A DNA stretch of 64,000 nucleotides from Fusobacteriales bacterium (GTDB lineage: Bacteria > Fusobacteriota > Fusobacteriia > Fusobacteriales > Fusobacteriaceae). The notes beneath the pieces were generated by a model. That model was given only the letters and a program-made list of their open reading frames with translations, was not told where the DNA came from and ran no database searches. Positions 1-64,000 of this stretch are shown here, one piece after another (the first letter of the stretch is position 1; each line of letters begins with the position of its first letter). Location of the stretch: the NCBI GenBank assembly GCA_020063625.1, contig JAICDD010000001.1:1-64000 (forward strand), in the 5' to 3' direction. The position numbers were made by a program, and so were the translations under genes.

Positions 1-275
1 CCTGCTGATACTCCGTTTACTTCTAATATAATTATTCTCATATTATCATCATATGTTTGACTTGACATATTAAATCTATATTTTAAATCAATAATAGGAA
101 AAACTATCCCTCTTAAGTTTATTACTCCTTTAATATAATCTTTAGATCTTGCTACTCTTGTCATTTTTGTTTTCTTTATTATCTCTTGGACATTTTCTAT
201 TTCAAGTGCATATTCTTCATCATTTAATTTAAAACCTATTATTTGTAATGTCTCATTTTTATTATTTTCTGACAT
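1..275 (-). CDS. cheW: Chemotaxis coupling protein CheW (partial, C-terminus off window)
   Basis: CheW is the cytoplasmic adaptor that joins chemoreceptors to the histidine kinase CheA. About 91 N-terminal residues are visible and the gene runs off the left edge. The segment reads as a CheW beta-barrel start: an ETLQIIGFKLNDEEYALEI strand pair, then VQEIIK, then the conserved IKGVINLRGIVFPIIDL stretch. It follows cheA by 24 bases, with a GGGAGGAGAA ribosome site just before the ATG. It is the last visible member of the flagellar/chemotaxis operon. In Bacillus-like operons cheC, cheD and sigD follow cheW, so those may lie beyond base 1 (inference). Confidence 0.93.
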   Translation of the reverse strand, partial: MSENNKNETLQIIGFKLNDEEYALEIENVQEIIKKTKMTRVARSKDYIKGVINLRGIVFPIIDLKYRFNMSSQTYDDNMRIIILEVNGVSA

Positions 276-299
276 AATTCTCCTCCCTAGAAAATTTTA

Positions 300-2348
300 T
301 TAAACTAAAGTTAATACATCCAATATAAGTGCAACTTCTCCATTTCCTAGTACTGTTGCTCCTGTAATACCTTTAGTTCCTTGGAACATTTTTCCAAGAG
401 ATTTTATTACTATCTCTTGTTGCCCAATAAGTACATCAACTATAAATCCTATTTTTTTATTTCCTGCTTTTACTATAACTACAGTATTTCTATCTTCTAT
501 CTCTGGTTTTTCTGTTTCTACTTCTAATATACTTGAAAGATTTAAAATAGGTACAATTTCACCTCTTAAAAGTATAACTTTCTCATTTTGCACAGTTCTA
601 ATATCTTTTTTTGCAATATCAATTGTTTCAACTATATTTGCAAGTGGTATTGCATAAACTTCTTCTTCTAATTTTATCATTAATGCTTCTATAATTGCAA
701 GTGTTAAAGGTAATTTTATCCTTGTTTCTGTTCCTTTATCTACCTCAGAAGTCATTTCAATACTTCCACTTAAAGCTTCTATTTTAGTTTTTACAACATC
801 CATTCCTACTCCACGACCAGATAAATCTGTAATTTCCGAAGCTGTAGAAAATCCTGGAGCAAAAATTAAATTTAATTTTTCTTCATGAGATAATTTTTCA
901 GCTTCTTCTTGTGTGATAATTCCTTTTTCTATTGCTTTATTAGCAAGTACTTCTGTATCCATTCCTTTACCATCATCTTTGATAGTAATTACTACTGAGT
1001 TTCCTTCATGTTCAGCTTTTAATAAAATAGTTCCTGTTCTTGGTTTTCCTTTACTTTCTCTCTTATCAGGAAGCTCTACTCCGTGGTCTACTGAGTTTCT
1101 AATAAGATGTACTAATGGATCTCCTATTTCATCAATAACAGTTCTATCTAATTCTGTTTCTTTTCCTTCTATAATTAAATCTATATCTTTTCCTAAATCT
1201 TTTGAGAGGTCTCTAACCATTCTTGGGAATCTGTTAAATACTGTTTCTATAGGTACCATTCTTACTTTTGTTACAACTGCTTGTATATCAGAAGTTACTC
1301 TATCTACATGCGATAATGTTTCTGATAAATCTTGAAGATTATATTCTAATCCTAATTGTGCAAGTCTAGTTTTATTAATAACTAATTCTCCTACTAAATT
1401 CATTAAAAGATCTAATTTTTCTGTATCTACTCTTACAGTTGTAGTTGTTTTTCTAGCAGAAGTTATTGCTTTTTTAGCTTTATCTTGTTTTTGGTCTGTC
1501 ACTTTTTTTACAGATTTAATTTCTGTTTCTTCTACTTTTTCTACTGCATTAATCTCTATGTTAGAAACTAATACATTATTTACTTCACTTACTTCTAAAA
1601 TTGTATTTTTTATTTCATCTGCATTTTTCTTTGATAAAAATGCTACTAAGAAACTATTATCAAATTTTTCTTCTTCTAATTCTTGTACACTAGGAATAGA
1701 TTTAATTACCTCTCCTATTTCTTCTAAATTTCTAAAAACCATATATGTTCTAGCTGCTTTTAATAGACAACCTTCATCTAATATTACTTTTATTAAATAC
1801 GGTGTCATCTCTTTTCCTTTTCCTGCAGCTAATATTTCTTTTTCATATTCATTAAATTCTACTTCATCTTTTACTTCTTTTTTTTCAGCATCTACTTTTT
1901 CTTCTTTTTTTTCTTCTGTTTTCACTTCTTTTTTTTCTGATTTAGGGGCTTGTTTTGAAGATTTACCTGCTCCTTTAACCATTTCATCTAGTTTACTCAT
2001 TAAATCTGATACTTCTGTTGTCTCTTGGCCAGTTTCAATTACTTCATCAACTAATAAATTTAAAGTATCTAAACACTCAAACAAAGTATCTACTGTTGTT
2101 CCATCAGCTACAGAAACACCATTTCTTATGTTATCTAATACATTTTCCATATGATGTGTAAGCTCTGCTATTCTATTAAAACCCATTGTCGCAGACATAC
2201 CTTTTAATGTGTGTGCTGCTCTAAAAATCTCATTTACTATTTTTATATCTTCTGTGTCTTGTTCAAATTGTAATAATGAATCATTCATAAGTTGTAAATG
2301 TTCTTTTGATTCGTCAATAAAAACTGACATATATTGTGACATGCTCAT
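300..2348 (-). CDS. cheA: Chemotaxis histidine kinase CheA
   Basis: CheA autophosphorylates in response to receptors and passes phosphate to CheY and CheB. The 682-residue protein has all five regions. The P1 Hpt domain carries the phospho-accepting His46 in AAHTLKGMSATMG. A charged Lys/Glu-rich linker spans about 125-165, followed by a P2-like region to about 275. The P3 dimerisation helices occupy about 305-370. The ATPase has the N box HLIRNSVDHG (about 414-423) and the DDGKGMD and GRGVGMD motifs. The P5 CheW-like domain covers roughly 545-682. It sits between cheB and cheW, 18 bases after cheB, with a GGGGGAA ribosome site. No key residue is missing. Confidence 0.97.
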   Translation of the reverse strand: MSMSQYMSVFIDESKEHLQLMNDSLLQFEQDTEDIKIVNEIFRAAHTLKGMSATMGFNRIAELTHHMENVLDNIRNGVSVADGTTVDTLFECLDTLNLLVDEVIETGQETTEVSDLMSKLDEMVKGAGKSSKQAPKSEKKEVKTEEKKEEKVDAEKKEVKDEVEFNEYEKEILAAGKGKEMTPYLIKVILDEGCLLKAARTYMVFRNLEEIGEVIKSIPSVQELEEEKFDNSFLVAFLSKKNADEIKNTILEVSEVNNVLVSNIEINAVEKVEETEIKSVKKVTDQKQDKAKKAITSARKTTTTVRVDTEKLDLLMNLVGELVINKTRLAQLGLEYNLQDLSETLSHVDRVTSDIQAVVTKVRMVPIETVFNRFPRMVRDLSKDLGKDIDLIIEGKETELDRTVIDEIGDPLVHLIRNSVDHGVELPDKRESKGKPRTGTILLKAEHEGNSVVITIKDDGKGMDTEVLANKAIEKGIITQEEAEKLSHEEKLNLIFAPGFSTASEITDLSGRGVGMDVVKTKIEALSGSIEMTSEVDKGTETRIKLPLTLAIIEALMIKLEEEVYAIPLANIVETIDIAKKDIRTVQNEKVILLRGEIVPILNLSSILEVETEKPEIEDRNTVVIVKAGNKKIGFIVDVLIGQQEIVIKSLGKMFQGTKGITGATVLGNGEVALILDVLTLV

Positions 2349-2366
2349 AAAATATTCCCCCTATTA

Positions 2367-3446
2367 CTATTTAATATGTTTTAAAATATATTCAGGTATT
2401 TTTTCTAAATCAGCGACGTATTCAACGCCTCCTAGTTCATCAGCCACTCTAGGCATTCCATATACTACACAGGTTTCTTTACTTTGTCCTATAGTAATAC
2501 CTCCTAGTTCTCTAATTTTTTTAATACCTTCTGCTCCATCTTTACCCATTCCAGTCATAATTACAGCAATTAAACTTTTCATATCATAATTTTTTATTAA
2601 TGAGTTATACATTACATCAACTGAAGGTCTATGCCCTTGGCTTGGTGGATCTAAGTTTAATTTTATTGTTTCTTTATCTTCTGATAAAACCATATGATGG
2701 CTTCCAGGAGCAATATATGCTACTCCTCTTTCAATTTTATCTCCATCTTGAGCTTCTCTAACTTCAATATTTGACAACTCATTCAGTCTATCAGCTAAAG
2801 ATTTTGTAAACTTAGGTGGCATATGTTGAACTATTAATATTCCAGCATCAATATCTCCAGGAATTTTAGGTATAATTGTTTGAAGTGCTTTTGGCCCTCC
2901 CGTTGATATCCCTATACTTACTATTTTTGAAGGTTTTTTATGCCCTTGTAATTCTGTTTTTGCTTTTTTCTTTAGTATACTTGAAAAACTAAATTTATTA
3001 CTAGTTTCTTTAGTGATTTTTGGTTTATTCACTTTTAATAAATTAATATTAGCTTTTTTTGCTTCTTTTACCATTTCAATAAGTTCATCAGAAACTTTTT
3101 CTATATTTAATGATACACTCTTTCCATCTGGTTTAGATAAAAAATCAAACGCTCCATTTTCAAGTGCTTCTATTGTTTCTTTTGCTCCTTCTGTAGTCAA
3201 ACTACTTAGCATTATTACTTTTGTTGGTTTTGTATTCATAATTTCTTTTAACGCTTCTAATCCATTCATAATTGGCATTTCTACGTCTAATGTAATAACA
3301 TCTGGACTTAATTTTAAATTCATTTCAACTGCTTCTTTTCCGTTTTTAGCACTACCTACTACCACTATCTCTTCATCTTCTTCTAAAATTTTAGTTATAA
3401 TTTTTCTCATAAACAGAGAGTCGTCTACTACTAATACTTTTATCAT
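2367..3446 (-). CDS. cheB: Chemotaxis response regulator / receptor methylesterase CheB
   Basis: CheB removes methyl groups from (or deamidates) chemoreceptors for adaptation and is activated by CheA phosphorylation. Residues 1-120 form a receiver domain with acidic D8/D9, phospho-acceptor D54 in ITLDVEMP, and a conserved Lys in FLSKPDG. A variable linker follows. The C-terminal half is the esterase, with the catalytic Ser in GISTGGPKAL, the His in VQHMPP and the Asp in MTGMGKDGAEG. The 359-residue length is normal. It lies 6 bases after flhG and before cheA, as in Bacillus-type fla/che operons. Confidence 0.96.
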   Translation of the reverse strand: MIKVLVVDDSLFMRKIITKILEEDEEIVVVGSAKNGKEAVEMNLKLSPDVITLDVEMPIMNGLEALKEIMNTKPTKVIMLSSLTTEGAKETIEALENGAFDFLSKPDGKSVSLNIEKVSDELIEMVKEAKKANINLLKVNKPKITKETSNKFSFSSILKKKAKTELQGHKKPSKIVSIGISTGGPKALQTIIPKIPGDIDAGILIVQHMPPKFTKSLADRLNELSNIEVREAQDGDKIERGVAYIAPGSHHMVLSEDKETIKLNLDPPSQGHRPSVDVMYNSLIKNYDMKSLIAVIMTGMGKDGAEGIKKIRELGGITIGQSKETCVVYGMPRVADELGGVEYVADLEKIPEYILKHIK

Positions 3447-3452
3447 TATTCA

Positions 3453-4334
3453 TCACCCACTCGAACTTTTAAACCATTTTCTAAATTTATCAATTAATGT
3501 CTCCTCTTTCCCAACAATTTTACTATCTGTAATCTTAGACAATATATTTTTTACACAATTACTTGCTTTTGAATCAGGGTAATATATTGTAAAAGGTGTC
3601 TTTTTATATATTGTCTTTCTTACTGATACATCTTCAAAAATATATCCAATATCTTTTATATCAACTTTTAAAAACCTCTTTGTTGTATTAATAAGAACCT
3701 TTGAAGCTTGTATATATTCATTTTCACTTTTAACTCTATTAATAATTAATCCTACTTTTTCTAAATTTCCATTTTCTTTTAAAATTTTTATTATACTATA
3801 TGCATCTGTCAATGAAGTTGGTTCTGATGTAGTAATTACTAGTATTTCATCTGCTATTTCTAAAAAAGCTGTAACATTTTTAGAAATACCTGCACCTGTA
3901 TCTATAATTATTATATCATAAATTTCATCTAATTTTTGAATTTTTATTAAAATTTCTTCTCTTTCTATATCTGTTAATTCTGCTAATTCTAAAAATCCAT
4001 TACCTCCAGATATAAAATCTATTTTAAATGGTCCTTTTATGATTACCTCTTCTATCTTTTTTTTGTTTTTTATAATATCATTTAATGTATATGATGGCGT
4101 AACTCCTAACATTATTTCTACATTTGATAATCCTAAATCAGCATCTATAACTAATATTTTCTTCCCACTTTTAGCCAAAAGAGCTGCTAAATTAACACTT
4201 AGGCTTGTTTTCCCTACTCCACCTTTTCCTGAAGTAACAGCCAATATTTTTGCATGTTTAAAGCTTTTTTTATTTATATTCATATCCTTTTCTTTAACTA
4301 TTCTTCTTAAATTAGCTGCTTGATCTATTGACAT
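3453..4334 (-). CDS. flhG: MinD-like ATPase FlhG (YlxH/FleN), flagellar number and placement
   Basis: FlhG is a MinD/ParA-type ATPase that works with FlhF to set the number and position of flagella. The 293-residue protein opens with DQAANLRR, the conserved FlhG N-terminus that stimulates FlhF GTPase. A deviant Walker A, TSGKGGVGKTSLSVNLA, follows at about 34-50, and then the IDADLGLSNV switch motif and the IIIDTGAGI Walker B-like strand. A C-terminal amphipathic segment (IDKFRKWFKS) could bind membrane. The gene starts 1 base after the flhF stop, which suggests translational coupling. Confidence 0.93.
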   Translation of the reverse strand: MSIDQAANLRRIVKEKDMNINKKSFKHAKILAVTSGKGGVGKTSLSVNLAALLAKSGKKILVIDADLGLSNVEIMLGVTPSYTLNDIIKNKKKIEEVIIKGPFKIDFISGGNGFLELAELTDIEREEILIKIQKLDEIYDIIIIDTGAGISKNVTAFLEIADEILVITTSEPTSLTDAYSIIKILKENGNLEKVGLIINRVKSENEYIQASKVLINTTKRFLKVDIKDIGYIFEDVSVRKTIYKKTPFTIYYPDSKASNCVKNILSKITDSKIVGKEETLIDKFRKWFKSSSG

Positions 4335-4335
4335 T

Positions 4336-5661
4336 TTAACTTATCCCCTCAATAAATATTTCTTTTAATTTCTCTTTAGTTGCTATTTCTATATCATCTG
4401 GTACTGTTTGCCCAGTAGTTATAAATGATATCGGTATATTATATTTTTTCATTATTGTTAATATTGAACCTACACTACTTGTTTCATCAATTTTTGTAAA
4501 AATTATACTTGAAAAACCAATATATTTAAATTTTTCTATAGTTTCATATAATACTTTTAATTTTGATGTTGCACTCATTACAAGTACTACCTCTATTTCA
4601 CTTCCTATACTTTCAACATATTCTTTAAGCTCTTCCATTTGCTCTCTGTTTTTAGGACTTCTACCTGCAGTATCCATAAGAACTATATCTTTATCTTTAA
4701 ACTTTTCAACTGCTTTTATTAAATCTTCTGGTCTTTTTACAACCTCTACTGGAACTCTCATTATATTTGCATAGGCTTTTATTTGACTAACAGCTTCTAA
4801 TCTATAAGTATCTGCTGTAATAAAAGCTACCTCTTTTTCATTCCGCCAATTATTTGCTACAATTTTAGCACAAGATGTTGTTTTCCCCACTCCTGTTGGT
4901 CCTACTAACATTAAAAATTTTTTATCTAATACATTTTCTGAAGTTTTTATATGCTGTAAAAAATATTCTCCCAATCCTTCTTTATAATTTTTTTTAGAAT
5001 AACCTTTTTCTGTAAAAAAATCATTTATTTCTAATGCAATATCTTTAGGTATGTCGTTTTCTCTTAATTTTTCAATAAATTCCTCTGATTCATTATCAAA
5101 ATTATTAACATCTTTTTTCTCATTTTTTAATTCTCTTGATAATTCTCTTTGAATCTCTTTTTTTATATCTTCAATATCAGCTTCTTCTATTTTTTCAATG
5201 TTTTCAACAAATGTAAAACTTTTTGATACTTCATCGTTTTTTAGAGCTTCACTTAACGGTTTAAATTCTTTTACTTCTTTTATTGAAATTTCCTCTTTAA
5301 TTTTATCAATACTCTTAAAATTTTCTTTTTTAAAAGGTGAATAAATTCCTGGATTTTTATTTTCTACGTTAGCTTCAATTGTTTTTTTTGCAGCATCTTT
5401 TAATGCTTGTAACAACTCTGTGTTATTTCCTGATTTAATATCTTTATTTTGAATATACCCTTGAGTTTCTTCTAAACCATAAGTTACTTTTATTTTTTTC
5501 TTTCCAAAAAATCCAAATACTCCACCTTGTTTTATCTCTTTTTTATCAATTAAAATTAAATCATTCCCCAATTCTTTTCTTGCTTTTGCATAAGCTATTC
5601 TATATTCATCCTCTATATATGTTTTTACTTTTTTTAATTTTATATTTTTTATGTCTAACAT
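4336..5661 (-). CDS. flhF: Flagellar SRP-type GTPase FlhF
   Basis: FlhF is an SRP-family GTPase that marks the site of flagellar assembly at the membrane. The 441-residue protein has the usual B domain, which is basic and then acidic/charged (about 1-200), an N domain, and a G domain with GPTGVGKTTSCAK (about 250), DTAGRSPKNR and the TKIDET guanine-specificity motif. The start codon overlaps the flhA stop region, and flhG follows by 1 base, so flhA-flhF-flhG is tightly coupled. Length and motifs are intact. Confidence 0.95.
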   Translation of the reverse strand: MLDIKNIKLKKVKTYIEDEYRIAYAKARKELGNDLILIDKKEIKQGGVFGFFGKKKIKVTYGLEETQGYIQNKDIKSGNNTELLQALKDAAKKTIEANVENKNPGIYSPFKKENFKSIDKIKEEISIKEVKEFKPLSEALKNDEVSKSFTFVENIEKIEEADIEDIKKEIQRELSRELKNEKKDVNNFDNESEEFIEKLRENDIPKDIALEINDFFTEKGYSKKNYKEGLGEYFLQHIKTSENVLDKKFLMLVGPTGVGKTTSCAKIVANNWRNEKEVAFITADTYRLEAVSQIKAYANIMRVPVEVVKRPEDLIKAVEKFKDKDIVLMDTAGRSPKNREQMEELKEYVESIGSEIEVVLVMSATSKLKVLYETIEKFKYIGFSSIIFTKIDETSSVGSILTIMKKYNIPISFITTGQTVPDDIEIATKEKLKEIFIEGIS

Positions 5662-7730
5662 TATTCAATGTTCACCATCCCAATTGCTTCAAGTTCAATA
5701 TCTGCTATTATTTCATTATATGAAATTATTGCTATCCCTTTAAAATCCCTCTCAAGTAATCCTCTAAGTGGTTTTCTTATTTCTGGTGCAACTAATATTA
5801 CCGCTGGATATCCTGACATAATACATTTATTATTTTCTTCAGAAACACTTGTTAATAATTTATTATTTGATACTGGATCTAAAGATATATAATTACCTAA
5901 TTCCGTCTCTTGTAAATTATTCTTTAAAAATTCTTCTGTTTCTGGCGATAAAGTTAAAACTCTTAATTTCCCGTCAGGACCTTTAAATTCATTACATATT
6001 TGTCTCGCTAATCCTATTCTTACATATTCAGATAATGTTTCAATATTTTGTGTTAATTTAGAAGCATCTGCCATAGCTTCTAAAATTAAAGGTAAATTTC
6101 TTATTGAAATCCCTTCATTAAGTAAATTTTGTAATACAGTTTGAATTTCTCCTAAGTCAAATTTTTTAGGATATACTTCATCTACAATAACACTATATTC
6201 ATCTTTTATATTATCAATTAACTCTTTTACCCCTTCTCTATCTAAAATATCTGCTGCGTGTCTTTTTATTGTTTCTGTTATATGTGTTGCTAATACTGAA
6301 GTTGGGTCAACTACAGTATATCCTAATAGTTCAGCTTTCTCTCTCTGGTCTTCGCTTATCCAAATAGCAGGTAATTTAAAAGCAGGTTCAACAGTTGGAA
6401 CTCCTACTATCTCTTCTTCAATATTTCCAGGATTCATAGCTAAATAACTTCCTATCATTATGTCTCCAATTGCAACAACTGAAGATTTTATTTTTATGTT
6501 ATATTCATTTGGATTTAGTTGCATATTATCTTTTATTCTCATATACGGAACCATGATTCCTAATTCCATCGCTAATTGTTTTCTTATCATTGTAATTCTT
6601 TCAAGAAGGTCTCCACCTTGCTCTTTGTCTACAATAGGTATTAAACTATATCCTAATTCTAATTCCATAGGATCTACTTTTAATAAACTTTTAACTTCTT
6701 CTATTTGATTTCCTTCAGTATTTGATACATTCTCTATTTCTTCTTCTGTTAATTTTGCTTCTGCTTCTTTTATAGATTTAGTTAATATATATCCCAAGAC
6801 ACCTAAAAATATCGAAAGTGAAAAAAATGATAATTTTGGCATACCAGGTATTATTCCTAGAATGAATAATGCTCCTGATATAAGATACAAAATCTTAGGT
6901 TCTTGGAAAAATTGTTCTATTATATCAGTTCCAAAATCTGATTCTGAAGCACTTCTTGTTACCACCATACCTGTTGCTACTGAAATTAATAAAGCTGGTA
7001 TTTGACTGACTAATCCATCTCCTATAGTTAATATAGTATAAGTAGACGCTGCATCCGCGAGTCCCTCTCCTCTTAATATACCAACTAAAAATCCTCCTAG
7101 TATATTTACAATAGTAATTATTATCCCTGCAATAGCATCCCCTTTGACAAATTTAGATGCCCCGTCCATAGAACCATAAAAATCTGATTCCATTTGAATT
7201 TTTTTTCTTCTTTCTTTAGCTTCTTCTTCTGATATTATTCCTGCATTATAATCTGCATCAATACTCATTTGCTTTCCAGGCATAGCATCTAAAGTAAATC
7301 TAGCTCCTACTTCTGCTACCCTTTCAGAACCTTTTGTTATAACTATAAAATTTATTACTACCAATATTACAAAGACAATAATTCCTATTACATAATTCCC
7401 ACCAACTACAAAATCTCCAAACGTTCTAATTAGTTTTCCATTAAAATTTAATCCTTGTAATAAAATAAGTTTTGTAGATGACATATTTAAAGCTAATCTA
7501 TATAATGTAGTTACTAATAAAACAGATGGAAATACAGAAAAATCAAGAGGTTCTTTTATATACATTGATAATAAAAATATTGTTATTGCTATTGTTATAT
7601 TAAACGCTTGAAAAGTATCTAATAAAAAAGTAGGAATAGGCATAAAAAACATCAATATAACACCTATAAGACCTATTGGTATTAAAGTACTAATTGAAGT
7701 ATTTTTTATTCCTCCATCTAAAACCGCCAT
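5661..7730 (-). CDS. flhA: Flagellar type III export gate protein FlhA
   Basis: FlhA is the large inner-membrane export-gate subunit of the flagellar type III secretion system. The 689-residue protein has a hydrophobic half with about eight membrane segments (to about residue 330). It carries the FHIPEP-family signature RFTLDAMPGKQMSIDAD, and a cytoplasmic C-terminal half that docks chaperone-substrate complexes. Length and organisation are typical. It follows flhB by 16 bases with a weak GGAGAG-type ribosome site. It should act with FliP, FliQ, FliR and FlhB, all just upstream. Confidence 0.97.
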   Translation of the reverse strand: MAVLDGGIKNTSISTLIPIGLIGVILMFFMPIPTFLLDTFQAFNITIAITIFLLSMYIKEPLDFSVFPSVLLVTTLYRLALNMSSTKLILLQGLNFNGKLIRTFGDFVVGGNYVIGIIVFVILVVINFIVITKGSERVAEVGARFTLDAMPGKQMSIDADYNAGIISEEEAKERRKKIQMESDFYGSMDGASKFVKGDAIAGIIITIVNILGGFLVGILRGEGLADAASTYTILTIGDGLVSQIPALLISVATGMVVTRSASESDFGTDIIEQFFQEPKILYLISGALFILGIIPGMPKLSFFSLSIFLGVLGYILTKSIKEAEAKLTEEEIENVSNTEGNQIEEVKSLLKVDPMELELGYSLIPIVDKEQGGDLLERITMIRKQLAMELGIMVPYMRIKDNMQLNPNEYNIKIKSSVVAIGDIMIGSYLAMNPGNIEEEIVGVPTVEPAFKLPAIWISEDQREKAELLGYTVVDPTSVLATHITETIKRHAADILDREGVKELIDNIKDEYSVIVDEVYPKKFDLGEIQTVLQNLLNEGISIRNLPLILEAMADASKLTQNIETLSEYVRIGLARQICNEFKGPDGKLRVLTLSPETEEFLKNNLQETELGNYISLDPVSNNKLLTSVSEENNKCIMSGYPAVILVAPEIRKPLRGLLERDFKGIAIISYNEIIADIELEAIGMVNIE

Positions 7731-7746
7731 ATTTCTCTCCTTAAAA

Positions 7747-8833
7747 TTACTCTAATATAACCGCAAGAATCTCAGCTACAGCTTGATAATATTCTTCTGG
7801 TATTTCCTGATTTACTTCAACAATAGGATACATTGCCCTTGCTAAAGGTTTATTTTCAATTAGTGGTACATTATGTTCTTTTGCTATTTCTCTTATTCTA
7901 AGTGCCATAAAATCTATTCCTTTAGCTACTACTTCTGGCGCCCCCATTCCTCTTTCATATTTTAATGCAATTGAAATATGAGTTGGATTTGTTATAATCA
8001 CTGTTGCTTCTGGAACTTTTTCTATCATTTTTTTATTTAGTAAATCTTTTTGCATTTGTCTTAATTTTGATTTAATTTGTGGATCCCCTTCAGTTTGTTT
8101 AAATTCATCCTTTACTTCTTGCTTAGTCATTTTTAAACTTTTTTCAAATTCCCATTTTTGATACATATAATCTATCATTGCAACTATTAATAAAGCTACT
8201 GTAATTTTTATTACAACCGAAAAACACAAATTTAACATTAAAATAAAATCATTTTCTATACTGAAAAAAGGTGTGTTTAAACTTTCGTTTAATTTATTTT
8301 TTATTTCATAATAAGCATAAAAACCTATTAAAATTAATTTTATAATTGTTTTAGTTAATTCAACTAACTTTTTCATTGAAAATAGTTGTTTTAATCCATT
8401 TAAAGGATTTATTTTATTTAAATCTAATTTTAATGTTTCTGTTGTAAAAATAAATCCTACTTGAATATAATTTATTACAAGCCCTATTATTAGCACACTC
8501 ATTAAAATAGGAAATACTGTTATAAAAAATAATTCCGTAAATTCTGCCATTATTTCTAAAATTTTTTCTTGAGTCAGTTCTTTAAAAGTTAAATTACTTA
8601 ATTGTTTTGCAACATAATTATTTATATTAACTAAAAAAAAAACTATTTGAAAATCTTAACACTAGTATTCCTACTAATAGTGTTGCTATTTGTCCTAAAT
8701 CTTGACTTTTAGCTACTTGTCCTTTTTTTCTAGCCTCTTGTCGCCTTTTAGGCGTTGCTTCTTCTGTTTTATCTCCTCCACTATCTGCAAATAGTTGAAG
8801 ATTAATTGTTACTTTTAATAATTTATCATTCAT
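7747..8833 (-). pseudogene. flhB: Flagellar export apparatus switch protein FlhB, split by frameshift in a T10 tract
   Basis: FlhB controls the switch from rod/hook to filament export. The N-terminal piece (8627-8833, from ATG 8833) has the conserved GGDKTEEATPKRRQEARKKG start and the first membrane helix. It then runs through ten T residues (coding strand; positions 8633-8642) into an immediate stop. The remainder (from the frame around 8632 to 7747) holds the other membrane helices, the NPTH autocleavage motif (VIITNPTHISIALKY) and the cytoplasmic domain. Removing one T would join the pieces in frame as SNSFFLVNINNYVAKQ, giving a normal FlhB of about 360 residues. The cause may be a real lesion, phase variation, slippage or a sequencing error. 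Confidence 0.88.
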
Positions 8834-8844
8834 ATAAATCACAT

Positions 8845-9627
8845 CTAACTATTTAATGATATTTTAATAAGTTCTCCTAAATGTAAATACATTTTTTCAA
8901 AAACACTATTAAAATATAAAATAAAAATTGGTATAAATTTAACTAATAATATTAACCCAATAATAATCTTTAATGGCATCCCTATAAAAAAAACATTCAT
9001 TTGTGGTGCTATTCTTGACATAACACCTAATACTATATCAATTGCTAATAATATCATTAGAATAGGTATTGCCACTTGAATAGACAATGTAAAATAATAT
9101 ATAAAAAGCTTAGTTAAAAATTCTGTTATCCCATTAATATTATAATTTAAACTACCAATTGGGTATTTATAAAATGTATCTGCTAACAAAAATAAAACTT
9201 TTCTATGCACTCCATAAATAAAAAAAAGACCCATCAAAACCAAATACTTTATTTGTCCTAAAACAGGTATCTGAAATTGAGAAATAGGGTCAAAAACACT
9301 TGCCATTACTAATCCCATATTTACACTATATATTTGTGATGCTGTTTGAACAATAGAAAACACTAATAATATAACGTATCCTAAAATAGCTCCTAACAAC
9401 ATTTCTTTTATTAAAAACGATATAAGATTTGAAAAATTTATATTATAAAACTTTGATTCTTGTATTACTAATGAATTGTATAATAATATAGAAATAAATG
9501 CAGATATACCTATTTTTACTTTTTGTGTAATTGCATTATGACTAAATACTGGTGCAACAATAAATATTCCTGCTATTCTAGAAAAAATCAAAAGAAATAT
9601 TATAACTTTTATATAAAAATTTTCCAT
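8845..9627 (-). CDS. fliR: Flagellar export protein FliR
   Basis: FliR is an inner-membrane component of the flagellar type III export gate, part of the FliP5-FliQ4-FliR1 complex. The 260-residue protein has about six hydrophobic segments. It shows typical FliR stretches such as ISRIAGIFIVAPVFS-like residues near the N-terminus, and the central GLVMASVFDPISQFQIPVLGQ. It lies 2 bases after fliQ and 11 bases before the flhB start. Length matches the family. Confidence 0.94.
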   Translation of the reverse strand: MENFYIKVIIFLLIFSRIAGIFIVAPVFSHNAITQKVKIGISAFISILLYNSLVIQESKFYNINFSNLISFLIKEMLLGAILGYVILLVFSIVQTASQIYSVNMGLVMASVFDPISQFQIPVLGQIKYLVLMGLFFIYGVHRKVLFLLADTFYKYPIGSLNYNINGITEFLTKLFIYYFTLSIQVAIPILMILLAIDIVLGVMSRIAPQMNVFFIGMPLKIIIGLILLVKFIPIFILYFNSVFEKMYLHLGELIKISLNS

Positions 9628-9629
9628 TT

Positions 9630-9896
9630 TTATCCCAACCTAGATATCATTTTTATTAGTTCTTTAGTGTATTCTATCAGAGTTACAAGCATCCATTGTC
9701 CCAATACAAATACCACAATGAATATTGAAATAATCTTGGGTATAAAACTAAGTGTCATTTCTTGAATTTGAGTAGTTGCTTGAAATATCCCTACAAGCAA
9801 TCCTACTACCAATCCTACAATTAGTATAGGTAAACTTATTTTTAAAATTATCATTAGAGCACTTGTTATAAGCTCCATTATCATTTCTTCTGTCAT
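9630..9896 (-). CDS. fliQ: Flagellar export protein FliQ
   Basis: FliQ is a small two-helix inner-membrane subunit of the export gate. The 88-residue protein has two hydrophobic hairpin helices. It carries the family signature GLVVGLLVGIFQATTQIQEM, with FIPKI following. It is placed between fliP (9-base gap) and fliR (2-base gap), exactly as in other flagellar operons. Confidence 0.95.
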   Translation of the reverse strand: MTEEMIMELITSALMIILKISLPILIVGLVVGLLVGIFQATTQIQEMTLSFIPKIISIFIVVFVLGQWMLVTLIEYTKELIKMISRLG

Positions 9897-9905
9897 TATG
9901 TTCTC

Positions 9906-10643
9906 CTAAAAGAAACTCTTTACTAAGGAATCTAAAATTAAATTCCAACCATCTACCATAACAAAAATAACTAATTTAAACGGCATCGATATCATTGCAG
10001 GTGGTAGCATCATCATACCCAAAGACATAAGTACTGTAGCCACAATCATATCAATTATAATGAACGGTATAAAAATAAGTATTCCTATTTCAAAACCTCT
10101 TGTTAATTCACTTATTAAAAATGCAGGTGTTACCACAAAAATAGAGATTTCTTCTCTATTTTTAGGAATTTCACTTTTAGAAATCTTTAGAAAAAGCTCT
10201 AAATCCTCTGTTTTTGTTTGTTTTAACATAAACTTTTTTAATGGTTTTTCTATATTTTCAAAAAAAACTTTTTCATTTATTTTGTTATCTAAATAAGGAT
10301 TAATTGCATTTTCTAAAACATCATCAAAAGTAGGTTGCATAATAAAAAAAGTAAGTATTAATGCTAATCCAACCAATACTTGATTTGGAGGCATTTGTTG
10401 TAATCCTAAAGCTTGTCTAATGAAATGTAACACAATCGTTATTCTCACAAAAGACGTTGTTAATATAATTATTGAGGGAGCAAGAGTTAATATTGTCATA
10501 ATCAGTAGTATCTGTAAACTTGCAACTAAATTATTATTCCCAGTTCCTGTTCCAACCTTTAATTCTATTTGTGGAAATTCAACTGCTGCATAACTAGTCA
10601 TTGCAAGTAAAACATAAAAAACACTACTAATTTTTTTTCTCAT
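9906..10643 (-). CDS. fliP: Flagellar export protein FliP
   Basis: FliP forms the core of the flagellar export gate. The 245-residue protein begins with a cleavable-looking signal peptide (RKKISSVFYVLLAMTSYAA). It continues with family stretches: SFVRITIVLHFIRQALG, QMPPNQVLVGLALILTFF and the C-terminal MMLPPAMISMPFKL. The periplasmic loop between helices is the usual variable part. Its start overlaps the end of fliO by 17 bases. It is complete and of normal length. Confidence 0.96.
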   Translation of the reverse strand: MRKKISSVFYVLLAMTSYAAVEFPQIELKVGTGTGNNNLVASLQILLIMTILTLAPSIIILTTSFVRITIVLHFIRQALGLQQMPPNQVLVGLALILTFFIMQPTFDDVLENAINPYLDNKINEKVFFENIEKPLKKFMLKQTKTEDLELFLKISKSEIPKNREEISIFVVTPAFLISELTRGFEIGILIFIPFIIIDMIVATVLMSLGMMMLPPAMISMPFKLVIFVMVDGWNLILDSLVKSFF

Positions 10644-11010
10644 TTTCTGCTTCCCTCATTTTTTTTAGTTTCTCTTTAAAATTATCAATTTCAATATTTG
10701 AACTTTTATTTTTATAATTATCTAAAAAAGAAACAAAATCTTTTTTATCTATCTCCTCTTGTGCTTTTAATTCATTAAATTCATCAATTTTCACAATATT
10801 ATTTTCTGATATTCCTATTAAAATATATTTCCCATTAATTTCTATCAATGAAATATAATTTTTAGTATTAAAATAATATCTTGTGATTTCATTTATCATT
10901 TTACTTTTTTTATTTAACTTAATACCATTTTTTTTTAGCATATATGAAACCACTATAAAAAGTAGTAATATTAAAAATAATATTAAATTTAAAAAGTAAG
11001 CATTATTCAT
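10627..11010 (-). CDS. fliO: FliO-like flagellar assembly protein
   Basis: FliO helps FliP assemble. The 127-residue protein has one N-terminal membrane helix (about 8-25), then a small beta-rich cytoplasmic region (YISLIEINGKYILIGISENNIVKI) typical of FliO/FliZ, and a charged C-terminal tail. Sequence identity in this family is low, so the call rests on size, topology, that core motif and the position between cheY and fliP, where Bacillus and spirochetes also carry FliO/FliZ. Confidence 0.8.
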   Translation of the reverse strand: MNNAYFLNLILFLILLLFIVVSYMLKKNGIKLNKKSKMINEITRYYFNTKNYISLIEINGKYILIGISENNIVKIDEFNELKAQEEIDKKDFVSFLDNYKNKSSNIEIDNFKEKLKKMREAENEKKN

Positions 11011-11011
11011 A

Positions 11012-11380
11012 CTAACTTCCCATTACTTTTGACACTGCCTCAATAACTCTATCTGGTTGGAATGGTTTTACAATAAAATCTTTTGCTCCTGCTTGTATAG
11101 CATCAATTACCATAGCTTGTTGTCCCATCGCGCTACACATTATAATTTTCGCTCCTGGATTTGATGACATAATTTCTTTTACAGCACTTATTCCATCCAT
11201 TTCAGGCATTGTAATATCCATCGTTACTAAATCAGGATTAAGTTCTTTAAATTTTGCTACTGCTACAGCTCCATTTTCTGCTTCTCCAACTATCTCATAT
11301 CCCTCTTTTGTTAAAATGTTTTTAATCATCATTCTCATAAAAGCAGCATCATCTACTATTAAGATTTTACCTTTAGACAT
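11012..11380 (-). CDS. cheY: Chemotaxis response regulator CheY
   Basis: CheY is the diffusible regulator that, when phosphorylated by CheA, binds the flagellar switch. The 122-residue single receiver domain has D10/D11, phospho-acceptor D55 in LVTMDITMPEMDG, a conserved Ser in MCSAMGQ and the Lys in IVKPFQP. No output domain is present. It lies between fliY and fliO, as in Bacillus. FliM and FliY immediately upstream both begin with CheY-binding motifs, so the circuit is complete here. Confidence 0.96.
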   Translation of the reverse strand: MSKGKILIVDDAAFMRMMIKNILTKEGYEIVGEAENGAVAVAKFKELNPDLVTMDITMPEMDGISAVKEIMSSNPGAKIIMCSAMGQQAMVIDAIQAGAKDFIVKPFQPDRVIEAVSKVMGS

Positions 11381-11394
11381 TATAAATCCTCCCT

Positions 11395-12603
11395 TTACTG
11401 TACTTTATTAATTCTTTCCATTTTACTTACAATATCTGTTATTCTAACACCAAAACTTTCATCAATTACAACAACTTCTCCTTTTGCAATCAATTTACCA
11501 TTAACTAATATATCTACAGGCTCACCTGCTAACTTATCTAATTCTACTATAGAGCCTGCACCTAAGTCAAGTATTTCTTTTATAGGAAGTTTCGTTCTTC
11601 CTAATTCTACTGTTACTTTTAATGGAATATCCATTATTATATCTAAATTCGCATCTACACTTGCAGGTGATGGTGTTCCAAAACTTTGAAATTGTGCTGG
11701 TTGCACATTATAATTTGGCTGATACATTGGTTGCGGTGGTGCTTGATACATTGGTTGTGGTTGTGGTGGCGCTTGATACATTGGTTGTGATGGCGCCTCT
11801 TGATACATTGGTTGTGGTGGCGCTTGATACATTGGTTGTGGTTGTGGTGGCGTCGGTTGAGGTGTTGGCTGTGGTGCAGCTTGTGGTTCTGGTTTTGTTC
11901 CTTTAGGTTCTGCTGTTCCATTCATCATTCCAAACATCTCATCTATTAATTCTTTTGCAAAATTTATATCCATTATTTGATATATTTTTGTTTTTATCAA
12001 ATTTTCAATCTCCATATCAAATGAAACAGATATAAACTCATTATTAGACTTAAAAAAATCTGTTTGATTTTTTATCTCTTCTGGATCAGTAACTGTTAAT
12101 TGAGGTGGTAAAATATCAACTTCTTTAGAAAACATCCCTGCTAAAGAAGTAGCTGAAGATCCCATCATTTGGTTCATTGCCTCACTTACAGCACTTAAAT
12201 AAATGTCATCTAACTCTTCTGGTGGATTAGAGCCATCATTTCCCATCATTAAATCTCCAATTAAAATCGCATCTTTTTTATCAATAATTAATATATTTAA
12301 TCCTATAAATCCTGTTCTATATTCTATTTGGCAAAGTACTTTTTCATCCGCTCCACTTTCTGAAATAAAATCATTATATGTCATTACACTTACTTTTGGT
12401 GTTGTTATTTGAACTTCTTTAGAAAGTAAAGTTGATAAAGCCGTAGAAGATGACCCTAAAGAAATATTTCCTATTTCTCCAATCGCATCAGCTTCTTCTT
12501 GTGTTAAATTATAACCAGAACCACTACTTTCTTCTGGTTCATCACTTATATCTGTTCCTGCAAGTAGTGCATTTATTTCTTCTTGTGATAATACTCCTTC
12601 CAC
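11395..12603 (-). CDS. fliY: Flagellar switch phosphatase FliY (CheC-like plus FliN)
   Basis: FliY is the switch protein that replaces FliN in Bacillus and spirochetes and dephosphorylates CheY-P. The 402-residue protein opens with LSQEEINALL, a CheY-P binding motif. It has two CheC-type phosphatase repeats (DAIGEIGNISLGSSSTALS near 38-56 and AVSEAMNQMMGSSATSL near 138-154), a proline/glutamine-rich linker, and a C-terminal FliN domain (IMDIPLKVTVELGRTKLPIKEIL). The linker consists of repeated QPMYQ units encoded by near-identical DNA repeats. It starts just after the fliM stop and precedes cheY. Confidence 0.95.
   Translation of the reverse strand: MEGVLSQEEINALLAGTDISDEPEESSGSGYNLTQEEADAIGEIGNISLGSSSTALSTLLSKEVQITTPKVSVMTYNDFISESGADEKVLCQIEYRTGFIGLNILIIDKKDAILIGDLMMGNDGSNPPEELDDIYLSAVSEAMNQMMGSSATSLAGMFSKEVDILPPQLTVTDPEEIKNQTDFFKSNNEFISVSFDMEIENLIKTKIYQIMDINFAKELIDEMFGMMNGTAEPKGTKPEPQAAPQPTPQPTPPQPQPMYQAPPQPMYQEAPSQPMYQAPPQPQPMYQAPPQPMYQPNYNVQPAQFQSFGTPSPASVDANLDIIMDIPLKVTVELGRTKLPIKEILDLGAGSIVELDKLAGEPVDILVNGKLIAKGEVVVIDESFGVRITDIVSKMERINKVQ
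11715..11880 (-). repeat. In-frame tandem repeats in fliY linker
   Basis: This part of fliY encodes five QPMYQ units within a run of PP/PQ residues. At DNA level the plus strand repeats TTGATACATTGGTTG followed by variable TGG/CGG triplets. The units are whole codons, so gain or loss would lengthen or shorten the linker without breaking the frame. Confidence 0.85.
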
Positions 12604-12606
12604 AGC

Positions 12607-13596
12607 TTATTCACTCCCTTCTTCTATAACTTTTTCAATTGATATTGCCATTTTTTTACCTTGTAGCCCTGGTAAAGCTTTAAATTTTTCTTTGTTTCCA
12701 ACTAACACTGATAATGGTTTATCAATCGATGTATTTAATGGTAATACATCTCCAACTTGCAATCTTATAAATTCATTAAAATTAATTTCTACTTCTCCTA
12801 AATTTACAATTAATGGTACTTCTACTTTATTTAATTTTTTTCTAATAACTTCAAAATTTTCATCTGTTTTTTCTTTTTTTAAATTTGAGAACCAGTACTG
12901 AGCTGAAAGTTTTGATACTATAGGGTCTATTAAAGGCGACGGATAGCAAATGTTCATTATCCCAGACTTATTCCCAACTTTTATTTCAAAACTTATTACA
13001 ACTACCATTTCATTTGGCCCTACAATTTGAATAAATTGAGGATTAGACTCCATTTGTTCTATTCTAGGCATTACCTCTGTTACATCTTTCCATGCTTCAC
13101 TTAAATAACCTAAAATTTTGGATAAAATTTTCTCCATAACTTTTGACTCTATATCTGTTGGTTCTCGATAAATTTCTAACTCTTTAAAACCATTTCCACC
13201 AAATAACCTATCAATAATAGTATACGCTATACTTGGATTAATTTCAAGAATAGCACTCCCTTCCAAAGTCCCCATTTCATAAATAGTAAGTAAAGTTAAC
13301 TCTGGTATTGATCTAATAAATTCTTGATATGATATTTGATCTACTGAAGTAACTTGAATTTGAACACTTGTTCTAAGTTGACCTGATAACATTGTAGTTA
13401 TTAATCTTGAAAATGTTTCATGTATCATTTGCAATGTTCTTAATTGATCTTTTGAAAATTTATCTGGTCTTTTAAAATCGTAAAGTTTTATTTTCTTTTC
13501 TTCTTCTTCTGATTTTGCTTTATCTATATCAACTTCACCTGTAGAGATCGCCGATAATAGTGCGTCAATCTCATCTTGTGATAATACATCTGCCAT
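12607..13596 (-). CDS. fliM: Flagellar motor switch protein FliM
   Basis: FliM is the C-ring protein that binds CheY-P and reverses rotation. The 329-residue protein starts with LSQDEIDALLSAI (the CheY-P binding helix). Next comes the middle domain with YDFKRPDKFSKDQLRTLQMIHE and the GG motif in RLFGGNG, and last a FliN-like C-terminal domain with LQVGDVLPL. It overlaps no neighbour: fliL ends upstream and fliY follows at 3 bases. All parts are present. Confidence 0.97.
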   Translation of the reverse strand: MADVLSQDEIDALLSAISTGEVDIDKAKSEEEEKKIKLYDFKRPDKFSKDQLRTLQMIHETFSRLITTMLSGQLRTSVQIQVTSVDQISYQEFIRSIPELTLLTIYEMGTLEGSAILEINPSIAYTIIDRLFGGNGFKELEIYREPTDIESKVMEKILSKILGYLSEAWKDVTEVMPRIEQMESNPQFIQIVGPNEMVVVISFEIKVGNKSGIMNICYPSPLIDPIVSKLSAQYWFSNLKKEKTDENFEVIRKKLNKVEVPLIVNLGEVEINFNEFIRLQVGDVLPLNTSIDKPLSVLVGNKEKFKALPGLQGKKMAISIEKVIEEGSE

Positions 13597-13619
13597 TTTG
13601 CCTCACCACCTAACGTCGG

Positions 13620-14156
13620 CTATTGAATTAGTACATTACTAAATCTTATGTTAATTAAATATTCTTTTCCTAACACTTTGTTAACTTCATCTTTTATCAT
13701 TTCTCTAAGCTTAATAAAATCTTTATCTGCTTTTAAATCAGCAATACTTTTACTCATTAAGATAGAAATCACCCTATCTTGAAGTATTACTTTATTTGTT
13801 TCAACATCAGCTTGTATTTTTTCAAGTTCTTTAGCTTTTATTTTTGGACTATATTCAAAGTATATACTTACAACTAAATATCTTGGATTATCTTCATTTA
13901 AGTTTACTGTATAATCTCCAAAATAAGATGTTTGTCCATATTCTATTTTTTCAACACTATCAACTGTATTATCTTTTTGAACCATTTCTTGTTGACTATT
14001 TGATTTACTGCTTATTTTAGTCGCAACAAAAAAGGCTGTTGCTGTAGAAATAACTACTACAAGAATTGCTAAAGTAGCTACTATTAATGCTTTTACCAAA
14101 AAAGGAGTTCCTTTTTTCTCTGTTTCTTGAGCATTATTTTTAGTTTCATCTGCCAT
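13620..14156 (-). CDS. fliL: Flagellar basal body protein FliL
   Basis: FliL is a single-span inner-membrane protein around the stator that supports torque. The protein has about 178 residues, with a membrane helix around 20-45 and a periplasmic domain ending in the typical VLIQ. I choose ATG 14156 (MADETKNN) because an AAGGAGG ribosome site lies 8 bases before it. A longer reading from 14177 would overlap motB and has no such site. The order motA-motB-fliL-fliM is the one seen in spirochetes and Thermotoga-like operons. Confidence 0.93.
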   Translation of the reverse strand: MADETKNNAQETEKKGTPFLVKALIVATLAILVVVISTATAFFVATKISSKSNSQQEMVQKDNTVDSVEKIEYGQTSYFGDYTVNLNEDNPRYLVVSIYFEYSPKIKAKELEKIQADVETNKVILQDRVISILMSKSIADLKADKDFIKLREMIKDEVNKVLGKEYLINIRFSNVLIQ

Positions 14157-14157
14157 A

Positions 14158-15024
14158 CTATTTTCCTCCTTGGTCACTTACTGCGGGATTCATATTTTCA
14201 GCTACTGCTTTTTCTTGGAAACGTTCATCTAAACTTTTTAATATAACAATTACAACACGTCTATTTTTTTGCCGTCCCTCTTTTGTATCATTTGTAGCTA
14301 TTGGTCTAGTATCTGCATATCCCGCTACAGACATCCTTTTTTCTATATTTTTATCTTTTGAAATAAAATATCTAAGAACTGCTATAGCTCTTGCTGTAGA
14401 CAATTCCCAGTTACTTTTAAATTCTTTATTATTTATTGGCAGGTTGTCTGTATTTCCTTCTATAATTATATTATTTTCTATGTTCTTAATATTATTATAA
14501 ACAATATCTAGAATAGGCATAGCTTCTTTTCTTAAAAAAGCTTTTCCTAAATCAAATAATACTCTATCGCCTAAACTAATTTCTATTCCTCTTTCTGTTA
14601 CTTTTACATTTGTATCTTCATTAGTTATTTGTCCTAATTTTTTTTCTGTTTGCTTAGTTTGACTCTCTTTATTTTGGTTTTCTGTAGATTCACTTGAGTT
14701 TTCATTTCTATTTTGAGTATATTCATCTCCAGAATATTTTTTCAATTCTCCATCAATTTTTTTAGAAAGATATTGATACCTATACTCACTACCTTTATAT
14801 TCTATTCTACTATTCGTAAGTAATTCATCAGGACTTATTGTTTTCCCACCTTTCATTACTCCCATAGTACCTTTAAAAGACATAATTAAATTTTTATATT
14901 TTTGAGAATCAACTGTAGAAAAGGCAAATAGTAGAACGAAAAAACACAATAATAGTGTAACCATATCTCCATAAGTACCCATCCATCCAGGTAACCCTTC
15001 TGGAGGACATTTTTTTTCTGCCAT
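14158..15024 (-). CDS. motB: Flagellar stator protein MotB
   Basis: MotB is the peptidoglycan-anchored stator subunit of the proton or sodium channel. The 288-residue protein has the conserved start CPPEGLPGWMGTYGDMVTLLL, where D20 is the ion-binding Asp in the single membrane helix. A Gln/Glu-rich linker follows, then an OmpA-like peptidoglycan-binding domain with IIIEGNTDNLPI and NWELSTARAIAVL. It starts 2 bases after motA. Ion specificity cannot be decided from the sequence by eye. Confidence 0.96.
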   Translation of the reverse strand: MAEKKCPPEGLPGWMGTYGDMVTLLLCFFVLLFAFSTVDSQKYKNLIMSFKGTMGVMKGGKTISPDELLTNSRIEYKGSEYRYQYLSKKIDGELKKYSGDEYTQNRNENSSESTENQNKESQTKQTEKKLGQITNEDTNVKVTERGIEISLGDRVLFDLGKAFLRKEAMPILDIVYNNIKNIENNIIIEGNTDNLPINNKEFKSNWELSTARAIAVLRYFISKDKNIEKRMSVAGYADTRPIATNDTKEGRQKNRRVVIVILKSLDERFQEKAVAENMNPAVSDQGGK

Positions 15025-15026
15025 CT

Positions 15027-15797
15027 TTATTCACCTTCTTCTTTAGATAAAGAAGCTCTTTCATCTGGAGATAAGAATGATTTTAATTTTTCTTCTAATA
15101 CTTTTGGATTATCTCCCGCTTGTAGAGAAAGTATTCCTTCTATTGCTAATTCTCTAAACGCTATCTCTTTTGTGTTGTAAAATTCTAGTTTATTTGCAAT
15201 TGGATCTCCTAGTGCATTTGCTAAAATCGATCCATACAGAGTTGTAATTAAGGCTATAGCCATTTTTGGTCCTATTGAACTCGGATCATCTAAACTTCCT
15301 AGCATAAGTATAAGACCTATAAGTGTTCCTATCATCCCATATGCTGGACCTAACGAAGCAATAGTTTTAAACATTGATTTCCCTAACTCATGTCTTTCTC
15401 CAGTAAATCCCACTTCTGTATCTAATATATTTTTTACAAGTTCAGGATCTGTCCCATCTACAACAAGTTGTATTCCCTTTTTTAAAAAATCGTCTTCTAT
15501 TGTTTCTATATCTGCTTCAATTGCTAATAATCCTTCTTTTCTAGCTTTTTCAGAAAAACTAACTAAGGTTGATATAAGCCCTGCAGAGTCTGGAACTTCA
15601 TTTTTAATTGCTTTCATCCCAATTTTTGGAAGTCCTAATACTATGTTTAAAGGAAATGACATAAATAACGCTCCAAATGTTCCTCCAACAACTATAAAAA
15701 ACGAAGGCGGATCTATAAATGGACCAAAATTAAATCCCATTCCCATTGCCATTAGTGCAAATATTAAGACAAATCCAAGTATTGTAGAAATATCCAT
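15027..15797 (-). CDS. motA: Flagellar stator protein MotA
   Basis: MotA forms the ion-conducting stator with MotB and contacts FliG. The 256-residue protein has four membrane segments and the family stretch GPAYGMIGTLIGLILMLG. The cytoplasmic loop between helices 2 and 3 contains the charged residues that interact with the rotor. It lies between flbD and motB with short gaps and has a normal length. Confidence 0.96.
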   Translation of the reverse strand: MDISTILGFVLIFALMAMGMGFNFGPFIDPPSFFIVVGGTFGALFMSFPLNIVLGLPKIGMKAIKNEVPDSAGLISTLVSFSEKARKEGLLAIEADIETIEDDFLKKGIQLVVDGTDPELVKNILDTEVGFTGERHELGKSMFKTIASLGPAYGMIGTLIGLILMLGSLDDPSSIGPKMAIALITTLYGSILANALGDPIANKLEFYNTKEIAFRELAIEGILSLQAGDNPKVLEEKLKSFLSPDERASLSKEEGE

Positions 15798-15808
15798 ATT
15801 TTAGCCTC

Positions 15809-16000
15809 CTATATAAGCTGTATACTTTTTCTATATTGTATTATTTTTTCTATAATTTCCTCTTTTTTTTCATTAACTAAAAGTTTTTTTCCTGTAGTTA
15901 AATTTATAACTGTATCAGGATTTTCCTCTATTGTTTCAATTAAATCAGCGTTTATTACAATTTCTTTTTTTTCTTTTCCTAATTTTGTCAAGAGTATCAT
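15809..16000 (-). CDS. flbD: FlbD/SwrD family flagellar protein
   Basis: This 63-residue protein matches the small FlbD (SwrD) family found between flgE and motA or fliL in many flagellar operons. In Bacillus its homologue raises stator power. The visible signature is the start MILLTKLGKE, a central VINADLIETIEENPDT segment and TGKKLLVNEK. It is a short beta-rich cytoplasmic protein with no membrane helix. It has a GGGGGAG-type ribosome site. Confidence 0.9.
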   Translation of the reverse strand: MILLTKLGKEKKEIVINADLIETIEENPDTVINLTTGKKLLVNEKKEEIIEKIIQYRKSIQLI

Positions 16001-16054
16001 TTTACTCCCCCTACTATTATATCATTATTTATTAACAAAATCTAGCATTTTAAC

Positions 16055-16080
16055 AAAATAGCGGGAGCGTTTACCCGCTA
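16055..16080 (-). terminator. Hairpin after flgE, possible partial terminator
   Basis: A seven-base-pair GC-rich stem (TAGCGGG / CCCGCTA, eight-base loop) follows the flgE stop by a few bases on the minus strand. The tail is only TTTTGTT. It could attenuate transcription into flbD-motA or stabilise the 3' end of flgE mRNA. Confidence 0.5.
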
Positions 16081-16086
16081 CTTAGT

Positions 16087-17853
16087 TTATCTTTTTAAAT
16101 TGATTACATTTTCTAATATTTGATCTGATGTAGAAATTGTTTTAGAGTTTGCTTGGAATCCTCTTTGAGCAATAATCATATCTGTAAATTCTTGTGCTAA
16201 ATCGACATTAGACATCTCTAGAGCTCCTGCTACAACTTTTCCTGTTCCAGCTGTTCCTGGAGTAAGTACCATAGCTTCTCCTGAGTTTGAAGTTTGTTTA
16301 AATGCACTTCCACCTATATTTTGAAGTCCTTCTGCATTAGTAAATTTAGCTAATGCTATTTTACCTATTGTTTGTTCATAACCATTTGAATAGAATCCCA
16401 TAATATCTCCAGAATCAGTGATATTAAATGTTTCTAATTCACCCATTCCATATCCATTTTGAGATTCTAAAGTAATTGTTGTTTGTGCTGCAAATTGAGT
16501 TACATTATTAAAGTTTAATGTAATTTCAAGTGGCGATGCTCCTCCTTCTGGTGGTGGTGCTGAACCTTCTGCAGCCGGATCAAATACAAGTTTCTCATCA
16601 AATTGAGCATTCATTATTTGTCCTTTTTTAGGTCCTCCTGGAACTTCTGCTCCTCTAAATCTTACTACTCCATTTGCATCCATACTATATTGACTATTTA
16701 CATCTCCATATGTAACTTGTCCTGTTGCAGGGTCTACAATACCATTTTCAAAATACATTGTTGTTACCCCTTCTGGCCAAGTTGTTTGGTCATTTGGATC
16801 TGCATATTTATATTTTCCATTTATTTGTCCCACTGAATCAAACGTAATAAATCCTTTACCATTTTTTACTGGTTCTCCACTACCTGAAGTAACATCAAAA
16901 TCCCATACATTTTCTGATAATTTTGTATATTTTATACCTAAAGTATGTGTTTTACCTAATGAATCATAAACTTCACTAGAAGTAACATAAGCATTTTCTG
17001 TAAATGATGCTGTTTTTTTGTTTTTTACATCTGCTATTTCAGAGAATGTTATTTTACCAGCTACTGGAGAATTTATTAAAACTCCATTTGCATTTTGAAT
17101 AGGGATTGTTTCACTAGGGAAACTTCTTTTAATATTCCCATCTTCATCAAGTTGGAAAGCTCCTTGTCCTATAATTCCTTCTCCTTCTGCTTTCCAATAC
17201 CATTTATCCGAATTTTTATCATATGAAAATTTTATTCCTACATCTACTTTTTTTCCTGTTCCACTTAAATCATCTACTGATAAAGTAAGATCTGATATTC
17301 CAGATTTTTGTTGTAAGTTACCCGTATAGTTTAAAGTATCTGTAGCTTTTCCTGGAAGAGAGCTTCCTACCCTAATTTGTAAATCTCCTAATGGGGTAGT
17401 AGAGTCTATTCCCATAGTTCCATCATCTCTTATAGTTGCTTGCCAACCTTGTACTTTCATTCCACTAGGAGTTACTAGATTACCATTTGCATCTAAATTA
17501 AAATTCCCTGCTCTTGTATAAAATCTACTATTTCCTTCTTTTAAAATAAAAAATCCATTTCCATCAATTCTTAAATCTGTTTTTCTTCCAGTAGTTTGTT
17601 GTGCTCCAGATTTAAAATCTGTATTAATACTAGATACTGATGTACCAAGACCTATTGTTGAAGGATTTGTTCCTCCTCTACCTTCTACTGGTCCTCTAGC
17701 ACCTTTTAATGTTCTAGTCATTGTTTCTTCAAAATTAACACTAGATCTCTTAAATCCAGCTGTATTTACATTTGCAATGTTGTTTCCTACTACATCAAGC
17801 TTTGTTTGATGAGCTTTTAGCCCACTAATGCTTGAATATAATGCTCCTAACAT
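16087..17853 (-). CDS. flgE: Flagellar hook protein FlgE
   Basis: FlgE polymerises into the extracellular hook joining rod and filament. The 588-residue protein has the N-terminal rod/hook signature SSISGLKAHQTKLDVVGNN followed by NVNTAGFKRS. Variable surface domains follow, and then the C-terminal coiled-coil motif QRGFQANSKTISTSDQILE. It is longer than enteric FlgE but in the range of Firmicute and spirochete forms. I saw no Cys, so the spirochete-type lysinoalanine crosslink is not expected. A structured leader precedes it. Confidence 0.96.
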   Translation of the reverse strand: MLGALYSSISGLKAHQTKLDVVGNNIANVNTAGFKRSSVNFEETMTRTLKGARGPVEGRGGTNPSTIGLGTSVSSINTDFKSGAQQTTGRKTDLRIDGNGFFILKEGNSRFYTRAGNFNLDANGNLVTPSGMKVQGWQATIRDDGTMGIDSTTPLGDLQIRVGSSLPGKATDTLNYTGNLQQKSGISDLTLSVDDLSGTGKKVDVGIKFSYDKNSDKWYWKAEGEGIIGQGAFQLDEDGNIKRSFPSETIPIQNANGVLINSPVAGKITFSEIADVKNKKTASFTENAYVTSSEVYDSLGKTHTLGIKYTKLSENVWDFDVTSGSGEPVKNGKGFITFDSVGQINGKYKYADPNDQTTWPEGVTTMYFENGIVDPATGQVTYGDVNSQYSMDANGVVRFRGAEVPGGPKKGQIMNAQFDEKLVFDPAAEGSAPPPEGGASPLEITLNFNNVTQFAAQTTITLESQNGYGMGELETFNITDSGDIMGFYSNGYEQTIGKIALAKFTNAEGLQNIGGSAFKQTSNSGEAMVLTPGTAGTGKVVAGALEMSNVDLAQEFTDMIIAQRGFQANSKTISTSDQILENVINLKR

Positions 17854-17866
17854 ATTTTTCCTCCTT

Positions 17867-17917
17867 TATCATCTCAGTCGTTCAATGATTAAAGGCTTCC
17901 TTTTCAGGTCCAGCCTA
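17867..17917 (-). promoter_or_regulatory. Two-hairpin mRNA leader of flgE
   Basis: In the 108-base gap before flgE the minus-strand RNA can form two hairpins. The first is AGGCU/AGCCU enclosing CCU-GAAA-AGG with a GNRA loop and a GGA internal loop (17893-17916). The second is AUCAU/AUGAU with a 12-base loop (17868-17889). The flgE ribosome site GGAGG follows directly. The GGA motifs would suit a CsrA/RsmA-type protein, but that is inference. It matches no riboswitch class I can recall. Confidence 0.45.
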
Positions 17918-17961
17918 TTCATTTTAGAGAAAAACAAGGTAATAATTTAAGAAATACAGAA

Positions 17962-18345
17962 TTAAACTAATGCAAGACTATCTATATTTGTAAATAAATT
18001 GTCTTTTAAATTTGGTTCATCCACAATAGTTACAACAGTATTATTTTTTACACTTATTACATAAGCTCTATTTTTTGCTATAACAACTGAATCTCTGCAC
18101 CCTTTTTCTCTTAATTTTTTCACTCCTTCTTGTACCTTCTTAAGTTCATCCTCTTTTATCTCCATTTTTCTGCTTTCTATTCTTTTTTGTGCATGTGCAG
18201 AAAATTTCAATTTTTTTTCATTTTCTAAAACATTTTCAAATGCCACTGTGGGCTTATTTCCCTTATTATTTTTGTTGCTATTATCTATGTTATTATTTAC
18301 ACTCTTTAACCCTTGAATATAAGTTGAGTTTAAAAGTCTAGCCAT
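17962..18345 (-). CDS. Flagellar operon protein (TIGR02530 type)
   Basis: This 127-residue protein resembles the small 'flagellar operon protein' family found near flgD and flgE in Clostridia and Bacillus relatives. Its recognisable part is FSAHAQKRIESRKMEIKEDE, followed by KDSVVIAKNRAYVISVKNNTVVTIVDE-like strands (here RDSVVIAKNRAYVIS). There is no signal peptide or membrane helix. Its exact role is not established; hook assembly is inferred from its place between flgD and flgE. Confidence 0.8.
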   Translation of the reverse strand: MARLLNSTYIQGLKSVNNNIDNSNKNNKGNKPTVAFENVLENEKKLKFSAHAQKRIESRKMEIKEDELKKVQEGVKKLREKGCRDSVVIAKNRAYVISVKNNTVVTIVDEPNLKDNLFTNIDSLALV

Positions 18346-18366
18346 AACACACCTCCTTATCTAAAC

Positions 18367-18873
18367 TTAAGAAAGTTTCATAATATCTTCAGGAAGTGAC
18401 TCTTTTTTACTTTCACTTTTATTTTTGTCTTCAATTTTCTCTTTTGATAATGCTACAATAGCCTCTAATGGTATCTTTATCTCTTGGTTTTCACTATCTA
18501 CTACATTTGCAAATACTTGCCCATTTTCTAGATGTGTACTTTTTATTTGTCCTACTATTTCTTCACCATCTATTTGCGCTTTTGTATATTTTCCTATCAT
18601 TTGTGCACTTGAACTTAAAGTATTTAAAGTTTGAAATCTTAGCATTGAGTTAAAAGATTTATTTAAATTTTCTCCTTGTTCAAGAGCTGAAAATTGAGCC
18701 ATTTGAGCTATCGATTCTGTATTTGTTTTAGGATCTAAAGGGTCTTGATTAGTCATTTCAGCTATTAAAAGCTTCATAAAATCATCTTTACCTAATTTTT
18801 GAGATTCATTAACTACTGGAGAACTTTCTTGCAACTCTTTTGGTATTTTTAATCCTGTATTTTTTACTTGCAT
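18367..18873 (-). CDS. flgD: Flagellar hook capping protein FlgD
   Basis: FlgD caps the growing hook and guides FlgE assembly. The 168-residue protein has the conserved N-terminal motif LGKDDFMKLLIAEMTNQDPLDP, then TESIAQMAQFSALEQ. The C-terminal part is short and lacks an obvious FlgD Ig/TIG domain pair, as in Bacillus-type FlgD. It lies 9 bases after fliK. Confidence 0.93.
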   Translation of the reverse strand: MQVKNTGLKIPKELQESSPVVNESQKLGKDDFMKLLIAEMTNQDPLDPKTNTESIAQMAQFSALEQGENLNKSFNSMLRFQTLNTLSSSAQMIGKYTKAQIDGEEIVGQIKSTHLENGQVFANVVDSENQEIKIPLEAIVALSKEKIEDKNKSESKKESLPEDIMKLS

Positions 18874-18882
18874 TACTACCTC

Positions 18883-20142
18883 CTAAACTACTATATTTAC
18901 TCCATTTTCATTAATTTGATTACTTAATTTTGCTGTTGATTCTACAGCATTTAAGTGTATATCATTTACAACTGGAGTATTAGCAATATTATTATTTGCT
19001 AAAAATTGATATCTTTCTCTAAAATCATTTTGATTATTTTGGTTATCGGAAGATACATATACATTTACTTCTTGTGCATCAATTCCTTGTTTTAAAAGAT
19101 TTTCTTTTAAATCATTAAACTTGCTTTCAATTATCTCTTTTACTGTTTGATTTTGCACTACAAATTCTGCTTTCATTACATTGTTTTCAATTTTAAATTT
19201 TACTTCAACATCTCCTAATTCTTCTGGTTTAAGTTTAATTTTCATCTCTTTTAATTGAGAATTATAATTAACTTTTAAACCATTTTCTATTTGCTCCATT
19301 ACTGTATCATATGAGATACCTTGATTTGGTGCGAATACTTTTTCTGTTCCCTCTTTTGTTTTTAATTCAAAATTCATATTTTTTGAATCAACATTAGTTA
19401 TTTGAATCTCATCATCTTTGTCACTGTTTTTTAATTTTTTCAAACCATAAGATGACATAAATGCTAAATCATTTCTCCCTTTTACATCTGTTTTAGAAAA
19501 TTGAACTTGGCTATCAGAATTTAAAACTTCATCCACAAAAATATTTTCTTTATTTTCGTGGTTTTTTGCGCTAATTTTATTTTTTTGAAGAATATTATCT
19601 TCATTTTTTGTTCTGAATTTAGAATTAGCTGCTATCTCTTTACCTACAATTAATTCTGTTGCAACTTTTTGTTTTTCAGAACTTAACTCTTTTACCTTAA
19701 GACCTTCATCTTTTGATAAAATCTCATTTGAATTAGCGAGTTTTATTCCTAATTGAGCTCTAGATATTCTATTGCCAATGTCCTTTTTGCTAGTAGCTTT
19801 AATTTCAACTATTTTAGTATCTAATTTTGTATTTATTAACTCTTTAGAATCTGATTTCTGACTATTATTTTTTGTAGCATTGGATAGTAAAATTCCTGCT
19901 AAAACCTCTTTTGTTACATCTTTGTCTGTATTCTTTTTAGCATCAATCAGTTCTTTGTCTGTAATATTAAGAATGTTATTTTTGTTTGCATCAAGTAAAG
20001 TTTTTTTGTTTTTTGTTGTATTAAATATCTTAGTAAAATCAAATATTTTTTTACCATTCTTAATATTTTTACTACTTGTTTTACTACTAGCAACCTTTTC
20101 TATACCAGATATATTGGGAGTTTGCAATATGTTTGCTTCCAT
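18883..20142 (-). CDS. fliK: Flagellar hook-length control protein FliK
   Basis: FliK is the exported ruler that measures the hook and triggers the FlhB specificity switch. The 419-residue protein is Lys/Asn/Ser-rich and low in complexity for its first 270 residues, as usual for the ruler. Its C-terminal switch domain reads LKEMKIKLKPEELGDVEVKF, then KAEFVVQN and LKENLLKQGIDAQEVNVYV. It is the first gene of the operon. An AGGAGGTG ribosome site precedes ATG 20142, and a sigma-28-like promoter lies about 25 bases upstream. Confidence 0.92.
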   Translation of the reverse strand: MEANILQTPNISGIEKVASSKTSSKNIKNGKKIFDFTKIFNTTKNKKTLLDANKNNILNITDKELIDAKKNTDKDVTKEVLAGILLSNATKNNSQKSDSKELINTKLDTKIVEIKATSKKDIGNRISRAQLGIKLANSNEILSKDEGLKVKELSSEKQKVATELIVGKEIAANSKFRTKNEDNILQKNKISAKNHENKENIFVDEVLNSDSQVQFSKTDVKGRNDLAFMSSYGLKKLKNSDKDDEIQITNVDSKNMNFELKTKEGTEKVFAPNQGISYDTVMEQIENGLKVNYNSQLKEMKIKLKPEELGDVEVKFKIENNVMKAEFVVQNQTVKEIIESKFNDLKENLLKQGIDAQEVNVYVSSDNQNNQNDFRERYQFLANNNIANTPVVNDIHLNAVESTAKLSNQINENGVNIVV

Positions 20143-20169
20143 ACTTCACCTCCTATATACCCATTCTAA

Positions 20170-20196
20170 TTATCGACATATCAAATATTTTTTTTA
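20170..20196 (-). promoter_or_regulatory. Sigma-28 (FliA/SigD)-type promoter of the fla/che operon
   Basis: On the minus strand TAAA (20193-20196) is followed by exactly 15 bases and then GTCGATAA (20170-20177). The sigma-28 consensus is TAAA-N15-GCCGATAA, so only one position differs. It places the start of transcription about 20 bases before the fliK ATG. No comparable housekeeping promoter is visible in this gap on that strand. Confidence 0.7.
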
Positions 20197-20238
20197 CTTC
20201 TTTTTTATAAAATTATTATTATTTTTTCTTGAAATTTG

Positions 20239-20247
20239 TGGTATAAT
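20239..20247 (+). promoter_or_regulatory. Extended -10 promoter of ygiQ-der
   Basis: TGGTATAAT is a perfect -10 with the TGn extension. The -35 region is only AT-rich (TTATTT). The transcript would start about 40 bases before the ygiQ ATG at 20290. Confidence 0.65.
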
Positions 20248-20289
20248 ATAAAATGTTTTATAGAAACAATTAATTTTTAAGGAGTTATA

Positions 20290-22011
20290 ATGTTTAGCCC
20301 AACAACTAAAAAAGAGTTAGAAATTTTAAATTGGAATCAATTAGATATTATTTTAATATCAGGTGATACATATATTGATAGTTCTTACAACGGAAGCGCT
20401 GTTATTGGAAAATATCTTATTAGTCAAGGATATAAAGTAGGAATAATCGCACAACCTGATATAAATTCAGATAAAGATATTACAAGATTAGGAGTTCCTA
20501 GACTTTATTTTGGAGTATCTAGTGGATGTGTAGATTCTATGGTGGCAAATTATACTGCTACAAAGAAAAAAAGACAAAATGATGATTTTACTCCAGGAGG
20601 TATTAATAATAAAAGACCTGATAGAGCTGTCATAAAATATGTTAATCTTATCCAAAGATATTTTAAAAATGAAAATAAAAGACCTATTTTAATAGGTGGA
20701 ATCGAAGCTAGCTTAAGAAGAATTGTTCATTATGATTTTTGGTCAAATTCTCTTAGAAAGTCTATTTTATTTAATTCTAAAGCTGATTATTTAATTTATG
20801 GAATGGGAGAAAAACCTGTTTTAGAGTTTACAAAAGCTATAGAAAATAAAACTTCTCCTAATAATATAAGAGGACTTTGCTATATATCAAATGAACCTAA
20901 AGATGATTATATTGAGTTACCTAGCTTTGAAGAGTGTAAAAAAGATAAATATAAATTTATAGATGCTTTTAATAAATTTTATTTAAATAATGACCCACTA
21001 ACTGCAAAAGGTCTTTATCAAAAACATGATGATAGATATCTTATACAAAATCCACCTGCATATCACTTAACTACAGAAGAGATTGATTTTGTTTATGATT
21101 TAAAATATGAAAAAGATGTTCATCCTTTTTATAAAAAAGATGGAACAGTAAGAGCCCTTGATACAATTAAAAATTCTGTAACTACTCATAGAGGTTGTTA
21201 TGGGGAATGTAATTTTTGCGCTATTGCTGTCCATCAAGGAAGAACTATTATACAAAGAAGTGAAAAATCTATACTTAAAGAGATTGAATCTATTGCTTCT
21301 GAAAAAGGTTTTAAAGGATATATTAGTGATATTGGTGGTCCTACAGCAAATATGTATGGTATTGAATGCGAAAAAAAAATAAAACTTGGTAGTTGTAGTG
21401 ATAAAAGGTGTATGTATCCTAATACTTGTAAATCATTAAAACCAAGTCATAAAAAATATAATTCATTACTTACAAAAGCACGTAAAATAAAAAACATTAA
21501 AAAGATTTTTATAGCTTCTGGTATAAGATATGATTTAATATTAAGCGATAAAAATTTTGGAGATAATTTTTTAGAAAATCTAATTGAGTATCATATTTCA
21601 GGACAATTAAAAATTGCTCCAGAACACAGTGAAGATAACATTTTAAATAAAATGGGAAAACAAGGTAAAAATGTTTTAGTTGAATTTAAAAACAGATTTT
21701 ATGAATTAAATAAAAAGTACAATAAAAAACAGTTTTTAACATACTATCTTATAGCTGCTCATCCTGGATGTGATGAAAATGAGATGAAAAAATTAAAAAA
21801 TTTTGCTAGTAAAGAGTTGCGTATAAATCCAGAACAAGTACAAATATTTACTCCAACACCTTCTACTTATTCAACTCTTATGTACTACACTGAAATTGAC
21901 CCATTTACTGGTAAAAAAATATTTGTAGAGAAAAATATAGATAAAAAATATAAACAAAAAAATATTTTAATAGATTCTAAGAATTTTAGAAAAAAAAGGA
22001 GGTATAAATGA
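20290..22011 (+). CDS. YgiQ-family radical SAM protein
   Basis: This is a large radical-SAM protein of the YgiQ (UPF0313) family with unknown reaction. The 573-residue protein has the N-terminal family region (DIILISGDTYIDSSYNGSA at about 19-37, a cobalamin-domain-like fold). The iron-sulfur motif is C303-x3-C307-x2-C310 in HRGCYGECNFCAI, and IAPEHSEDNIL lies in the C-terminal part. It carries additional cysteines after the SAM core (GSCSDKRCMYPNTCKS), usual for the family. A GGAG ribosome site precedes the ATG, and its stop overlaps the start of der by four bases. Confidence 0.93.
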   Translation: MFSPTTKKELEILNWNQLDIILISGDTYIDSSYNGSAVIGKYLISQGYKVGIIAQPDINSDKDITRLGVPRLYFGVSSGCVDSMVANYTATKKKRQNDDFTPGGINNKRPDRAVIKYVNLIQRYFKNENKRPILIGGIEASLRRIVHYDFWSNSLRKSILFNSKADYLIYGMGEKPVLEFTKAIENKTSPNNIRGLCYISNEPKDDYIELPSFEECKKDKYKFIDAFNKFYLNNDPLTAKGLYQKHDDRYLIQNPPAYHLTTEEIDFVYDLKYEKDVHPFYKKDGTVRALDTIKNSVTTHRGCYGECNFCAIAVHQGRTIIQRSEKSILKEIESIASEKGFKGYISDIGGPTANMYGIECEKKIKLGSCSDKRCMYPNTCKSLKPSHKKYNSLLTKARKIKNIKKIFIASGIRYDLILSDKNFGDNFLENLIEYHISGQLKIAPEHSEDNILNKMGKQGKNVLVEFKNRFYELNKKYNKKQFLTYYLIAAHPGCDENEMKKLKNFASKELRINPEQVQIFTPTPSTYSTLMYYTEIDPFTGKKIFVEKNIDKKYKQKNILIDSKNFRKKRRYK

Positions 22012-23324
22012 AACCAATTGTTGCAATTGTTGGTAGACCAAATGTAGGTAAATCAACATTATTTAACAGACTTATTGGAGATAAAATTTCAATTGTTGCT
22101 GATACACCTGGAGTTACACGGGATAGATTATATAGAGAGTGTGAATGGGTAGGAAAAGAGTTTATGCTTGTTGATACTGGAGGACTTGAGCCTAGAAATA
22201 GTGATTTTATAATGGAAAATATAAAAAAACAAGCTGAAGTAGCTATGAATGAAGCACATGTAATAATATTTGTAGTAGATGGAAGAGCTGGAATTACTGC
22301 TCTTGACGAAGAAATAGCAACTATTTTAAGAAAAAAAAATAAGCCTGTTGTTTTAGCTGTAAATAAAATTGACAATTATATTAGTCAATTAGAAGATACA
22401 TATGAATTTTACGGACTTGGATTTAAAAAACTTGTTCCTGTATCTGCAGAGCATAATACAAACTTAGGTGATATGTTAGATGCTGTAGTAGAAGATTTAG
22501 AACATATAGAACTTCCTGAAGAAGAAGAGGGATTAAAATTAGCAATTATAGGTAAACCAAATGCTGGAAAATCCTCTCTTGTAAACACTCTTGTAGGAGA
22601 AGAAAGAACTATTGTAAGTGATATGGCTGGAACTACTAGAGACGCTATTGATACACCTTTAGTTTTTAATAATCAAAGTTTTGTACTTATTGATACTGCT
22701 GGTATTAGAAGAAAATCAAAAATTGAAGAAGATTTAGAGTATTACTCTGTTCTTCGTGCTCTAAAATCAATAAAAAGAGCTGACATATGTGTACTTATGA
22801 TTGATGGTGTAGAAGGAATTTCAGAACAAGATAAACGTATAGCAGGAGTTGCTCACGAAGAACAAAAACCTATTATTATTTGTGTAAATAAATGGGATGC
22901 TGTAGATAAAAGTGAAATAAATAAAAAAACATATAGACAAATTTTAGAAAGTCATTTACCATTTTTAAGTTATGCTCCTATACTATTTATTTCAGCTAAA
23001 AATGGTGAAAATGTTTTAGATATTTTAACTCTTTCATTAAATATTTATGAAGAATATACAAAAAGAATTACTACAGGACTTTTAAATACAATACTTAATG
23101 AAGCTCTTATTCTTAATCCACCACCTACTAGAAAAGGTCATGCTGTTAAAATAAACTTTGTTACACAAATTAGTACTGCTCCACCAAAATTTGTATTGTT
23201 CTGTAATTACCCAGAATTATTACATTTCTCATATGTGAGATATTTAGAAAATAAATTTAGAGAAGCTTTTGGTTTTGAAGGTTCTCCTATATCTTTTATT
23301 GTAAATAAAAAGGGAGATAAATAA
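22008..23324 (+). CDS. der: Ribosome biogenesis GTPase Der (EngA)
   Basis: Der is an essential tandem GTPase for 50S subunit assembly. The 438-residue protein has two G domains, GRPNVGKST at about 9-17 and GKPNAGKSS at about 182-190. Each has a DTxG motif and NK(I/W)D specificity motif (AVNKIDN, CVNKWDAV). A C-terminal KH-like domain follows, with PPTRKGHAVKINFVTQ. The ATG overlaps the ygiQ stop (ATGA), so the two are coupled. Typical length. Confidence 0.97.
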   Translation: MKPIVAIVGRPNVGKSTLFNRLIGDKISIVADTPGVTRDRLYRECEWVGKEFMLVDTGGLEPRNSDFIMENIKKQAEVAMNEAHVIIFVVDGRAGITALDEEIATILRKKNKPVVLAVNKIDNYISQLEDTYEFYGLGFKKLVPVSAEHNTNLGDMLDAVVEDLEHIELPEEEEGLKLAIIGKPNAGKSSLVNTLVGEERTIVSDMAGTTRDAIDTPLVFNNQSFVLIDTAGIRRKSKIEEDLEYYSVLRALKSIKRADICVLMIDGVEGISEQDKRIAGVAHEEQKPIIICVNKWDAVDKSEINKKTYRQILESHLPFLSYAPILFISAKNGENVLDILTLSLNIYEEYTKRITTGLLNTILNEALILNPPPTRKGHAVKINFVTQISTAPPKFVLFCNYPELLHFSYVRYLENKFREAFGFEGSPISFIVNKKGDK

Positions 23325-23342
23325 AAAAGCATCATTAAAAAT

Positions 23343-23387
23343 AAATTAAAAACGAATCCTTTAAAATTAAGGATTCGTTTTTAATTT
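23343..23387. terminator. Bidirectional terminator between der and birA
   Basis: A perfect 19-bp inverted repeat (arms 23343-23361 and 23369-23387, seven-base loop) has a GAATCCTT core flanked by A and T runs. It can terminate both der and the convergent birA operon. Confidence 0.92.
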
Positions 23388-23412
23388 ATCTAATAAACTT
23401 TGGATTTTACTC

Positions 23413-24120
23413 TCACAATTTTTTTATACTTATTTCTCCTATATCTATTTTTTCTATATTATTATCTTTTTCTATTATCAATTTACCTGTAATATCTATC
23501 TCTTTTGCTATAGCTTGATAAGAATTATTTATATTTTTTACTATAATTTCTTTATTATACAGATAATTATGATTATTTATATATTTTAACTGCTCTTCCC
23601 AGCCATTATTTATATAATTTGAATATTCTAGTTTAAATTGTTCTATAACCTTTTTTATAATACTTTCTATATCAAATTCTCTTTCTGTTTCACATTTAAG
23701 TGAAGTAGCTATATCATTAAAATCTCCAAAATTCGTATTATTTACATTTATTCCAATTCCTATAATAAATCTATCATTGATATTTTCAATTAAAATACCT
23801 GATATTTTTTTATTATTTACATAAATATCATTAGTCCATTTAAATTGAAAATCTAAATTAACTACTGATTTTAGAGTTTTTAATACAGCTATTCCTGCTA
23901 TTAATGGAAGCTTTGCATATTTTTCTATATTTATATTAAAATCTTTTAGCAAAACAAAGCTAAAAAGTGCTGCTCCCTCATAAGAGGCCCAATTATTACC
24001 TCGTCTTCCTCTTCCATTAGTTTGAGTTTTAGCTATAACAACCTCATCTCCAACTACTGTTTCTAAATTTTTAAGATAATTATTTGTAGAATCTATAGAA
24101 TCAAATTTAATAATATTCAA
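23413..24120 (-). CDS. birA: Biotin--[acetyl-CoA carboxylase] ligase
   Basis: This enzyme activates biotin with ATP and attaches it to carrier proteins. The 235-residue protein starts directly with the catalytic domain (FDSIDSTNNYLK). It has the biotinyl-AMP loop GRGRRGNNWAS at about 37-47 and the KWTNDIYVNNKKISGILIE stretch. There is no N-terminal helix-turn-helix, so it is a class I enzyme without a repressor role. It is the last gene of the leftward translation operon, 12 bases after the methyltransferase gene. Confidence 0.94.
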   Translation of the reverse strand: MNIIKFDSIDSTNNYLKNLETVVGDEVVIAKTQTNGRGRRGNNWASYEGAALFSFVLLKDFNINIEKYAKLPLIAGIAVLKTLKSVVNLDFQFKWTNDIYVNNKKISGILIENINDRFIIGIGINVNNTNFGDFNDIATSLKCETEREFDIESIIKKVIEQFKLEYSNYINNGWEEQLKYINNHNYLYNKEIIVKNINNSYQAIAKEIDITGKLIIEKDNNIEKIDIGEISIKKL

Positions 24121-24132
24121 ATTATATCCTCC

Positions 24133-24696
24133 TTAATTATCTCCTAATAATCTATCTAATATTATAGATACTGCACTTCTAACAGATAAATGATTATATT
24201 TACCATTAGGTCTTATTGGGTGAAGAATATAATCTGACATATCCATTATTTCCTGAGTAAGTCCCCAACCAGTACCAAATAAAAGTAAATATACATTATC
24301 ATCATTATATATTTTTTCTGATAAATCAGCATATGATATTGAATTAGAAAACTTTCTTGCACTTGTTGTTATAATAAGAGGTTTTTTACCTTCTTTTTTC
24401 TCTATTATTTCAATTAATTTTTCTATACTTTCTGTAACATAAGTATTTTCAAATGCTTCTTCTCTATCTTTATTAAATCCACCACTTTCTCCATCTTGCC
24501 AATATCCTATAATTCTTTTAGTTAATTCAATTTGTGCTTCTACTGGAGTAATAAGATGATACTCTTTTATATCATATGTTCTACAACTTCTAGAAATATC
24601 ATGAATATCAAAGTTAGTTACAGATGTTGCAACTGTTTCTTTTCTCTTATTATATACAGGATAATGAACTAATGCTAAATATATTTTATCTCTCAT
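24133..24696 (-). CDS. SPOUT-class RNA methyltransferase, TM1570 type
   Basis: The 187-residue protein fits the SAM-dependent RNA methyltransferase family found beside or fused to TrmD (TM1570 of Thermotoga, Methyltrn_RNA_4). Visible parts are the start YLALVHYPVYNKRKE, the HDISRSCRTYDIKEYHLITP segment and the knotted SAM site LLLFGTGWGL with IRPNGKYNHLSVRSAVSI. The RNA target is not known to me. It is encoded four bases overlapping the carbonic-anhydrase-like gene and close to trmD, which fits the known neighbourhood. Confidence 0.85.
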   Translation of the reverse strand: MRDKIYLALVHYPVYNKRKETVATSVTNFDIHDISRSCRTYDIKEYHLITPVEAQIELTKRIIGYWQDGESGGFNKDREEAFENTYVTESIEKLIEIIEKKEGKKPLIITTSARKFSNSISYADLSEKIYNDDNVYLLLFGTGWGLTQEIMDMSDYILHPIRPNGKYNHLSVRSAVSIILDRLLGDN

Positions 24697-25220
24697 TTTG
24701 TCTCCTTAATCAATTCTTTTTTATATTTTTTGCTAAGCTCTAAATATTCTTTATAATTTTTTTCTATATGTTTTATCTCTTCTTGTGTTAATTTCCTAAT
24801 GCTTTTAGCAGGTGAACCAAGTATTAAACTACCTTCTTCTAATTTTGATTTTCTTGTTACTAAAGAGTTTGCTCCAACTATACAGTTTTTAGGAATTCTA
24901 GTATTATCCAAAATAGTTGTTCCCATACCAATTATACAGTTTTTTTCTATATAACATCCATGTAAAATAACACCGTGTCCTATTGTGATATTCTCTTCTA
25001 AAATAATTGGTGTATTATAATCATTATGAAATATAGAATTTTCTTGCACATTACAATTTTTACCAATATATATTTTATCAAAATCTCCTCTGATAACTGC
25101 TCCAGGCCATATATTTACATTTTCTTCTATTTCTACATCGCCTATTATCGTTACATCTTCAAATATATAGCTTTTTTCTGATATTTTAGGTTTTTTATCA
25201 CCTAAACTATATATTTTCAT
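24693..25220 (-). CDS. Gamma-carbonic-anhydrase-like hexapeptide protein
   Basis: This left-handed beta-helix protein belongs to the YrdA/PaaY/CaiE group, related to gamma-class carbonic anhydrase. The protein of about 175 residues shows hexapeptide-type repeats (VEIEENVNIWPGAVIRGD, IYIGKNCNVQENSIFHND, ITIGHGVILHGCYIEKN). It has His residues at the usual metal sites (FHND, IGHG, LHGC). I use ATG 25220 because AAGGTG lies at the correct distance. The true substrate of such proteins is often unproven, so carbonic anhydrase activity is only a possibility. Confidence 0.88.
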   Translation of the reverse strand: MKIYSLGDKKPKISEKSYIFEDVTIIGDVEIEENVNIWPGAVIRGDFDKIYIGKNCNVQENSIFHNDYNTPIILEENITIGHGVILHGCYIEKNCIIGMGTTILDNTRIPKNCIVGANSLVTRKSKLEEGSLILGSPAKSIRKLTQEEIKHIEKNYKEYLELSKKYKKELIKETK

Positions 25221-25221
25221 A

Positions 25222-25962
25222 TTATTCACCTTCTATTTCATTTTTTATTTCATTTAATAATTTTAATTCTAATTTTGAAAATTCTTTATTTTTAAGTTTT
25301 TCTTTTATTAAATCAGGTCTTCTAATATAAGTCCTTTTTATACTTTCTTTTTTTCTCCATATTTCAATATTTTTATGATGTCCAGACAGTAAAACATCTG
25401 GTACCTTTAATCCATTATATTCTGCTGGTCTTGTATAATGAGGATAATCTAATAATCCATTATAAAATGAATCATTTTCATAAGATGCTGAATTTCCAAG
25501 AACTCCTGGAATAAGTCTAGATATTGCATCTGTTATAATCATTGCAGGAAGCTCTCCACCAGTAAGTACATAATCACCTATTGATATCTCTAAATCTACA
25601 AATTCATCTATTACACGCTCATCTATACCTTCATAATGTCCTGCTATTATTGTTATCTCTTCTTCTTTGGATAATTCTTTTACTAAATCTTGTGTAAGTG
25701 TTTCTCCTTGAGGAGAAGTATATATTATTTTACTATTTTTTAAATTTTCTAAAGCTCTAAAAAGAGGTTCTGGTTTTAATACCATCCCTCCTCCTCCTCC
25801 AAATGGAGTATCGTCAACTTGTTTATGTTTATCAAAAGTATAATCACGTATATTTATTATATTTATTTTTATTAATTCATTCTCTATTGCTCTTTTTATT
25901 ATACTTTCACTTAAAAATCCTTTAAACATTTCAGGAAATAAAGTTAAAATATTTATTTTCAT
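25222..25962 (-). CDS. trmD: tRNA (guanine37-N1)-methyltransferase TrmD
   Basis: TrmD methylates G37 of tRNAs, preventing frameshifting. The 246-residue protein has the N-terminal [13 protein letters not shown], the [14 protein letters not shown] loop, and the knotted SAM motifs [12 protein letters not shown] and [14 protein letters not shown]. The C-terminal tRNA-binding helices are present. Its start overlaps the rimM stop by four bases, the standard rimM-trmD coupling. Confidence 0.97.
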
Positions 25963-26489
25963 TGTTCTTCACTCTTATTTATATTTTTTAAACTTTCAGG
26001 TATATCAACAATTACTTTATTATTAGGAAAATCAATTTTTTCAACAAATACTTCCACATTAGGTATCATGATTTCATCATTATTTTCATTTAAAACAATA
26101 AAAATATCATGAGCTGCTGTTTCCATTATATCTTCAATTTTTCCTAAAAGATTATTTTCTTTATCATAGACATCTAATCCTATATAGTCACTTTGATAGA
26201 TATTTCCATCTTCTATACTTCCTAAAATATCTCTTCTAATATATAATTTAGCATTCATTATACTTAATGCTTCTGTTTTATTTTTTATTTCATCAAAATC
26301 TACATAAAGTAATTTATCCGAAGCAATCTCAATATTATTTATAGTTAAGACTCTCTTTTCTCCATTATCTTTTTCTACAATAATTTTATTATTTATAATC
26401 TTTTCTACATCTTCAAAAAAAGAATATACTTTAACTGTTCCTTTTAAATGATGTGTACCATTTATTCTCCCTAAATAAAATAATTCCAT
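25959..26489 (-). CDS. rimM: 16S rRNA processing protein RimM
   Basis: RimM assists maturation of the 30S head by binding S19. The protein of about 176 residues has the N-terminal barrel ([19 protein letters not shown]) and a PRC-barrel C-terminal half ([34 protein letters not shown]). I prefer ATG 26489 because family members begin at this point. A GTG at 26504 gives five more residues but overlaps the AGAGGTGG ribosome site. Confidence 0.94.
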
Positions 26490-26507
26490 TCTTTTTTTAA
26501 CCACCTC

Positions 26508-26759
26508 TTAGTCTAAAAATTCTACATTTACATTTAGCTTATCTTTTACTCCAGCTGCTTGCATAACACCTCTTATTGCATTAGCTGTAAGTCCATTTTT
26601 ACCTATTACTTTTCCTAATTCTCCATTAGCTAGTCTTACTTTTAATACTACTAAATCTCTATCCTCACTTATAGTTATTTGAATAGATTCTTTGTTTTCT
26701 ACAAGTTGCTCTAATATATATTTTAATAATTCTTCTAATTTTTCATATTTATTTGACAT
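26508..26759 (-). CDS. khpA: KH-domain RNA-binding protein KhpA
   Basis: KhpA (YlqC) is a small RNA-binding protein that, with KhpB, affects cell division and elongation in Gram-positive bacteria. The 83-residue protein is almost entirely one KH domain, with the GxxG loop in GKVIGKNGLTANAIR. It sits between a thioesterase gene and rimM, its usual place near rpsP-rimM-trmD (rpsP itself is not here). Confidence 0.93.
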   Translation of the reverse strand: MSNKYEKLEELLKYILEQLVENKESIQITISEDRDLVVLKVRLANGELGKVIGKNGLTANAIRGVMQAAGVKDKLNVNVEFLD

Positions 26760-26769
26760 TTTTGCCCCC

Positions 26770-27159
26770 TTATTTTATTTTTTCAAACAATTCTTTTGAA
26801 ATTCTTTTTATTTTACCATTTTTATCTGTAAAAATATTTATACTTTTTCCTTTTGCTAACAAAATATTTTCCTCATTATAAAATTCATATTCAAACTCTA
26901 TTTTAATTCTACTAAACTCTTTTATTGTAGTTCTTATTCTAATTAAATCATCATAAAGTGCTGCATGAAAATATTTTATTTGAATATCACTTACAGGAAG
27001 CATTATCCCTATTTTTTCTAGCTCTTTATAGCTTGTACCTTTTTCTCTAAAATATTCTGTTCTAGCTTTTTCCATCCAAATCAAAAAATTTGAATGATAA
27101 ACTCTTCCCATTTGGTCTGTTTCATTATAATAGACTCTATGGTAAATATCATTATACAT
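26770..27159 (-). CDS. Acyl-CoA thioesterase, YbgC/4HBT hot-dog family
   Basis: The 129-residue protein is a single hot-dog fold of the 4-hydroxybenzoyl-CoA thioesterase family. The signature is VYYNETDQMGRVYHSNFLIW, where the Asp in TDQMG is the likely catalytic residue, followed by the long helix KARTEYFRE. Substrate is unknown; YbgC relatives act on short acyl-CoA or acyl-ACP. The start overlaps the end of pdxJ by 8 bases. Confidence 0.88.
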   Translation of the reverse strand: MYNDIYHRVYYNETDQMGRVYHSNFLIWMEKARTEYFREKGTSYKELEKIGIMLPVSDIQIKYFHAALYDDLIRIRTTIKEFSRIKIEFEYEFYNEENILLAKGKSINIFTDKNGKIKRISKELFEKIK

Positions 27160-27874
27160 TTTCTATTAACCTCTTCATCTCTTTTATAGCTTCTTCTATT
27201 CCTGTAAAAATTGACCTAGCTACAATAGAATGTCCTATATTAAGTTCTATAATATCCTCTATTTTTGCAATATCTTTTACATTTTTATAATCTAATCCAT
27301 GACCTGCATTTACTTTTAGTTTAAGTGCTTTTGCTGCTTTTACTGCATCTTCTATATTTTTTAATTCTTCTTTTCTCTCTTCTTCTGTTTCAGCATCAGC
27401 ATATTTCCCTGTATGAATTTCTACAAACTCTGCTCCTATCTCTTTTGCTATTTTCATTATATCTGTTCTAGCATCTATAAAAAGACTTACTTCTATCCCT
27501 GCAGCATGTAGTTTTTCTATTGCATTTTTTGTTTTTTCTTTTACTTCTTCGTCTAAAATATTAAGTCCACCTTCTGTAGTTAATTCTTCTCTTTTTTCTG
27601 GTACTAATGTAACCATATCTGGTTTTACTTCTACTGCTATGTTTATTATGTCCTCAGATGTAGCCATCTCTAAATTAAGTCTTGTTGTTACTACTTGTCT
27701 AAGGATATACACATCTTTATCTTGTATATGTCTTCTATCTTCTCTAAGATGTATTGTTATTCCATCAGCTCCAGCTTTTTCTGCTAAAACTGCTGCCCTT
27801 ACTAAATCAGGCTCTTTTGCTAATCTTGCTTGTCTAAGTGTTGCTACATGATCTATATTTACTCCCAATTTCAT
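27152..27874 (-). CDS. pdxJ: Pyridoxine 5'-phosphate synthase PdxJ
   Basis: PdxJ condenses 1-deoxyxylulose 5-phosphate with aminoacetone 3-phosphate to make pyridoxine phosphate. The protein has about 240 residues and starts MKLGVNIDHVATLRQAR. It has GADGITIHLREDRRHIQD, the FVEIHTGKYA loop and the AGHGLDYKNV phosphate site. ATG 27874 is chosen because a GGGGAGG ribosome site precedes it by about six bases. That ATG overlaps the upstream stop as TAATG. No pdxA is in the window. Confidence 0.96.
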   Translation of the reverse strand: MKLGVNIDHVATLRQARLAKEPDLVRAAVLAEKAGADGITIHLREDRRHIQDKDVYILRQVVTTRLNLEMATSEDIINIAVEVKPDMVTLVPEKREELTTEGGLNILDEEVKEKTKNAIEKLHAAGIEVSLFIDARTDIMKIAKEIGAEFVEIHTGKYADAETEEERKEELKNIEDAVKAAKALKLKVNAGHGLDYKNVKDIAKIEDIIELNIGHSIVARSIFTGIEEAIKEMKRLIENV

Positions 27875-28113
27875 TATAGTATTCCTCCCCATTCTCCTTG
27901 CTTTGTTATTTCTAGCTCTACACCTTTACTTTTTAAATTTTCTAAAATTTTTTCTATATCTTTTATAAAATAATTTAAAGTAATTATTTTAATTTCCCCC
28001 TCTTTTGGATTTAAAGTCCTTACAATTCCTAGTCCCTCATATGCTTCTATAATTTTATTAATAAAATCTATATGCTTTTTTTCTGTTTTAATAAAAAATT
28101 CATAACTATACAT
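27874..28113 (-). CDS. DUF4911-type small protein
   Basis: This short protein of about 79 residues resembles DUF4911, a family of unknown function. It has an alternating strand-helix pattern (YEFFIKTEKKHIDFINKII, GEIKIITLNYFIKDIEKIL) suggesting a small ferredoxin-like fold. There is no membrane helix. Its start lies inside the end of rsmA and its stop overlaps pdxJ (TAATG), so it is translated in a tight chain. ATG 28113 is preferred over 28125 because GAGG lies upstream of it. Confidence 0.75.
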   Translation of the reverse strand: MYSYEFFIKTEKKHIDFINKIIEAYEGLGIVRTLNPKEGEIKIITLNYFIKDIEKILENLKSKGVELEITKQGEWGGIL

Positions 28114-28912
28114 TAGCCTCACCATTTTTAAATAAAGTAATTAAATCAATAAAATTATCTATTGATAGATTTTCTGCTCTTAAATTTTTACTTAAAGATA
28201 ATTTTTCTAAATTTTTTTCTATTATCTCTCTAGAATACCCTAAAGTTTTTAAATTATTTACTATATTTTTTCTTTTATTTGAAAAAGTTGCTTTTACAAA
28301 TTTAAAAAAAGTTTTTTCATCAACTTTATTTAGATATCTATTGTCATTATAAAGTTTTATAGACATAAATGCTGAATCTACTTTTGGTATTGGTGTAAAG
28401 TACTCTTTAGGTATTGTAAATAGATACTCTGCTTCTCCAAAATATTCAACTGATAAAGTTAAAACACTTCTTTCTTTACCACTTTTAGAACAAATTCTTT
28501 CAGCTACCTCTTTTTGTACCATAATATATATTTCATCAACATATTTTTTATTTTCTATAAGTTTATTAATTATTGGAGATGTTATATAATAAGGTATATT
28601 TGCTACAACTTTTACCTTTTTATTTATCTCTTTATCAAAATCTATTTTTAAAATATCTTGCATTATTAATTTAAAATTTTCTCTATCTCCATATTTTCTT
28701 AATAAGATTTTTTCTAAATCACTATCTATCTCTACACAAGTAACATCATTAACTATATCTAATAAATATCCTGTTAACGCACCTTCACCAGGTCCAATTT
28801 CTAAAATAGAATCGCTTTTATTTACATTTGATACCTCTATTATTTTATTTAATACTTCATCTTGATTGGTCAAAAAATTTTGTCCAAACTTTTTTTTGTG
28901 TTTAAAACTCAT
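28106..28912 (-). CDS. rsmA: 16S rRNA dimethyladenosine transferase RsmA (KsgA)
   Basis: RsmA dimethylates two adjacent adenines near the 3' end of 16S rRNA. The 268-residue protein has KKKFGQNFLTNQ at the start, SAM motif I LEIGPGEGALTG, and catalytic motif IV ANIPYYITSPII. The C-terminal helical domain carries FTPIPKVDSAF. It follows the SPOR protein gene by 10 bases. Confidence 0.97.
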   Translation of the reverse strand: MSFKHKKKFGQNFLTNQDEVLNKIIEVSNVNKSDSILEIGPGEGALTGYLLDIVNDVTCVEIDSDLEKILLRKYGDRENFKLIMQDILKIDFDKEINKKVKVVANIPYYITSPIINKLIENKKYVDEIYIMVQKEVAERICSKSGKERSVLTLSVEYFGEAEYLFTIPKEYFTPIPKVDSAFMSIKLYNDNRYLNKVDEKTFFKFVKATFSNKRKNIVNNLKTLGYSREIIEKNLEKLSLSKNLRAENLSIDNFIDLITLFKNGEANV

Positions 28913-28922
28913 TTATCCTCCA

Positions 28923-29456
28923 TTATTTTAATCGAATCCAATAATCATCAATAACATCTATTTTCAATAAATTTTTTGCAAAACTTTCTGCTTTTTCTCT
29001 ATCATCAAATTCAACATTAAATCTTAATTTATAATAATCACCATTTTTTTCATAATATATTTTATAACCTAATTTTTCTAATCTTTCTTTTTCTCTTCTA
29101 ACATTTGAAAAATCTTTAAATATACCTAATTGTACAATATATTTTTTATTCATTTTTGTATTTATTATCTCACCATAACTTTTAATTTCAGATTCTTTTT
29201 TTATATTGGAATACAATTTATAATAATCAGAAATAGGTAAATAAACTACATTATCAACTAATTCTTCATTTATTTTTACTTTAACATTAGGTTTTTGAAT
29301 AAATATTTTATATGAAAAAAACAAAATTACAAAAACAAATAAAAAGGAAAAAAAAGAAAATAGATATATTTTCTTTTTTCTCCTAAATTTTGCATTTTCT
29401 TCTTCTCTTTTATTTAATAACTCTTTTAATTTAGAGTCTGTATTACTCATCTCCAT
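28923..29456 (-). CDS. SPOR-domain inner-membrane protein
   Basis: The protein of about 177 residues has a charged N-terminus, one membrane helix (about 27-50: FSFFSFLFVFVILFF), a linker and a C-terminal SPOR domain (KKYIVQLGIFKDFSNVRRE to the end). SPOR domains bind denuded septal peptidoglycan, so a cell-division or cell-wall role is likely. ATG 29456 is used because GGGAGAG lies six bases upstream. The gene overlaps the end of hpt. Confidence 0.82.
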   Translation of the reverse strand: MEMSNTDSKLKELLNKREEENAKFRRKKKIYLFSFFSFLFVFVILFFSYKIFIQKPNVKVKINEELVDNVVYLPISDYYKLYSNIKKESEIKSYGEIINTKMNKKYIVQLGIFKDFSNVRREKERLEKLGYKIYYEKNGDYYKLRFNVEFDDREKAESFAKNLLKIDVIDDYWIRLK

Positions 29457-30003
29457 CAAGCTCTCCCATTACCCCTATATAAGGAATATTTCTATATTCT
29501 TGTTTAAAATCTAACCCATATCCCAATACAAATTCATCTTCTATATTAAACCCTATATATTGTACATCTACTTCAGCTTCTCTTCTTGCTTCTTTATTTA
29601 ATAAAGTGCATAATGATACAGATTTTGGCTCTCTATGCCCTAACATTTTTAATACTCTTTTTAATGTTAAACCAGAATCAATAATATCTTCTACTACTAT
29701 AACATGTTTTCCCATTATATTTTCATCTAAATCTTTTATTATTTTTACTTCCCTTGAACTTTCAAACTCATTTCCATAACTAGATACTGTCATAAAATCC
29801 ATTTTCATAGGTATTTTTATTTCTCTACATAAATCTGCAAAAAATAAAACAGAACCTTTTAATAAACAAACAACAATAACTTCCTCTTCTTTATCTTTAA
29901 AATCTCTAGTAATTTCTTCTCCTAATTCTTTTATTCTAGCTTTTATTTGTTCTTCTGTAAGTAACACCTTTACTATTCCGTATTCCCAATCTTTTTTAGC
30001 CAT
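29443..30003 (-). CDS. hpt: Hypoxanthine phosphoribosyltransferase
   Basis: This purine-salvage enzyme makes IMP/GMP from hypoxanthine or guanine and PRPP. The 186-residue protein has the PRPP-binding motif VIVVEDIIDSGLTL, the DFMTVSSYG loop and the base-binding FVLGYGLDF segment. It is the first gene of the leftward operon, with a good promoter at 30046-30074 and an AATGGAGG ribosome site. Confidence 0.95.
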   Translation of the reverse strand: MAKKDWEYGIVKVLLTEEQIKARIKELGEEITRDFKDKEEEVIVVCLLKGSVLFFADLCREIKIPMKMDFMTVSSYGNEFESSREVKIIKDLDENIMGKHVIVVEDIIDSGLTLKRVLKMLGHREPKSVSLCTLLNKEARREAEVDVQYIGFNIEDEFVLGYGLDFKQEYRNIPYIGVMGELDGDE

Positions 30004-30045
30004 TTTTACAAAAAACCTCCATTATCTTTTAAATAAACTTGTTTT

Positions 30046-30074
30046 ATTTTATCATTTAGACTAATATTTATCAA
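30046..30074 (-). promoter_or_regulatory. Promoter of the hpt operon
   Basis: TTGATA (-35, 30069-30074) and TAAAAT (-10, 30046-30051) are separated by 17 bases, with a TG extension before the -10. It points left into hpt. Confidence 0.75.
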
Positions 30075-30081
30075 GTATTTA

Positions 30082-30110
30082 TTGATATTTTTTTTTTAAT
30101 ATGATATATT
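30082..30110 (+). promoter_or_regulatory. Promoter of the PASTA-rsgA-rpe operon
   Basis: TTGATA (30082-30087), a 17-base spacer and TATATT (30105-30110) with a TG extension. It points right; the -35 boxes of the two divergent promoters are only seven bases apart. Confidence 0.75.
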
Positions 30111-30163
30111 TATAGTTGATAATATATTTGATTATAAAACATTTTAACATCGAGGAGTTTTTT

Positions 30164-30871
30164 ATGAATAAAAAAAATATAGTTATATTTCTAGATTTTA
30201 TATTAATTATATTTATACTTTATTTTAGTATAAGTACTGGTTTAAAATTTTTCTTTAATGAATTTTTATTAGAAACTCCTGACCTTTCAAATCTTACATT
30301 TAATGAAGCTGTTGTACTTCTTGAAAATTCAGATATTAAATTAAAAAAAGTTGATGAAGATTTTTCAGAATTTGAAAAAGGTAAAATATATTTACAAATT
30401 CCAGAAGCAGGAAGTAGTATAAAAAAAGGTAGAACTATAAAAGTATGGGTTAGTAAAGGAAAAAATAGCATTGTTGTGCCTGACTTTTCTAATCTTGATA
30501 TAATAGATGCAAAAGTAATGGCTGAGCAAAAAGGTTTTTCTATTAAAAATATAGTTTATACTCATTCTACTCAAAAAATCAATACAATCATTACTACTGA
30601 CCCAAAAGAGGGAACTATTATGTCTTCAGATAAACAACTCTCTTTTTTAGTAAGTAGTGGTCCAATTAATGAATTTGTTAGAATGCCAGATATTATTGGA
30701 CTAAATATTAATGATGCTAGAAAAAAATTAGAAAAAAATCAATTATTTATAGGAAATATTGAATATATAGAAAATAGTTTAATTGAACCAAATATTGTAT
30801 TTGATGCTAGTATATCTGTAAATGAAAAAATAAAAAAAGGTAGTAGTATAAATATTGTTGTTTCTAAATAA
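30164..30871 (+). CDS. Membrane-anchored triple PASTA protein without kinase domain
   Basis: The protein of about 235 residues has an N-terminal membrane helix (IVIFLDFILIIFILYF) and three consecutive PASTA repeats. These begin at TPDLSNLTFNEA, VVPDFSNLDIIDA and MPDIIGLNINDA. PASTA domains bind muropeptides and usually form the outer part of PrkC/Stk kinases or of class B penicillin-binding proteins. Here no kinase or transpeptidase region is present. It precedes rsgA and rpe, the same neighbours PrkC has in Firmicutes. ATG 30164 is chosen because GAGGAG lies upstream. Confidence 0.9.
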   Translation: MNKKNIVIFLDFILIIFILYFSISTGLKFFFNEFLLETPDLSNLTFNEAVVLLENSDIKLKKVDEDFSEFEKGKIYLQIPEAGSSIKKGRTIKVWVSKGKNSIVVPDFSNLDIIDAKVMAEQKGFSIKNIVYTHSTQKINTIITTDPKEGTIMSSDKQLSFLVSSGPINEFVRMPDIIGLNINDARKKLEKNQLFIGNIEYIENSLIEPNIVFDASISVNEKIKKGSSINIVVSK

Positions 30872-30891
30872 TAAAATTTAAAATTTAAGGA

Positions 30892-31797
30892 GTGATAAAA
30901 ATTTCAGCAGTAAAAGGAAGAGTTTTATATAAAATCAAAGGATTTTATTATATAGAAGATGATAATAAAAATATTTTTGAATGTAGGCTAAAAGGTAAAA
31001 ATAAAAGAATAAATAAAAAAGATAATTGTGTTGTTGGTGATATTGTAGAATTTGATTCAAATGAAAAAGTCATAAACAAAGTTTTAGAACGAAAAAACAT
31101 TTTAAAAAGACCTTTAGTTGCAAATATTGATTTATTAGGTATAGTTTTTTCAATAAAATCTCCAAATTTTGATATGGAAAGGTTCAATCTTTTACTTTTA
31201 GATTGTTTTTACTATAATGTAAAACCTTTTGTTATAATCAATAAAATAGATTTAACAAGTAATGATGAATTAGAAAATTTTAAATCTTCATTATCTTTTT
31301 TAGAGAATTTAAATATTGATATATTTTATACTTCTACACTTAGTGAAAATATAAATGAAATAAAAGAATACACAAAAAATAAAGTAACTGCTTTTGGTGG
31401 TCCTAGTGGTGTAGGAAAGTCATCTATTATAAATTTATTACAAACTGAAAAAGAGCTTGAAACAGGTGAAATAAGTAAAAAACTATCAAGAGGTAGACAT
31501 ACCACTAAAGGTGCTAGTATTCTTCATCTTGATTATGGTGGTTATATCATTGATACTCCAGGTTTTTCATCACTTGAACTACCTGATATAAAAGATGAAA
31601 AAGAGCTACTAGAACTTTTTAATGAGTTTTATGAACCTTCAATTAATTGTAAATTTAACAATTGTTTACATATAAATGAACCAAATTGTCATATAAAAGA
31701 GTTAGTTGAAAAGAATAAATTATCAAAAATAAGATATGATTTTTATGTTAAAACATATAATACATTAAAAAATGAAAGGTGGAATAAATATGATTAA
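30892..31797 (+). CDS. rsgA: Ribosome small subunit GTPase RsgA
   Basis: RsgA is a circularly permuted GTPase that checks 30S maturation. The protein of about 300 residues has an OB fold ([14 protein letters not shown]), then G4 NKIDL, G1 [10 protein letters not shown]3 DTPGFSS and a C-terminal zinc knuckle [15 protein letters not shown]. The start is uncertain. The only in-frame standard start is GTG 30892, which overlaps the AAGGAG ribosome site (30887-30892). Normal spacing would point to ATT 30901 (reading ISAVKGRV). It is followed by rpe with an 8-base overlap. Confidence 0.93.
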
Positions 31798-32419
31798 AAT
31801 AGCTCCTTCTATTTTATCAGCTGATTTTAGTAAATTAGGAGAAGAAGTAATTGCTATTTCAAATGCTGGAGCTGATTATATACATATAGATGTAATGGAT
31901 GGTAATTATGTACCTAATATATCTTTTGGTCCATTAGTTATAAAAAGTATAAGAGATAAAACAGATAAAATATTTGACGTTCATCTTATGATAGATAAAC
32001 CAGAAAGATATATAAAAGAATTTGTAGATGCTGGAGCTGATATTATTACAATACATGCAGAATCTACTATACATTTACATAGAACTATCCAACTTATTAA
32101 AAGTTTTAATGTAAAAGTAGGGGTATCTATAAATCCAGCTACTCCAGTAAGTGCTATTTCTCAAATTATTAACGATATAGATATGGTTCTTATTATGAGT
32201 GTTAATCCTGGATTTGGCGGACAAAAATTTATTGATTTTTCTATTGATAAAATAAAAGAAATTAGAGCTTTAAATAAAAATATAGATATAGAAGTAGATG
32301 GTGGTATAAACAATGAAACTGCTAAAAAATGCGTCTCTGCTGGAGCAAATATTTTAGTTGCTGGTTCATATGTTTTTAATGGGGATTACGAAGAGAGAAT
32401 CTCTTCTTTAAAAGATTAG
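31790..32419 (+). CDS. rpe: Ribulose-phosphate 3-epimerase
   Basis: Rpe interconverts ribulose 5-phosphate and xylulose 5-phosphate in the pentose phosphate pathway. The protein of about 209 residues starts [16 protein letters not shown]. It has [25 protein letters not shown], and the [13 protein letters not shown] and EVDGGIN motifs of the TIM barrel. ATG 31790 has an AAAGGTGG ribosome site; the start is inside the end of rsgA. Confidence 0.97.
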
Positions 32420-32428
32420 GAGGAATAT

Positions 32429-33094
32429 ATGTCTTTTGAAAATGTAAATATAATGATAGAAAAATTTTATAAATTATTCTATGAAACAGAAGAACTTATA
32501 TTAAAACAAGGAATAAAATGTCTAACTACAACAGAACTTCATGTAGTAGAAGCAATAGGAAATGATTCTCTTACAATGAATGAATTATCTGATAGACTTG
32601 GGATAACAATGGGTACTGCTACTGTTGCAATAAATAAACTTAATGATAAAGGATTTATAAATAGAAAACGAAGTGACAAAGATAGAAGAAAAGTTTATGT
32701 AGAACTTTCAGAAAAAGGATTAAAAGCATTAAAATATCACGAAACTTTTCATCAAGATATTATTTCTAAAATCACTAAAAATCTATCAAATAATGAACTT
32801 GAAACATTTACAACAATTTTTGGTAAAATCCTTAACAATTTAGAAAATCAAATTGAATTTGTAAAACCTGATACTATTAATAATTTTATGAAAGGTTGTA
32901 AAATTAAAATTACTGAAATAAAAGGTAGTACTTTAATAAAAAAATTCTTTAAAGAAAATGGAATTGTAGAAAATAAAGAAGTTAAAATACTTGATAAAAA
33001 TAAATATAATATTACTTTATTAGTTGATAATAATAAAGTAGAAATAGATACTATTGATAGTAAAAATATCATTGGTTTATTATTAAAAGACTAA
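32429..33094 (+). CDS. MarR-type regulator with C-terminal FeoA-like domain
   Basis: Residues 1-140 form a MarR-type winged helix, with LTMNELSDRLGITMGTATVAINKL as the recognition region and RKRSDKDRRKVYVELSEKG as the wing. Residues about 155-221 (CKIKITEIKGSTLIKKFFKENGI and onward) look like a FeoA/SH3-like domain, as in the metal repressors DtxR and IdeR. This suggests a metal- or redox-responsive repressor, but no ligand can be named. It follows rpe by 9 bases and is followed by a terminator, so it ends the operon. Confidence 0.8.
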   Translation: MSFENVNIMIEKFYKLFYETEELILKQGIKCLTTTELHVVEAIGNDSLTMNELSDRLGITMGTATVAINKLNDKGFINRKRSDKDRRKVYVELSEKGLKALKYHETFHQDIISKITKNLSNNELETFTTIFGKILNNLENQIEFVKPDTINNFMKGCKIKITEIKGSTLIKKFFKENGIVENKEVKILDKNKYNITLLVDNNKVEIDTIDSKNIIGLLLKD

Positions 33095-33098
33095 AATC

Positions 33099-33122
33099 AG
33101 GCCTTTCTAGGCCTATTTTTTT
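33099..33122 (+). terminator. Terminator after MarR-FeoA gene
   Basis: AGGCCT-TTCT-AGGCCT stem-loop followed by ATTTTTTTT lies just after the stop codon at 33094. Confidence 0.85.
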
Positions 33123-33136
33123 TGAAAGGAGTTATT

Positions 33137-34735
33137 ATGATATACTTTGAAGGAATACATTTAAAATTACTTATTGATGAATTAAAAGAACAGATTTTAA
33201 ATAAAAAAGTAACTAAGGTAGTACAATACGATAAATTAAACATATCTCTATTTTTTAGTAAAGAAAATCTATTTTTTTCTGCATTACCAAATCTAGCTAT
33301 ATGTTATCTTAATACAAATAAAGACAACGCGCCTAAGGAGCAATTAAATTTTGCTTTGGTTTTAAAAAAATTTTTATTGGGTGCTACTATTACTGATATT
33401 TCTCAACATAAATTTGAAAGAACAATGATATTTAAATTTGAAAAAATAGATGAATTAGGTGAAAAAAAATTTTATAACCTTATTTTTGAGATGATGGGAA
33501 AACATAGTAATATTTTTTTATGTGATAATAATTTAAAAATAATAAATTCATTAAAACCTTTATTTTTAGAAGAAAATAAAAGAAATTTATTTAATGGTAG
33601 TGATTTTGAATTTTTTATTTCACATGACAAGTTATCTCCTTTTGATATTTCTAAAGAGGAATTTGAAAAAATAGAAAATAAAAATATTTTACATAAATAT
33701 ATATCTGGTATAGGAAAATTAACATCAACTAATAGTAATTCTTATGACGAATTTATTGAAAATTTAAACTTGAAAAAATCACCTACTATTTATAAAGAAA
33801 ATAATAAGATAAAAATAGCTTCTTTTGTTGAATATAAAACTTTAGAAAATTTTGAAAAAATATCTTTTAATTCTATATCTGAAATGTTAAATAATTATAT
33901 TACAACTACTATTTCATCTGTAAAAATAGATAAATTAAAACAAAACTATTTAAAAATTATTACAAATAAAATCAATAAAAATAATAATATCCTAAAAAAT
34001 ATATCAAAAGAAAAGAAAAAATACTCTGATTATGAAAAATATAAAAATATTGGTGATATTTTAGCTGCAAATTTATACTCTATAAAACCTTATAAAAAAA
34101 ATATTGAATTATTTGATTTTTATAACAATAAAAATATTACTATTAGTTTAGATGAAAATCTAACTCCTCAAGAAAATCTAAATAATTATTATAAAAAATA
34201 TAATAAACTTAAAAGAAAATTAGAGTATAATATAATTAGAGAAAAGGAAATAAAAAAAGAATTAGAATATTTAAATACATTAAATAATTTTATAACTTTA
34301 GCTGATAATTTAAATACTTTAGCATCTATTGAAGAAGAGTTAATTGAGCAAAATATCATAAAAAAAATAGAAAAAAAGAATAGAAAAAAAAGGAAAAATA
34401 ATATTGAAGTAGAATATATTATAGTAGATAATTATAAAATTTATTTTGGAAAAAATAATAAAGAAAACGAATACATTACTTTTAAATTAGCAGATAAAAA
34501 TGATATTTGGCTTCACATAAAAGATATACCTGGAAGTCATGTAATTATAAAAGGAGAAAATCCTTCAGAAAATATTATTTTAGAAGCTGCAAAACTTGCT
34601 GCAAAATATTCTAAAATAAATTCTGGTAATATTACAGTTGATTATACTCAAAAAAAATATGTAAAAAAAATACCTAATTCAAAACCTGGATTTGTAAGTT
34701 ATTCTAATTTTAAAAGTGTTTTTTTAAAAATTTAA
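33137..34735 (+). CDS. rqcH: NFACT family protein RqcH (fibronectin-binding-like)
   Basis: RqcH recognises stalled 50S subunits and recruits tRNA-Ala for C-terminal alanine tailing; older annotations call the family fibronectin-binding protein. The protein of about 532 residues has the NFACT-N part (FEGIHLKLLIDELKEQI, FEMMGKHSNIFLCD) and a long coiled coil (about 265-400). The NFACT-R domain carries DIWLHIKDIPGSHVII and ENIILEAAKLAAKYSK. ATG 33137 is preceded by AAAGGAG. It is isolated by a terminator upstream. Confidence 0.9.
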   Translation: MIYFEGIHLKLLIDELKEQILNKKVTKVVQYDKLNISLFFSKENLFFSALPNLAICYLNTNKDNAPKEQLNFALVLKKFLLGATITDISQHKFERTMIFKFEKIDELGEKKFYNLIFEMMGKHSNIFLCDNNLKIINSLKPLFLEENKRNLFNGSDFEFFISHDKLSPFDISKEEFEKIENKNILHKYISGIGKLTSTNSNSYDEFIENLNLKKSPTIYKENNKIKIASFVEYKTLENFEKISFNSISEMLNNYITTTISSVKIDKLKQNYLKIITNKINKNNNILKNISKEKKKYSDYEKYKNIGDILAANLYSIKPYKKNIELFDFYNNKNITISLDENLTPQENLNNYYKKYNKLKRKLEYNIIREKEIKKELEYLNTLNNFITLADNLNTLASIEEELIEQNIIKKIEKKNRKKRKNNIEVEYIIVDNYKIYFGKNNKENEYITFKLADKNDIWLHIKDIPGSHVIIKGENPSENIILEAAKLAAKYSKINSGNITVDYTQKKYVKKIPNSKPGFVSYSNFKSVFLKI

Positions 34736-34775
34736 TTTAAAATCATTTAATAAAAATTGAGGGTAGGGGATTTTT

Positions 34776-35876
34776 GTGATAGATAAAGAATCTATTTTAA
34801 AATATAAAAATTATTGTTTTGATAATTTTATTAATAATCTAGTTATAGGTGCATTATTAACTTTAATAATAGCACCTCTTTATTTTTTGCATTTTCATTT
34901 AAAACTCAAATATCTTAATAAATATATTTTAATTACATTAGTTTTTCCATCTTTTTTGTATCTTTACTACTATTTTATTCATAAACAAAATAAGAATATT
35001 ACTTATTTTCTAGGAATTATTATGATTTTTTTACCCAATTTTTTTGTTAATTTTTTAATCTTTTTTAATTTTAACAATAATTTAAAAATTAATTATACTT
35101 TATTTCATCTATTAATATTGATTTTTTTACTTCAATTTATTTTTAGTATTTTATTAAACTACATTTTAATTTTATTAATAACTATAGTACCTTTTTATAT
35201 AAATATTTTTTTATTAATTATTTTTAATAAAATTAACCCAAATAATTTTTATACTTTAATAGCCCCTATGCTATTTTCTATCATTTTTTCAATAATAACT
35301 TATTTTTATAAAAGAAGTCATAAAAATAATTTTTTTATAAAGTTAGCCTTAATAAATAAAACAAAAGAACTTGAAGAGGAAATCAAGAAAAAAGAAATTT
35401 TACAAAATATTTTAGAAAAAGAAACTCTTTATGATACTTTAACAACAGCTTATAATAGAAAAGCACTTTTTAGAATTTTTGATAAATTATTATTAGAGCT
35501 TGATGAAGATGATTATATCTCTTTTAACTTTTTAGATATTGATAATCTAAAAAAAGTAAATGATACACAAGGGCATCCAAATGGTGATAAGTTAATAAAA
35601 GAATTTGTAAGAATAATATCTAGTGAAATAAGAAATAGTGATTATATTTTTAGAATTGGTGGAGATGAATTTGTGTTAATTATTACAAAATGTACACTTA
35701 GTAGTCATAATTCTATTATTGAGCGTATTACAAATATTTGTAAAGATAATAATATTCGATTTTCTATTGGAAGTGTAATAAAACAATTAAAACATATTAA
35801 AGGCTTAAATGAAATATTAAAAGAGAGTGATAATTTGATGTATCAAGATAAAAAAAATAACAGGAAGAAATACTGA
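34776..35876 (+). CDS. Membrane diguanylate cyclase (GGDEF)
   Basis: The 366-residue protein has about five to six hydrophobic segments in residues 20-178, a short coiled coil and a C-terminal GGDEF domain. The active-site motif GGDEF lies at 295-299. An RNSD inhibitory site (RxxD) at 286-289 implies product feedback. It should make cyclic di-GMP in response to an unknown membrane signal. The start is GTG 34776, with GGGG about seven bases upstream. Its 3' end forms half of a shared terminator. A role in switching motility is plausible given the flagellar genes, but not shown. Confidence 0.92.
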   Translation: MIDKESILKYKNYCFDNFINNLVIGALLTLIIAPLYFLHFHLKLKYLNKYILITLVFPSFLYLYYYFIHKQNKNITYFLGIIMIFLPNFFVNFLIFFNFNNNLKINYTLFHLLILIFLLQFIFSILLNYILILLITIVPFYINIFLLIIFNKINPNNFYTLIAPMLFSIIFSIITYFYKRSHKNNFFIKLALINKTKELEEEIKKKEILQNILEKETLYDTLTTAYNRKALFRIFDKLLLELDEDDYISFNFLDIDNLKKVNDTQGHPNGDKLIKEFVRIISSEIRNSDYIFRIGGDEFVLIITKCTLSSHNSIIERITNICKDNNIRFSIGSVIKQLKHIKGLNEILKESDNLMYQDKKNNRKKY

Positions 35877-35895
35877 TTCTTCCTGTTATTTTTTT
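35851..35895. terminator. Shared terminator overlapping two convergent gene ends
   Basis: A perfect 19-bp inverted repeat (35851-35869 / 35877-35895, seven-base loop) has a TAACAGGAAGAA core and A/T flanks. It includes the last codons of the diguanylate cyclase and the impX stop, and can act in both directions. Confidence 0.92.
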
Positions 35896-36826
35896 ATGCT
35901 TTTTTATACTCTATCACTTCATTTTGATTTAAACTAATTTTAACTATTGTCAACATCAATACAAATGCTGCTATCCATTGCACTGATGATAATACACTTT
36001 TATTAATTACTACATCAAAGAATGCTGCTGATAATGGAAATGCTAATTCACAAATAGTTGATATATGTGCATCTATAAATTTTAATCCATAATAATAAAG
36101 TGCTATTGCTCCTGCACCTGTTGTAAATGTAATTATTAATAATACTATCCAGTTTGCTTTAGTTACATTTGATAAAGGGACAAATCCTTTTGTAAATAAA
36201 AGTATAACTGACATAATTATAGTAGTAAATCCATATCTAAAAAATGTTGCTGTTTTAAAATCAAAATTTGTAACTATAAATTTCCCAAACACTGTAGCAC
36301 TTCCAAATGAAAATGCTGCTAAAACTGAATACATTGCTGCTAATATTGTATTTTTATTATTTGCATCAATATGTGGTGTATTTAATCCAAAAGTTAAAAA
36401 ATATGCTGCTATTATAGCTATTGTAGCCCATATAATGAAATCTTTACCTGTTTTTTCTTTTAATATTAATCTAGCTAAAATAATTGCAAAAATTGGTTGT
36501 AATTTTTGTAATAAAACAACTATTGAAAGCTGATGAAAATTAACTAAAAATAGTGCTTTTACTATTGATAAAGTTCCTAAAGCTCCTCCAAATAAAGCAA
36601 TTAATCCCATAAATATTAAATCATGGATTTTAAACTCTTTTAATTTTTTATATTCTTTATAAAACACTAAATTCATTAATGCAAATGGTATAGCATGTAG
36701 TAAAAATACTACAAATGGAACTGGTAAATTATAAAGTCTCGGTGTTAAAACAACTCCATCAAGTCCCCATAAAACTGCTGCTATTATTACTAAAAATGAC
36801 CCTAACCATACTTTTTTCTTTTCCAT
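35894..36826 (-). CDS. impX: Riboflavin transporter, EamA family (ImpX type)
   Basis: The 310-residue protein has ten hydrophobic helices arranged as two EamA repeats (the first begins near WLGSFLVIIAAVLWGLDG, the second near AMYSVLAAFSFGSATVF). The EamA family covers many metabolite exporters and importers. The FMN riboswitch immediately upstream identifies flavin as the likely substrate. FMN-controlled EamA genes called impX are known from Fusobacterium. The last codons overlap the shared terminator. Confidence 0.9.
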   Translation of the reverse strand: MEKKKVWLGSFLVIIAAVLWGLDGVVLTPRLYNLPVPFVVFLLHAIPFALMNLVFYKEYKKLKEFKIHDLIFMGLIALFGGALGTLSIVKALFLVNFHQLSIVVLLQKLQPIFAIILARLILKEKTGKDFIIWATIAIIAAYFLTFGLNTPHIDANNKNTILAAMYSVLAAFSFGSATVFGKFIVTNFDFKTATFFRYGFTTIIMSVILLFTKGFVPLSNVTKANWIVLLIITFTTGAGAIALYYYGLKFIDAHISTICELAFPLSAAFFDVVINKSVLSSVQWIAAFVLMLTIVKISLNQNEVIEYKKA

Positions 36827-36861
36827 TTTCTTTTCTCCTTTCGACCCTCAAACTTAAAAAA

Positions 36862-36887
36862 TAAAAAACCCCGAATTAAATTCGGGG
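36862..36887 (-). terminator. Riboswitch-controlled terminator of impX
   Basis: The minus strand carries a CCCCGAATT/AATTCGGGG hairpin followed by TTTTTTATTTTTT, between the FMN aptamer and the impX ribosome site. It is the expression platform: FMN binding should favour it and stop transcription. Confidence 0.9.
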
Positions 36888-36938
36888 CATTGTTTATTAA
36901 CTAATAATAAATATAGATTTTATCTATATTCTTTTTTA

Positions 36939-37072
36939 ATCTTTATCCTCTCCAGACTTTACTGTCGGTACTGGAATTTCACCAGTTCATGTCAAATTAT
37001 TTGATTTTATCAAATAATTTCAACTCGCGGACTTTACCGCCGGTCGGGAATTTCACCCTGCCCCTAAAGATT
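36939..37072 (-). promoter_or_regulatory. FMN riboswitch (RFN element)
   Basis: The minus strand contains the near-invariant RFN blocks in order: AGGGGCAGGGTGAAATTCCC, GACCGGCGGTAAAGTCCGCG, a variable hairpin, then CTGGTGAAATTCCAGTACCG and ACAGTAAAGTCTGG. The closing helix pairs AATCTTT with AAAGATT. A terminator follows, so control is by transcription attenuation of impX. Confidence 0.98.
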
Positions 37073-37091
37073 ATCTATTTAATTTTTATTA

Positions 37092-37120
37092 ATTATATTC
37101 TTATTTGATAATTTTGTCAA
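37092..37120 (-). promoter_or_regulatory. Consensus promoter of the impX riboswitch transcript
   Basis: TTGACA (37115-37120), a 17-base spacer and TATAAT (37092-37097) on the minus strand form a perfect housekeeping promoter about 20 bases before the FMN aptamer. Confidence 0.92.
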
Positions 37121-37141
37121 GAATTTTATATTTCATTTCAC

Positions 37142-38755
37142 CTATTTTTTCTCTTTTAAAAAATTATTTATTTCTCTTATAAAATTTACTCTATCTTCCA
37201 TATAGTGAACATGTCTACTGTTTTTAAATATTATATATCTGCTATCTTTAAAATAACTATTCCATTCTTTTATTGTTTCTGGATACATTTCATCAAATTC
37301 TCCTGCTGTCAAAAGAACTGTTTTATTTATTTTATATAAATCTTCTTTTCTTTCATAATTTTTAGACCATCCATTTATATTATACTCGCTTTCACCCCAT
37401 AATGTTAAATAAATTTCTTCATTAAAATCTATAAGATAATCAGTATATTTTTCTAAATCTTTTAATAAATATTTTTCTGTATATTCTTCATCTTTGTCAT
37501 TAGAATTTAAATTATTATACTTTCTCTTTGTATCTCTATCCCAATCACTTGCACTTATAACAGGAGATGCTAAAATAAGTTTTGATACTTTTTCAGGATA
37601 TTTTAAAGTATAATCTATTGCTACCATAGTTCCCCATGAATGTCCTAATATATTTACTTTTTTATATCCTAAATTTTGAATTAGATTATTTAAATCAATA
37701 ATATAGTCATTTATTGATAAATTATCTATATTTAAAACTTTATTTGATTTTCCTGTACCTATTTGATCATATAATATTAATTGTCTCTCTCTTGATATAT
37801 TTAATATTGGATACAATATTTCGTGTGACCATCCTGGACCACCAGAAATAAGAATTAATGGTTCTTTTTCACTTTTATTTCCATATATTTCATAATATAT
37901 TTTACCATTAACTGATTCAACAACACCTTTTTCTCTAGGAGTATACTCATATTTCATTGCATAAGATATTCCATACACTACTTTTAAATGAGTATCTCCT
38001 TTTAAAACAATATTTTCAAATACCCCTTTTTTAAATAAAAATTTTTCGAGTTTTTTATAATCATTATTTTCAAATAATTGAAAATAACTAAGACACATAT
38101 ATATCTCATATCCTAAATCATACTCTTTGTTTTCAATTACATAATCTATTAAATTTTTTAATTCTTGTATTATTTCATAATATGGCGAAATATTTATATT
38201 TTTTGAGAAAAATTCTGCATCATACAATATAATATGTGTTAAAAAATATCCATAATAATATGGTTTATTTTGCAACTCTAATTTTATATTTTTTTCAATA
38301 TTTTTTATATCAAATTCTCTATATTTTAAATCATTTAAAATTCTTTTAAAAATATAATCTAATATTATATATCCTTCATCATCATCTTTATTTTTTATAT
38401 CCCAATTTAATTCTTTAAATTCTTCTGGAATTTTTTTCCCTATACGCTTTCCAAAATATAAATTATCTAATATAGATTGTCTATAAAAAAAATCTTTATT
38501 AAACATATCTATATCATTTATTTCTTTAGAGTTTAGATTATAAGAGATTATCTCATTTAACTTTTCTTTTGCATCAATTTCATTTGATAATTCATTAGAA
38601 ATATTGTCTATTGTATAATAAAAAATCGCTAAATCTGTTTTTTCTATAAAACTTTTTGCATTTTCACTTAAATTTTTTTCTAAAATAGAAATATTGTTTG
38701 CAAAACTTACTGTAAATAATAATAAAAATAATAATAATTTTATAAATTTTTTCAT
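37142..38755 (-). CDS. Secreted alpha/beta hydrolase, proline iminopeptidase-like, with long N-terminal extension
   Basis: The 537-residue protein has a signal peptide (KKFIKLLLFLLLFTVSFA, cut near 19). A region of about 255 residues follows that I do not recognise. From about 280 to the end it is an alpha/beta hydrolase. It has the oxyanion-loop motif SGGPGWS at 304-310, nucleophile S373 in GHSWGTM, acid D488 in GEFDEMYP, and His in NSRHVHY (515 or 517). GGPG plus GHSWG resembles prolyl aminopeptidases. Location would be periplasmic or outer-membrane associated. It stands alone in the operon map. Confidence 0.85.
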   Translation of the reverse strand: MKKFIKLLLFLLLFTVSFANNISILEKNLSENAKSFIEKTDLAIFYYTIDNISNELSNEIDAKEKLNEIISYNLNSKEINDIDMFNKDFFYRQSILDNLYFGKRIGKKIPEEFKELNWDIKNKDDDEGYIILDYIFKRILNDLKYREFDIKNIEKNIKLELQNKPYYYGYFLTHIILYDAEFFSKNINISPYYEIIQELKNLIDYVIENKEYDLGYEIYMCLSYFQLFENNDYKKLEKFLFKKGVFENIVLKGDTHLKVVYGISYAMKYEYTPREKGVVESVNGKIYYEIYGNKSEKEPLILISGGPGWSHEILYPILNISRERQLILYDQIGTGKSNKVLNIDNLSINDYIIDLNNLIQNLGYKKVNILGHSWGTMVAIDYTLKYPEKVSKLILASPVISASDWDRDTKRKYNNLNSNDKDEEYTEKYLLKDLEKYTDYLIDFNEEIYLTLWGESEYNINGWSKNYERKEDLYKINKTVLLTAGEFDEMYPETIKEWNSYFKDSRYIIFKNSRHVHYMEDRVNFIREINNFLKEKK

Positions 38756-38818
38756 ATTTCTCCCCTTTTGTATTTAATTATTTTTTATTATATAAATAAA
38801 ATATTCAAATTTTTTTAT

Positions 38819-39550
38819 GTTACACAAAGAACACGAAGAAAAATCAACAAGAACCACTAAGATTTTTTGAAACCACGAGATTCACACTGGATATACACCT
38901 GATTTTTTATTACACAAAGTGCACAGAGAAAACCTTTAAGAACCACTAAGATGAAACCATGTGACAGGTTCAACACAGAGATTTAGAGAACACTGAAATA
39001 CACAGAGTTTTATATTTTTTAGAAACCACTGGATATATACGGGCACAGCTTTCGTTATTTTCTTTTAGAAAATAACTTAGATTACACGGATTTTTTGTTA
39101 CACAAAGTACACGAAGAAAACCACTAGGACCACTAAGAATTTTAGAAACTACGGGATTCACACGGAATATTTTAGTCTTGGATTGAACGTATTTTAAATT
39201 TTTCTCACTGCTCACTCTTTACTTCTCACTCTTTACTTCTCACTTTTTACTAATTCTTTTTATCTTGTGTTCATCTGTCAAAATCTGGTGGTTTCCACTC
39301 TTTCCTTAAATGTGCATTTTTTATTTAATACTAGTGTTTATCCATTCAAATCCGTGTTTTTCCGTGGCTAATTTCTTATATTCGTGTAAATTACTGCCAT
39401 TCGTGACTACTTTTTATTGTCAATTTTCTTTTTTATCCTGTGTTTATCTGTGGCAATCCCGTGGTTCCAGCACTTTCCTCTGTGATACTCTGATTCCTCT
39501 GTTCCTCTGCGTTGATTTTTAATTCTTCTTACTCTTAACTTCTCACTATT
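38819..39550. repeat. Non-coding mosaic repeat element A (inverted arrangement)
   Basis: This stretch of about 730 bases has no credible gene. The left half repeats TTACACAAAGnnCACnnAGAAAA with ACCACTAAGA (about 38820, 38910, 39098), and GAAACCACgaGATTCACACgG (about 38869, 39034, 39150). The centre (39205-39260) is a run of TTCTCACT/CTTTACTTCTCACT units. The right half carries the reverse theme: AATCCGTGTTTTTCCGTGGC at 39349 and TCCTGTGTTTATCTGTGG at 39436. The halves are degenerate inverted copies of one another. Confidence 0.8.
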
Positions 39551-39595
39551 TTTTCACTATTACTGGAATCAATTCTATTTTTTTAGAAATTTTAT

Positions 39596-39624
39596 TTGAC
39601 TTTTTGGAAAAAATATAGTATTAA
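39596..39624 (+). promoter_or_regulatory. Probable porin promoter
   Basis: TTGACT (39596-39601), a 17-base spacer and TATTAA (39619-39624) lie about 48 bases before the porin ATG, directly after repeat element A. Confidence 0.5.
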
Positions 39625-39671
39625 TATAAGTGTGGAAATCATTTAAAATATATTTTTTAAGGAGGAAGTGT

Positions 39672-40919
39672 ATGAAAAAAAGATTATTATTATTTTTATT
39701 TTCTAGTTTAACATTATCAGCTTATGCTGGAGATTGGGATATTCATGGTTATGTAAATACTGGATTTACCGTTGATTCAAGTTTAAATGCAGTAGAGACG
39801 GATTTAGGAAAAGGAGATTTCTTTTTAGGAAACAATCCTGCTCAATCTGCTAATCAGTTTGAAATATCAGGAAGTAGAAAATTTTCTGCTGAAAATGGAG
39901 CAGAAGGAGCTCTATATTTTAGAACAGAATATGGAAACGGTACTGCTGGTGAAAAATATCTTTATTCTTCATCAGGTGGAGAAGGAAAAGATAATTTCTT
40001 TGAATTAAAAGAAGCTTATATTGACTTAGCTAAATTAGATTTTTTACCTGAAGGAAGTAAAATGTGGGCTGGTAGAAGATTTTATGGAAGAGATTCTACT
40101 GCTTGTTCAGGAGAATTCTGGAAACAAACTTCCGGAGTAGGTTTAGGATATGAATCTGATAAATTTGCAGTAGCATTTGTTGGAGTAGATTATAAAAAAC
40201 CTTCTGATAGTGCTCCTAATAGACAAACAGCTTTTGTTTTAGATACTAGATTAAAAGGTTTTGAAGTACCTGGTGGTAATGTAGAATTCCAAGTAAACTT
40301 ATATACTCAACCAGATGCCCAAAAAGAAAGTGGGGATAGCAATGAAGCAGAAAATGGAATCGGTTTAGGTTTAACTTATAATATTAATGGATGGTATGGA
40401 TTAAATGGATGGTCTAAAGCTGCTGTAGCTTATGGAACTGGAATTGGAGCTAATGCAAAAGGTCTTAATTTTGGAAACTGGGTAGGTGGAGCAGATGAAG
40501 ATGCTGAATCTTTATTAGCAACTACTTACGGTATGTGGAATATATCTGATACTATCCAAATGGGAACAGAAGCATCTTTACATCAAGGAACAAAATTATA
40601 TGGACAAGAAAAACTTACTAGAATGGGATTCTCTGTAAGCCCAAGCTATAAAGTAACAAACAACTTAAGATTTATGGCAGAAGCATCTGTTGGTATGCAA
40701 ACTTTAGATAATCCAGGAGCGTGGGGAAGAAGTGAAGATACTGAAATGAGAACTGCATTTAAATTCTCACCAGTTATTACAATAAATAATGATTATTATG
40801 GAAGACCTCAAATCAAACCATTTATCGCATTTGGAACTACAAATGATGATAATGTAGATTTATATGATGGTGAACAATCAGGAACATTCTTTGGTGTACA
40901 AGGAGAAGTTTGGTTTTAA
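39672..40919 (+). CDS. LamB-type carbohydrate porin (outer membrane)
   Basis: The protein of about 415 residues has a signal peptide (KKRLLLFLFSSLTLSAYA), a beta-strand-rich body and a C-terminal Phe (GVQGEVWF), as expected for an outer-membrane barrel. It starts DWDIHGYVNTGFTVD and contains WAGRRFYGRDS with FELKEAYIDL upstream, matching the LamB/ScrY pattern. It should pass sugars, but which sugar is unknown. ATG 39672 follows an AAGGAGGAAG ribosome site. Codon use is less AT-extreme than its neighbours, which suggests high expression. A strong terminator follows. Confidence 0.88.
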   Translation: MKKRLLLFLFSSLTLSAYAGDWDIHGYVNTGFTVDSSLNAVETDLGKGDFFLGNNPAQSANQFEISGSRKFSAENGAEGALYFRTEYGNGTAGEKYLYSSSGGEGKDNFFELKEAYIDLAKLDFLPEGSKMWAGRRFYGRDSTACSGEFWKQTSGVGLGYESDKFAVAFVGVDYKKPSDSAPNRQTAFVLDTRLKGFEVPGGNVEFQVNLYTQPDAQKESGDSNEAENGIGLGLTYNINGWYGLNGWSKAAVAYGTGIGANAKGLNFGNWVGGADEDAESLLATTYGMWNISDTIQMGTEASLHQGTKLYGQEKLTRMGFSVSPSYKVTNNLRFMAEASVGMQTLDNPGAWGRSEDTEMRTAFKFSPVITINNDYYGRPQIKPFIAFGTTNDDNVDLYDGEQSGTFFGVQGEVWF

Positions 40920-40950
40920 TTAACACATTTTAATACCTCTTTTAGTCTTA

Positions 40951-40980
40951 AGCTGGAATACCTCATTCCAGCTTTTTATT
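40951..40980 (+). terminator. Porin terminator
   Basis: AGCTGGAAT / ATTCCAGCT stem (9 bp, five-base loop) followed by TTTTATTTT. Confidence 0.92.
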
Positions 40981-41003
40981 TTGTACAATTAAATTATTTA
41001 ACA

Positions 41004-41036
41004 AAAATAAACCAGAAGTTTTGGAAACTTCTGGTT
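41004..41036 (-). terminator. Terminator of the orphan sigma-28 gene
   Basis: A 12-bp stem (AACCAGAAGTTT / AAACTTCTGGTT, three-base loop) with a minus-strand TTTATTTTTG tail directly follows the stop at 41037. Confidence 0.9.
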
Positions 41037-41255
41037 TTAAGCTACAATATTTATATTGCCAGTTACAATAGATTTTGCAACAACTTTGGCACCTTGTTTA
41101 TTATATAATCCTATTTCTTGTAATCTACTAGCTAGTTTATCAATGTTTTTTTCAACATGTGGTGCAACATATTGTTGCTTTTTTGTTTTTTGTGGTTCTT
41201 TTTTTACACTACTTGCATAATAAGTAGTATAACCACCTATTCCTCCGACTCTCAT
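41037..41255 (-). CDS. Small protein of unknown function under a sigma-28-type promoter
   Basis: The 72-residue protein starts MRVGGIGGYTTYYASSV. It has a Lys/Gln-rich middle (KKEPQKTKKQQ) and a probable C-terminal helix (NIDKLASRLQEIGLYNKQG) ending in VVAKSIVTGNINIVA. I do not recognise the family. There is no signal peptide or membrane helix. An AAGGAGG ribosome site precedes the ATG. A TAAA-N15-TCCGATAA promoter lies 60-86 bases upstream, and its own terminator follows, so it is a single-gene unit probably in the motility regulon. FlgM, also small and sigma-28-dependent, is one idea, but similarity is too weak to claim. Confidence 0.8.
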   Translation of the reverse strand: MRVGGIGGYTTYYASSVKKEPQKTKKQQYVAPHVEKNIDKLASRLQEIGLYNKQGAKVVAKSIVTGNINIVA

Positions 41256-41314
41256 TTTTCATCCCTCCTTGGACTAATTACTTAATATTCACTCCTTGAA
41301 TATCTATATAATTT

Positions 41315-41341
41315 TTATCGGAGAATTTTATAAAAACTTTA
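41315..41341 (-). promoter_or_regulatory. Sigma-28-type promoter of the 72-residue orphan gene
   Basis: On the minus strand TAAA (41338-41341), exactly 15 bases, then TCCGATAA (41315-41322): one difference from TAAA-N15-GCCGATAA. It overlaps the 3' end of the glycosyltransferase gene and points at the small gene. Confidence 0.7.
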
Positions 41342-42358
41342 TACTATCTTGTTATGAATTTCTTCTTTTTCTTCGTATACAAGATATTCATATACTGATT
41401 TTAAATAGCTTCCTATTGTCTCTAAATCTCTTTCTTGTGCTACTTCAAATCCTTTTAGTTTTACTTTATTATTTATCATTAATTTTATTAATCTTTTAAA
41501 ATCATCTTTATTTTTAGCTTTCATACAATGTTTTTTATCTTCTAACCAATCTTTATATACTGGTATATCTCTTATAATAATTGGAGTTTTAGCTGCTAAA
41601 GCCTCAAGTACTACTATGCCTTCATTTTCTTCATAACTTGGAAAACAAAATACATCTGCAACTAAATATGCTCCTAAAAGTACTTCTCTTGATACATATC
41701 CAGGAAATATAAGATTTTGTGAAGGATTTTCAAGTACATTTTTTATTTTTTTAGGCAATAATTTTGTCATCTTTGCACCAAACCATATAAAATTATACTC
41801 TGGCATTTCCTTTGCTAATTCATAAAAATCTATTATACCTTTTCTTTCAAATGGAAGTCCTGCTGACATAATTATTGGCTTCGTTATATCAAATTCTTTT
41901 TTAAAAGCCTTAATTAATTGTTCTTTATTATCATTAAATTCACTAATATCTACTCCATTTGATATTACTGCTCCATTTTTGTGTATTCCATAACTTTTTA
42001 TTAATTGTTTTGTATAATTACTTGGATATATTAAAAAATCAGCCGTATTATACATAAGTTTTAATTGTAATTTAATTATTTTAGCTGTAAAATTGCTAAA
42101 AAAGAAACTATTTTTATAATCTTCATATGTCGTATGAGTATGACATATCACTGGAATTTTTCTTTTTTTTAGTTTTCTTAATAATTTAAGACTTTTTATA
42201 CCTATTGTATTTATATGTGCTATATCATAATTATCTTCTGGGTCTAAAGTATAAGAAATACCATTTAATTCTAACGCTTTTATTTGGTGTTCTAATGCTT
42301 TTCCTACTCCTGATTTACTAAATAAATTTTTCCCTTCAGAATAAAGTAGTACTTTCAT
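41339..42358 (-). CDS. Glycosyltransferase family 4 protein
   Basis: The 339-residue protein is a GT-B fold enzyme. The N-terminal half has an acceptor-domain start (KVLLYSEGKNLFSKSGVGKAL). The C-terminal half binds the nucleotide sugar, with ISNGVDISEF, GYVSREVLLGAYLVADVFCFPSYEE and EGIVVLEALAAKTPII. The E-x7-E pattern in ENEGIVVLEA is the usual retaining GT4 signature. A sugar transfer to a membrane lipid is likely because the gene is 12 bases after a flippase-like membrane protein, as in glycolipid loci. The substrate is unknown. Confidence 0.9.
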   Translation of the reverse strand: MKVLLYSEGKNLFSKSGVGKALEHQIKALELNGISYTLDPEDNYDIAHINTIGIKSLKLLRKLKKRKIPVICHTHTTYEDYKNSFFFSNFTAKIIKLQLKLMYNTADFLIYPSNYTKQLIKSYGIHKNGAVISNGVDISEFNDNKEQLIKAFKKEFDITKPIIMSAGLPFERKGIIDFYELAKEMPEYNFIWFGAKMTKLLPKKIKNVLENPSQNLIFPGYVSREVLLGAYLVADVFCFPSYEENEGIVVLEALAAKTPIIIRDIPVYKDWLEDKKHCMKAKNKDDFKRLIKLMINNKVKLKGFEVAQERDLETIGSYLKSVYEYLVYEEKEEIHNKIV

Positions 42359-42370
42359 AACCCCTCCTAT

Positions 42371-43384
42371 TTATTTAATGAAATTCTTTATTTCTTTTTC
42401 TTCTTTTAATATTATATATACCATCACTAATGAACCTGCTAATATATTTAAATAATATGATAAGAATCTCCATAAAAACATTACAAAAAATATATCTTTT
42501 TGTAATAAAAATTTATGAAACAAGAGTATAAATCCACCTTCTGCTCCTAAACTTGCACCAGGCAAAGGAATAAATGATGTTATCATATTTAAAAACGCCA
42601 TTCCCGGTAATAATATTTCTAATTTTATATTCTCACTTAATGATAATATTACAAAATATGGAACTATATACATACAAAATAATTTGATTAAATTTAATAT
42701 TACTAATTTTATAACAATTTTTTTATCATTTTTTATAATATTTATACTTAAAGAAAACTCTTTTATAAATTTTCGTATTTTTATATATAGTTTATTTTTA
42801 TATTTTTCTTTTAAAAATGGTATATTTTTAATTATTCCAAACATAAATTTACCACTGTTTTTAGATATAAAAAACAATGAAATTAAAAATAGTGCTATTA
42901 TAAAATTTAATGTAAATCCAAAAAAAATAAAATATATTTTTTCTTTTAAAAGACTTTTAAAATATCCATATTTAAAAAATATACTAATTGTTCCTAAAAT
43001 TGTAAGAATAATTTGATAAACAAAAAACATTATAAAAAGAGTTGCTGTAGATTTTGCATATGCTATTTTTTTACTATTCATATGATATATTTGAACTACT
43101 TGTCCACCACTAGCAAATGGAGTTAACCCATTAAAAAGTTGTCCAAGTGCTATATTTTCAAAACTATCATGATATAATATATCTTTATGTAAAATTGATT
43201 TTACCATTAAAACTTCACTAAGCCATACTCCAAAAGAGATTAATACTCCTATAGATAAATAAAAATAATTTATTCTTTTAAACATCTCTCTATGTATATA
43301 ATTATTTTTTAGCATAAAAAATATTGTTATCACAAATACAAGTATCACAAAAATTATATTTCTTTTTTTCAAAATTTTTTCCAT
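42371..43384 (-). CDS. Lysylphosphatidylglycerol synthase TM region / UPF0104 family membrane protein
   Basis: The 337-residue protein has about eight membrane helices. It carries the family features GQLFNGLTPFASGGQVVQIYHM near 88-109 and IPLPGASLGAEGGFILLF in the second half. This family is the flippase-like part of MprF and is often paired with GT4 enzymes making glycolipids. There is no aminoacyl-transferase domain. It leads the two-gene operon with the glycosyltransferase. Confidence 0.9.
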   Translation of the reverse strand: MEKILKKRNIIFVILVFVITIFFMLKNNYIHREMFKRINYFYLSIGVLISFGVWLSEVLMVKSILHKDILYHDSFENIALGQLFNGLTPFASGGQVVQIYHMNSKKIAYAKSTATLFIMFFVYQIILTILGTISIFFKYGYFKSLLKEKIYFIFFGFTLNFIIALFLISLFFISKNSGKFMFGIIKNIPFLKEKYKNKLYIKIRKFIKEFSLSINIIKNDKKIVIKLVILNLIKLFCMYIVPYFVILSLSENIKLEILLPGMAFLNMITSFIPLPGASLGAEGGFILLFHKFLLQKDIFFVMFLWRFLSYYLNILAGSLVMVYIILKEEKEIKNFIK

Positions 43385-43451
43385 TTTATCCCCGTATCTT
43401 TTATTTTTTTATTTATCCTTTTAGATTTTTTATTTAATTTTTTAAATTTTT

Positions 43452-43457
43452 ATTATA
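43452..43457 (-). promoter_or_regulatory. Candidate -10 of the glycolipid operon
   Basis: TATAAT on the minus strand, about 65 bases before the UPF0104 gene start. The -35 region is not clear, so this is tentative. Confidence 0.4.
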
Positions 43458-43590
43458 CCTTAGCTTAAAATATATTTTAAATTTTGTAAAGTCTTTTTTT
43501 AACTCAAATTTATCTCATACAATTACATTTTAATTATAAATTGTGCTTTTTAAAATATCCTTAAAATTTATGTACTTATTTTAAAAAAAA

Positions 43591-43599
43591 TGTTAAAAT
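43591..43599 (+). promoter_or_regulatory. Extended -10 of the small acidic protein gene
   Basis: TGTTAAAAT is a TGn-extended -10 about 20 bases before the GAGGTGA ribosome site and ATG 43620. The -35 is weak. Confidence 0.5.
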
Positions 43600-43619
43600 A
43601 TACCCTGAGGTGATTTTAT

Positions 43620-43904
43620 ATGACAAATGAATTAAAAGAACAAATTCTTAAATTAAGTAAAAGAATTGAAGATGAATTTGAAATTGAAATTTTAGAAGAA
43701 TTAACAGAATTTTTCGAAGAAGAAGAGTATGCTAATCTACTTTTAGATACTAAAGTTAAAAAAATAAAACTTTTTGGTGATAAAGATGAATTATCTTTTA
43801 TTGGATTCTATCTAGGTGACTATCATATTACATTTAATTTTGAATATGGAGAAGATGAGGAAGGTCCTTATTATGATGTAGAAGTTGAAATTTTAAATGT
43901 ATAA
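43620..43904 (+). CDS. Small acidic protein of unknown function
   Basis: The 94-residue protein is strongly acidic (EELTEFFEEEEY, YGEDEEGPYYDVEVE). It has a helical first half and a beta-rich second half (IKLFGDKDELSFIGFYLGDYHITFNF). There is no signal peptide or membrane segment. I do not recognise a family. It has its own promoter, a GAGGTGA ribosome site and a strong terminator, so it is a genuine monocistronic gene. Confidence 0.8.
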   Translation: MTNELKEQILKLSKRIEDEFEIEILEELTEFFEEEEYANLLLDTKVKKIKLFGDKDELSFIGFYLGDYHITFNFEYGEDEEGPYYDVEVEILNV

Positions 43905-43913
43905 AAATTATAT

Positions 43914-43945
43914 AAAAAATGGACTTGTTAAAGAGTCCATTTTTT
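43914..43945. terminator. Bidirectional terminator
   Basis: AAAAAATGGACT / AGTCCATTTTTT (12 bp, eight-base loop) between the small acidic gene and the convergent dinG-like gene; it reaches the dinG stop codon. Confidence 0.92.
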
Positions 43946-46379
43946 ATATTTCACCTATTTTTTTATAATGAATATTTTTAGTAGGAATATTTTCTACAAA
44001 AATTTTACCATATCTTTTTGTATATAGTCTATTATCTAGTATTGTTACTATTCCTTTATCCTCTTTACTTCTTATAAGTCGACCTATTCCTTGTTTGAAT
44101 TTTATTATTGATTCTGGTATTTGATATTCCATAAATGCATTTTTTCCCTCTTTATTCATACTCTCAATTATCGCTTCTACTACTGGGTCACTAGGCACTT
44201 TAAATGGTAATTTCACCAAAATTACTGAACTTAATTTCTTACCTTTTACATCTACCCCTTCCCAGAAACTATCTGTACCAAAAAGCACTGGTTTTTCTGC
44301 CATTTTATACATATTAATCAATTTATTTCTTGGTGCACTACCTTGTAAAAATATTTCATATCCATCTTTTTCTAATCTATCTCTTATTAAATAATAAAGA
44401 TAATTTAAACTTGAATATGAGGTAAATAGTAAAAAAGTATTCCCTTTTGCTTTTTCTATTAATTTTATAACAAAATTTTGTATTTTATCTAAAAAATCTC
44501 TTGCATTTGGATCTGGTATATCTTTTGGTATATAAACTTTCATTTGTTTATCATAATCAAATGGAGAATGGATTATTTTTTCATAAGTTTCTTCATCTAA
44601 TCCAATTGATTCTTTAAAATAATTAAAATCTTTTCCAATTGCAATAGTAGCAGAAGTAAATATTATTTTATCTAAATTTTCATAAAGAGTTGTTTTTAAT
44701 TCATTAGTTATTTTAAGTGGGGTCGCTACTAATTTTGCATTTCCTCTTTTTATATTTGTAGATAACCAATATATAAATTTTTCATCTTCCATTTCTGTAA
44801 TAAATTTAAAATTCATAAAATAATTTTCTATTCTATCTACATATTTTCTATAATCATTAATAATCCCTTCTTCATCTTCATAATCTTTTAAAATTCTATT
44901 AAATTCTCTTTGTTTTCTAATATATGTATTATATGAAATATATAATTCTGATTCGAATTTTTTTAAATTATTCCAATTATCGTCTATTAATAATTTTTCT
45001 GGTCTTAATCTTAAATTTATACTTCCTGTTCCAGAATATAATTCCATTAATTTAATAAAATAATCATTCCCTTTTCTAAAAAGTTCTTCATGAATAGGAA
45101 TAATTACATCATTAATATATTTTTTTATTTTTTCATATTCTTTTTTATTTTTCTTTTTTATATAATAGCTTATATTATAAATATGCCCTAAATTTTTTGA
45201 TTTTCCAGGTTTTATTCTATATATATTGTTCATTGCTTTCGTAAATGCATATTTTGATACTTCATAAGAAAAATAATCTCTTGCTACTTTCTCTATATTA
45301 TGTGCTTCATCAAATATTACTAAATCATAATTTGGAATTATGGAAAATTCTGTATTAAATCCAACTTCTTTTCTTATTGCCAAATCAGAAAAATACATAT
45401 GGTGATTTGTAATAAGAAGATCTGCTTCTTCTTTTTCTTCTCTTGATTTCATAAAAAAACATTTATGTTTATTTGGACACTTATTCATTGTACAAATATC
45501 TGTTTCACTTGCAAAAAGTTCCCATACATTAGAAGAGGGTTCAAAATATAGTTCTGCTTTATCTCCTGTTTTCGTTTTAGGAATCCACTCTTTAATTTTT
45601 TCTATCTCTTGCATTTGTGATTCACTAAAATCTTCACTATTTACTCCACCATTTCTATTTAAATTTATATATTTTCTAAGGCAAACATAGTTTCCTCTTC
45701 CTTTTACTAAAATATATTTAAAATCTTCTGGAATTACTTTTTTTATTATTGGAATATCTTTATTTAGAAGTTGTTCTTGTAAATTTATAGTATTTGTTGT
45801 TACTACTACTTTTTTTTCATTTTTTATTGCCCATTCAATAGCTGGAATAAGATATGCTAATGTTTTTCCTGTCCCTGTTCCTGCTTCTACAATTAATTTT
45901 TTATTATCATTAAGTCCCATTTCTATAATTTTTGCCATCTCTAATTGCTCATGTCTATACTCAAATTCACTAAATACCTGACTTAAAAGTCCACCTTTTT
46001 CAAAAAAAGGTGCTATATCTATTTTTTCTATAATTTCTTCTTTTAATTCAACTATTACATATATATCATTAACATCATTATTTACTATATACGAGCCACC
46101 TTTTTTCTTATTTGCATACATTGAAGCTACTGCTACATCTGTATCTGAAGGATAAAGATATCCTGATGGATGATTGTGGATTATGACTTCCCTTTTTTTC
46201 ATATATGAAATAATAGCTGGCACACTTTTCTCATTTCCTCTAGCTATTACTTCTACATCATATACCATCATATTTTCATCAGTTAATCCACGAAAAAATA
46301 CTTCATTTCCATGAGCTAATTCTATCTCTCTTTTTATTTTTTCGCACGCTTCTTGAGTAATTCTATCTAAAATATTCAT
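43944..46379 (-). CDS. JAMM/RadC-like domain fused to DinG-family helicase
   Basis: The 811-residue protein has two parts. Residues about 15-115 form a JAMM/MPN+ fold: possible catalytic E26, then H68-x-H70 and S78-x2-D81 in HNHPSGYLYPSDTD, the full metal motif seen in RadC. From about 135 it is an XPD/DinG helicase. It has Walker A EAGTGTGKT (165-173), a probable iron-sulfur cluster (Cys in YVCLRK and in CTMNKCPNKHKCFF), IFDEAHNIE, and GTDSFWEGVDV plus QGIGRLIRS in the C-terminal half. It lacks the exonuclease domain that Gram-positive DinG carries at this position. A role in resolving DNA or R-loop structures is inferred. Confidence 0.92.
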   Translation of the reverse strand: MNILDRITQEACEKIKREIELAHGNEVFFRGLTDENMMVYDVEVIARGNEKSVPAIISYMKKREVIIHNHPSGYLYPSDTDVAVASMYANKKKGGSYIVNNDVNDIYVIVELKEEIIEKIDIAPFFEKGGLLSQVFSEFEYRHEQLEMAKIIEMGLNDNKKLIVEAGTGTGKTLAYLIPAIEWAIKNEKKVVVTTNTINLQEQLLNKDIPIIKKVIPEDFKYILVKGRGNYVCLRKYINLNRNGGVNSEDFSESQMQEIEKIKEWIPKTKTGDKAELYFEPSSNVWELFASETDICTMNKCPNKHKCFFMKSREEKEEADLLITNHHMYFSDLAIRKEVGFNTEFSIIPNYDLVIFDEAHNIEKVARDYFSYEVSKYAFTKAMNNIYRIKPGKSKNLGHIYNISYYIKKKNKKEYEKIKKYINDVIIPIHEELFRKGNDYFIKLMELYSGTGSINLRLRPEKLLIDDNWNNLKKFESELYISYNTYIRKQREFNRILKDYEDEEGIINDYRKYVDRIENYFMNFKFITEMEDEKFIYWLSTNIKRGNAKLVATPLKITNELKTTLYENLDKIIFTSATIAIGKDFNYFKESIGLDEETYEKIIHSPFDYDKQMKVYIPKDIPDPNARDFLDKIQNFVIKLIEKAKGNTFLLFTSYSSLNYLYYLIRDRLEKDGYEIFLQGSAPRNKLINMYKMAEKPVLFGTDSFWEGVDVKGKKLSSVILVKLPFKVPSDPVVEAIIESMNKEGKNAFMEYQIPESIIKFKQGIGRLIRSKEDKGIVTILDNRLYTKRYGKIFVENIPTKNIHYKKIGEI

Positions 46380-46438
46380 TATTCACCTCATTATTTATTC
46401 ATCAAATAATTTTACTATGTTTTTAAAATTTTTTAAAG

Positions 46439-46467
46439 TTGATTTTTGATTTTATTTTTGGTATAAT
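46439..46467 (+). promoter_or_regulatory. rpsT promoter
   Basis: TTGATT (46439-46444), a 17-base spacer and TGG-TATAAT (46462-46467) form a strong extended promoter. Confidence 0.85.
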
Positions 46468-46519
46468 ATATATGGTCCATGTTCAATTTAATAAAGTCCA
46501 TAACCTTGAGTATCGTGTT

Positions 46520-46548
46520 GTCAAGAAATCTTCTTGACTTATTTTAAC
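46520..46548 (+). promoter_or_regulatory. Hairpin in the rpsT leader
   Basis: GTCAAGAA-ATC-TTCTTGAC (8 bp stem) followed by TTATTTT lies in the 130-base leader of rpsT. It could be an attenuator or a site for autogenous control; the U tract is imperfect. Confidence 0.45.
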
Positions 46549-46601
46549 AAAAATGTTAGATTATTGAAAGAATTTTTAAATTTTTAAGGAGGTATGGAAC
46601 T

Positions 46602-46862
46602 TTGGCTCATTCAAAATCAGCTAAAAAAAGAGTTGTTATCGCAGAAAGAAACAGAGTAAGAAATCAAGCTATAAAAAGTAGAGTAAAAACTATGGTTAAA
46701 AAAGTATTATTAGCAGTAGAAGCTAAGGATGCAGAAGCTGCAAAAGCTGCTTTAGCTGTAGCTTACAAAGAACTTGATAAAGCTGTAACTAAAGGTGTAC
46801 TAAAAAAACAAACTGTTTCTAGAAAAAAATCTAGATTAGCTGCAAAAGTAAACTCATTATAA
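46602..46862 (+). CDS. rpsT: 30S ribosomal protein S20
   Basis: The 86-residue basic helical protein starts MAHSKSAKKRV and continues RNRVRNQAIKSRVKT, as S20 does. It binds 16S rRNA early in 30S assembly. The start is TTG 46602, nine bases after a perfect AAGGAGG. No in-frame ATG is available, and an out-of-frame ATG at 46594 lies between. The E. coli rpsT also starts with UUG, where the weak start takes part in control. Monocistronic, with a strong terminator. Confidence 0.97.
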   Translation: MAHSKSAKKRVVIAERNRVRNQAIKSRVKTMVKKVLLAVEAKDAEAAKAALAVAYKELDKAVTKGVLKKQTVSRKKSRLAAKVNSL

Positions 46863-46891
46863 TAAAAAGACTGTTTTTCAGTCTTTTTATT
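46861..46891 (+). terminator. rpsT terminator
   Basis: AATAAAAAGACTG / CAGTCTTTTTATT, a 13-bp stem with a five-T loop, begins at the rpsT stop codon. Confidence 0.92.
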
Positions 46892-46904
46892 ACTAGTTTT
46901 TTTC

Positions 46905-46916
46905 GAAAGCGCTTTC
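46905..46916. promoter_or_regulatory. LacI-type operator upstream of the regulator gene
   Basis: The perfect palindrome GAAAGCGCTTTC has the central CG and flanks of LacI/GalR operators. It lies 16 bases before the regulator ATG and an identical copy precedes the MATE gene, so autoregulation is likely. Confidence 0.8.
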
Positions 46917-46932
46917 TATATGGGGGGAGAAT

Positions 46933-47907
46933 ATGAATATATATGAAATAGCTAAATTAGCTAATGTTTCTATAACTACTGTTTCTCGTGTAATAAATAA
47001 CCGTGATGGAGTAAGTAAAAAAACAAAAGAAAAAATCGAAAAAATTATATCTGAAAATAATTTTACTCCCAATCATATTGCACAATCACTTACTGGGAAA
47101 AATACTAAATCTATTGGTATTATTGTACCTACTATTGATTCTTATTTTAAAAAAAGTATTAAAGTCATTGATCAAATCGCTTTAGAGAATGGATTTTCTT
47201 TACTTTTAAGCACAACAATAAAAAATATTAAAGATAAGATTAATTTTTTAATTCAAAAAAAAGTAGATGCCATTATAATTTTTGGTTTAGGATTTAATTC
47301 AGATGAAGTAAAATTTATAAAACAAATTTCAAAAAATACACCTATTTTTTCATTTGGTAGCGATCTTACTTCTTATAATATTCCAAGTATTATACACAAC
47401 AATGTTGAAGCATTAACTTTAGCTATTGATTTTTTACAATCAAATAATCATAATAATATTTTGTTTTTTTTAGCAAAATCTTCTACAAAAAATGAAATAT
47501 TATTAAAAAATATCTTATCAAATTATAAATCTATTAATAAATATGATATTATTTATAGTGATTTTTCAATAGAAAATGCATATATAATAGCTGAAAAATA
47601 TTTTAAAAATTTAAAAAATTTACCTTCTGCTATTATTGCTGCTAATGATAATATGGCTATTGGTATAATGAAAGCTTTAAATAAACTAAATATATCTATT
47701 CCAAATGATATATCTATAATTGGATATGATAATATAGAAATTTCTAAATATCTTTCTCCTTCTTTAACTACAATTGATGTTGATTTAGAGAATGCTGGAA
47801 AAATTGCAATAACTACAATATTTAAAATGTTAGATAAAAAAGAATATCCATTAATTAATTATTTAAAACCTAATTTAATAATAAGAGAGAGTGTAAAAAA
47901 ATTATAA
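46933..47907 (+). CDS. LacI/GalR-family transcription regulator
   Basis: The 324-residue protein has the LacI helix-turn-helix (YEIAKLANVSITTVSRVINN), the hinge helix IAQSLTGKNTKSIGIIVPT and a periplasmic-binding-protein-like effector domain (ISIIGYDNIEISKYLSPSLTTID). The ligand is unknown. It is flanked by two identical operator palindromes and followed by a MATE transporter, which it probably controls together with itself. A GGGGGGAG ribosome site precedes the ATG. Confidence 0.93.
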   Translation: MNIYEIAKLANVSITTVSRVINNRDGVSKKTKEKIEKIISENNFTPNHIAQSLTGKNTKSIGIIVPTIDSYFKKSIKVIDQIALENGFSLLLSTTIKNIKDKINFLIQKKVDAIIIFGLGFNSDEVKFIKQISKNTPIFSFGSDLTSYNIPSIIHNNVEALTLAIDFLQSNNHNNILFFLAKSSTKNEILLKNILSNYKSINKYDIIYSDFSIENAYIIAEKYFKNLKNLPSAIIAANDNMAIGIMKALNKLNISIPNDISIIGYDNIEISKYLSPSLTTIDVDLENAGKIAITTIFKMLDKKEYPLINYLKPNLIIRESVKKL

Positions 47908-47924
47908 TTTTTTTAAATTATAAC

Positions 47925-47936
47925 GAAAGCGCTTTC
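47925..47936. promoter_or_regulatory. LacI-type operator upstream of the MATE gene
   Basis: Second perfect GAAAGCGCTTTC, also preceded by C, between the regulator stop and the MATE ribosome site AAGGAG. Confidence 0.8.
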
Positions 47937-47952
47937 AAAAGGAGTGAAATTT

Positions 47953-49290
47953 ATGTTTAAATATTTAAAATCAAATAAGTCTCTTATGATTCAAATTTTA
48001 ATTATTAGTTTTCCTGTAATTATACAAATGTATATGAAAACAGCAATAGGAACTATAGATAAAATTATGATTGGACAATTAGGAGAAGCTGCTATTTCTG
48101 GAGTTGGTGCATCAAATCAAATTATGTTTTTAATGATGATGATATTCACTGCAATAGGAATGGGGGTTGGAATAATAGCTTCTCAAGCTGTTGGTGCAAA
48201 AGAGTTTTCAAAAATTAAACTTATTTTTGGCTCATCTATAATTATAGGAATAATTTTTGGATTATTTTTCAATATAATTTTTCTTTTTTTTCCACAATTT
48301 TTTTTAAAAATAATTGGAGCTAAAAGTGAAATATTAAATGCTGGTAGTTTATATCTTAAAATTGTTTCTTTTACTATCATCCCAGGTGTTTTAAGCTTTA
48401 TCCTAACAGGAATTTTTAGAGCTTTTACTGATAATAATATTTTACTTTATTCATCATTTTTCGCTGCTAGTATCAATTTAATTCTTGATTATTTATTTAT
48501 AATCGTCTTTAAAATGGGAATTTTAGGTGCTGCTCTAGCCACTGTTATATCTTCTTTTATAGAAATAAGTATAATGTTCTTTTTTTTATTTAAAAATCGT
48601 ATTAGATATCATATAAATATATCTGATACTTTAAAATTTTCAAAAAATATGTTTATACAAATGATATCTTTAGGATGGCCTATATCTATTGATACTTTTT
48701 TATGGAGAATATCTGCTATTATAATGATTAGTATGATTCTTCGACTTGGAGTAGTCGCCTCAGGTGCAAATGAAGTTATAAATCTAGTTAAAAACCTTTT
48801 TCTATTACCTACTTTTGCAATAGGAAGTGCTATTTCAGGATTAATAGGTCAAAAAATAGGGAGTAAAAATTTTGATGAAGTTGTAAAAATATCTAAACTA
48901 TTATTCTATATAATGTTTGTTATTTTATTTGTTTTCTCTATTTTACTTTCTATGTTTTCATATTTCGTACCTAAAGTTTTTAACTTTAAATATGAAACTA
49001 AAATATTAATACAACAAATATTAATTTTTTATGGCTTTTTACAATTTCCACAAATTGCTAATTCAATATATCCAAATATTTTAAGAGCTGGAGGAGACAC
49101 TAAAATTATTATATTTATTACTTCTATATCATCATATTTATTTTTACTACCTTTTGTTTATATATTTGCTTTTATATTTAAACTAGGTCTTATAGGAGTA
49201 ATTATTGGAGAATTTTTAGGAGAAACTATTAAGGCTATCTTTTTTTATTATAGATATAAAAAAAATATCTGGCAAAAAAATATTCTTTAA
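47953..49290 (+). CDS. MATE family efflux transporter
   Basis: The protein of about 445 residues has twelve membrane helices in two related halves. The MATE features are MIGQLGEAAISGVGASNQI in helix 1-2 and AGGDTKIIIFITSISSY late in the protein. It exports organic cations, drugs or metabolites with Na+ or H+. ATG 47953 has AAGGAG eight bases upstream. Control by a LacI-type regulator hints that the cargo or inducer may be a sugar-like metabolite, but that is inference. Confidence 0.93.
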   Translation: MFKYLKSNKSLMIQILIISFPVIIQMYMKTAIGTIDKIMIGQLGEAAISGVGASNQIMFLMMMIFTAIGMGVGIIASQAVGAKEFSKIKLIFGSSIIIGIIFGLFFNIIFLFFPQFFLKIIGAKSEILNAGSLYLKIVSFTIIPGVLSFILTGIFRAFTDNNILLYSSFFAASINLILDYLFIIVFKMGILGAALATVISSFIEISIMFFFLFKNRIRYHINISDTLKFSKNMFIQMISLGWPISIDTFLWRISAIIMISMILRLGVVASGANEVINLVKNLFLLPTFAIGSAISGLIGQKIGSKNFDEVVKISKLLFYIMFVILFVFSILLSMFSYFVPKVFNFKYETKILIQQILIFYGFLQFPQIANSIYPNILRAGGDTKIIIFITSISSYLFLLPFVYIFAFIFKLGLIGVIIGEFLGETIKAIFFYYRYKKNIWQKNIL

Positions 49291-49291
49291 T

Positions 49292-49330
49292 AAAAAAGCG
49301 TAATAATATTTTCTATTATTGCGCTTTTTT
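49292..49330. terminator. Bidirectional terminator after the MATE gene
   Basis: AAAAAAGCG-T-AATAAT pairs with ATTATT-G-CGCTTTTTT (16 pairs including one G-T, seven-base loop). It serves the MATE gene and the convergent repressor gene. Confidence 0.9.
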
Positions 49331-49333
49331 ATT

Positions 49334-50059
49334 TTAACTAACTATAGCTTTCCAAAATTTCCCTACTATACTAAATTCTGTATTTTCATCTACTATTATA
49401 GGTTCATGATTAATATTTAGACTTGTTAGTATAACTCTTCCTGTTTTATCTCTATTATATACTTTTATTACTGTCTTATTTTCTACTATAAATACTCCTA
49501 TTTCTCGATTTTCTGGCATTATCCCTACTTTTATAAGAACTATATCACCTTCATGAAATTTAGGCTCCATACTATCTCCTTTTACCTTTACCCCTACTAT
49601 ATCTGCTCTTGCTCCTATTAATGGGATTTTTATAGTTTCTTCTGGTTCTGGATAATTTTCTATTTCATTATATCCAGCTCTTACATAAGAATATATTGGT
49701 ATTTCTCTATAATCACTATCTTGAATAAAACTTATATTTTCTTCTACATTTTCTACTTTTTTTAATTTTTCTATAATGCTATTTTTTTTATCAATTTCCT
49801 TTTTTAATATTTCCATTTCTTCTATTACAATATCCGGAGTTTTTGCAAATGCTAAGATTCTTCTTAATTCATTTTCATCCTCTTTTTTCAAATCATAATA
49901 ATTTAATAATTTATTTAAAATTTTATCTGATGGAACAATTTTATTATTTTCAATATCATGAAGATAAGATTTTGAAACTCCTGTATTTTTTGCAAGTTCT
50001 GTAAGAGTTAAATCACTATCTATTCTTAATTTTTTAAAATATTCTCCATATGTTATCAC
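49334..50059 (-). CDS. XRE/S24 self-cleaving repressor (CI/LexA-like)
   Basis: The 241-residue protein has an N-terminal HTH (LTLTELAKNTGVSKSYLHDIE, about 18-38), a coiled-coil linker (IEEMEILKKEIDKKNSIIEKL) and a C-terminal S24 peptidase domain. It has a candidate Ala-Gly cleavage site in YVRAGY, nucleophile Ser in VKGDSMEPKF and Lys in NKTVIKVY. Such proteins are cut upon RecA activation and derepress SOS, prophage or competence genes. No phage genes are seen here. It ends at a shared terminator and starts beside mosaic repeat B. Confidence 0.9.
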   Translation of the reverse strand: MITYGEYFKKLRIDSDLTLTELAKNTGVSKSYLHDIENNKIVPSDKILNKLLNYYDLKKEDENELRRILAFAKTPDIVIEEMEILKKEIDKKNSIIEKLKKVENVEENISFIQDSDYREIPIYSYVRAGYNEIENYPEPEETIKIPLIGARADIVGVKVKGDSMEPKFHEGDIVLIKVGIMPENREIGVFIVENKTVIKVYNRDKTGRVILTSLNINHEPIIVDENTEFSIVGKFWKAIVS

Positions 50060-50297
50060 TATTCTTTCCTCCTTATTTATACGATTAATTATTTATTTTA
50101 CACATAAACTTTAATTTCTTATTATACAAAGTTTTATATATTTTTGGAAACCACAAGATTTACACGGGATGTTACACAAAATTTTTTTGTTACACAAAGA
50201 GCACAGAGAAAAAGCACTAAGGACCACTAAGGATTTTTTTGAAACCACTGAATAAACACCAAATTTATCAGTGTTAATCACGTGGTTCCTAAGATTT

Positions 50298-50339
50298 TCT
50301 TTGTGGTACTTTGTGTTCTCTTTTCTTTGTGCTAAATTT
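50298..50339 (+). repeat. 42-bp direct repeat, copy 1
   Basis: An exact 42-base unit beginning TCTTTGTGGTACTTTGTG and ending GTGCTAAATTT, repeated at 50564-50605 inside mosaic element B. Confidence 0.95.
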
Positions 50340-50451
50340 AATCAGTGATAATCCGCGTTTTTCCGTGGCTATTTTTTAATTATTAATTTTTTTCTATCCT
50401 GTGTTTATCTGTGAAAATCTTGTGGTTTCTATTTATTTCGCTTATCAGCGA

Positions 50452-50479
50452 CTTACTTTTTTAAAGATAAAAAAGTAAG
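50452..50479. repeat. Perfect hairpin inside element B
   Basis: CTTACTTTTTTA-AAGA-TAAAAAAGTAAG, a 12-bp perfect stem with a four-base loop, preceded by a small CGCT-TATC-AGCG hairpin (50439-50450). It lies between the two 42-bp repeats. Confidence 0.85.
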
Positions 50480-50563
50480 CAAAAAATCCTTCTCACTACT
50501 CACTTCTTACTCATAACTTCTTACTTCTCACTGCTCACTCTTTATTTCTTACTAATTTTTTTA

Positions 50564-50605
50564 TCTTTGTGGTACTTTGTGTTCTCTTTTCTTTGTGCTA
50601 AATTT
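50564..50605 (+). repeat. 42-bp direct repeat, copy 2
   Basis: Identical to 50298-50339. Similarity continues imperfectly downstream (ATCAGT, then ATCCGNGTTTTT). Confidence 0.95.
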
Positions 50606-50855
50606 TCATCAGTAAAAATCCGTGTTTTTCTGTGGCTAGTTTTATTCTATTCATTTAAATTATTATCCTTCATGGTTGCTTTTTTATTGTCAATTGTCAA
50701 ATTTAATCTTGTATTTATCGGTGTGCATCCTGTGGTTCCAATTATCTTTTAATTCTTCTCACTATTATTATTTTCCCTCAATCATATTATACATTTTTTT
50801 TTGAAAAAAATCAAAAAAATCCATTTTTTTTTGGAAATACACTTGATTTTTTTTT

Positions 50856-50861
50856 TATAAT
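50856..50861 (+). promoter_or_regulatory. Candidate -10 of the small XRE gene
   Basis: TATAAT lies about 55 bases before ATG 50916. A TTGGAA at 50831 would be 19 bases away, a poor spacing, so the promoter is tentative. Confidence 0.45.
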
Positions 50862-50915
50862 GTATTACACTATTAATAGGAAATGTTCGATTAAAAAAGG
50901 AAAAGGGTGGTATTT

Positions 50916-51133
50916 ATGATAAGTGAAGTTATTTTAGCTGATAAAATTCAAGAAATTGCTAATAAAAAAAATATTTCTATTAATCAACTTGCGCACATGA
51001 TAAACTACTCACCAAAGTCATTAAAACATACTTTATATAAAATGAAAAAAATAATCAAAATCAAAGTCTTAGTTTTGATTGCTTTATTGCTATAACAGAA
51101 GCTTTAAATATTAACATAGAAGAACTTATGTAA
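50916..51133 (+). pseudogene. Small XRE-type DNA-binding protein, frameshifted in an A7 tract
   Basis: From ATG 50916 (AAGGGTGG ribosome site) the frame gives ADKIQEIANKKNISINQLAH, then SPKSLKHTLYKMKK, an HTH pattern. After seven A residues (about 51034-51040) it drifts into a hydrophobic tail and stops at 51095. One extra A would continue as NNQNQSLSFDCFIAITEALN and end at 51133 with NIEELM, which is a normal C-terminus for a 72-residue XRE regulator. I therefore treat 50916-51133 as one frameshifted gene. It may be a mutation or a sequencing error. Confidence 0.72.
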
Positions 51134-51145
51134 CATCATCTTTTT

Positions 51146-51185
51146 TATAATAGAGAGACTAGAAATATTAATATATAGTCTCTCT
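51146..51185 (+). promoter_or_regulatory. -10 box and leader hairpin before the 138-residue gene
   Basis: TATAAT at 51146-51151 is directly followed by AGAGAGACTA / TAGTCTCTCT (10-bp stem, 14-base loop, 51152-51185). A transcript starting here would begin with this hairpin. It could alternatively be the terminator of the XRE gene, but it lacks a T tail. Confidence 0.5.
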
Positions 51186-51214
51186 CAAATATTTATAAAT
51201 TTAGGAGGATTATT

Positions 51215-51631
51215 ATGTCTGGTTTACTTGAAAAACAATTAAAAAATCTTTTTTCAGCACAAAATAGATTTATTCAAATTCTTGAAAAACAATTATCAAA
51301 TGAAAATCTTAAAATTTTATATCAAAATATGTTTAAAACTCTTCAAACTAGAGCTTTTTATTATACTTTGATTAGTAAAAACAATCACTTTGAATCTCTA
51401 TTATTTGATAATATCAATGACTATAATTCTTTTAAAATAAATAATCTTTTTAAAGAATTTGAAATATTAATTTTAAAAATTTTTTATGAAAATAATGAAT
51501 TTGATAAATATAATCTAAAACTTATGCAACAATTAATTATTGAAGAAAAAGAGTTTCATGAATTTTTAAAAAAATTTTTATCTAAAAATATTTCTCTAGA
51601 ATACTCTAATATAAACAGAATCACTTCTTAA
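51215..51631 (+). CDS. Helical protein of unknown function
   Basis: The 138-residue protein is predicted by eye to be almost all helix (LLEKQLKNLFSAQNRFIQIL, LMQQLIIEEKEFHEFLKKF), with many Phe, Leu, Asn and Lys. There is no signal peptide or membrane helix. The four-helix look and EEKEFH recall ferritin-like bundles, but the metal-binding pattern is incomplete, so I do not assign it. An AGGAGG ribosome site and a terminator support it as a real gene. Confidence 0.72.
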   Translation: MSGLLEKQLKNLFSAQNRFIQILEKQLSNENLKILYQNMFKTLQTRAFYYTLISKNNHFESLLFDNINDYNSFKINNLFKEFEILILKIFYENNEFDKYNLKLMQQLIIEEKEFHEFLKKFLSKNISLEYSNINRITS

Positions 51632-51658
51632 AAATAAAATTAAGAAGTGATTTTTATA
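51619..51658 (+). terminator. Terminator of the 138-residue gene
   Basis: AATCACTTCTTA / TAAGAAGTGATT (12-bp stem, ten-base loop) begins within the last codons and is followed by TTTATATT. It also faces the convergent gatB. Confidence 0.85.
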
Positions 51659-51674
51659 TTATTTTATAAAATTT

Positions 51675-53077
51675 TTATGATAATTTTTTTATAAAAAGTT
51701 CTGTTACAAGTTGTGGATTTGCTTTTCCTTTTGTTGCTTTCATTACTTGTCCCATAAGCCCTTTTAATACTCTAGGTTTTCTTCCTTCATCAGCGGCTTT
51801 ATAATCTTCTACCATTTTAGGATTATTTGCTATTACTTCATCTACTATTTTTTCTATCTCTCCAGTATCACTTACTTGTACAAGCCCTTCAGCTTTTACT
51901 ATCTCTTCTGGGTCTCTATTATCTGTTAATTTCATTTCAAATACTTTTTTAGCTATTTTGCTAGATATAGTTCCAGCATCAATTAATTTAATAATTTTTG
52001 CTAAATCTTCTGCATTAATAACAAAATCTATTATCTCTTTATTTTCTTCTTTTAATACTCTTAATACTTCTGTTATTATCCAGTTAGCACTTGATTTTGG
52101 ATTATTACTATATTTTGCTACTTGTTCAAAATAATCTTTAATTGATATTCTTTTACAAATCTTTTTACTTTATCTACTTTTGATTCTGGCATTTCTGCTT
52201 TTAATCTTTCTAATCTCTCATTAGTTATAATTACTTTTACTAAATCAGGCTCTGGAAAATATCTATAATCATTAGCTTCTTCTTTACTTCTCATTACTCT
52301 TGTTACTCCATTAGCTTCATCCCAAAGTAAAGTTTCTTGTTCTACTACTCCACCATTTTCAAGTAACTCTATCTGTCTTCCTATTTCATATTCAATAGCT
52401 TTTGCTACTGCTTTAAAAGAGTTTAAATTTTTAGTTTCTGTTCTTGTACCAAATTTTTCACTTCCTTTTTCTCTTACTGATACATTTGCATCACATCTAA
52501 GAGAACCAAGTTCCATACTCACATCACTTATTCCAGTATATTTTATCGCTGTTTTAAGTGTGTTTAAATATTCGTATGCTTCTTCTGGTGTTCTTATATC
52601 TGGTTCTGATACTATTTCAATTAAAGGCATTGATGCTCTATTAAAATTTACAAATGATTCATTTGTTGTATGAATAGATTTCCCAGCATCTTCTTCAATA
52701 TGAATTCTTGTTATTCCTATTCTCTTTTCTCTACCAGAATTTAATTTTATATCTAAATATCCATTTTCAGCATATGGTTTATCAAATTGAGTTATTTGAT
52801 AATTTTTAGGTGTATCTGGATAAAAATAATTTTTTCTATCAAATTTACTTTCTTCATTTATATGACAATTTAAAGCAAGTCCAGCTTTTATTGCATAATC
52901 TAATACTTTTTCATTTAATTTTGGTAATACTCCAGGATGTCCAAGACATATTGGACATACATGTGTATTTGGTTCTGCACTATCATAATCAGTGCTACAT
53001 CCACACCATACTTTTGTCCCTGTTTTCAATTGACAATGTACTTCTAATCCTATTACGGCTTCCCATTCTCTTGCCAT
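51675..53077 (-). pseudogene. gatB: Aspartyl/glutamyl-tRNA amidotransferase subunit B, out-of-frame lesion
   Basis: GatB selects mischarged Glu-tRNAGln / Asp-tRNAAsn for amidation. The first 313 or so residues are normal ([20 protein letters not shown], then [19 protein letters not shown]) and reach VKEYQL. The frame then breaks and stops at 52118. The rest is in another frame: [20 protein letters not shown] and onward through the YqeY-like tail to 51675. Family members have about 12-15 extra residues between these points (YDA..LT..), so a small out-of-frame deletion near 52137-52144 is more likely than a one-base slip. GatB is normally essential, so sequence error must be considered. Confidence 0.88.
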
Positions 53078-53094
53078 TTATATTAAACCTCCTA

Positions 53095-54555
53095 TTAAAT
53101 ATTCTCTGGTAATTCTATTTTGTAAGCTCTTTTTTCAAAATTATTTGCTACTTTTAATAAAGTAGTTTCGTCAAAATGTTTTCCTAATAATTGCATTCCA
53201 ATAGGTAATCCATTTTTATTTTTACCTGCTGGTACTACAATACCAGGAATTCCAGCTAAATTAGCTGATATTGTAAAGACATCTTCTAAATACATCTCAA
53301 CTGGTGATTTTTCATCTGTTAACTTAAATGCAGTATTTGGAGTAGCTGGAGTAAGAATTACATCTACATTTTCAAATGCTTTATCAAAATCATTTTTTAT
53401 TAATCTTCTTACTTTTTGAGCTTGTTTATAATATGCATCATAATATCCAGCACTAAGAACATACGTTCCTATCATAATTCTTCTTTTTACTTCATCTCCA
53501 AATCCTTCACTTCTAGTTTTTATATAAAGGTCTTTTATATCTTTATAATTTTCTGCTCTATACCCGTATCTAATTCCATCAAATCTAGCAAGATTTGAAC
53601 TAGCTTCAGCTGGTGCAATTATATAATATGTTGATGGAGCATACTCTGTATGTGGAAGTGATATTTCTACTATCTCAGCTCCCATTTTTTTATATTCTTC
53701 TATAGCATTTTTTATTGTTTCTTTTACTTCATCATCCATTCCATCTATAAAATATTCTTTTGGAATTCCTATTTTTAATCCTTTTATATCATCATTTAAA
53801 TTTTTTGTATAATCTGGAGTTTCTATGTTCATTGATGTACTATCCATTTCATCATATTTAGCTATTACATTCATAAACATAGCTACATCTTCTACTGATT
53901 TACCAAAAGGCCCTATCTGGTCAAGTGATGAACCAAATGCTATAAGTCCATATCTTGATACTCTACCATAAGTTGGTTTTAGTCCTACAACTCCACAAAA
54001 TGCTGCTGGTTGTCTTATACTTCCTCCTGTATCACTTCCTAGAGTAAGTATTGCTTCTTGTGCTGCTATTGCTGTAGCAGAACCTCCTGATGACCCTCCT
54101 GGTACTCTATCTAAATCCCATGGATTTTTAGTTTCTTTTACATATGATGTTTTTGTAGTAGAACCCATTGCAAATTCATCCATATTTGTTTTACCTATTA
54201 AAATCATACCCTCTTCTTTAATTAATTTAACAACTGTTGCATCATAAATTCCTTTATAATTTGATAATATTTTAGAAGAAGCAGTAGTTGGTTCTTCATC
54301 ACTTACCATATTATCTTTTATTGCTACTGGTATTCCTTCAAGTGGTTTTAATTCAATACCTTTTTCTATTTTTTCATCTACTTTTTTAGCTTGTTCTAAT
54401 GCTTTTTCTTTATCTAAATAAACAAAACTTCCTACTTTTTCTTCTACTTCATCTATTCTTTCAAAAATACTATTTACTATATCAACAGCTTTTATCTTTT
54501 TTTCTCTTAAAAGTTTAGAAAGCTCTTTAGCTGTTAAACTATATAATTTCTCCAT
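53095..54555 (-). CDS. gatA: Aspartyl/glutamyl-tRNA amidotransferase subunit A
   Basis: GatA is the glutaminase of the GatCAB complex and supplies ammonia for tRNA-dependent Gln/Asn formation. The 486-residue amidase has the Ser-cisSer-Lys triad K80 (VAIKDN), S155 (PGGSSGGSA) and S179 (GSDTGGSIRQPA). Length is standard. It ends 17 bases before gatB, but gatC lies 2.2 kb away, separated by two envelope genes. Confidence 0.97.
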   Translation of the reverse strand: MEKLYSLTAKELSKLLREKKIKAVDIVNSIFERIDEVEEKVGSFVYLDKEKALEQAKKVDEKIEKGIELKPLEGIPVAIKDNMVSDEEPTTASSKILSNYKGIYDATVVKLIKEEGMILIGKTNMDEFAMGSTTKTSYVKETKNPWDLDRVPGGSSGGSATAIAAQEAILTLGSDTGGSIRQPAAFCGVVGLKPTYGRVSRYGLIAFGSSLDQIGPFGKSVEDVAMFMNVIAKYDEMDSTSMNIETPDYTKNLNDDIKGLKIGIPKEYFIDGMDDEVKETIKNAIEEYKKMGAEIVEISLPHTEYAPSTYYIIAPAEASSNLARFDGIRYGYRAENYKDIKDLYIKTRSEGFGDEVKRRIMIGTYVLSAGYYDAYYKQAQKVRRLIKNDFDKAFENVDVILTPATPNTAFKLTDEKSPVEMYLEDVFTISANLAGIPGIVVPAGKNKNGLPIGMQLLGKHFDETTLLKVANNFEKRAYKIELPENI

Positions 54556-54579
54556 TTTTCCTCCCTATACATTTTTTCT

Positions 54580-55284
54580 TTATTTTCTCTCGTTTTCATA
54601 TCTCATTTTAACTTTATTTGCTTCATATATTGTTTTTGCTACTATTATTCCTAAATAGGCTCCCATTATTACATCACTTAACCAATGTTTTCCCTCATAT
54701 ATTCTAAATAATCCTATTAAAATAGCAATTATTATAGATAAAATTCTTATTATTTTATTTTTATAAAAATAAAAATATATAAAACATACAGAAAAACCTG
54801 TAATTGTATGTCCTGAAGGAAAACTTAAATTTGTATAATGAAATATTTTATTAAATTTAAAAAAATTTAATTCATTAAAACTAACAAATGGTCTTTCTCT
54901 AAGTACAATATTTTTTATTAGTTGTACTAGTATTCCTGAATATAAATTACTTGCAAGAGCTAATATAGATACTTTTGATAAATTTTTATTATATTTAATT
55001 CCTATAAAATACATTATTATTACTGGAATTGAAATAACATCTGCTTTACCTAGATTTTGAAAAAAATCTGCAATTTTTCCTAGTTCAACATTATTATATT
55101 TTTTCCAAAATATCATTCCGATTCTTTTATCTAATAAAAATATAGATATTATTACAAAAACTATTATAATATATGTTATTTTATTTTTAACAAGATTATT
55201 TAAAAATTGTTTTGTAATTTTTAAATATCCCTCTTTAAAAATTTTATAAATAAAATACACTAGTAAAATATAAACTAATATCAT
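54580..55284 (-). CDS. PAP2-family membrane phosphatase
   Basis: The 234-residue protein has about six membrane helices and the three acid-phosphatase motifs: KNIVLRERPF, LSFPSGHTITGF, and RIYEGKHWLSDVIMGA. Such enzymes dephosphorylate undecaprenyl pyrophosphate or phosphatidic acid/PGP at the membrane. Its start overlaps the GT39 stop, so recycling of the polyprenyl carrier used by the neighbouring glycosyltransferases is the likely job. Confidence 0.9.
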   Translation of the reverse strand: MILVYILLVYFIYKIFKEGYLKITKQFLNNLVKNKITYIIIVFVIISIFLLDKRIGMIFWKKYNNVELGKIADFFQNLGKADVISIPVIIMYFIGIKYNKNLSKVSILALASNLYSGILVQLIKNIVLRERPFVSFNELNFFKFNKIFHYTNLSFPSGHTITGFSVCFIYFYFYKNKIIRILSIIIAILIGLFRIYEGKHWLSDVIMGAYLGIIVAKTIYEANKVKMRYENERK

Positions 55285-56708
55285 TTTAGCCCCTTATAGT
55301 TATAACATTTATAAATATAAAATGTTCTATACACTTTGTTTTTTCTTTTTATATCTACTGTCTTTACAAGTTCTACTTTATCAAAATTATAAATTTTTTC
55401 TGGGTTATCATTATAAAAACTATGTGCTACAAATATTCCATTTTTACCAATAATATCTTTTTCATCTTGTAAAAAATCAAACTGTTCTATTCTTCCATTT
55501 AAAGAATATACATAATCTTTATTTGGTAAATAGAAATAAAGCTGTGAAGCAGTTTGATATCTAGAACCAAATACAAACCAATTATTTTTATCTGTATACA
55601 TATTTTCTACTACTTTTCCCACTTTATTCCATCCATACATATCAGTGCTTATATCATCTTTTGGTGGTATCGGTAGTATAGGATATATTAGATGTATATA
55701 TACTACTAAAGTTAATCCTACAGCTATTTTCCACCCTATATTAAAACTTTTTTTAGACAAATCAACACTATGTACATATACTATTAAAAGTGGAATATAT
55801 GCAGTAGCTAGCCAGTGTACTTTTGATGGATTTGAAAAAGAACTAATTGTAAATATAGCTACTAAAGGTAATGCATAAAAAACTAATAATTTTATATATT
55901 TTTTATTGAAATTTTTTATACTTTCTTTAAATAATCCTATAAAAATAACTGGTGATACTATTGCCATTTGTCCAAAGAAAAATTGTGAAAACAAATATGG
56001 TCTAAATTTATATACTTTTTTCTGTCTTTCAACTAGATGAAATGAAAATGATATAAAATCATGTTGAATATTCCATATTATTACTGGTAAAAAAAGTAGT
56101 AAAGACAAAACAAACCCTAAATACACTTCTTTTTTTGTAAACCAAAATCTTTCTTCTTTATCAAATATCAAATAAAAAAATATTGCTGGATATACCATAA
56201 ACATATTGTATTTACTTAAAAGTCCTAATCCTACTACTATTCCTAATAAATACCAATATTTTTCTTTTTTTTCTTTTATTATTTTAATAAAAATATATAA
56301 ACTAAGTGTATAAAAAATAAGTAATGGAGTATCTGGTAAGCTCATTATTCCAGCAAGTGCAAATAATGGAATTATATTAAATAATACTACACTCCAAAAA
56401 GCTCTATTTTTATCATTAAAAAGATATATACTTATTTTATATATTAATACAGATACTATTACTATACCTATATTTGCAGGTAATCTCATTGAAAAATTAT
56501 TACTACCAAATATTGATGTAAAAATTTTTATAAAATACGCTATCATTGGTGGATGGTCATAATAACTTATTCCTAAATGATTTGACCACATCCAATAATA
56601 TGCTTCATCATCTGTTAAGTTTAATACTGTTCCCCAAATTAATCTAATTATAAAAAATAGTAATAAAACTATTAATACTTTATTTTTTTTTAATGTTTTT
56701 TCAAACAT
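55281..56708 (-). CDS. GT39/ArnT-like membrane glycosyltransferase (copy 1)
   Basis: The protein of about 475 residues has some ten or more membrane helices. It has the GT-C signature at the first loop (LTDDEAYYWMWSNHLGISY, then YDHPPMIAYF) with the catalytic Asp/Glu. A small C-terminal periplasmic region follows. It should transfer a sugar from a polyprenyl phosphate to LPS, lipid or protein outside the inner membrane. ATG 56708 (AAGGAG upstream) is used rather than 56732, which lies inside gatC. It resembles the copy at 57642-59084. Confidence 0.9.
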   Translation of the reverse strand: MFEKTLKKNKVLIVLLLFFIIRLIWGTVLNLTDDEAYYWMWSNHLGISYYDHPPMIAYFIKIFTSIFGSNNFSMRLPANIGIVIVSVLIYKISIYLFNDKNRAFWSVVLFNIIPLFALAGIMSLPDTPLLIFYTLSLYIFIKIIKEKKEKYWYLLGIVVGLGLLSKYNMFMVYPAIFFYLIFDKEERFWFTKKEVYLGFVLSLLLFLPVIIWNIQHDFISFSFHLVERQKKVYKFRPYLFSQFFFGQMAIVSPVIFIGLFKESIKNFNKKYIKLLVFYALPLVAIFTISSFSNPSKVHWLATAYIPLLIVYVHSVDLSKKSFNIGWKIAVGLTLVVYIHLIYPILPIPPKDDISTDMYGWNKVGKVVENMYTDKNNWFVFGSRYQTASQLYFYLPNKDYVYSLNGRIEQFDFLQDEKDIIGKNGIFVAHSFYNDNPEKIYNFDKVELVKTVDIKRKNKVYRTFYIYKCYNYKGLK

Positions 56709-56718
56709 ATTATTCTCC

Positions 56719-57012
56719 TTAATTTTCTCCAACTATTTTAGGTACTACAAATGCTCCTTCTAATGATTCAGATGCATTTTCTAAAGCTTTTTCATTTGAT
56801 ATAGATTCTACTATTTTATCATCTCTAAATACATTATATATATCATTTATTTGTGCAAGTGGTTCTACTCCTTCTGTATTTACCTCTGATAATTTTTCTA
56901 CAAATTTTAAAATATCATTTAAATCATGTTGAAATCTTTCAATATCTTTTTCTTCAAATTCTAACATTGACAATTTTGCTATTTTTAGTACTTCTTCTTT
57001 TGATAATGCCAT
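56719..57012 (-). CDS. gatC: Aspartyl/glutamyl-tRNA amidotransferase subunit C
   Basis: GatC stabilises the GatA-GatB interface. The 97-residue protein starts MALSKEEVLKIAKLSMLEFE. It has the conserved FVEKLSEVNTEGVEPLAQ and VFRDDKI segments, ending VVPKIVGEN. An AAGGAGG ribosome site precedes it. It sits between a HAD phosphatase gene and a GT39 gene rather than next to gatA. Confidence 0.95.
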   Translation of the reverse strand: MALSKEEVLKIAKLSMLEFEEKDIERFQHDLNDILKFVEKLSEVNTEGVEPLAQINDIYNVFRDDKIVESISNEKALENASESLEGAFVVPKIVGEN

Positions 57013-57025
57013 TTTTAATTCCTCC

Positions 57026-57673
57026 TTAAATTCTCTCTTTTTTTAATATTTCTATTATATCTTTAAAATTATTATATTTAAAATGTTTTATATTGTTTTC
57101 ATCACAATATTTTTCTAAATTATGACCTATTTTAGCAAATACATAATCAGCAGATGATACACACAAGATATCAGAACTCCCATCTCCAATAAATATAACT
57201 TTTTCATACTCTTTTTTATATTTTTCAACTATACTTCTTTTACATATTCCTTCAAATGCTTCATTTACATCATGTGGAAATGTCACTTTTATTCCATCAT
57301 TTGTAAAATTTACTTTATTTGAATAAATATGTTCAATTGGTATATCTATTTTATTTTTTTCAAAATTTGGTAATATATTTTCATAAGCCCCTGCACTAAC
57401 CACTCTTATATTATAGTTAATATAATCTAAAAAATCTTTAAAATATGGGTCTATTTCTACATTTTTAACTACATTTTTTTTATATTCTTCTTCATCAATA
57501 TCAAGACTTTCTACAAGCCCTTTTATATAGTCTCTTACTCTTAATTTTCCTTCTTTAAACTTTCTTTGATATTCATATACAAGCTCTTTATTATATTGTT
57601 TTAACAACTCATCTGTACTATCATTTAAAGTTATCGTTTTATCAAAATCCACTAAAAAGATTTTTTCTTTCAT
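57026..57673 (-). CDS. HAD-superfamily phosphatase (MtnX/SerB-like)
   Basis: The protein of about 215 residues has HAD motif I LVDFDKTITLND, motif II VVSAGAYENIL, a conserved Lys and motif IV VIFIGDGSSDILC. The fold with a small cap resembles MtnX and phosphoserine phosphatase; the substrate is unknown. ATG 57673 is chosen because GAGGAG lies before it. The longer reading from 57712 lies inside the GT39 gene. Confidence 0.85.
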   Translation of the reverse strand: MKEKIFLVDFDKTITLNDSTDELLKQYNKELVYEYQRKFKEGKLRVRDYIKGLVESLDIDEEEYKKNVVKNVEIDPYFKDFLDYINYNIRVVSAGAYENILPNFEKNKIDIPIEHIYSNKVNFTNDGIKVTFPHDVNEAFEGICKRSIVEKYKKEYEKVIFIGDGSSDILCVSSADYVFAKIGHNLEKYCDENNIKHFKYNNFKDIIEILKKERI

Positions 57674-59084
57674 TAAAACTCTCCTCTTTTTCATTAATAC
57701 ATTCATACACAAAATACTCTATTTTTATTAAATTATTTCTATAATTTAATTTTTGTAATAATTTTACTTTATCAAATCTTTTTTCTAAATTATCTTTAAA
57801 ATTTGTTTTCCCTATATAGATAGCTTTATTTATAGGATTTCTTAACTCTGTTTTCCATAAATCATATTGCGAAAACCTTGTACTATCTAAAACATAAGTT
57901 TTTTTAGGCATATTTAAATAATATGCTATTTCAGACCCATGATAAGAATCTATTAATAAATATTCATATTTGTTTAAATTAATTTTTTTATCTAAACCTT
58001 TATATACAGTGTCAAATCCTTTTAATCTATATTGTAATATTTTTATAGGTTTAGGTAAAAAGGGTACAAATTCTGGAGTTTTAATTAATCCAACTACAAT
58101 AATTGTAAATATTATTGCTCCTTTTAAAGTTTTTTTCAAATTATATTTTGAATAAAAATAAGCTAATAATATTGCTCCACTTATATAAGCTGGTGCTGTC
58201 CAATTTGCTTCTGATTTTTTATATAGAGCATTATAAGCAAAAAATACAAATACAAATATAAAGTTTATAAAAAAATATCTAAGTCTTTTATTTTGCCAAA
58301 TATTTTTAAAATATTTAATTACAAAATAAAATAAAGTTACAAAATATACAGGATGAAAGACTAAAATTTGTCCTCCAATAAATTCTAAAAATTTATCAAA
58401 ACGAATGATTTTTTTACTAGCTACACCATGATTAAATTGAAATCCAAATGATATAAAATCATTTTTATAATTCCAATAAATAACTGGCAATGATACTATT
58501 ATTCCTAGAATTATAGCTAAATAAAAATCTTTTTTCAAAAATATTTTTCTATACTGTTTATCACTTAAAAGAAATATTAATATTATTATAGCTATTAATA
58601 CTGCTGTATATTTCGATAAAAATGCGCATCCCATAAAAATAGAGGATAAATATATTCCTCTTTTTTTATTTTCAAAAATATATTCATATGCAAAATATAG
58701 TGATAAACTCCAAAATAATATAAGTGGTGAATCTGGTGTAATTAACATAAATCCACCTTGTACTATTATTGTAGATAAAAATATATATAAACTATACTTT
58801 GCTACTTTTTCATCAAATGCTTTTTTAGCAAGTAAATAAATAATATATGCTGATAAAGTCATACTAAATAGTGCTGGTAACCTAATAAAAAATTTATTAT
58901 CACTAAAAAGTGTAAATGTTTTTATAAAATACGCTACCATAGGTGGATGGTCAAAATATGATAATTGTAATCTTTTAGACCATACCCAATAATAAAGTTC
59001 ATCACTATAAAAAGGCCATAATATATTAAAAATAATATTTATTAATACTACAAAAGAAAACACTCTTTTAGTTTTAGTATCCAT
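57642..59084 (-). CDS. GT39/ArnT-like membrane glycosyltransferase (copy 2)
   Basis: The protein of about 480 residues has multiple membrane helices and the same GT-C loop pattern as copy 1 (SDELYYWVWSKRLQLSY, then FDHPPMVAYF). The C-terminal part is a short soluble domain. ATG 59084 follows AAAGGTG; its upstream neighbour is the polyprenyl-phosphate sugar synthase, and its 3' end overlaps the HAD gene by 32 bases. Likely acceptor is an envelope glycan or lipid. Confidence 0.9.
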   Translation of the reverse strand: MDTKTKRVFSFVVLINIIFNILWPFYSDELYYWVWSKRLQLSYFDHPPMVAYFIKTFTLFSDNKFFIRLPALFSMTLSAYIIYLLAKKAFDEKVAKYSLYIFLSTIIVQGGFMLITPDSPLILFWSLSLYFAYEYIFENKKRGIYLSSIFMGCAFLSKYTAVLIAIIILIFLLSDKQYRKIFLKKDFYLAIILGIIVSLPVIYWNYKNDFISFGFQFNHGVASKKIIRFDKFLEFIGGQILVFHPVYFVTLFYFVIKYFKNIWQNKRLRYFFINFIFVFVFFAYNALYKKSEANWTAPAYISGAILLAYFYSKYNLKKTLKGAIIFTIIVVGLIKTPEFVPFLPKPIKILQYRLKGFDTVYKGLDKKINLNKYEYLLIDSYHGSEIAYYLNMPKKTYVLDSTRFSQYDLWKTELRNPINKAIYIGKTNFKDNLEKRFDKVKLLQKLNYRNNLIKIEYFVYECINEKEESFNERKNLFSGF

Positions 59085-59085
59085 A

Positions 59086-59814
59086 TTATTCACCTTTTAA
59101 TCTATTTTTGTTAAATCTCATCCAAATCACTTTCAATACAGCTTCTAAAAATATTTTTTTAGACATTTTAGATTTTCCAAGTGTTCTATCTTCAAATATA
59201 ATAGGAGTTTCTTTTATTCTCATTCCTTTTAACCATACTTTATAATTTAACTCTACTTGAAATGAATATCCATTAGATATAATTTTATCTAAATCTATTT
59301 TTTCAAGTGTTTCTCTTCTAAAACATTTAAATCCACCTGTAAAATCATTTATTTTAGCGCCTAAAATAATTCTAGAATAAAGACTTCCTCCTCTACTGAT
59401 GAATTTTCTTATAATTCCCCAATTTTTTACTCCTCCACCTTTTACATATCTACTTCCTATTACAAGGTCATAGTTTTCTATCTCTCTTAAAAAATCTGGA
59501 ATATATTTAGGATTATGTGAAAAATCAGCATCCATTTCAAAAATATAATCATATTTTCTTTCTAACGCCCATTTAAATCCTGCTATATATGCTGTTCCTA
59601 GTCCTAATTTCCCTTCTCTTTTCATTAAAAAGAGTTTATTTTTGTACTTCTCTTTCATTAATCTTTCTATTATTTCATAAGTTTTATCTGGTGAATTATC
59701 ATCTACAATTAATATATTCAAATCACTTTTTACTGAATATATTAATTCTAATAATTTTTCAATATTTTCACTTTCATTATAAGTAGGTATAATTATTAAT
59801 GTTTTTTTACTCAT
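59086..59814 (-). CDS. Polyprenol-phosphate glycosyltransferase, GT2 (DPM1/GtrB-like)
   Basis: The 242-residue GT-A enzyme has IIIPTYNESENIEKLLELI at the start, the DDNSPD motif, the DXD-like EMDADFSHNP, and RGGSLYSRIILG near the C-terminus. There are no C-terminal membrane helices. It resembles dolichyl-phosphate mannose synthase and would charge a polyprenyl phosphate with a sugar for the GT39 enzymes downstream. It overlaps gtrA by 8 bases. Confidence 0.92.
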   Translation of the reverse strand: MSKKTLIIIPTYNESENIEKLLELIYSVKSDLNILIVDDNSPDKTYEIIERLMKEKYKNKLFLMKREGKLGLGTAYIAGFKWALERKYDYIFEMDADFSHNPKYIPDFLREIENYDLVIGSRYVKGGGVKNWGIIRKFISRGGSLYSRIILGAKINDFTGGFKCFRRETLEKIDLDKIISNGYSFQVELNYKVWLKGMRIKETPIIFEDRTLGKSKMSKKIFLEAVLKVIWMRFNKNRLKGE

Positions 59815-60253
59815 CTACTTCTCCTTCTATTTTTTTATCTTTAAATGTTATAAAATAATTTCCTAAAAAATTAAAAATTGTCGCAATTCCTATTGCAAAT
59901 AATTGTGCTAAAACTTTTACAAATTTTAAATTTTCTTTTAAGAAATTTACATTAGAAAATACTCTTATAAAAATTTCTAAAAAGATTAAATTTATTACAA
60001 AATTTACTAAACTTATAACCATAAAATTTATATATTTTTCTTTAATTGTTTTATTTGTTGCTTTATCTTTAAAAGTCCATAAAAAATTCCAAATAAAATT
60101 ATTTGTAACTGCAAATAAAAATGAAATAGTTGCTGCTAAAACAGAACTTTTCATATCAAAAACATAAGTAAGTGTAGAAAATACTAGTAAATTAACTACT
60201 ACTCCACTAGCTCCTACTATTCCAAATTTCAAAAACATTCTTATTATTTCCAT
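59807..60253 (-). CDS. GtrA family flippase-like membrane protein
   Basis: The 148-residue protein has four membrane helices and the GtrA pattern (FGIVGASGVVVNLLVF, FAVTNNFIWNFLWTFKD, FNFLGNYFITFKD). GtrA proteins help move polyprenyl-phosphate sugars across the inner membrane. Together with the GT2 and GT39 genes downstream it forms a GtrA-GtrB-GtrC-like module. Confidence 0.9.
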   Translation of the reverse strand: MEIIRMFLKFGIVGASGVVVNLLVFSTLTYVFDMKSSVLAATISFLFAVTNNFIWNFLWTFKDKATNKTIKEKYINFMVISLVNFVINLIFLEIFIRVFSNVNFLKENLKFVKVLAQLFAIGIATIFNFLGNYFITFKDKKIEGEVDE

Positions 60254-60260
60254 AATCCTC

Positions 60261-60959
60261 CTAAAGATTTTTTAAATAATTTAACTCTTTTTTAGTTAAT
60301 TTTTTATAATCACCTATTTTTAAATCACCTAAATCAATTTCTCCTATTTTTACTCTTTTTAAATAAATTACTCTACTCTCTACTGCTTTTATCATTCTTC
60401 TAATCTGTCTATTTCTTCCTTCTCTTATTGCTATATAAAAACTTGTTTTATCATTTTTATATTCAATATTTTCAATTATTGCTGGTAATGTTTTACCATC
60501 CTCTAATTCTATTCCCTCTTTTAATTTTTTTATATCAAACTTTGATAATTTTCCTTTAGCTATTACAAAATATTTTTTATATATTTCACTTTTAGGATGC
60601 ATTACCTTATTAAAAATTTCACCGTCATTAGTAAGTAATAAAAGTCCTTCAGTATCTAAATCAAGCCTTCCAATAGGAAAAATTCTCTTATCTGTTTTTA
60701 TAAGTTCCACTACTGTTTTTTCTCTTTTATCTTTTACTGCTGATAAATATCCCTTTGGTTTATTTAATTTATAATATACTTTTTCTTCTATTTCTAATTT
60801 TATTTTTTCCCCATCTATTTCTATTATATCATTATTATCTACTTTCAAACCTGGCTCAGGAATTTTTCCATTTACTTTAATTCTATTTTCTAATATCATT
60901 TTATCTATTTCTCTTCTAGAGCCTATACCAATACTTGCCAAGAATTTATTAATTCTCAC
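60261..60959 (-). CDS. rluB: 23S rRNA pseudouridine synthase, RsuA/RluB family
   Basis: The enzyme converts a uridine in rRNA to pseudouridine. The protein of about 232 residues has an N-terminal S4 domain (RINKFLASIGIGSRREIDKMI) and the catalytic stretch PIGRLDLDTEGLLLLTNDG with the active Asp. The C-terminal signature is IREGRNRQIRRMIKAV. GTG 60959 is chosen because family proteins start there and GGAG lies just upstream; it overlaps the scpB end. RluB versus RluE/RsuA cannot be separated with certainty. Confidence 0.9.
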   Translation of the reverse strand: MRINKFLASIGIGSRREIDKMILENRIKVNGKIPEPGLKVDNNDIIEIDGEKIKLEIEEKVYYKLNKPKGYLSAVKDKREKTVVELIKTDKRIFPIGRLDLDTEGLLLLTNDGEIFNKVMHPKSEIYKKYFVIAKGKLSKFDIKKLKEGIELEDGKTLPAIIENIEYKNDKTSFYIAIREGRNRQIRRMIKAVESRVIYLKRVKIGEIDLGDLKIGDYKKLTKKELNYLKNL

Positions 60960-61512
60960 TTTCTCCAATCTCTTCACCAACTTCATCATTTTTATTTTCT
61001 TTTATCTTTTCTCTTATCTCTTTATAGTTAGGTAATTCTTCTAAAGAATTTATATTTAAATACGCACAAAAATCTTCTGTTACTTCATATAAATTTGGAT
61101 TCCCTACTTTTTCAGCTTTTCCTACTACCTTAACCAATTTTTTTTCATGTAATGAAGATACTACTCCATCTACATTTACTCCTCTTATTTTTTCTATTTC
61201 ACTTTTAGTTATAGGTCCATTATATGCAATAATAGTAAGAGTTTCAAAAGCTGCTCTACTTAATTTTTTAGGTTTTACTTCTGGATTAAAATATCTATAA
61301 ATTGCCTCTCCACAACTTGGGTTTGTTACTAATGATACTTTCTCATTTTCTATTTTTACATTAATTCCACTATCTTTTTTTAATTCTTTTAATTGAAATA
61401 AAAGTCTTTTCATATCTTCTATATCTAATTCAAAAAAATTAGCAAGCTCTTTTATAGATATATCTTTTGCTTTTAAAAAAAGTATAGCTTCTAATTCATT
61501 TAGTATCTGCAT
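60949..61512 (-). CDS. scpB: Segregation and condensation protein B
   Basis: ScpB is the winged-helix partner of ScpA and Smc in chromosome condensation. The protein of about 187 residues has LNELEAILFLKAKDISIKELA at the start. The conserved LSRAAFETLTIIAYNGPITKSEIEKIRGVN stretch and LYEVTEDF follow. ATG 61512 has AGGTGAG upstream. No scpA is adjacent; the preceding gene is an unrelated secreted protein. Confidence 0.94.
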   Translation of the reverse strand: MQILNELEAILFLKAKDISIKELANFFELDIEDMKRLLFQLKELKKDSGINVKIENEKVSLVTNPSCGEAIYRYFNPEVKPKKLSRAAFETLTIIAYNGPITKSEIEKIRGVNVDGVVSSLHEKKLVKVVGKAEKVGNPNLYEVTEDFCAYLNINSLEELPNYKEIREKIKENKNDEVGEEIGESEN

Positions 61513-62767
61513 AATTCTCACCTAATATTTCTTTTAGTTCTTTCATAACATCTATATTATATTTTTTATCTATTAATCTACTTTCATTAATAAATAATAA
61601 ATCTTTTTTATTATATTCTTTTAAATTTTGCTTATATTTTTTATCAAATATATTTTTTAATAATTCTATTTTTTTATCTATTTCTTCTTTTATTTTATCA
61701 TTAAAATAGTACTCTTTTATTTTATTAAGTACTGTATAACTAATAATAATATTTTCTATATAATATCCTTTTGGTTTTTCAATATATCTTCCACTTGCAA
61801 ATATTAAACCATTTTCATTAATTTTTTCTAAAATTTTATTTAAATATTTTATTTTTATTTTTTCTTTATTCGCTATAAAATATTCTGCACTTTCTAATGT
61901 TTCAATATATTCTAAAAATAGATATAAAAAAAGTAAATCTGAATAATATCCTCTATCTTCTAATTTACTGTTTAATTCAAAATTCAAAGTTGTTTTTACT
62001 TCATCTAAATATCCATTTTTTAATAAATATAGTGCTGAAAAAAACATGTTTTCTCTATTTATAAAAAATTTATCATTATCAAATAAAACAATACTTCCAT
62101 CTAAATTTTTATTCATTAATATTTTTTTTATAAATATATCTTCTGTATTTTTAATATTAAAATATTTTGTGTTTTTTATCTTTCCAAAATCAATCTTTTC
62201 TATAAATATATTTATTTCATCACTTTTATCAGTATTTATAATAACAATACTTTCTTCTACCTCTTTTACTTTTTCTTCTCCATTTTTTAATTTATTATTT
62301 AAAAAATTTTCTATTGTAGTAAAATAAGCATTTAAATTATTTGAAAAAAAATAAAAATCATTATATTTAAAGTATTTTTCTTCATTTTGAAGTTTTGATG
62401 TTTTTTCAGGTTTTATAAAAGTAATTAATTTTACATCTTTATTATATGTATTAGTTTTTATTTTCATTATTTTTCTATTTAAATATAAAAATATTTTTAC
62501 ATTTACTTTATAATTGTTTTCAAATAAATAAACTAATTCTATATTATCTTTATTTTCTATTTTTTTTACTTCTTTTACATTTAAAAATTTATTTTTATAA
62601 TATAGTTTGAAATTAATACTTTCAATAATTTTTTCATTTTCTTGTATATTATATATATCAACAATATTAAAATTATCAATTTTATACTGAAGTAAACTAT
62701 TACTATATATATTTGTTCCAAAACTAATTGAATACATAAATAAAAAAATTATAACTATTTTTTTCAT
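61496..62767 (-). CDS. Secreted protein of unknown function
   Basis: The 423-residue protein has a signal peptide (KKIVIIFLFMYSISFG). The next part (to about 200) is beta-rich. From about 225 to the end it is a mainly helical half, with segments such as FFSALYLLKNGYLDEVKTTL and GYYSDLLFLYLFLEYIETL, which resemble the alpha/alpha-toroid of glycan-acting enzymes. No catalytic residue can be named and I do not recognise the family. It lies between mreB and scpB, overlapping scpB, so an envelope role is plausible. Confidence 0.8.
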   Translation of the reverse strand: MKKIVIIFLFMYSISFGTNIYSNSLLQYKIDNFNIVDIYNIQENEKIIESINFKLYYKNKFLNVKEVKKIENKDNIELVYLFENNYKVNVKIFLYLNRKIMKIKTNTYNKDVKLITFIKPEKTSKLQNEEKYFKYNDFYFFSNNLNAYFTTIENFLNNKLKNGEEKVKEVEESIVIINTDKSDEINIFIEKIDFGKIKNTKYFNIKNTEDIFIKKILMNKNLDGSIVLFDNDKFFINRENMFFSALYLLKNGYLDEVKTTLNFELNSKLEDRGYYSDLLFLYLFLEYIETLESAEYFIANKEKIKIKYLNKILEKINENGLIFASGRYIEKPKGYYIENIIISYTVLNKIKEYYFNDKIKEEIDKKIELLKNIFDKKYKQNLKEYNKKDLLFINESRLIDKKYNIDVMKELKEILGENYADTK

Positions 62768-62789
62768 AATTTACCTCACTATAAACAAT

Positions 62790-62820
62790 AAAATTGGGTG
62801 ACCAAATTTCAAAGTCACCC
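62790..62820 (-). terminator. Hairpin after mreB
   Basis: GGGTGAC / GTCACCC (7-bp stem, 11-base loop), then AATTTTATTG on the minus strand. It is a moderate terminator between mreB and the secreted-protein gene. Confidence 0.6.
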
Positions 62821-62830
62821 ATATTTAAAA

Positions 62831-63877
62831 TTAATAATCTGTTTCTGGTGATATTATTACTTCTTTATATCTATCAAAATCATTTAGTAATTTTTCAATT
62901 CCCATAACAACACAATTTAAAGGATTTTCAGCTATTATTACAGGTACATTTAAGCTTTCAGATATTTTTTTATCTAATTCTCTAATAAGAGCTCCTCCTC
63001 CAGCTAAAACTATTCCTTTTTGATAAATATCTGCTGATAATTCTGGTGGTGTTTTTTCTAATGTTAATTTTATTTCTTCTATTATCTGAGATATAAGCTC
63101 ATCTAATGCTTCTTTTATCTCATTAGCTTTTATAGTTATATTTCTTGGTAATCCATTTAATACATTTCTTCCTCTTACTTCACACTCTAATTCTTCTTCT
63201 AATTCCATTGCTGTAGCTACATTTAATTTTATTTCTTCAGCAGTTTTTTCTCCTATTAATAAATTATGTTTTTGTCTTACATATTGAACTATTGCTTCAT
63301 CAAATTTATTTCCTGCTATTCTTACAGAAGTAGTTTTTACTATCCCACCAAGTGATATTACAGCTATTTCTGTAGTTCCTCCACCAATATCTACTATCAT
63401 ACTACCTTCTGGCTCAAATATTTCAAGCCCTGCTCCTATAGCTGCTGCCATAGGTTCTTCTATAAGATATGCTTCTCTTGCTCCAGCTTCAAGTGTTACA
63501 TCCATAACTGCTCTTTTTTCTACTTGTGTTACTCCTGCTGGTACACATATTACTACTCTTGGTTTTGTTAAAAATCTTCTTTTATGAACAATTTTATAAA
63601 ATTCTCTAAGCATTTTTTCTGTAATTTCATAATCTGCTATAACTCCATTTTTTAGTGGTCTTATAGCTTCTATATTTGCAGGAGTTTTCCCTATCATTTT
63701 TTTTGCTTTTGCTCCTACTTCATAGATTTTTTTAGTTTTTACATTAATTGCCACTACTGATGGTTCATTTAAAACTATCCCTTTATTTTTTAAACATACT
63801 AATGTGTTTGCTGTACCTAAGTCTATCCCTAAATCTTCTGAAAAAACTCCAAATACGTTGTTAAATATTCTTTTCAT
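62831..63877 (-). CDS. mreB: Rod shape-determining protein MreB
   Basis: MreB is the bacterial actin that guides side-wall peptidoglycan synthesis. The protein of about 348 residues has the actin phosphate-1 motif DLGIDLGTANTLVCL and phosphate-2 motif MIVDIGGGTTEIAVISLGG. The adenosine motif is KGIVLAGGGALIREL. ATG 63877 is favoured because GAGG lies six bases further upstream. ATG 63889, overlapping the maf stop as TAATG, is the alternative and adds four residues. MreC and MreD are not next to it. Confidence 0.95.
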   Translation of the reverse strand: MKRIFNNVFGVFSEDLGIDLGTANTLVCLKNKGIVLNEPSVVAINVKTKKIYEVGAKAKKMIGKTPANIEAIRPLKNGVIADYEITEKMLREFYKIVHKRRFLTKPRVVICVPAGVTQVEKRAVMDVTLEAGAREAYLIEEPMAAAIGAGLEIFEPEGSMIVDIGGGTTEIAVISLGGIVKTTSVRIAGNKFDEAIVQYVRQKHNLLIGEKTAEEIKLNVATAMELEEELECEVRGRNVLNGLPRNITIKANEIKEALDELISQIIEEIKLTLEKTPPELSADIYQKGIVLAGGGALIRELDKKISESLNVPVIIAENPLNCVVMGIEKLLNDFDRYKEVIISPETDY

Positions 63878-63888
63878 TTGCCACCTCA

Positions 63889-64000
63889 TTATAAATTTTC
63901 TATTTGCAATAAATCATAAAATAATTTTTCTCTTAAATCAGTAATAAATCTTGATAAAGGAAATCCCATTACATTATAAAAATCTCCCTCTATCTTTTCA
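63889..64000 (-). CDS. maf: Maf-like nucleotide pyrophosphatase (partial, C-terminus only)
   Basis: Only the last 36 or so residues lie in the window. They read KIEGDFYNVMGFPLSRFITDL, then a charged end. EGDxxNVMGxPLSR is the typical C-terminal signature of the Maf/YhdE family, which hydrolyses non-canonical or modified nucleoside triphosphates. The stop codon overlaps the alternative mreB start. Confidence 0.85.
   Translation of the reverse strand, partial: EKIEGDFYNVMGFPLSRFITDLREKLFYDLLQIENL

Follow-up and report, generated by a model that had tools for sequence, protein, structure and literature searches.

CsrA favours GGA in hairpin loops, and a further site often covers the Shine-Dalgarno sequence; in Bacillus subtilis CsrA repression of flagellin is relieved by FliW (PMC7652899). 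The hag/fliC leader of B. subtilis, under FliW-CsrA, has in common with the locus described here an upstream GGA-loop hairpin, a GGA at the Shine-Dalgarno, a sigma-28-type promoter and the presence of csrA and fliW, and it differs in that the gene here codes for a 72-residue non-flagellin protein and CsrA binding to its leader is predicted (PMC7652899). FlgM (PF04316/TIGR03824) resembles the 72-residue protein in size class, in the predicted layout of a disordered N-terminal half followed by a C-terminal helix-turn-helix and in its sigma-28 promoter, and is set apart by the lack of profile similarity, by helix spacing and by a separate true flgM in the order flgM-flgN-flgK-flgL-fliW-csrA. The FliS, FliT and FlgN chaperones are also small helical late flagellar proteins, although they have no sequence similarity to the 72-residue protein and a separate FliS is encoded in all six flagellin-family-positive genomes. 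Among the papers searched, none dealt with Haliovirga motility or with a second FlgM.

The window, the whole stretch of 64,000 nucleotides that was analysed, derives from a flagellated Fusobacteriota genome of 1.79 Mb (G000). Fusobacteriota are generally seen as non-motile; the window displays a full flagellar/chemotaxis operon (300-20142, minus strand) and flagellin-family genes occur in just 6/98 genomes of the phylum. The operon includes cheA, cheB, a gene for a FlhG-like ATPase, flhA, fliP, fliM, fliL, motA, motB, flgE, flgD and fliK, and at its head a weaker sigma-28-like site, TAAAAAAAATATTTGATATGTCGATAA (20170-20196, minus strand), with A at +5, precedes the fliK-like gene (18883-20142). 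The 72-residue gene lies 21 kb from this operon, in agreement with the first-pass annotation, which had described a lone small gene remote from the flagellar genes. It is flanked by a convergent gene for a LamB-type porin and a same-strand glycosyltransferase gene. The open reading frame gives the previously stated translation of 72 residues, a strong Shine-Dalgarno (AAGGAGG) is located ahead of the ATG, and the gene is followed, as had been claimed, by its own terminator, where a T-rich tail comes after the stem (Table 1).

The label of orphan gene no longer applies, because homologues are found in three other genomes. A protein search covering 61 relatives identified a homologue in G001, the other species of the window's genus (86%), and a weak match in G037 (E 1e-4). 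The homologue of Haliovirga abyssi (G038, whose second contig is identical to NZ_AP027060.1 across 2.5 kb of compared sequence) is below threshold by sequence alone (E 0.37) and was accepted because its promoter, size, C-terminus and the placement of its conserved part agree. The proteins of H. abyssi and G037 are remote, at 24-33% identity to the window protein. Only the congeners' homologues share a genus, and between genera the homologous loci are unrelated. A profile (A3) of the four homologous proteins, run over 98 Fusobacteriota genomes, gives clear matches only in the four source genomes; the scores of these four, H. abyssi included, are circular because the four built the profile, and it is the absence of matches elsewhere in the 98 genomes that is informative. 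Flagellin-family genes are present in 6 of the 98 genomes, G037 being counted through flgL alone, and a homologue occurs in 4/6 of these versus 0/92 of the others (Fisher 4e-6 by genome; 3/4 versus 0/25 by genus, P 0.001; statistics that ignore phylogeny). The first-pass annotation had asked whether homologues are limited to flagellated relatives, and the profile search places them there exclusively. G006 and G018, two flagellated genomes of one genus with fragmented assemblies, display no homologue by the profile or among the ORFs behind the fetched sigma-28-like sites; thus, the gene is not essential for flagella. FlgM is above the cut-off in 5/98 genomes, including 4/4 of those with the 72-residue gene. 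In G037, flgK, flgL, fliS, fliW and csrA are present and flgL is the sole flagellin-domain match, a true flagellin being absent from the assembly or from the genome. Relatives were found neither with the protein nor with the four-member alignment in GTDB r220 genome contigs, in scans that rest on a few short patterns, so that all known homologues belong to Fusobacteriota, and tblastn against plasmids also returned no relative of the protein.

Table 1 Features of the 72-residue gene locus, in positions of the window
Feature	Position	Strand	Remarks
Sigma-28 (FliA/SigD) promoter, TAAAGTTT-N11-TCCGATAA	41315..41341	-	same element at homologues in G001 (L003:1415), G037 (L004:1319) and H. abyssi (L013:1284)
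5' leader, 59 nt	41256..41314	-	1 substitution between congeners
Leader hairpin 1, GATATTC-AAGGAGT-GAATATT, GGA in loop, candidate CsrA site 1	41284..41304	-	near-identical stem in same-genome flagellin leader
Leader hairpin 2, GUCC-AAGGAG-GGAU, hexaloop with Shine-Dalgarno, candidate CsrA site 2	41261..41274	-	shuffle test
72-residue CDS; residues 1-27 disordered, helices 32-48 and 53-65	41037..41255	-	predicted structure, dN/dS
Intrinsic terminator, 13-bp stem	41009..41037	-	

The enterobacterial FliA consensus is TAAAGTTT-N11-GCCGATAA. The promoter ahead of the 72-residue gene, TAAAGTTTTTATAAAATTCTCCGATAA, matches this consensus at 15/16 positions, and the position and motif of the previously reported sigma-28-type promoter, one base off consensus, are confirmed. 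It is of the TAAA-N15-NCCGATAA type, which is also located ahead of other flagellar genes. Across its 1.79 Mb the genome has four TAAAG-N16-CGATA sites: three are intergenic, one before the 72-residue gene and two in tandem before flagellin, and the fourth is within an ORF. The five other flagellated genomes display the same motif ahead of flagellin, flgM, flgG-type rod genes and a hook-length-type gene, in addition to chance sites within coding sequences. Thus, in this group TAAAG-N16-CGATA is taken as the sigma-28 promoter. With the looser TAAA-N14-16-CCGATAA, the G000 genome gives no more sites than with the reversed control (5 versus 5), so the motif alone is weak evidence. The regions upstream of the four homologues read TAAAGTTTTTATAAAATTCTCCGATAA (G000), TAAAGTTTTGGTAATATTCTCCGATAA (G001), TAAAGTTTTTCTAAAATATTACGATAA (G037) and TAAAGTTTTATTTCTAAATTCCGATAT (H. 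abyssi), and all of them retain TAAAGTTT-N11-TNCGATA(A/T). Since the neighbours of the homologues are wholly different between genera, the promoter is kept without synteny across the three genera, and its retention at unlinked homologues is the decisive evidence over the motif alone. In the window's genus the stop codon of the glycosyltransferase gene upstream shares bases with the -35 TAAA, an overlap that does not occur in G037 and H. abyssi. A full-length fliA is encoded in G001, G006, G037 and H. abyssi. In contrast, the G000 assembly has no full fliA, and what matches FliA there is a short stretch resembling its C-terminus (contig C13:115074-115130, E 3e-4), which probably reflects an assembly gap or break next to the che operon. 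The intact fliA of G001 is positioned 45 kb from its homologue of the 72-residue gene.

The 72-residue protein had been described as matching no known family, a statement borne out by searches of Pfam and NCBIfam (no family match, including no match to the FliS profile PF02561 of Pfam), PHROGs (no credible match) and the PDB by sequence and by Foldseek (nothing credible, best Foldseek E 2.1). It thus represents a new small protein family of flagellated Fusobacteriota, absent from the libraries searched. Comparison of the congeners gives a dN of 0.026 and a dS of 0.137 for residues 23-72 and a dN close to dS for the N-terminal 22 codons, a pattern that indicates purifying selection on the former and drift of the first 22 residues. 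AlphaFold models of the window protein and of the H. abyssi homologue display a disordered N-terminal part and a C-terminal two-helix hairpin, at modest confidence (mean pLDDT 61-65, single chains, 4-sequence alignments).

The most informative feature of the locus, absent from the first-pass annotation, is a leader shared in type with flagellin. The 59 nucleotides between promoter and start codon differ by one substitution between congeners, at a dS of 0.147 for the gene (Poisson P ~0.004). In G000 and G001 the leader folds into two hairpins with GGA loops, the second over the Shine-Dalgarno, and at least two GGA-loop hairpins are found in 0/1000 (G000) and 1/1000 (G001) dinucleotide shuffles. 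The fold of the H. abyssi leader comprises a hairpin whose hexaloop is ACGGAG and, at the Shine-Dalgarno, a loop AAGGA, of which the scripted count caught only the latter, and the G037 leader presents neither GGA-loop hairpin by fold or by scripted count. Among the fetched loci a GGA-loop hairpin occurs in 13/16 flagellin leaders versus 18/183 other leaders, a background in which two truncated flagellins and the H. abyssi homologue are still counted. One flagellin leader in G000 has a hairpin, GATATTC-ATGGAAG-GAATATC, with nearly the stem of hairpin 1, and flgM-flgN-flgK-flgL are followed by fliW and csrA. The combination of a loop GGA, a GGA over the Shine-Dalgarno and the presence of csrA and fliW is observed in G000, G001 and H. 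abyssi, and not in G037. Rfam returned no match above threshold at the locus. From the GGA hairpins, the likeness to flagellin and the presence of csrA and fliW the same lock is inferred for the 72-residue gene, for which a predicted, flagellin-like CsrA control is likely. Thus, the gene probably carries the double lock of flagellin, sigma-28 and predicted CsrA, which would extend CsrA-type control beyond flagellin, its best-known target in FliW bacteria, to a second protein.

Membership of the gene in the motility regulon can be assigned with high confidence. This part of the earlier proposal of a motility-regulon protein stands, through the promoter at the four homologues and the flagellate-only occurrence, while the anti-sigma and chaperone roles suggested with it stay hypothetical and nothing observed points to a motor accessory. 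Very probably, the gene encodes a new motility protein, whose biochemical role, as we infer it, is most likely that of a filament-stage accessory, a regulator or a homeostasis factor. The gene would be transcribed by sigma-28 as a late-class flagellar gene, as its conserved sequence suggests, and its translation is predicted to be restrained by CsrA at the two GGA hairpins, one over the Shine-Dalgarno. FliW would free translation during flagellin export, the same double lock as in flagellin. The product would be a cytoplasmic filament-stage accessory, possibly exported afterwards, whose conserved C-terminal two-helix hairpin would dock on a late flagellar partner, such as flagellin, its secretion/homeostasis machinery or sigma-28, with the disordered N-terminal half serving as linker or export signal. 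It would thereby tune flagellin supply or export as the filament grows. This complete explanation, of a sigma-28 late flagellar gene locked by CsrA/FliW whose product is a filament-stage accessory tuning flagellin supply or export, is favoured with reasonable rather than high confidence. The 72-residue gene points to a lineage-specific part of the Fusobacteriota flagellar programme.

A flagellin-type control by promoter and predicted CsrA leader also fits a filament-stage secretion chaperone or co-chaperone, FliT/FliS-partner-like, or an accessory of the filament or cap that is exported and expressed together with flagellin. The product is small and predicted to be helical, and an analogous chaperone gene is generally expected alongside late substrates. 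However, FliS and a gene in the FlgN position are already encoded in the genome, the protein displays no similarity to chaperone families and its gene adjoins no gene for a secreted substrate, which leaves this explanation possible and somewhat doubtful. As FliS is present in all six genomes, the 72-residue protein is not a missing FliS. More tentatively, the protein could belong to a new class of flagellar homeostasis proteins, controlled by sigma-28 and CsrA, that senses or buffers flagellin export, as a second anti-sigma-28 factor or as a modulator of the FliW-CsrA-flagellin switch, only in Fusobacteriota with kept or gained flagella.

A second, FlgM-like anti-sigma-28 factor would bind sigma-28 through its two C-terminal helices and export its disordered N-terminus, exerting negative feedback from the onset of filament synthesis. 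The predicted layout of a disordered N-terminal half followed by a helix-turn-helix is that of FlgM, the N-termini are alike (MKIGRINGYTAYYKSS in G001 versus MKIVGNINSIYGKYTKD in FlgM), and the 72-residue gene would be under the sigma-28 that its product inhibits, similarly to flgM in G037 and G006. The best pairwise scores against fusobacterial FlgM beat almost all shuffles, with a z of ~4 for 2/20 pairs, a result that is weak after multiple testing. In contrast, no member of the 72-residue family matches FlgM of Pfam or any NCBIfam model, profile-profile comparison with fusobacterial FlgM by hhalign gives 0.3%, the helix spacing is 1-2 residues off FlgM and a separate true FlgM exists in all four gene-carrying genomes. 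Homology to FlgM is not supported, judging by the missing PF04316/TIGR03824 match, the hhalign value and the shuffled pairwise scores. For the anti-sigma suggestion of the first-pass annotation, the predicted layout is similar, with a putative binding of sigma-28 by the C-terminal helices: the sequences do not support membership in the FlgM family, the protein may work in a FlgM-like way, and a second anti-sigma-28 factor of this kind appears unlikely. A promoter look-alike that arose by chance in AT-rich DNA, ahead of a small ORF that evolves fast and is no functional motility gene, would agree with a loose motif no commoner than its reversed control, a -35 overlapping a stop codon in the window's genus and a dN about equal to dS in the first 22 codons, but is highly improbable given the retention of the promoter across three genera at unlinked homologues, the flagellate-only distribution, the C-terminal purifying selection and the conserved leader.

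Upstream of a flagellin gene on contig C17 of G000 (L163:17890-18380), structured RNA units that contain GGA-loop hairpins stand under tandem sigma-28-type promoters. Like units are located at L165:16043-16268(-), L026:1232-1453, L029:1120-1347 and L167:11078-11340(-). The element CTTAAAC-NNGGAG-GTTTAAG is conserved in 5 genomes of 3 genera and the units end in an intrinsic terminator ahead of the flagellin ORF. These units, with weak covariation and no above-threshold match in Rfam, resemble a sponge RNA for CsrA or a flagellin leader under terminator control. On contig C26 of the same genome (L162:8974-10638, minus strand), two of the flagellin copies arranged in tandem lack a normal N-terminus, their match to the flagellin domain starting at position 36 or 50, and these short copies are possibly degenerate or the result of assembly collapse.
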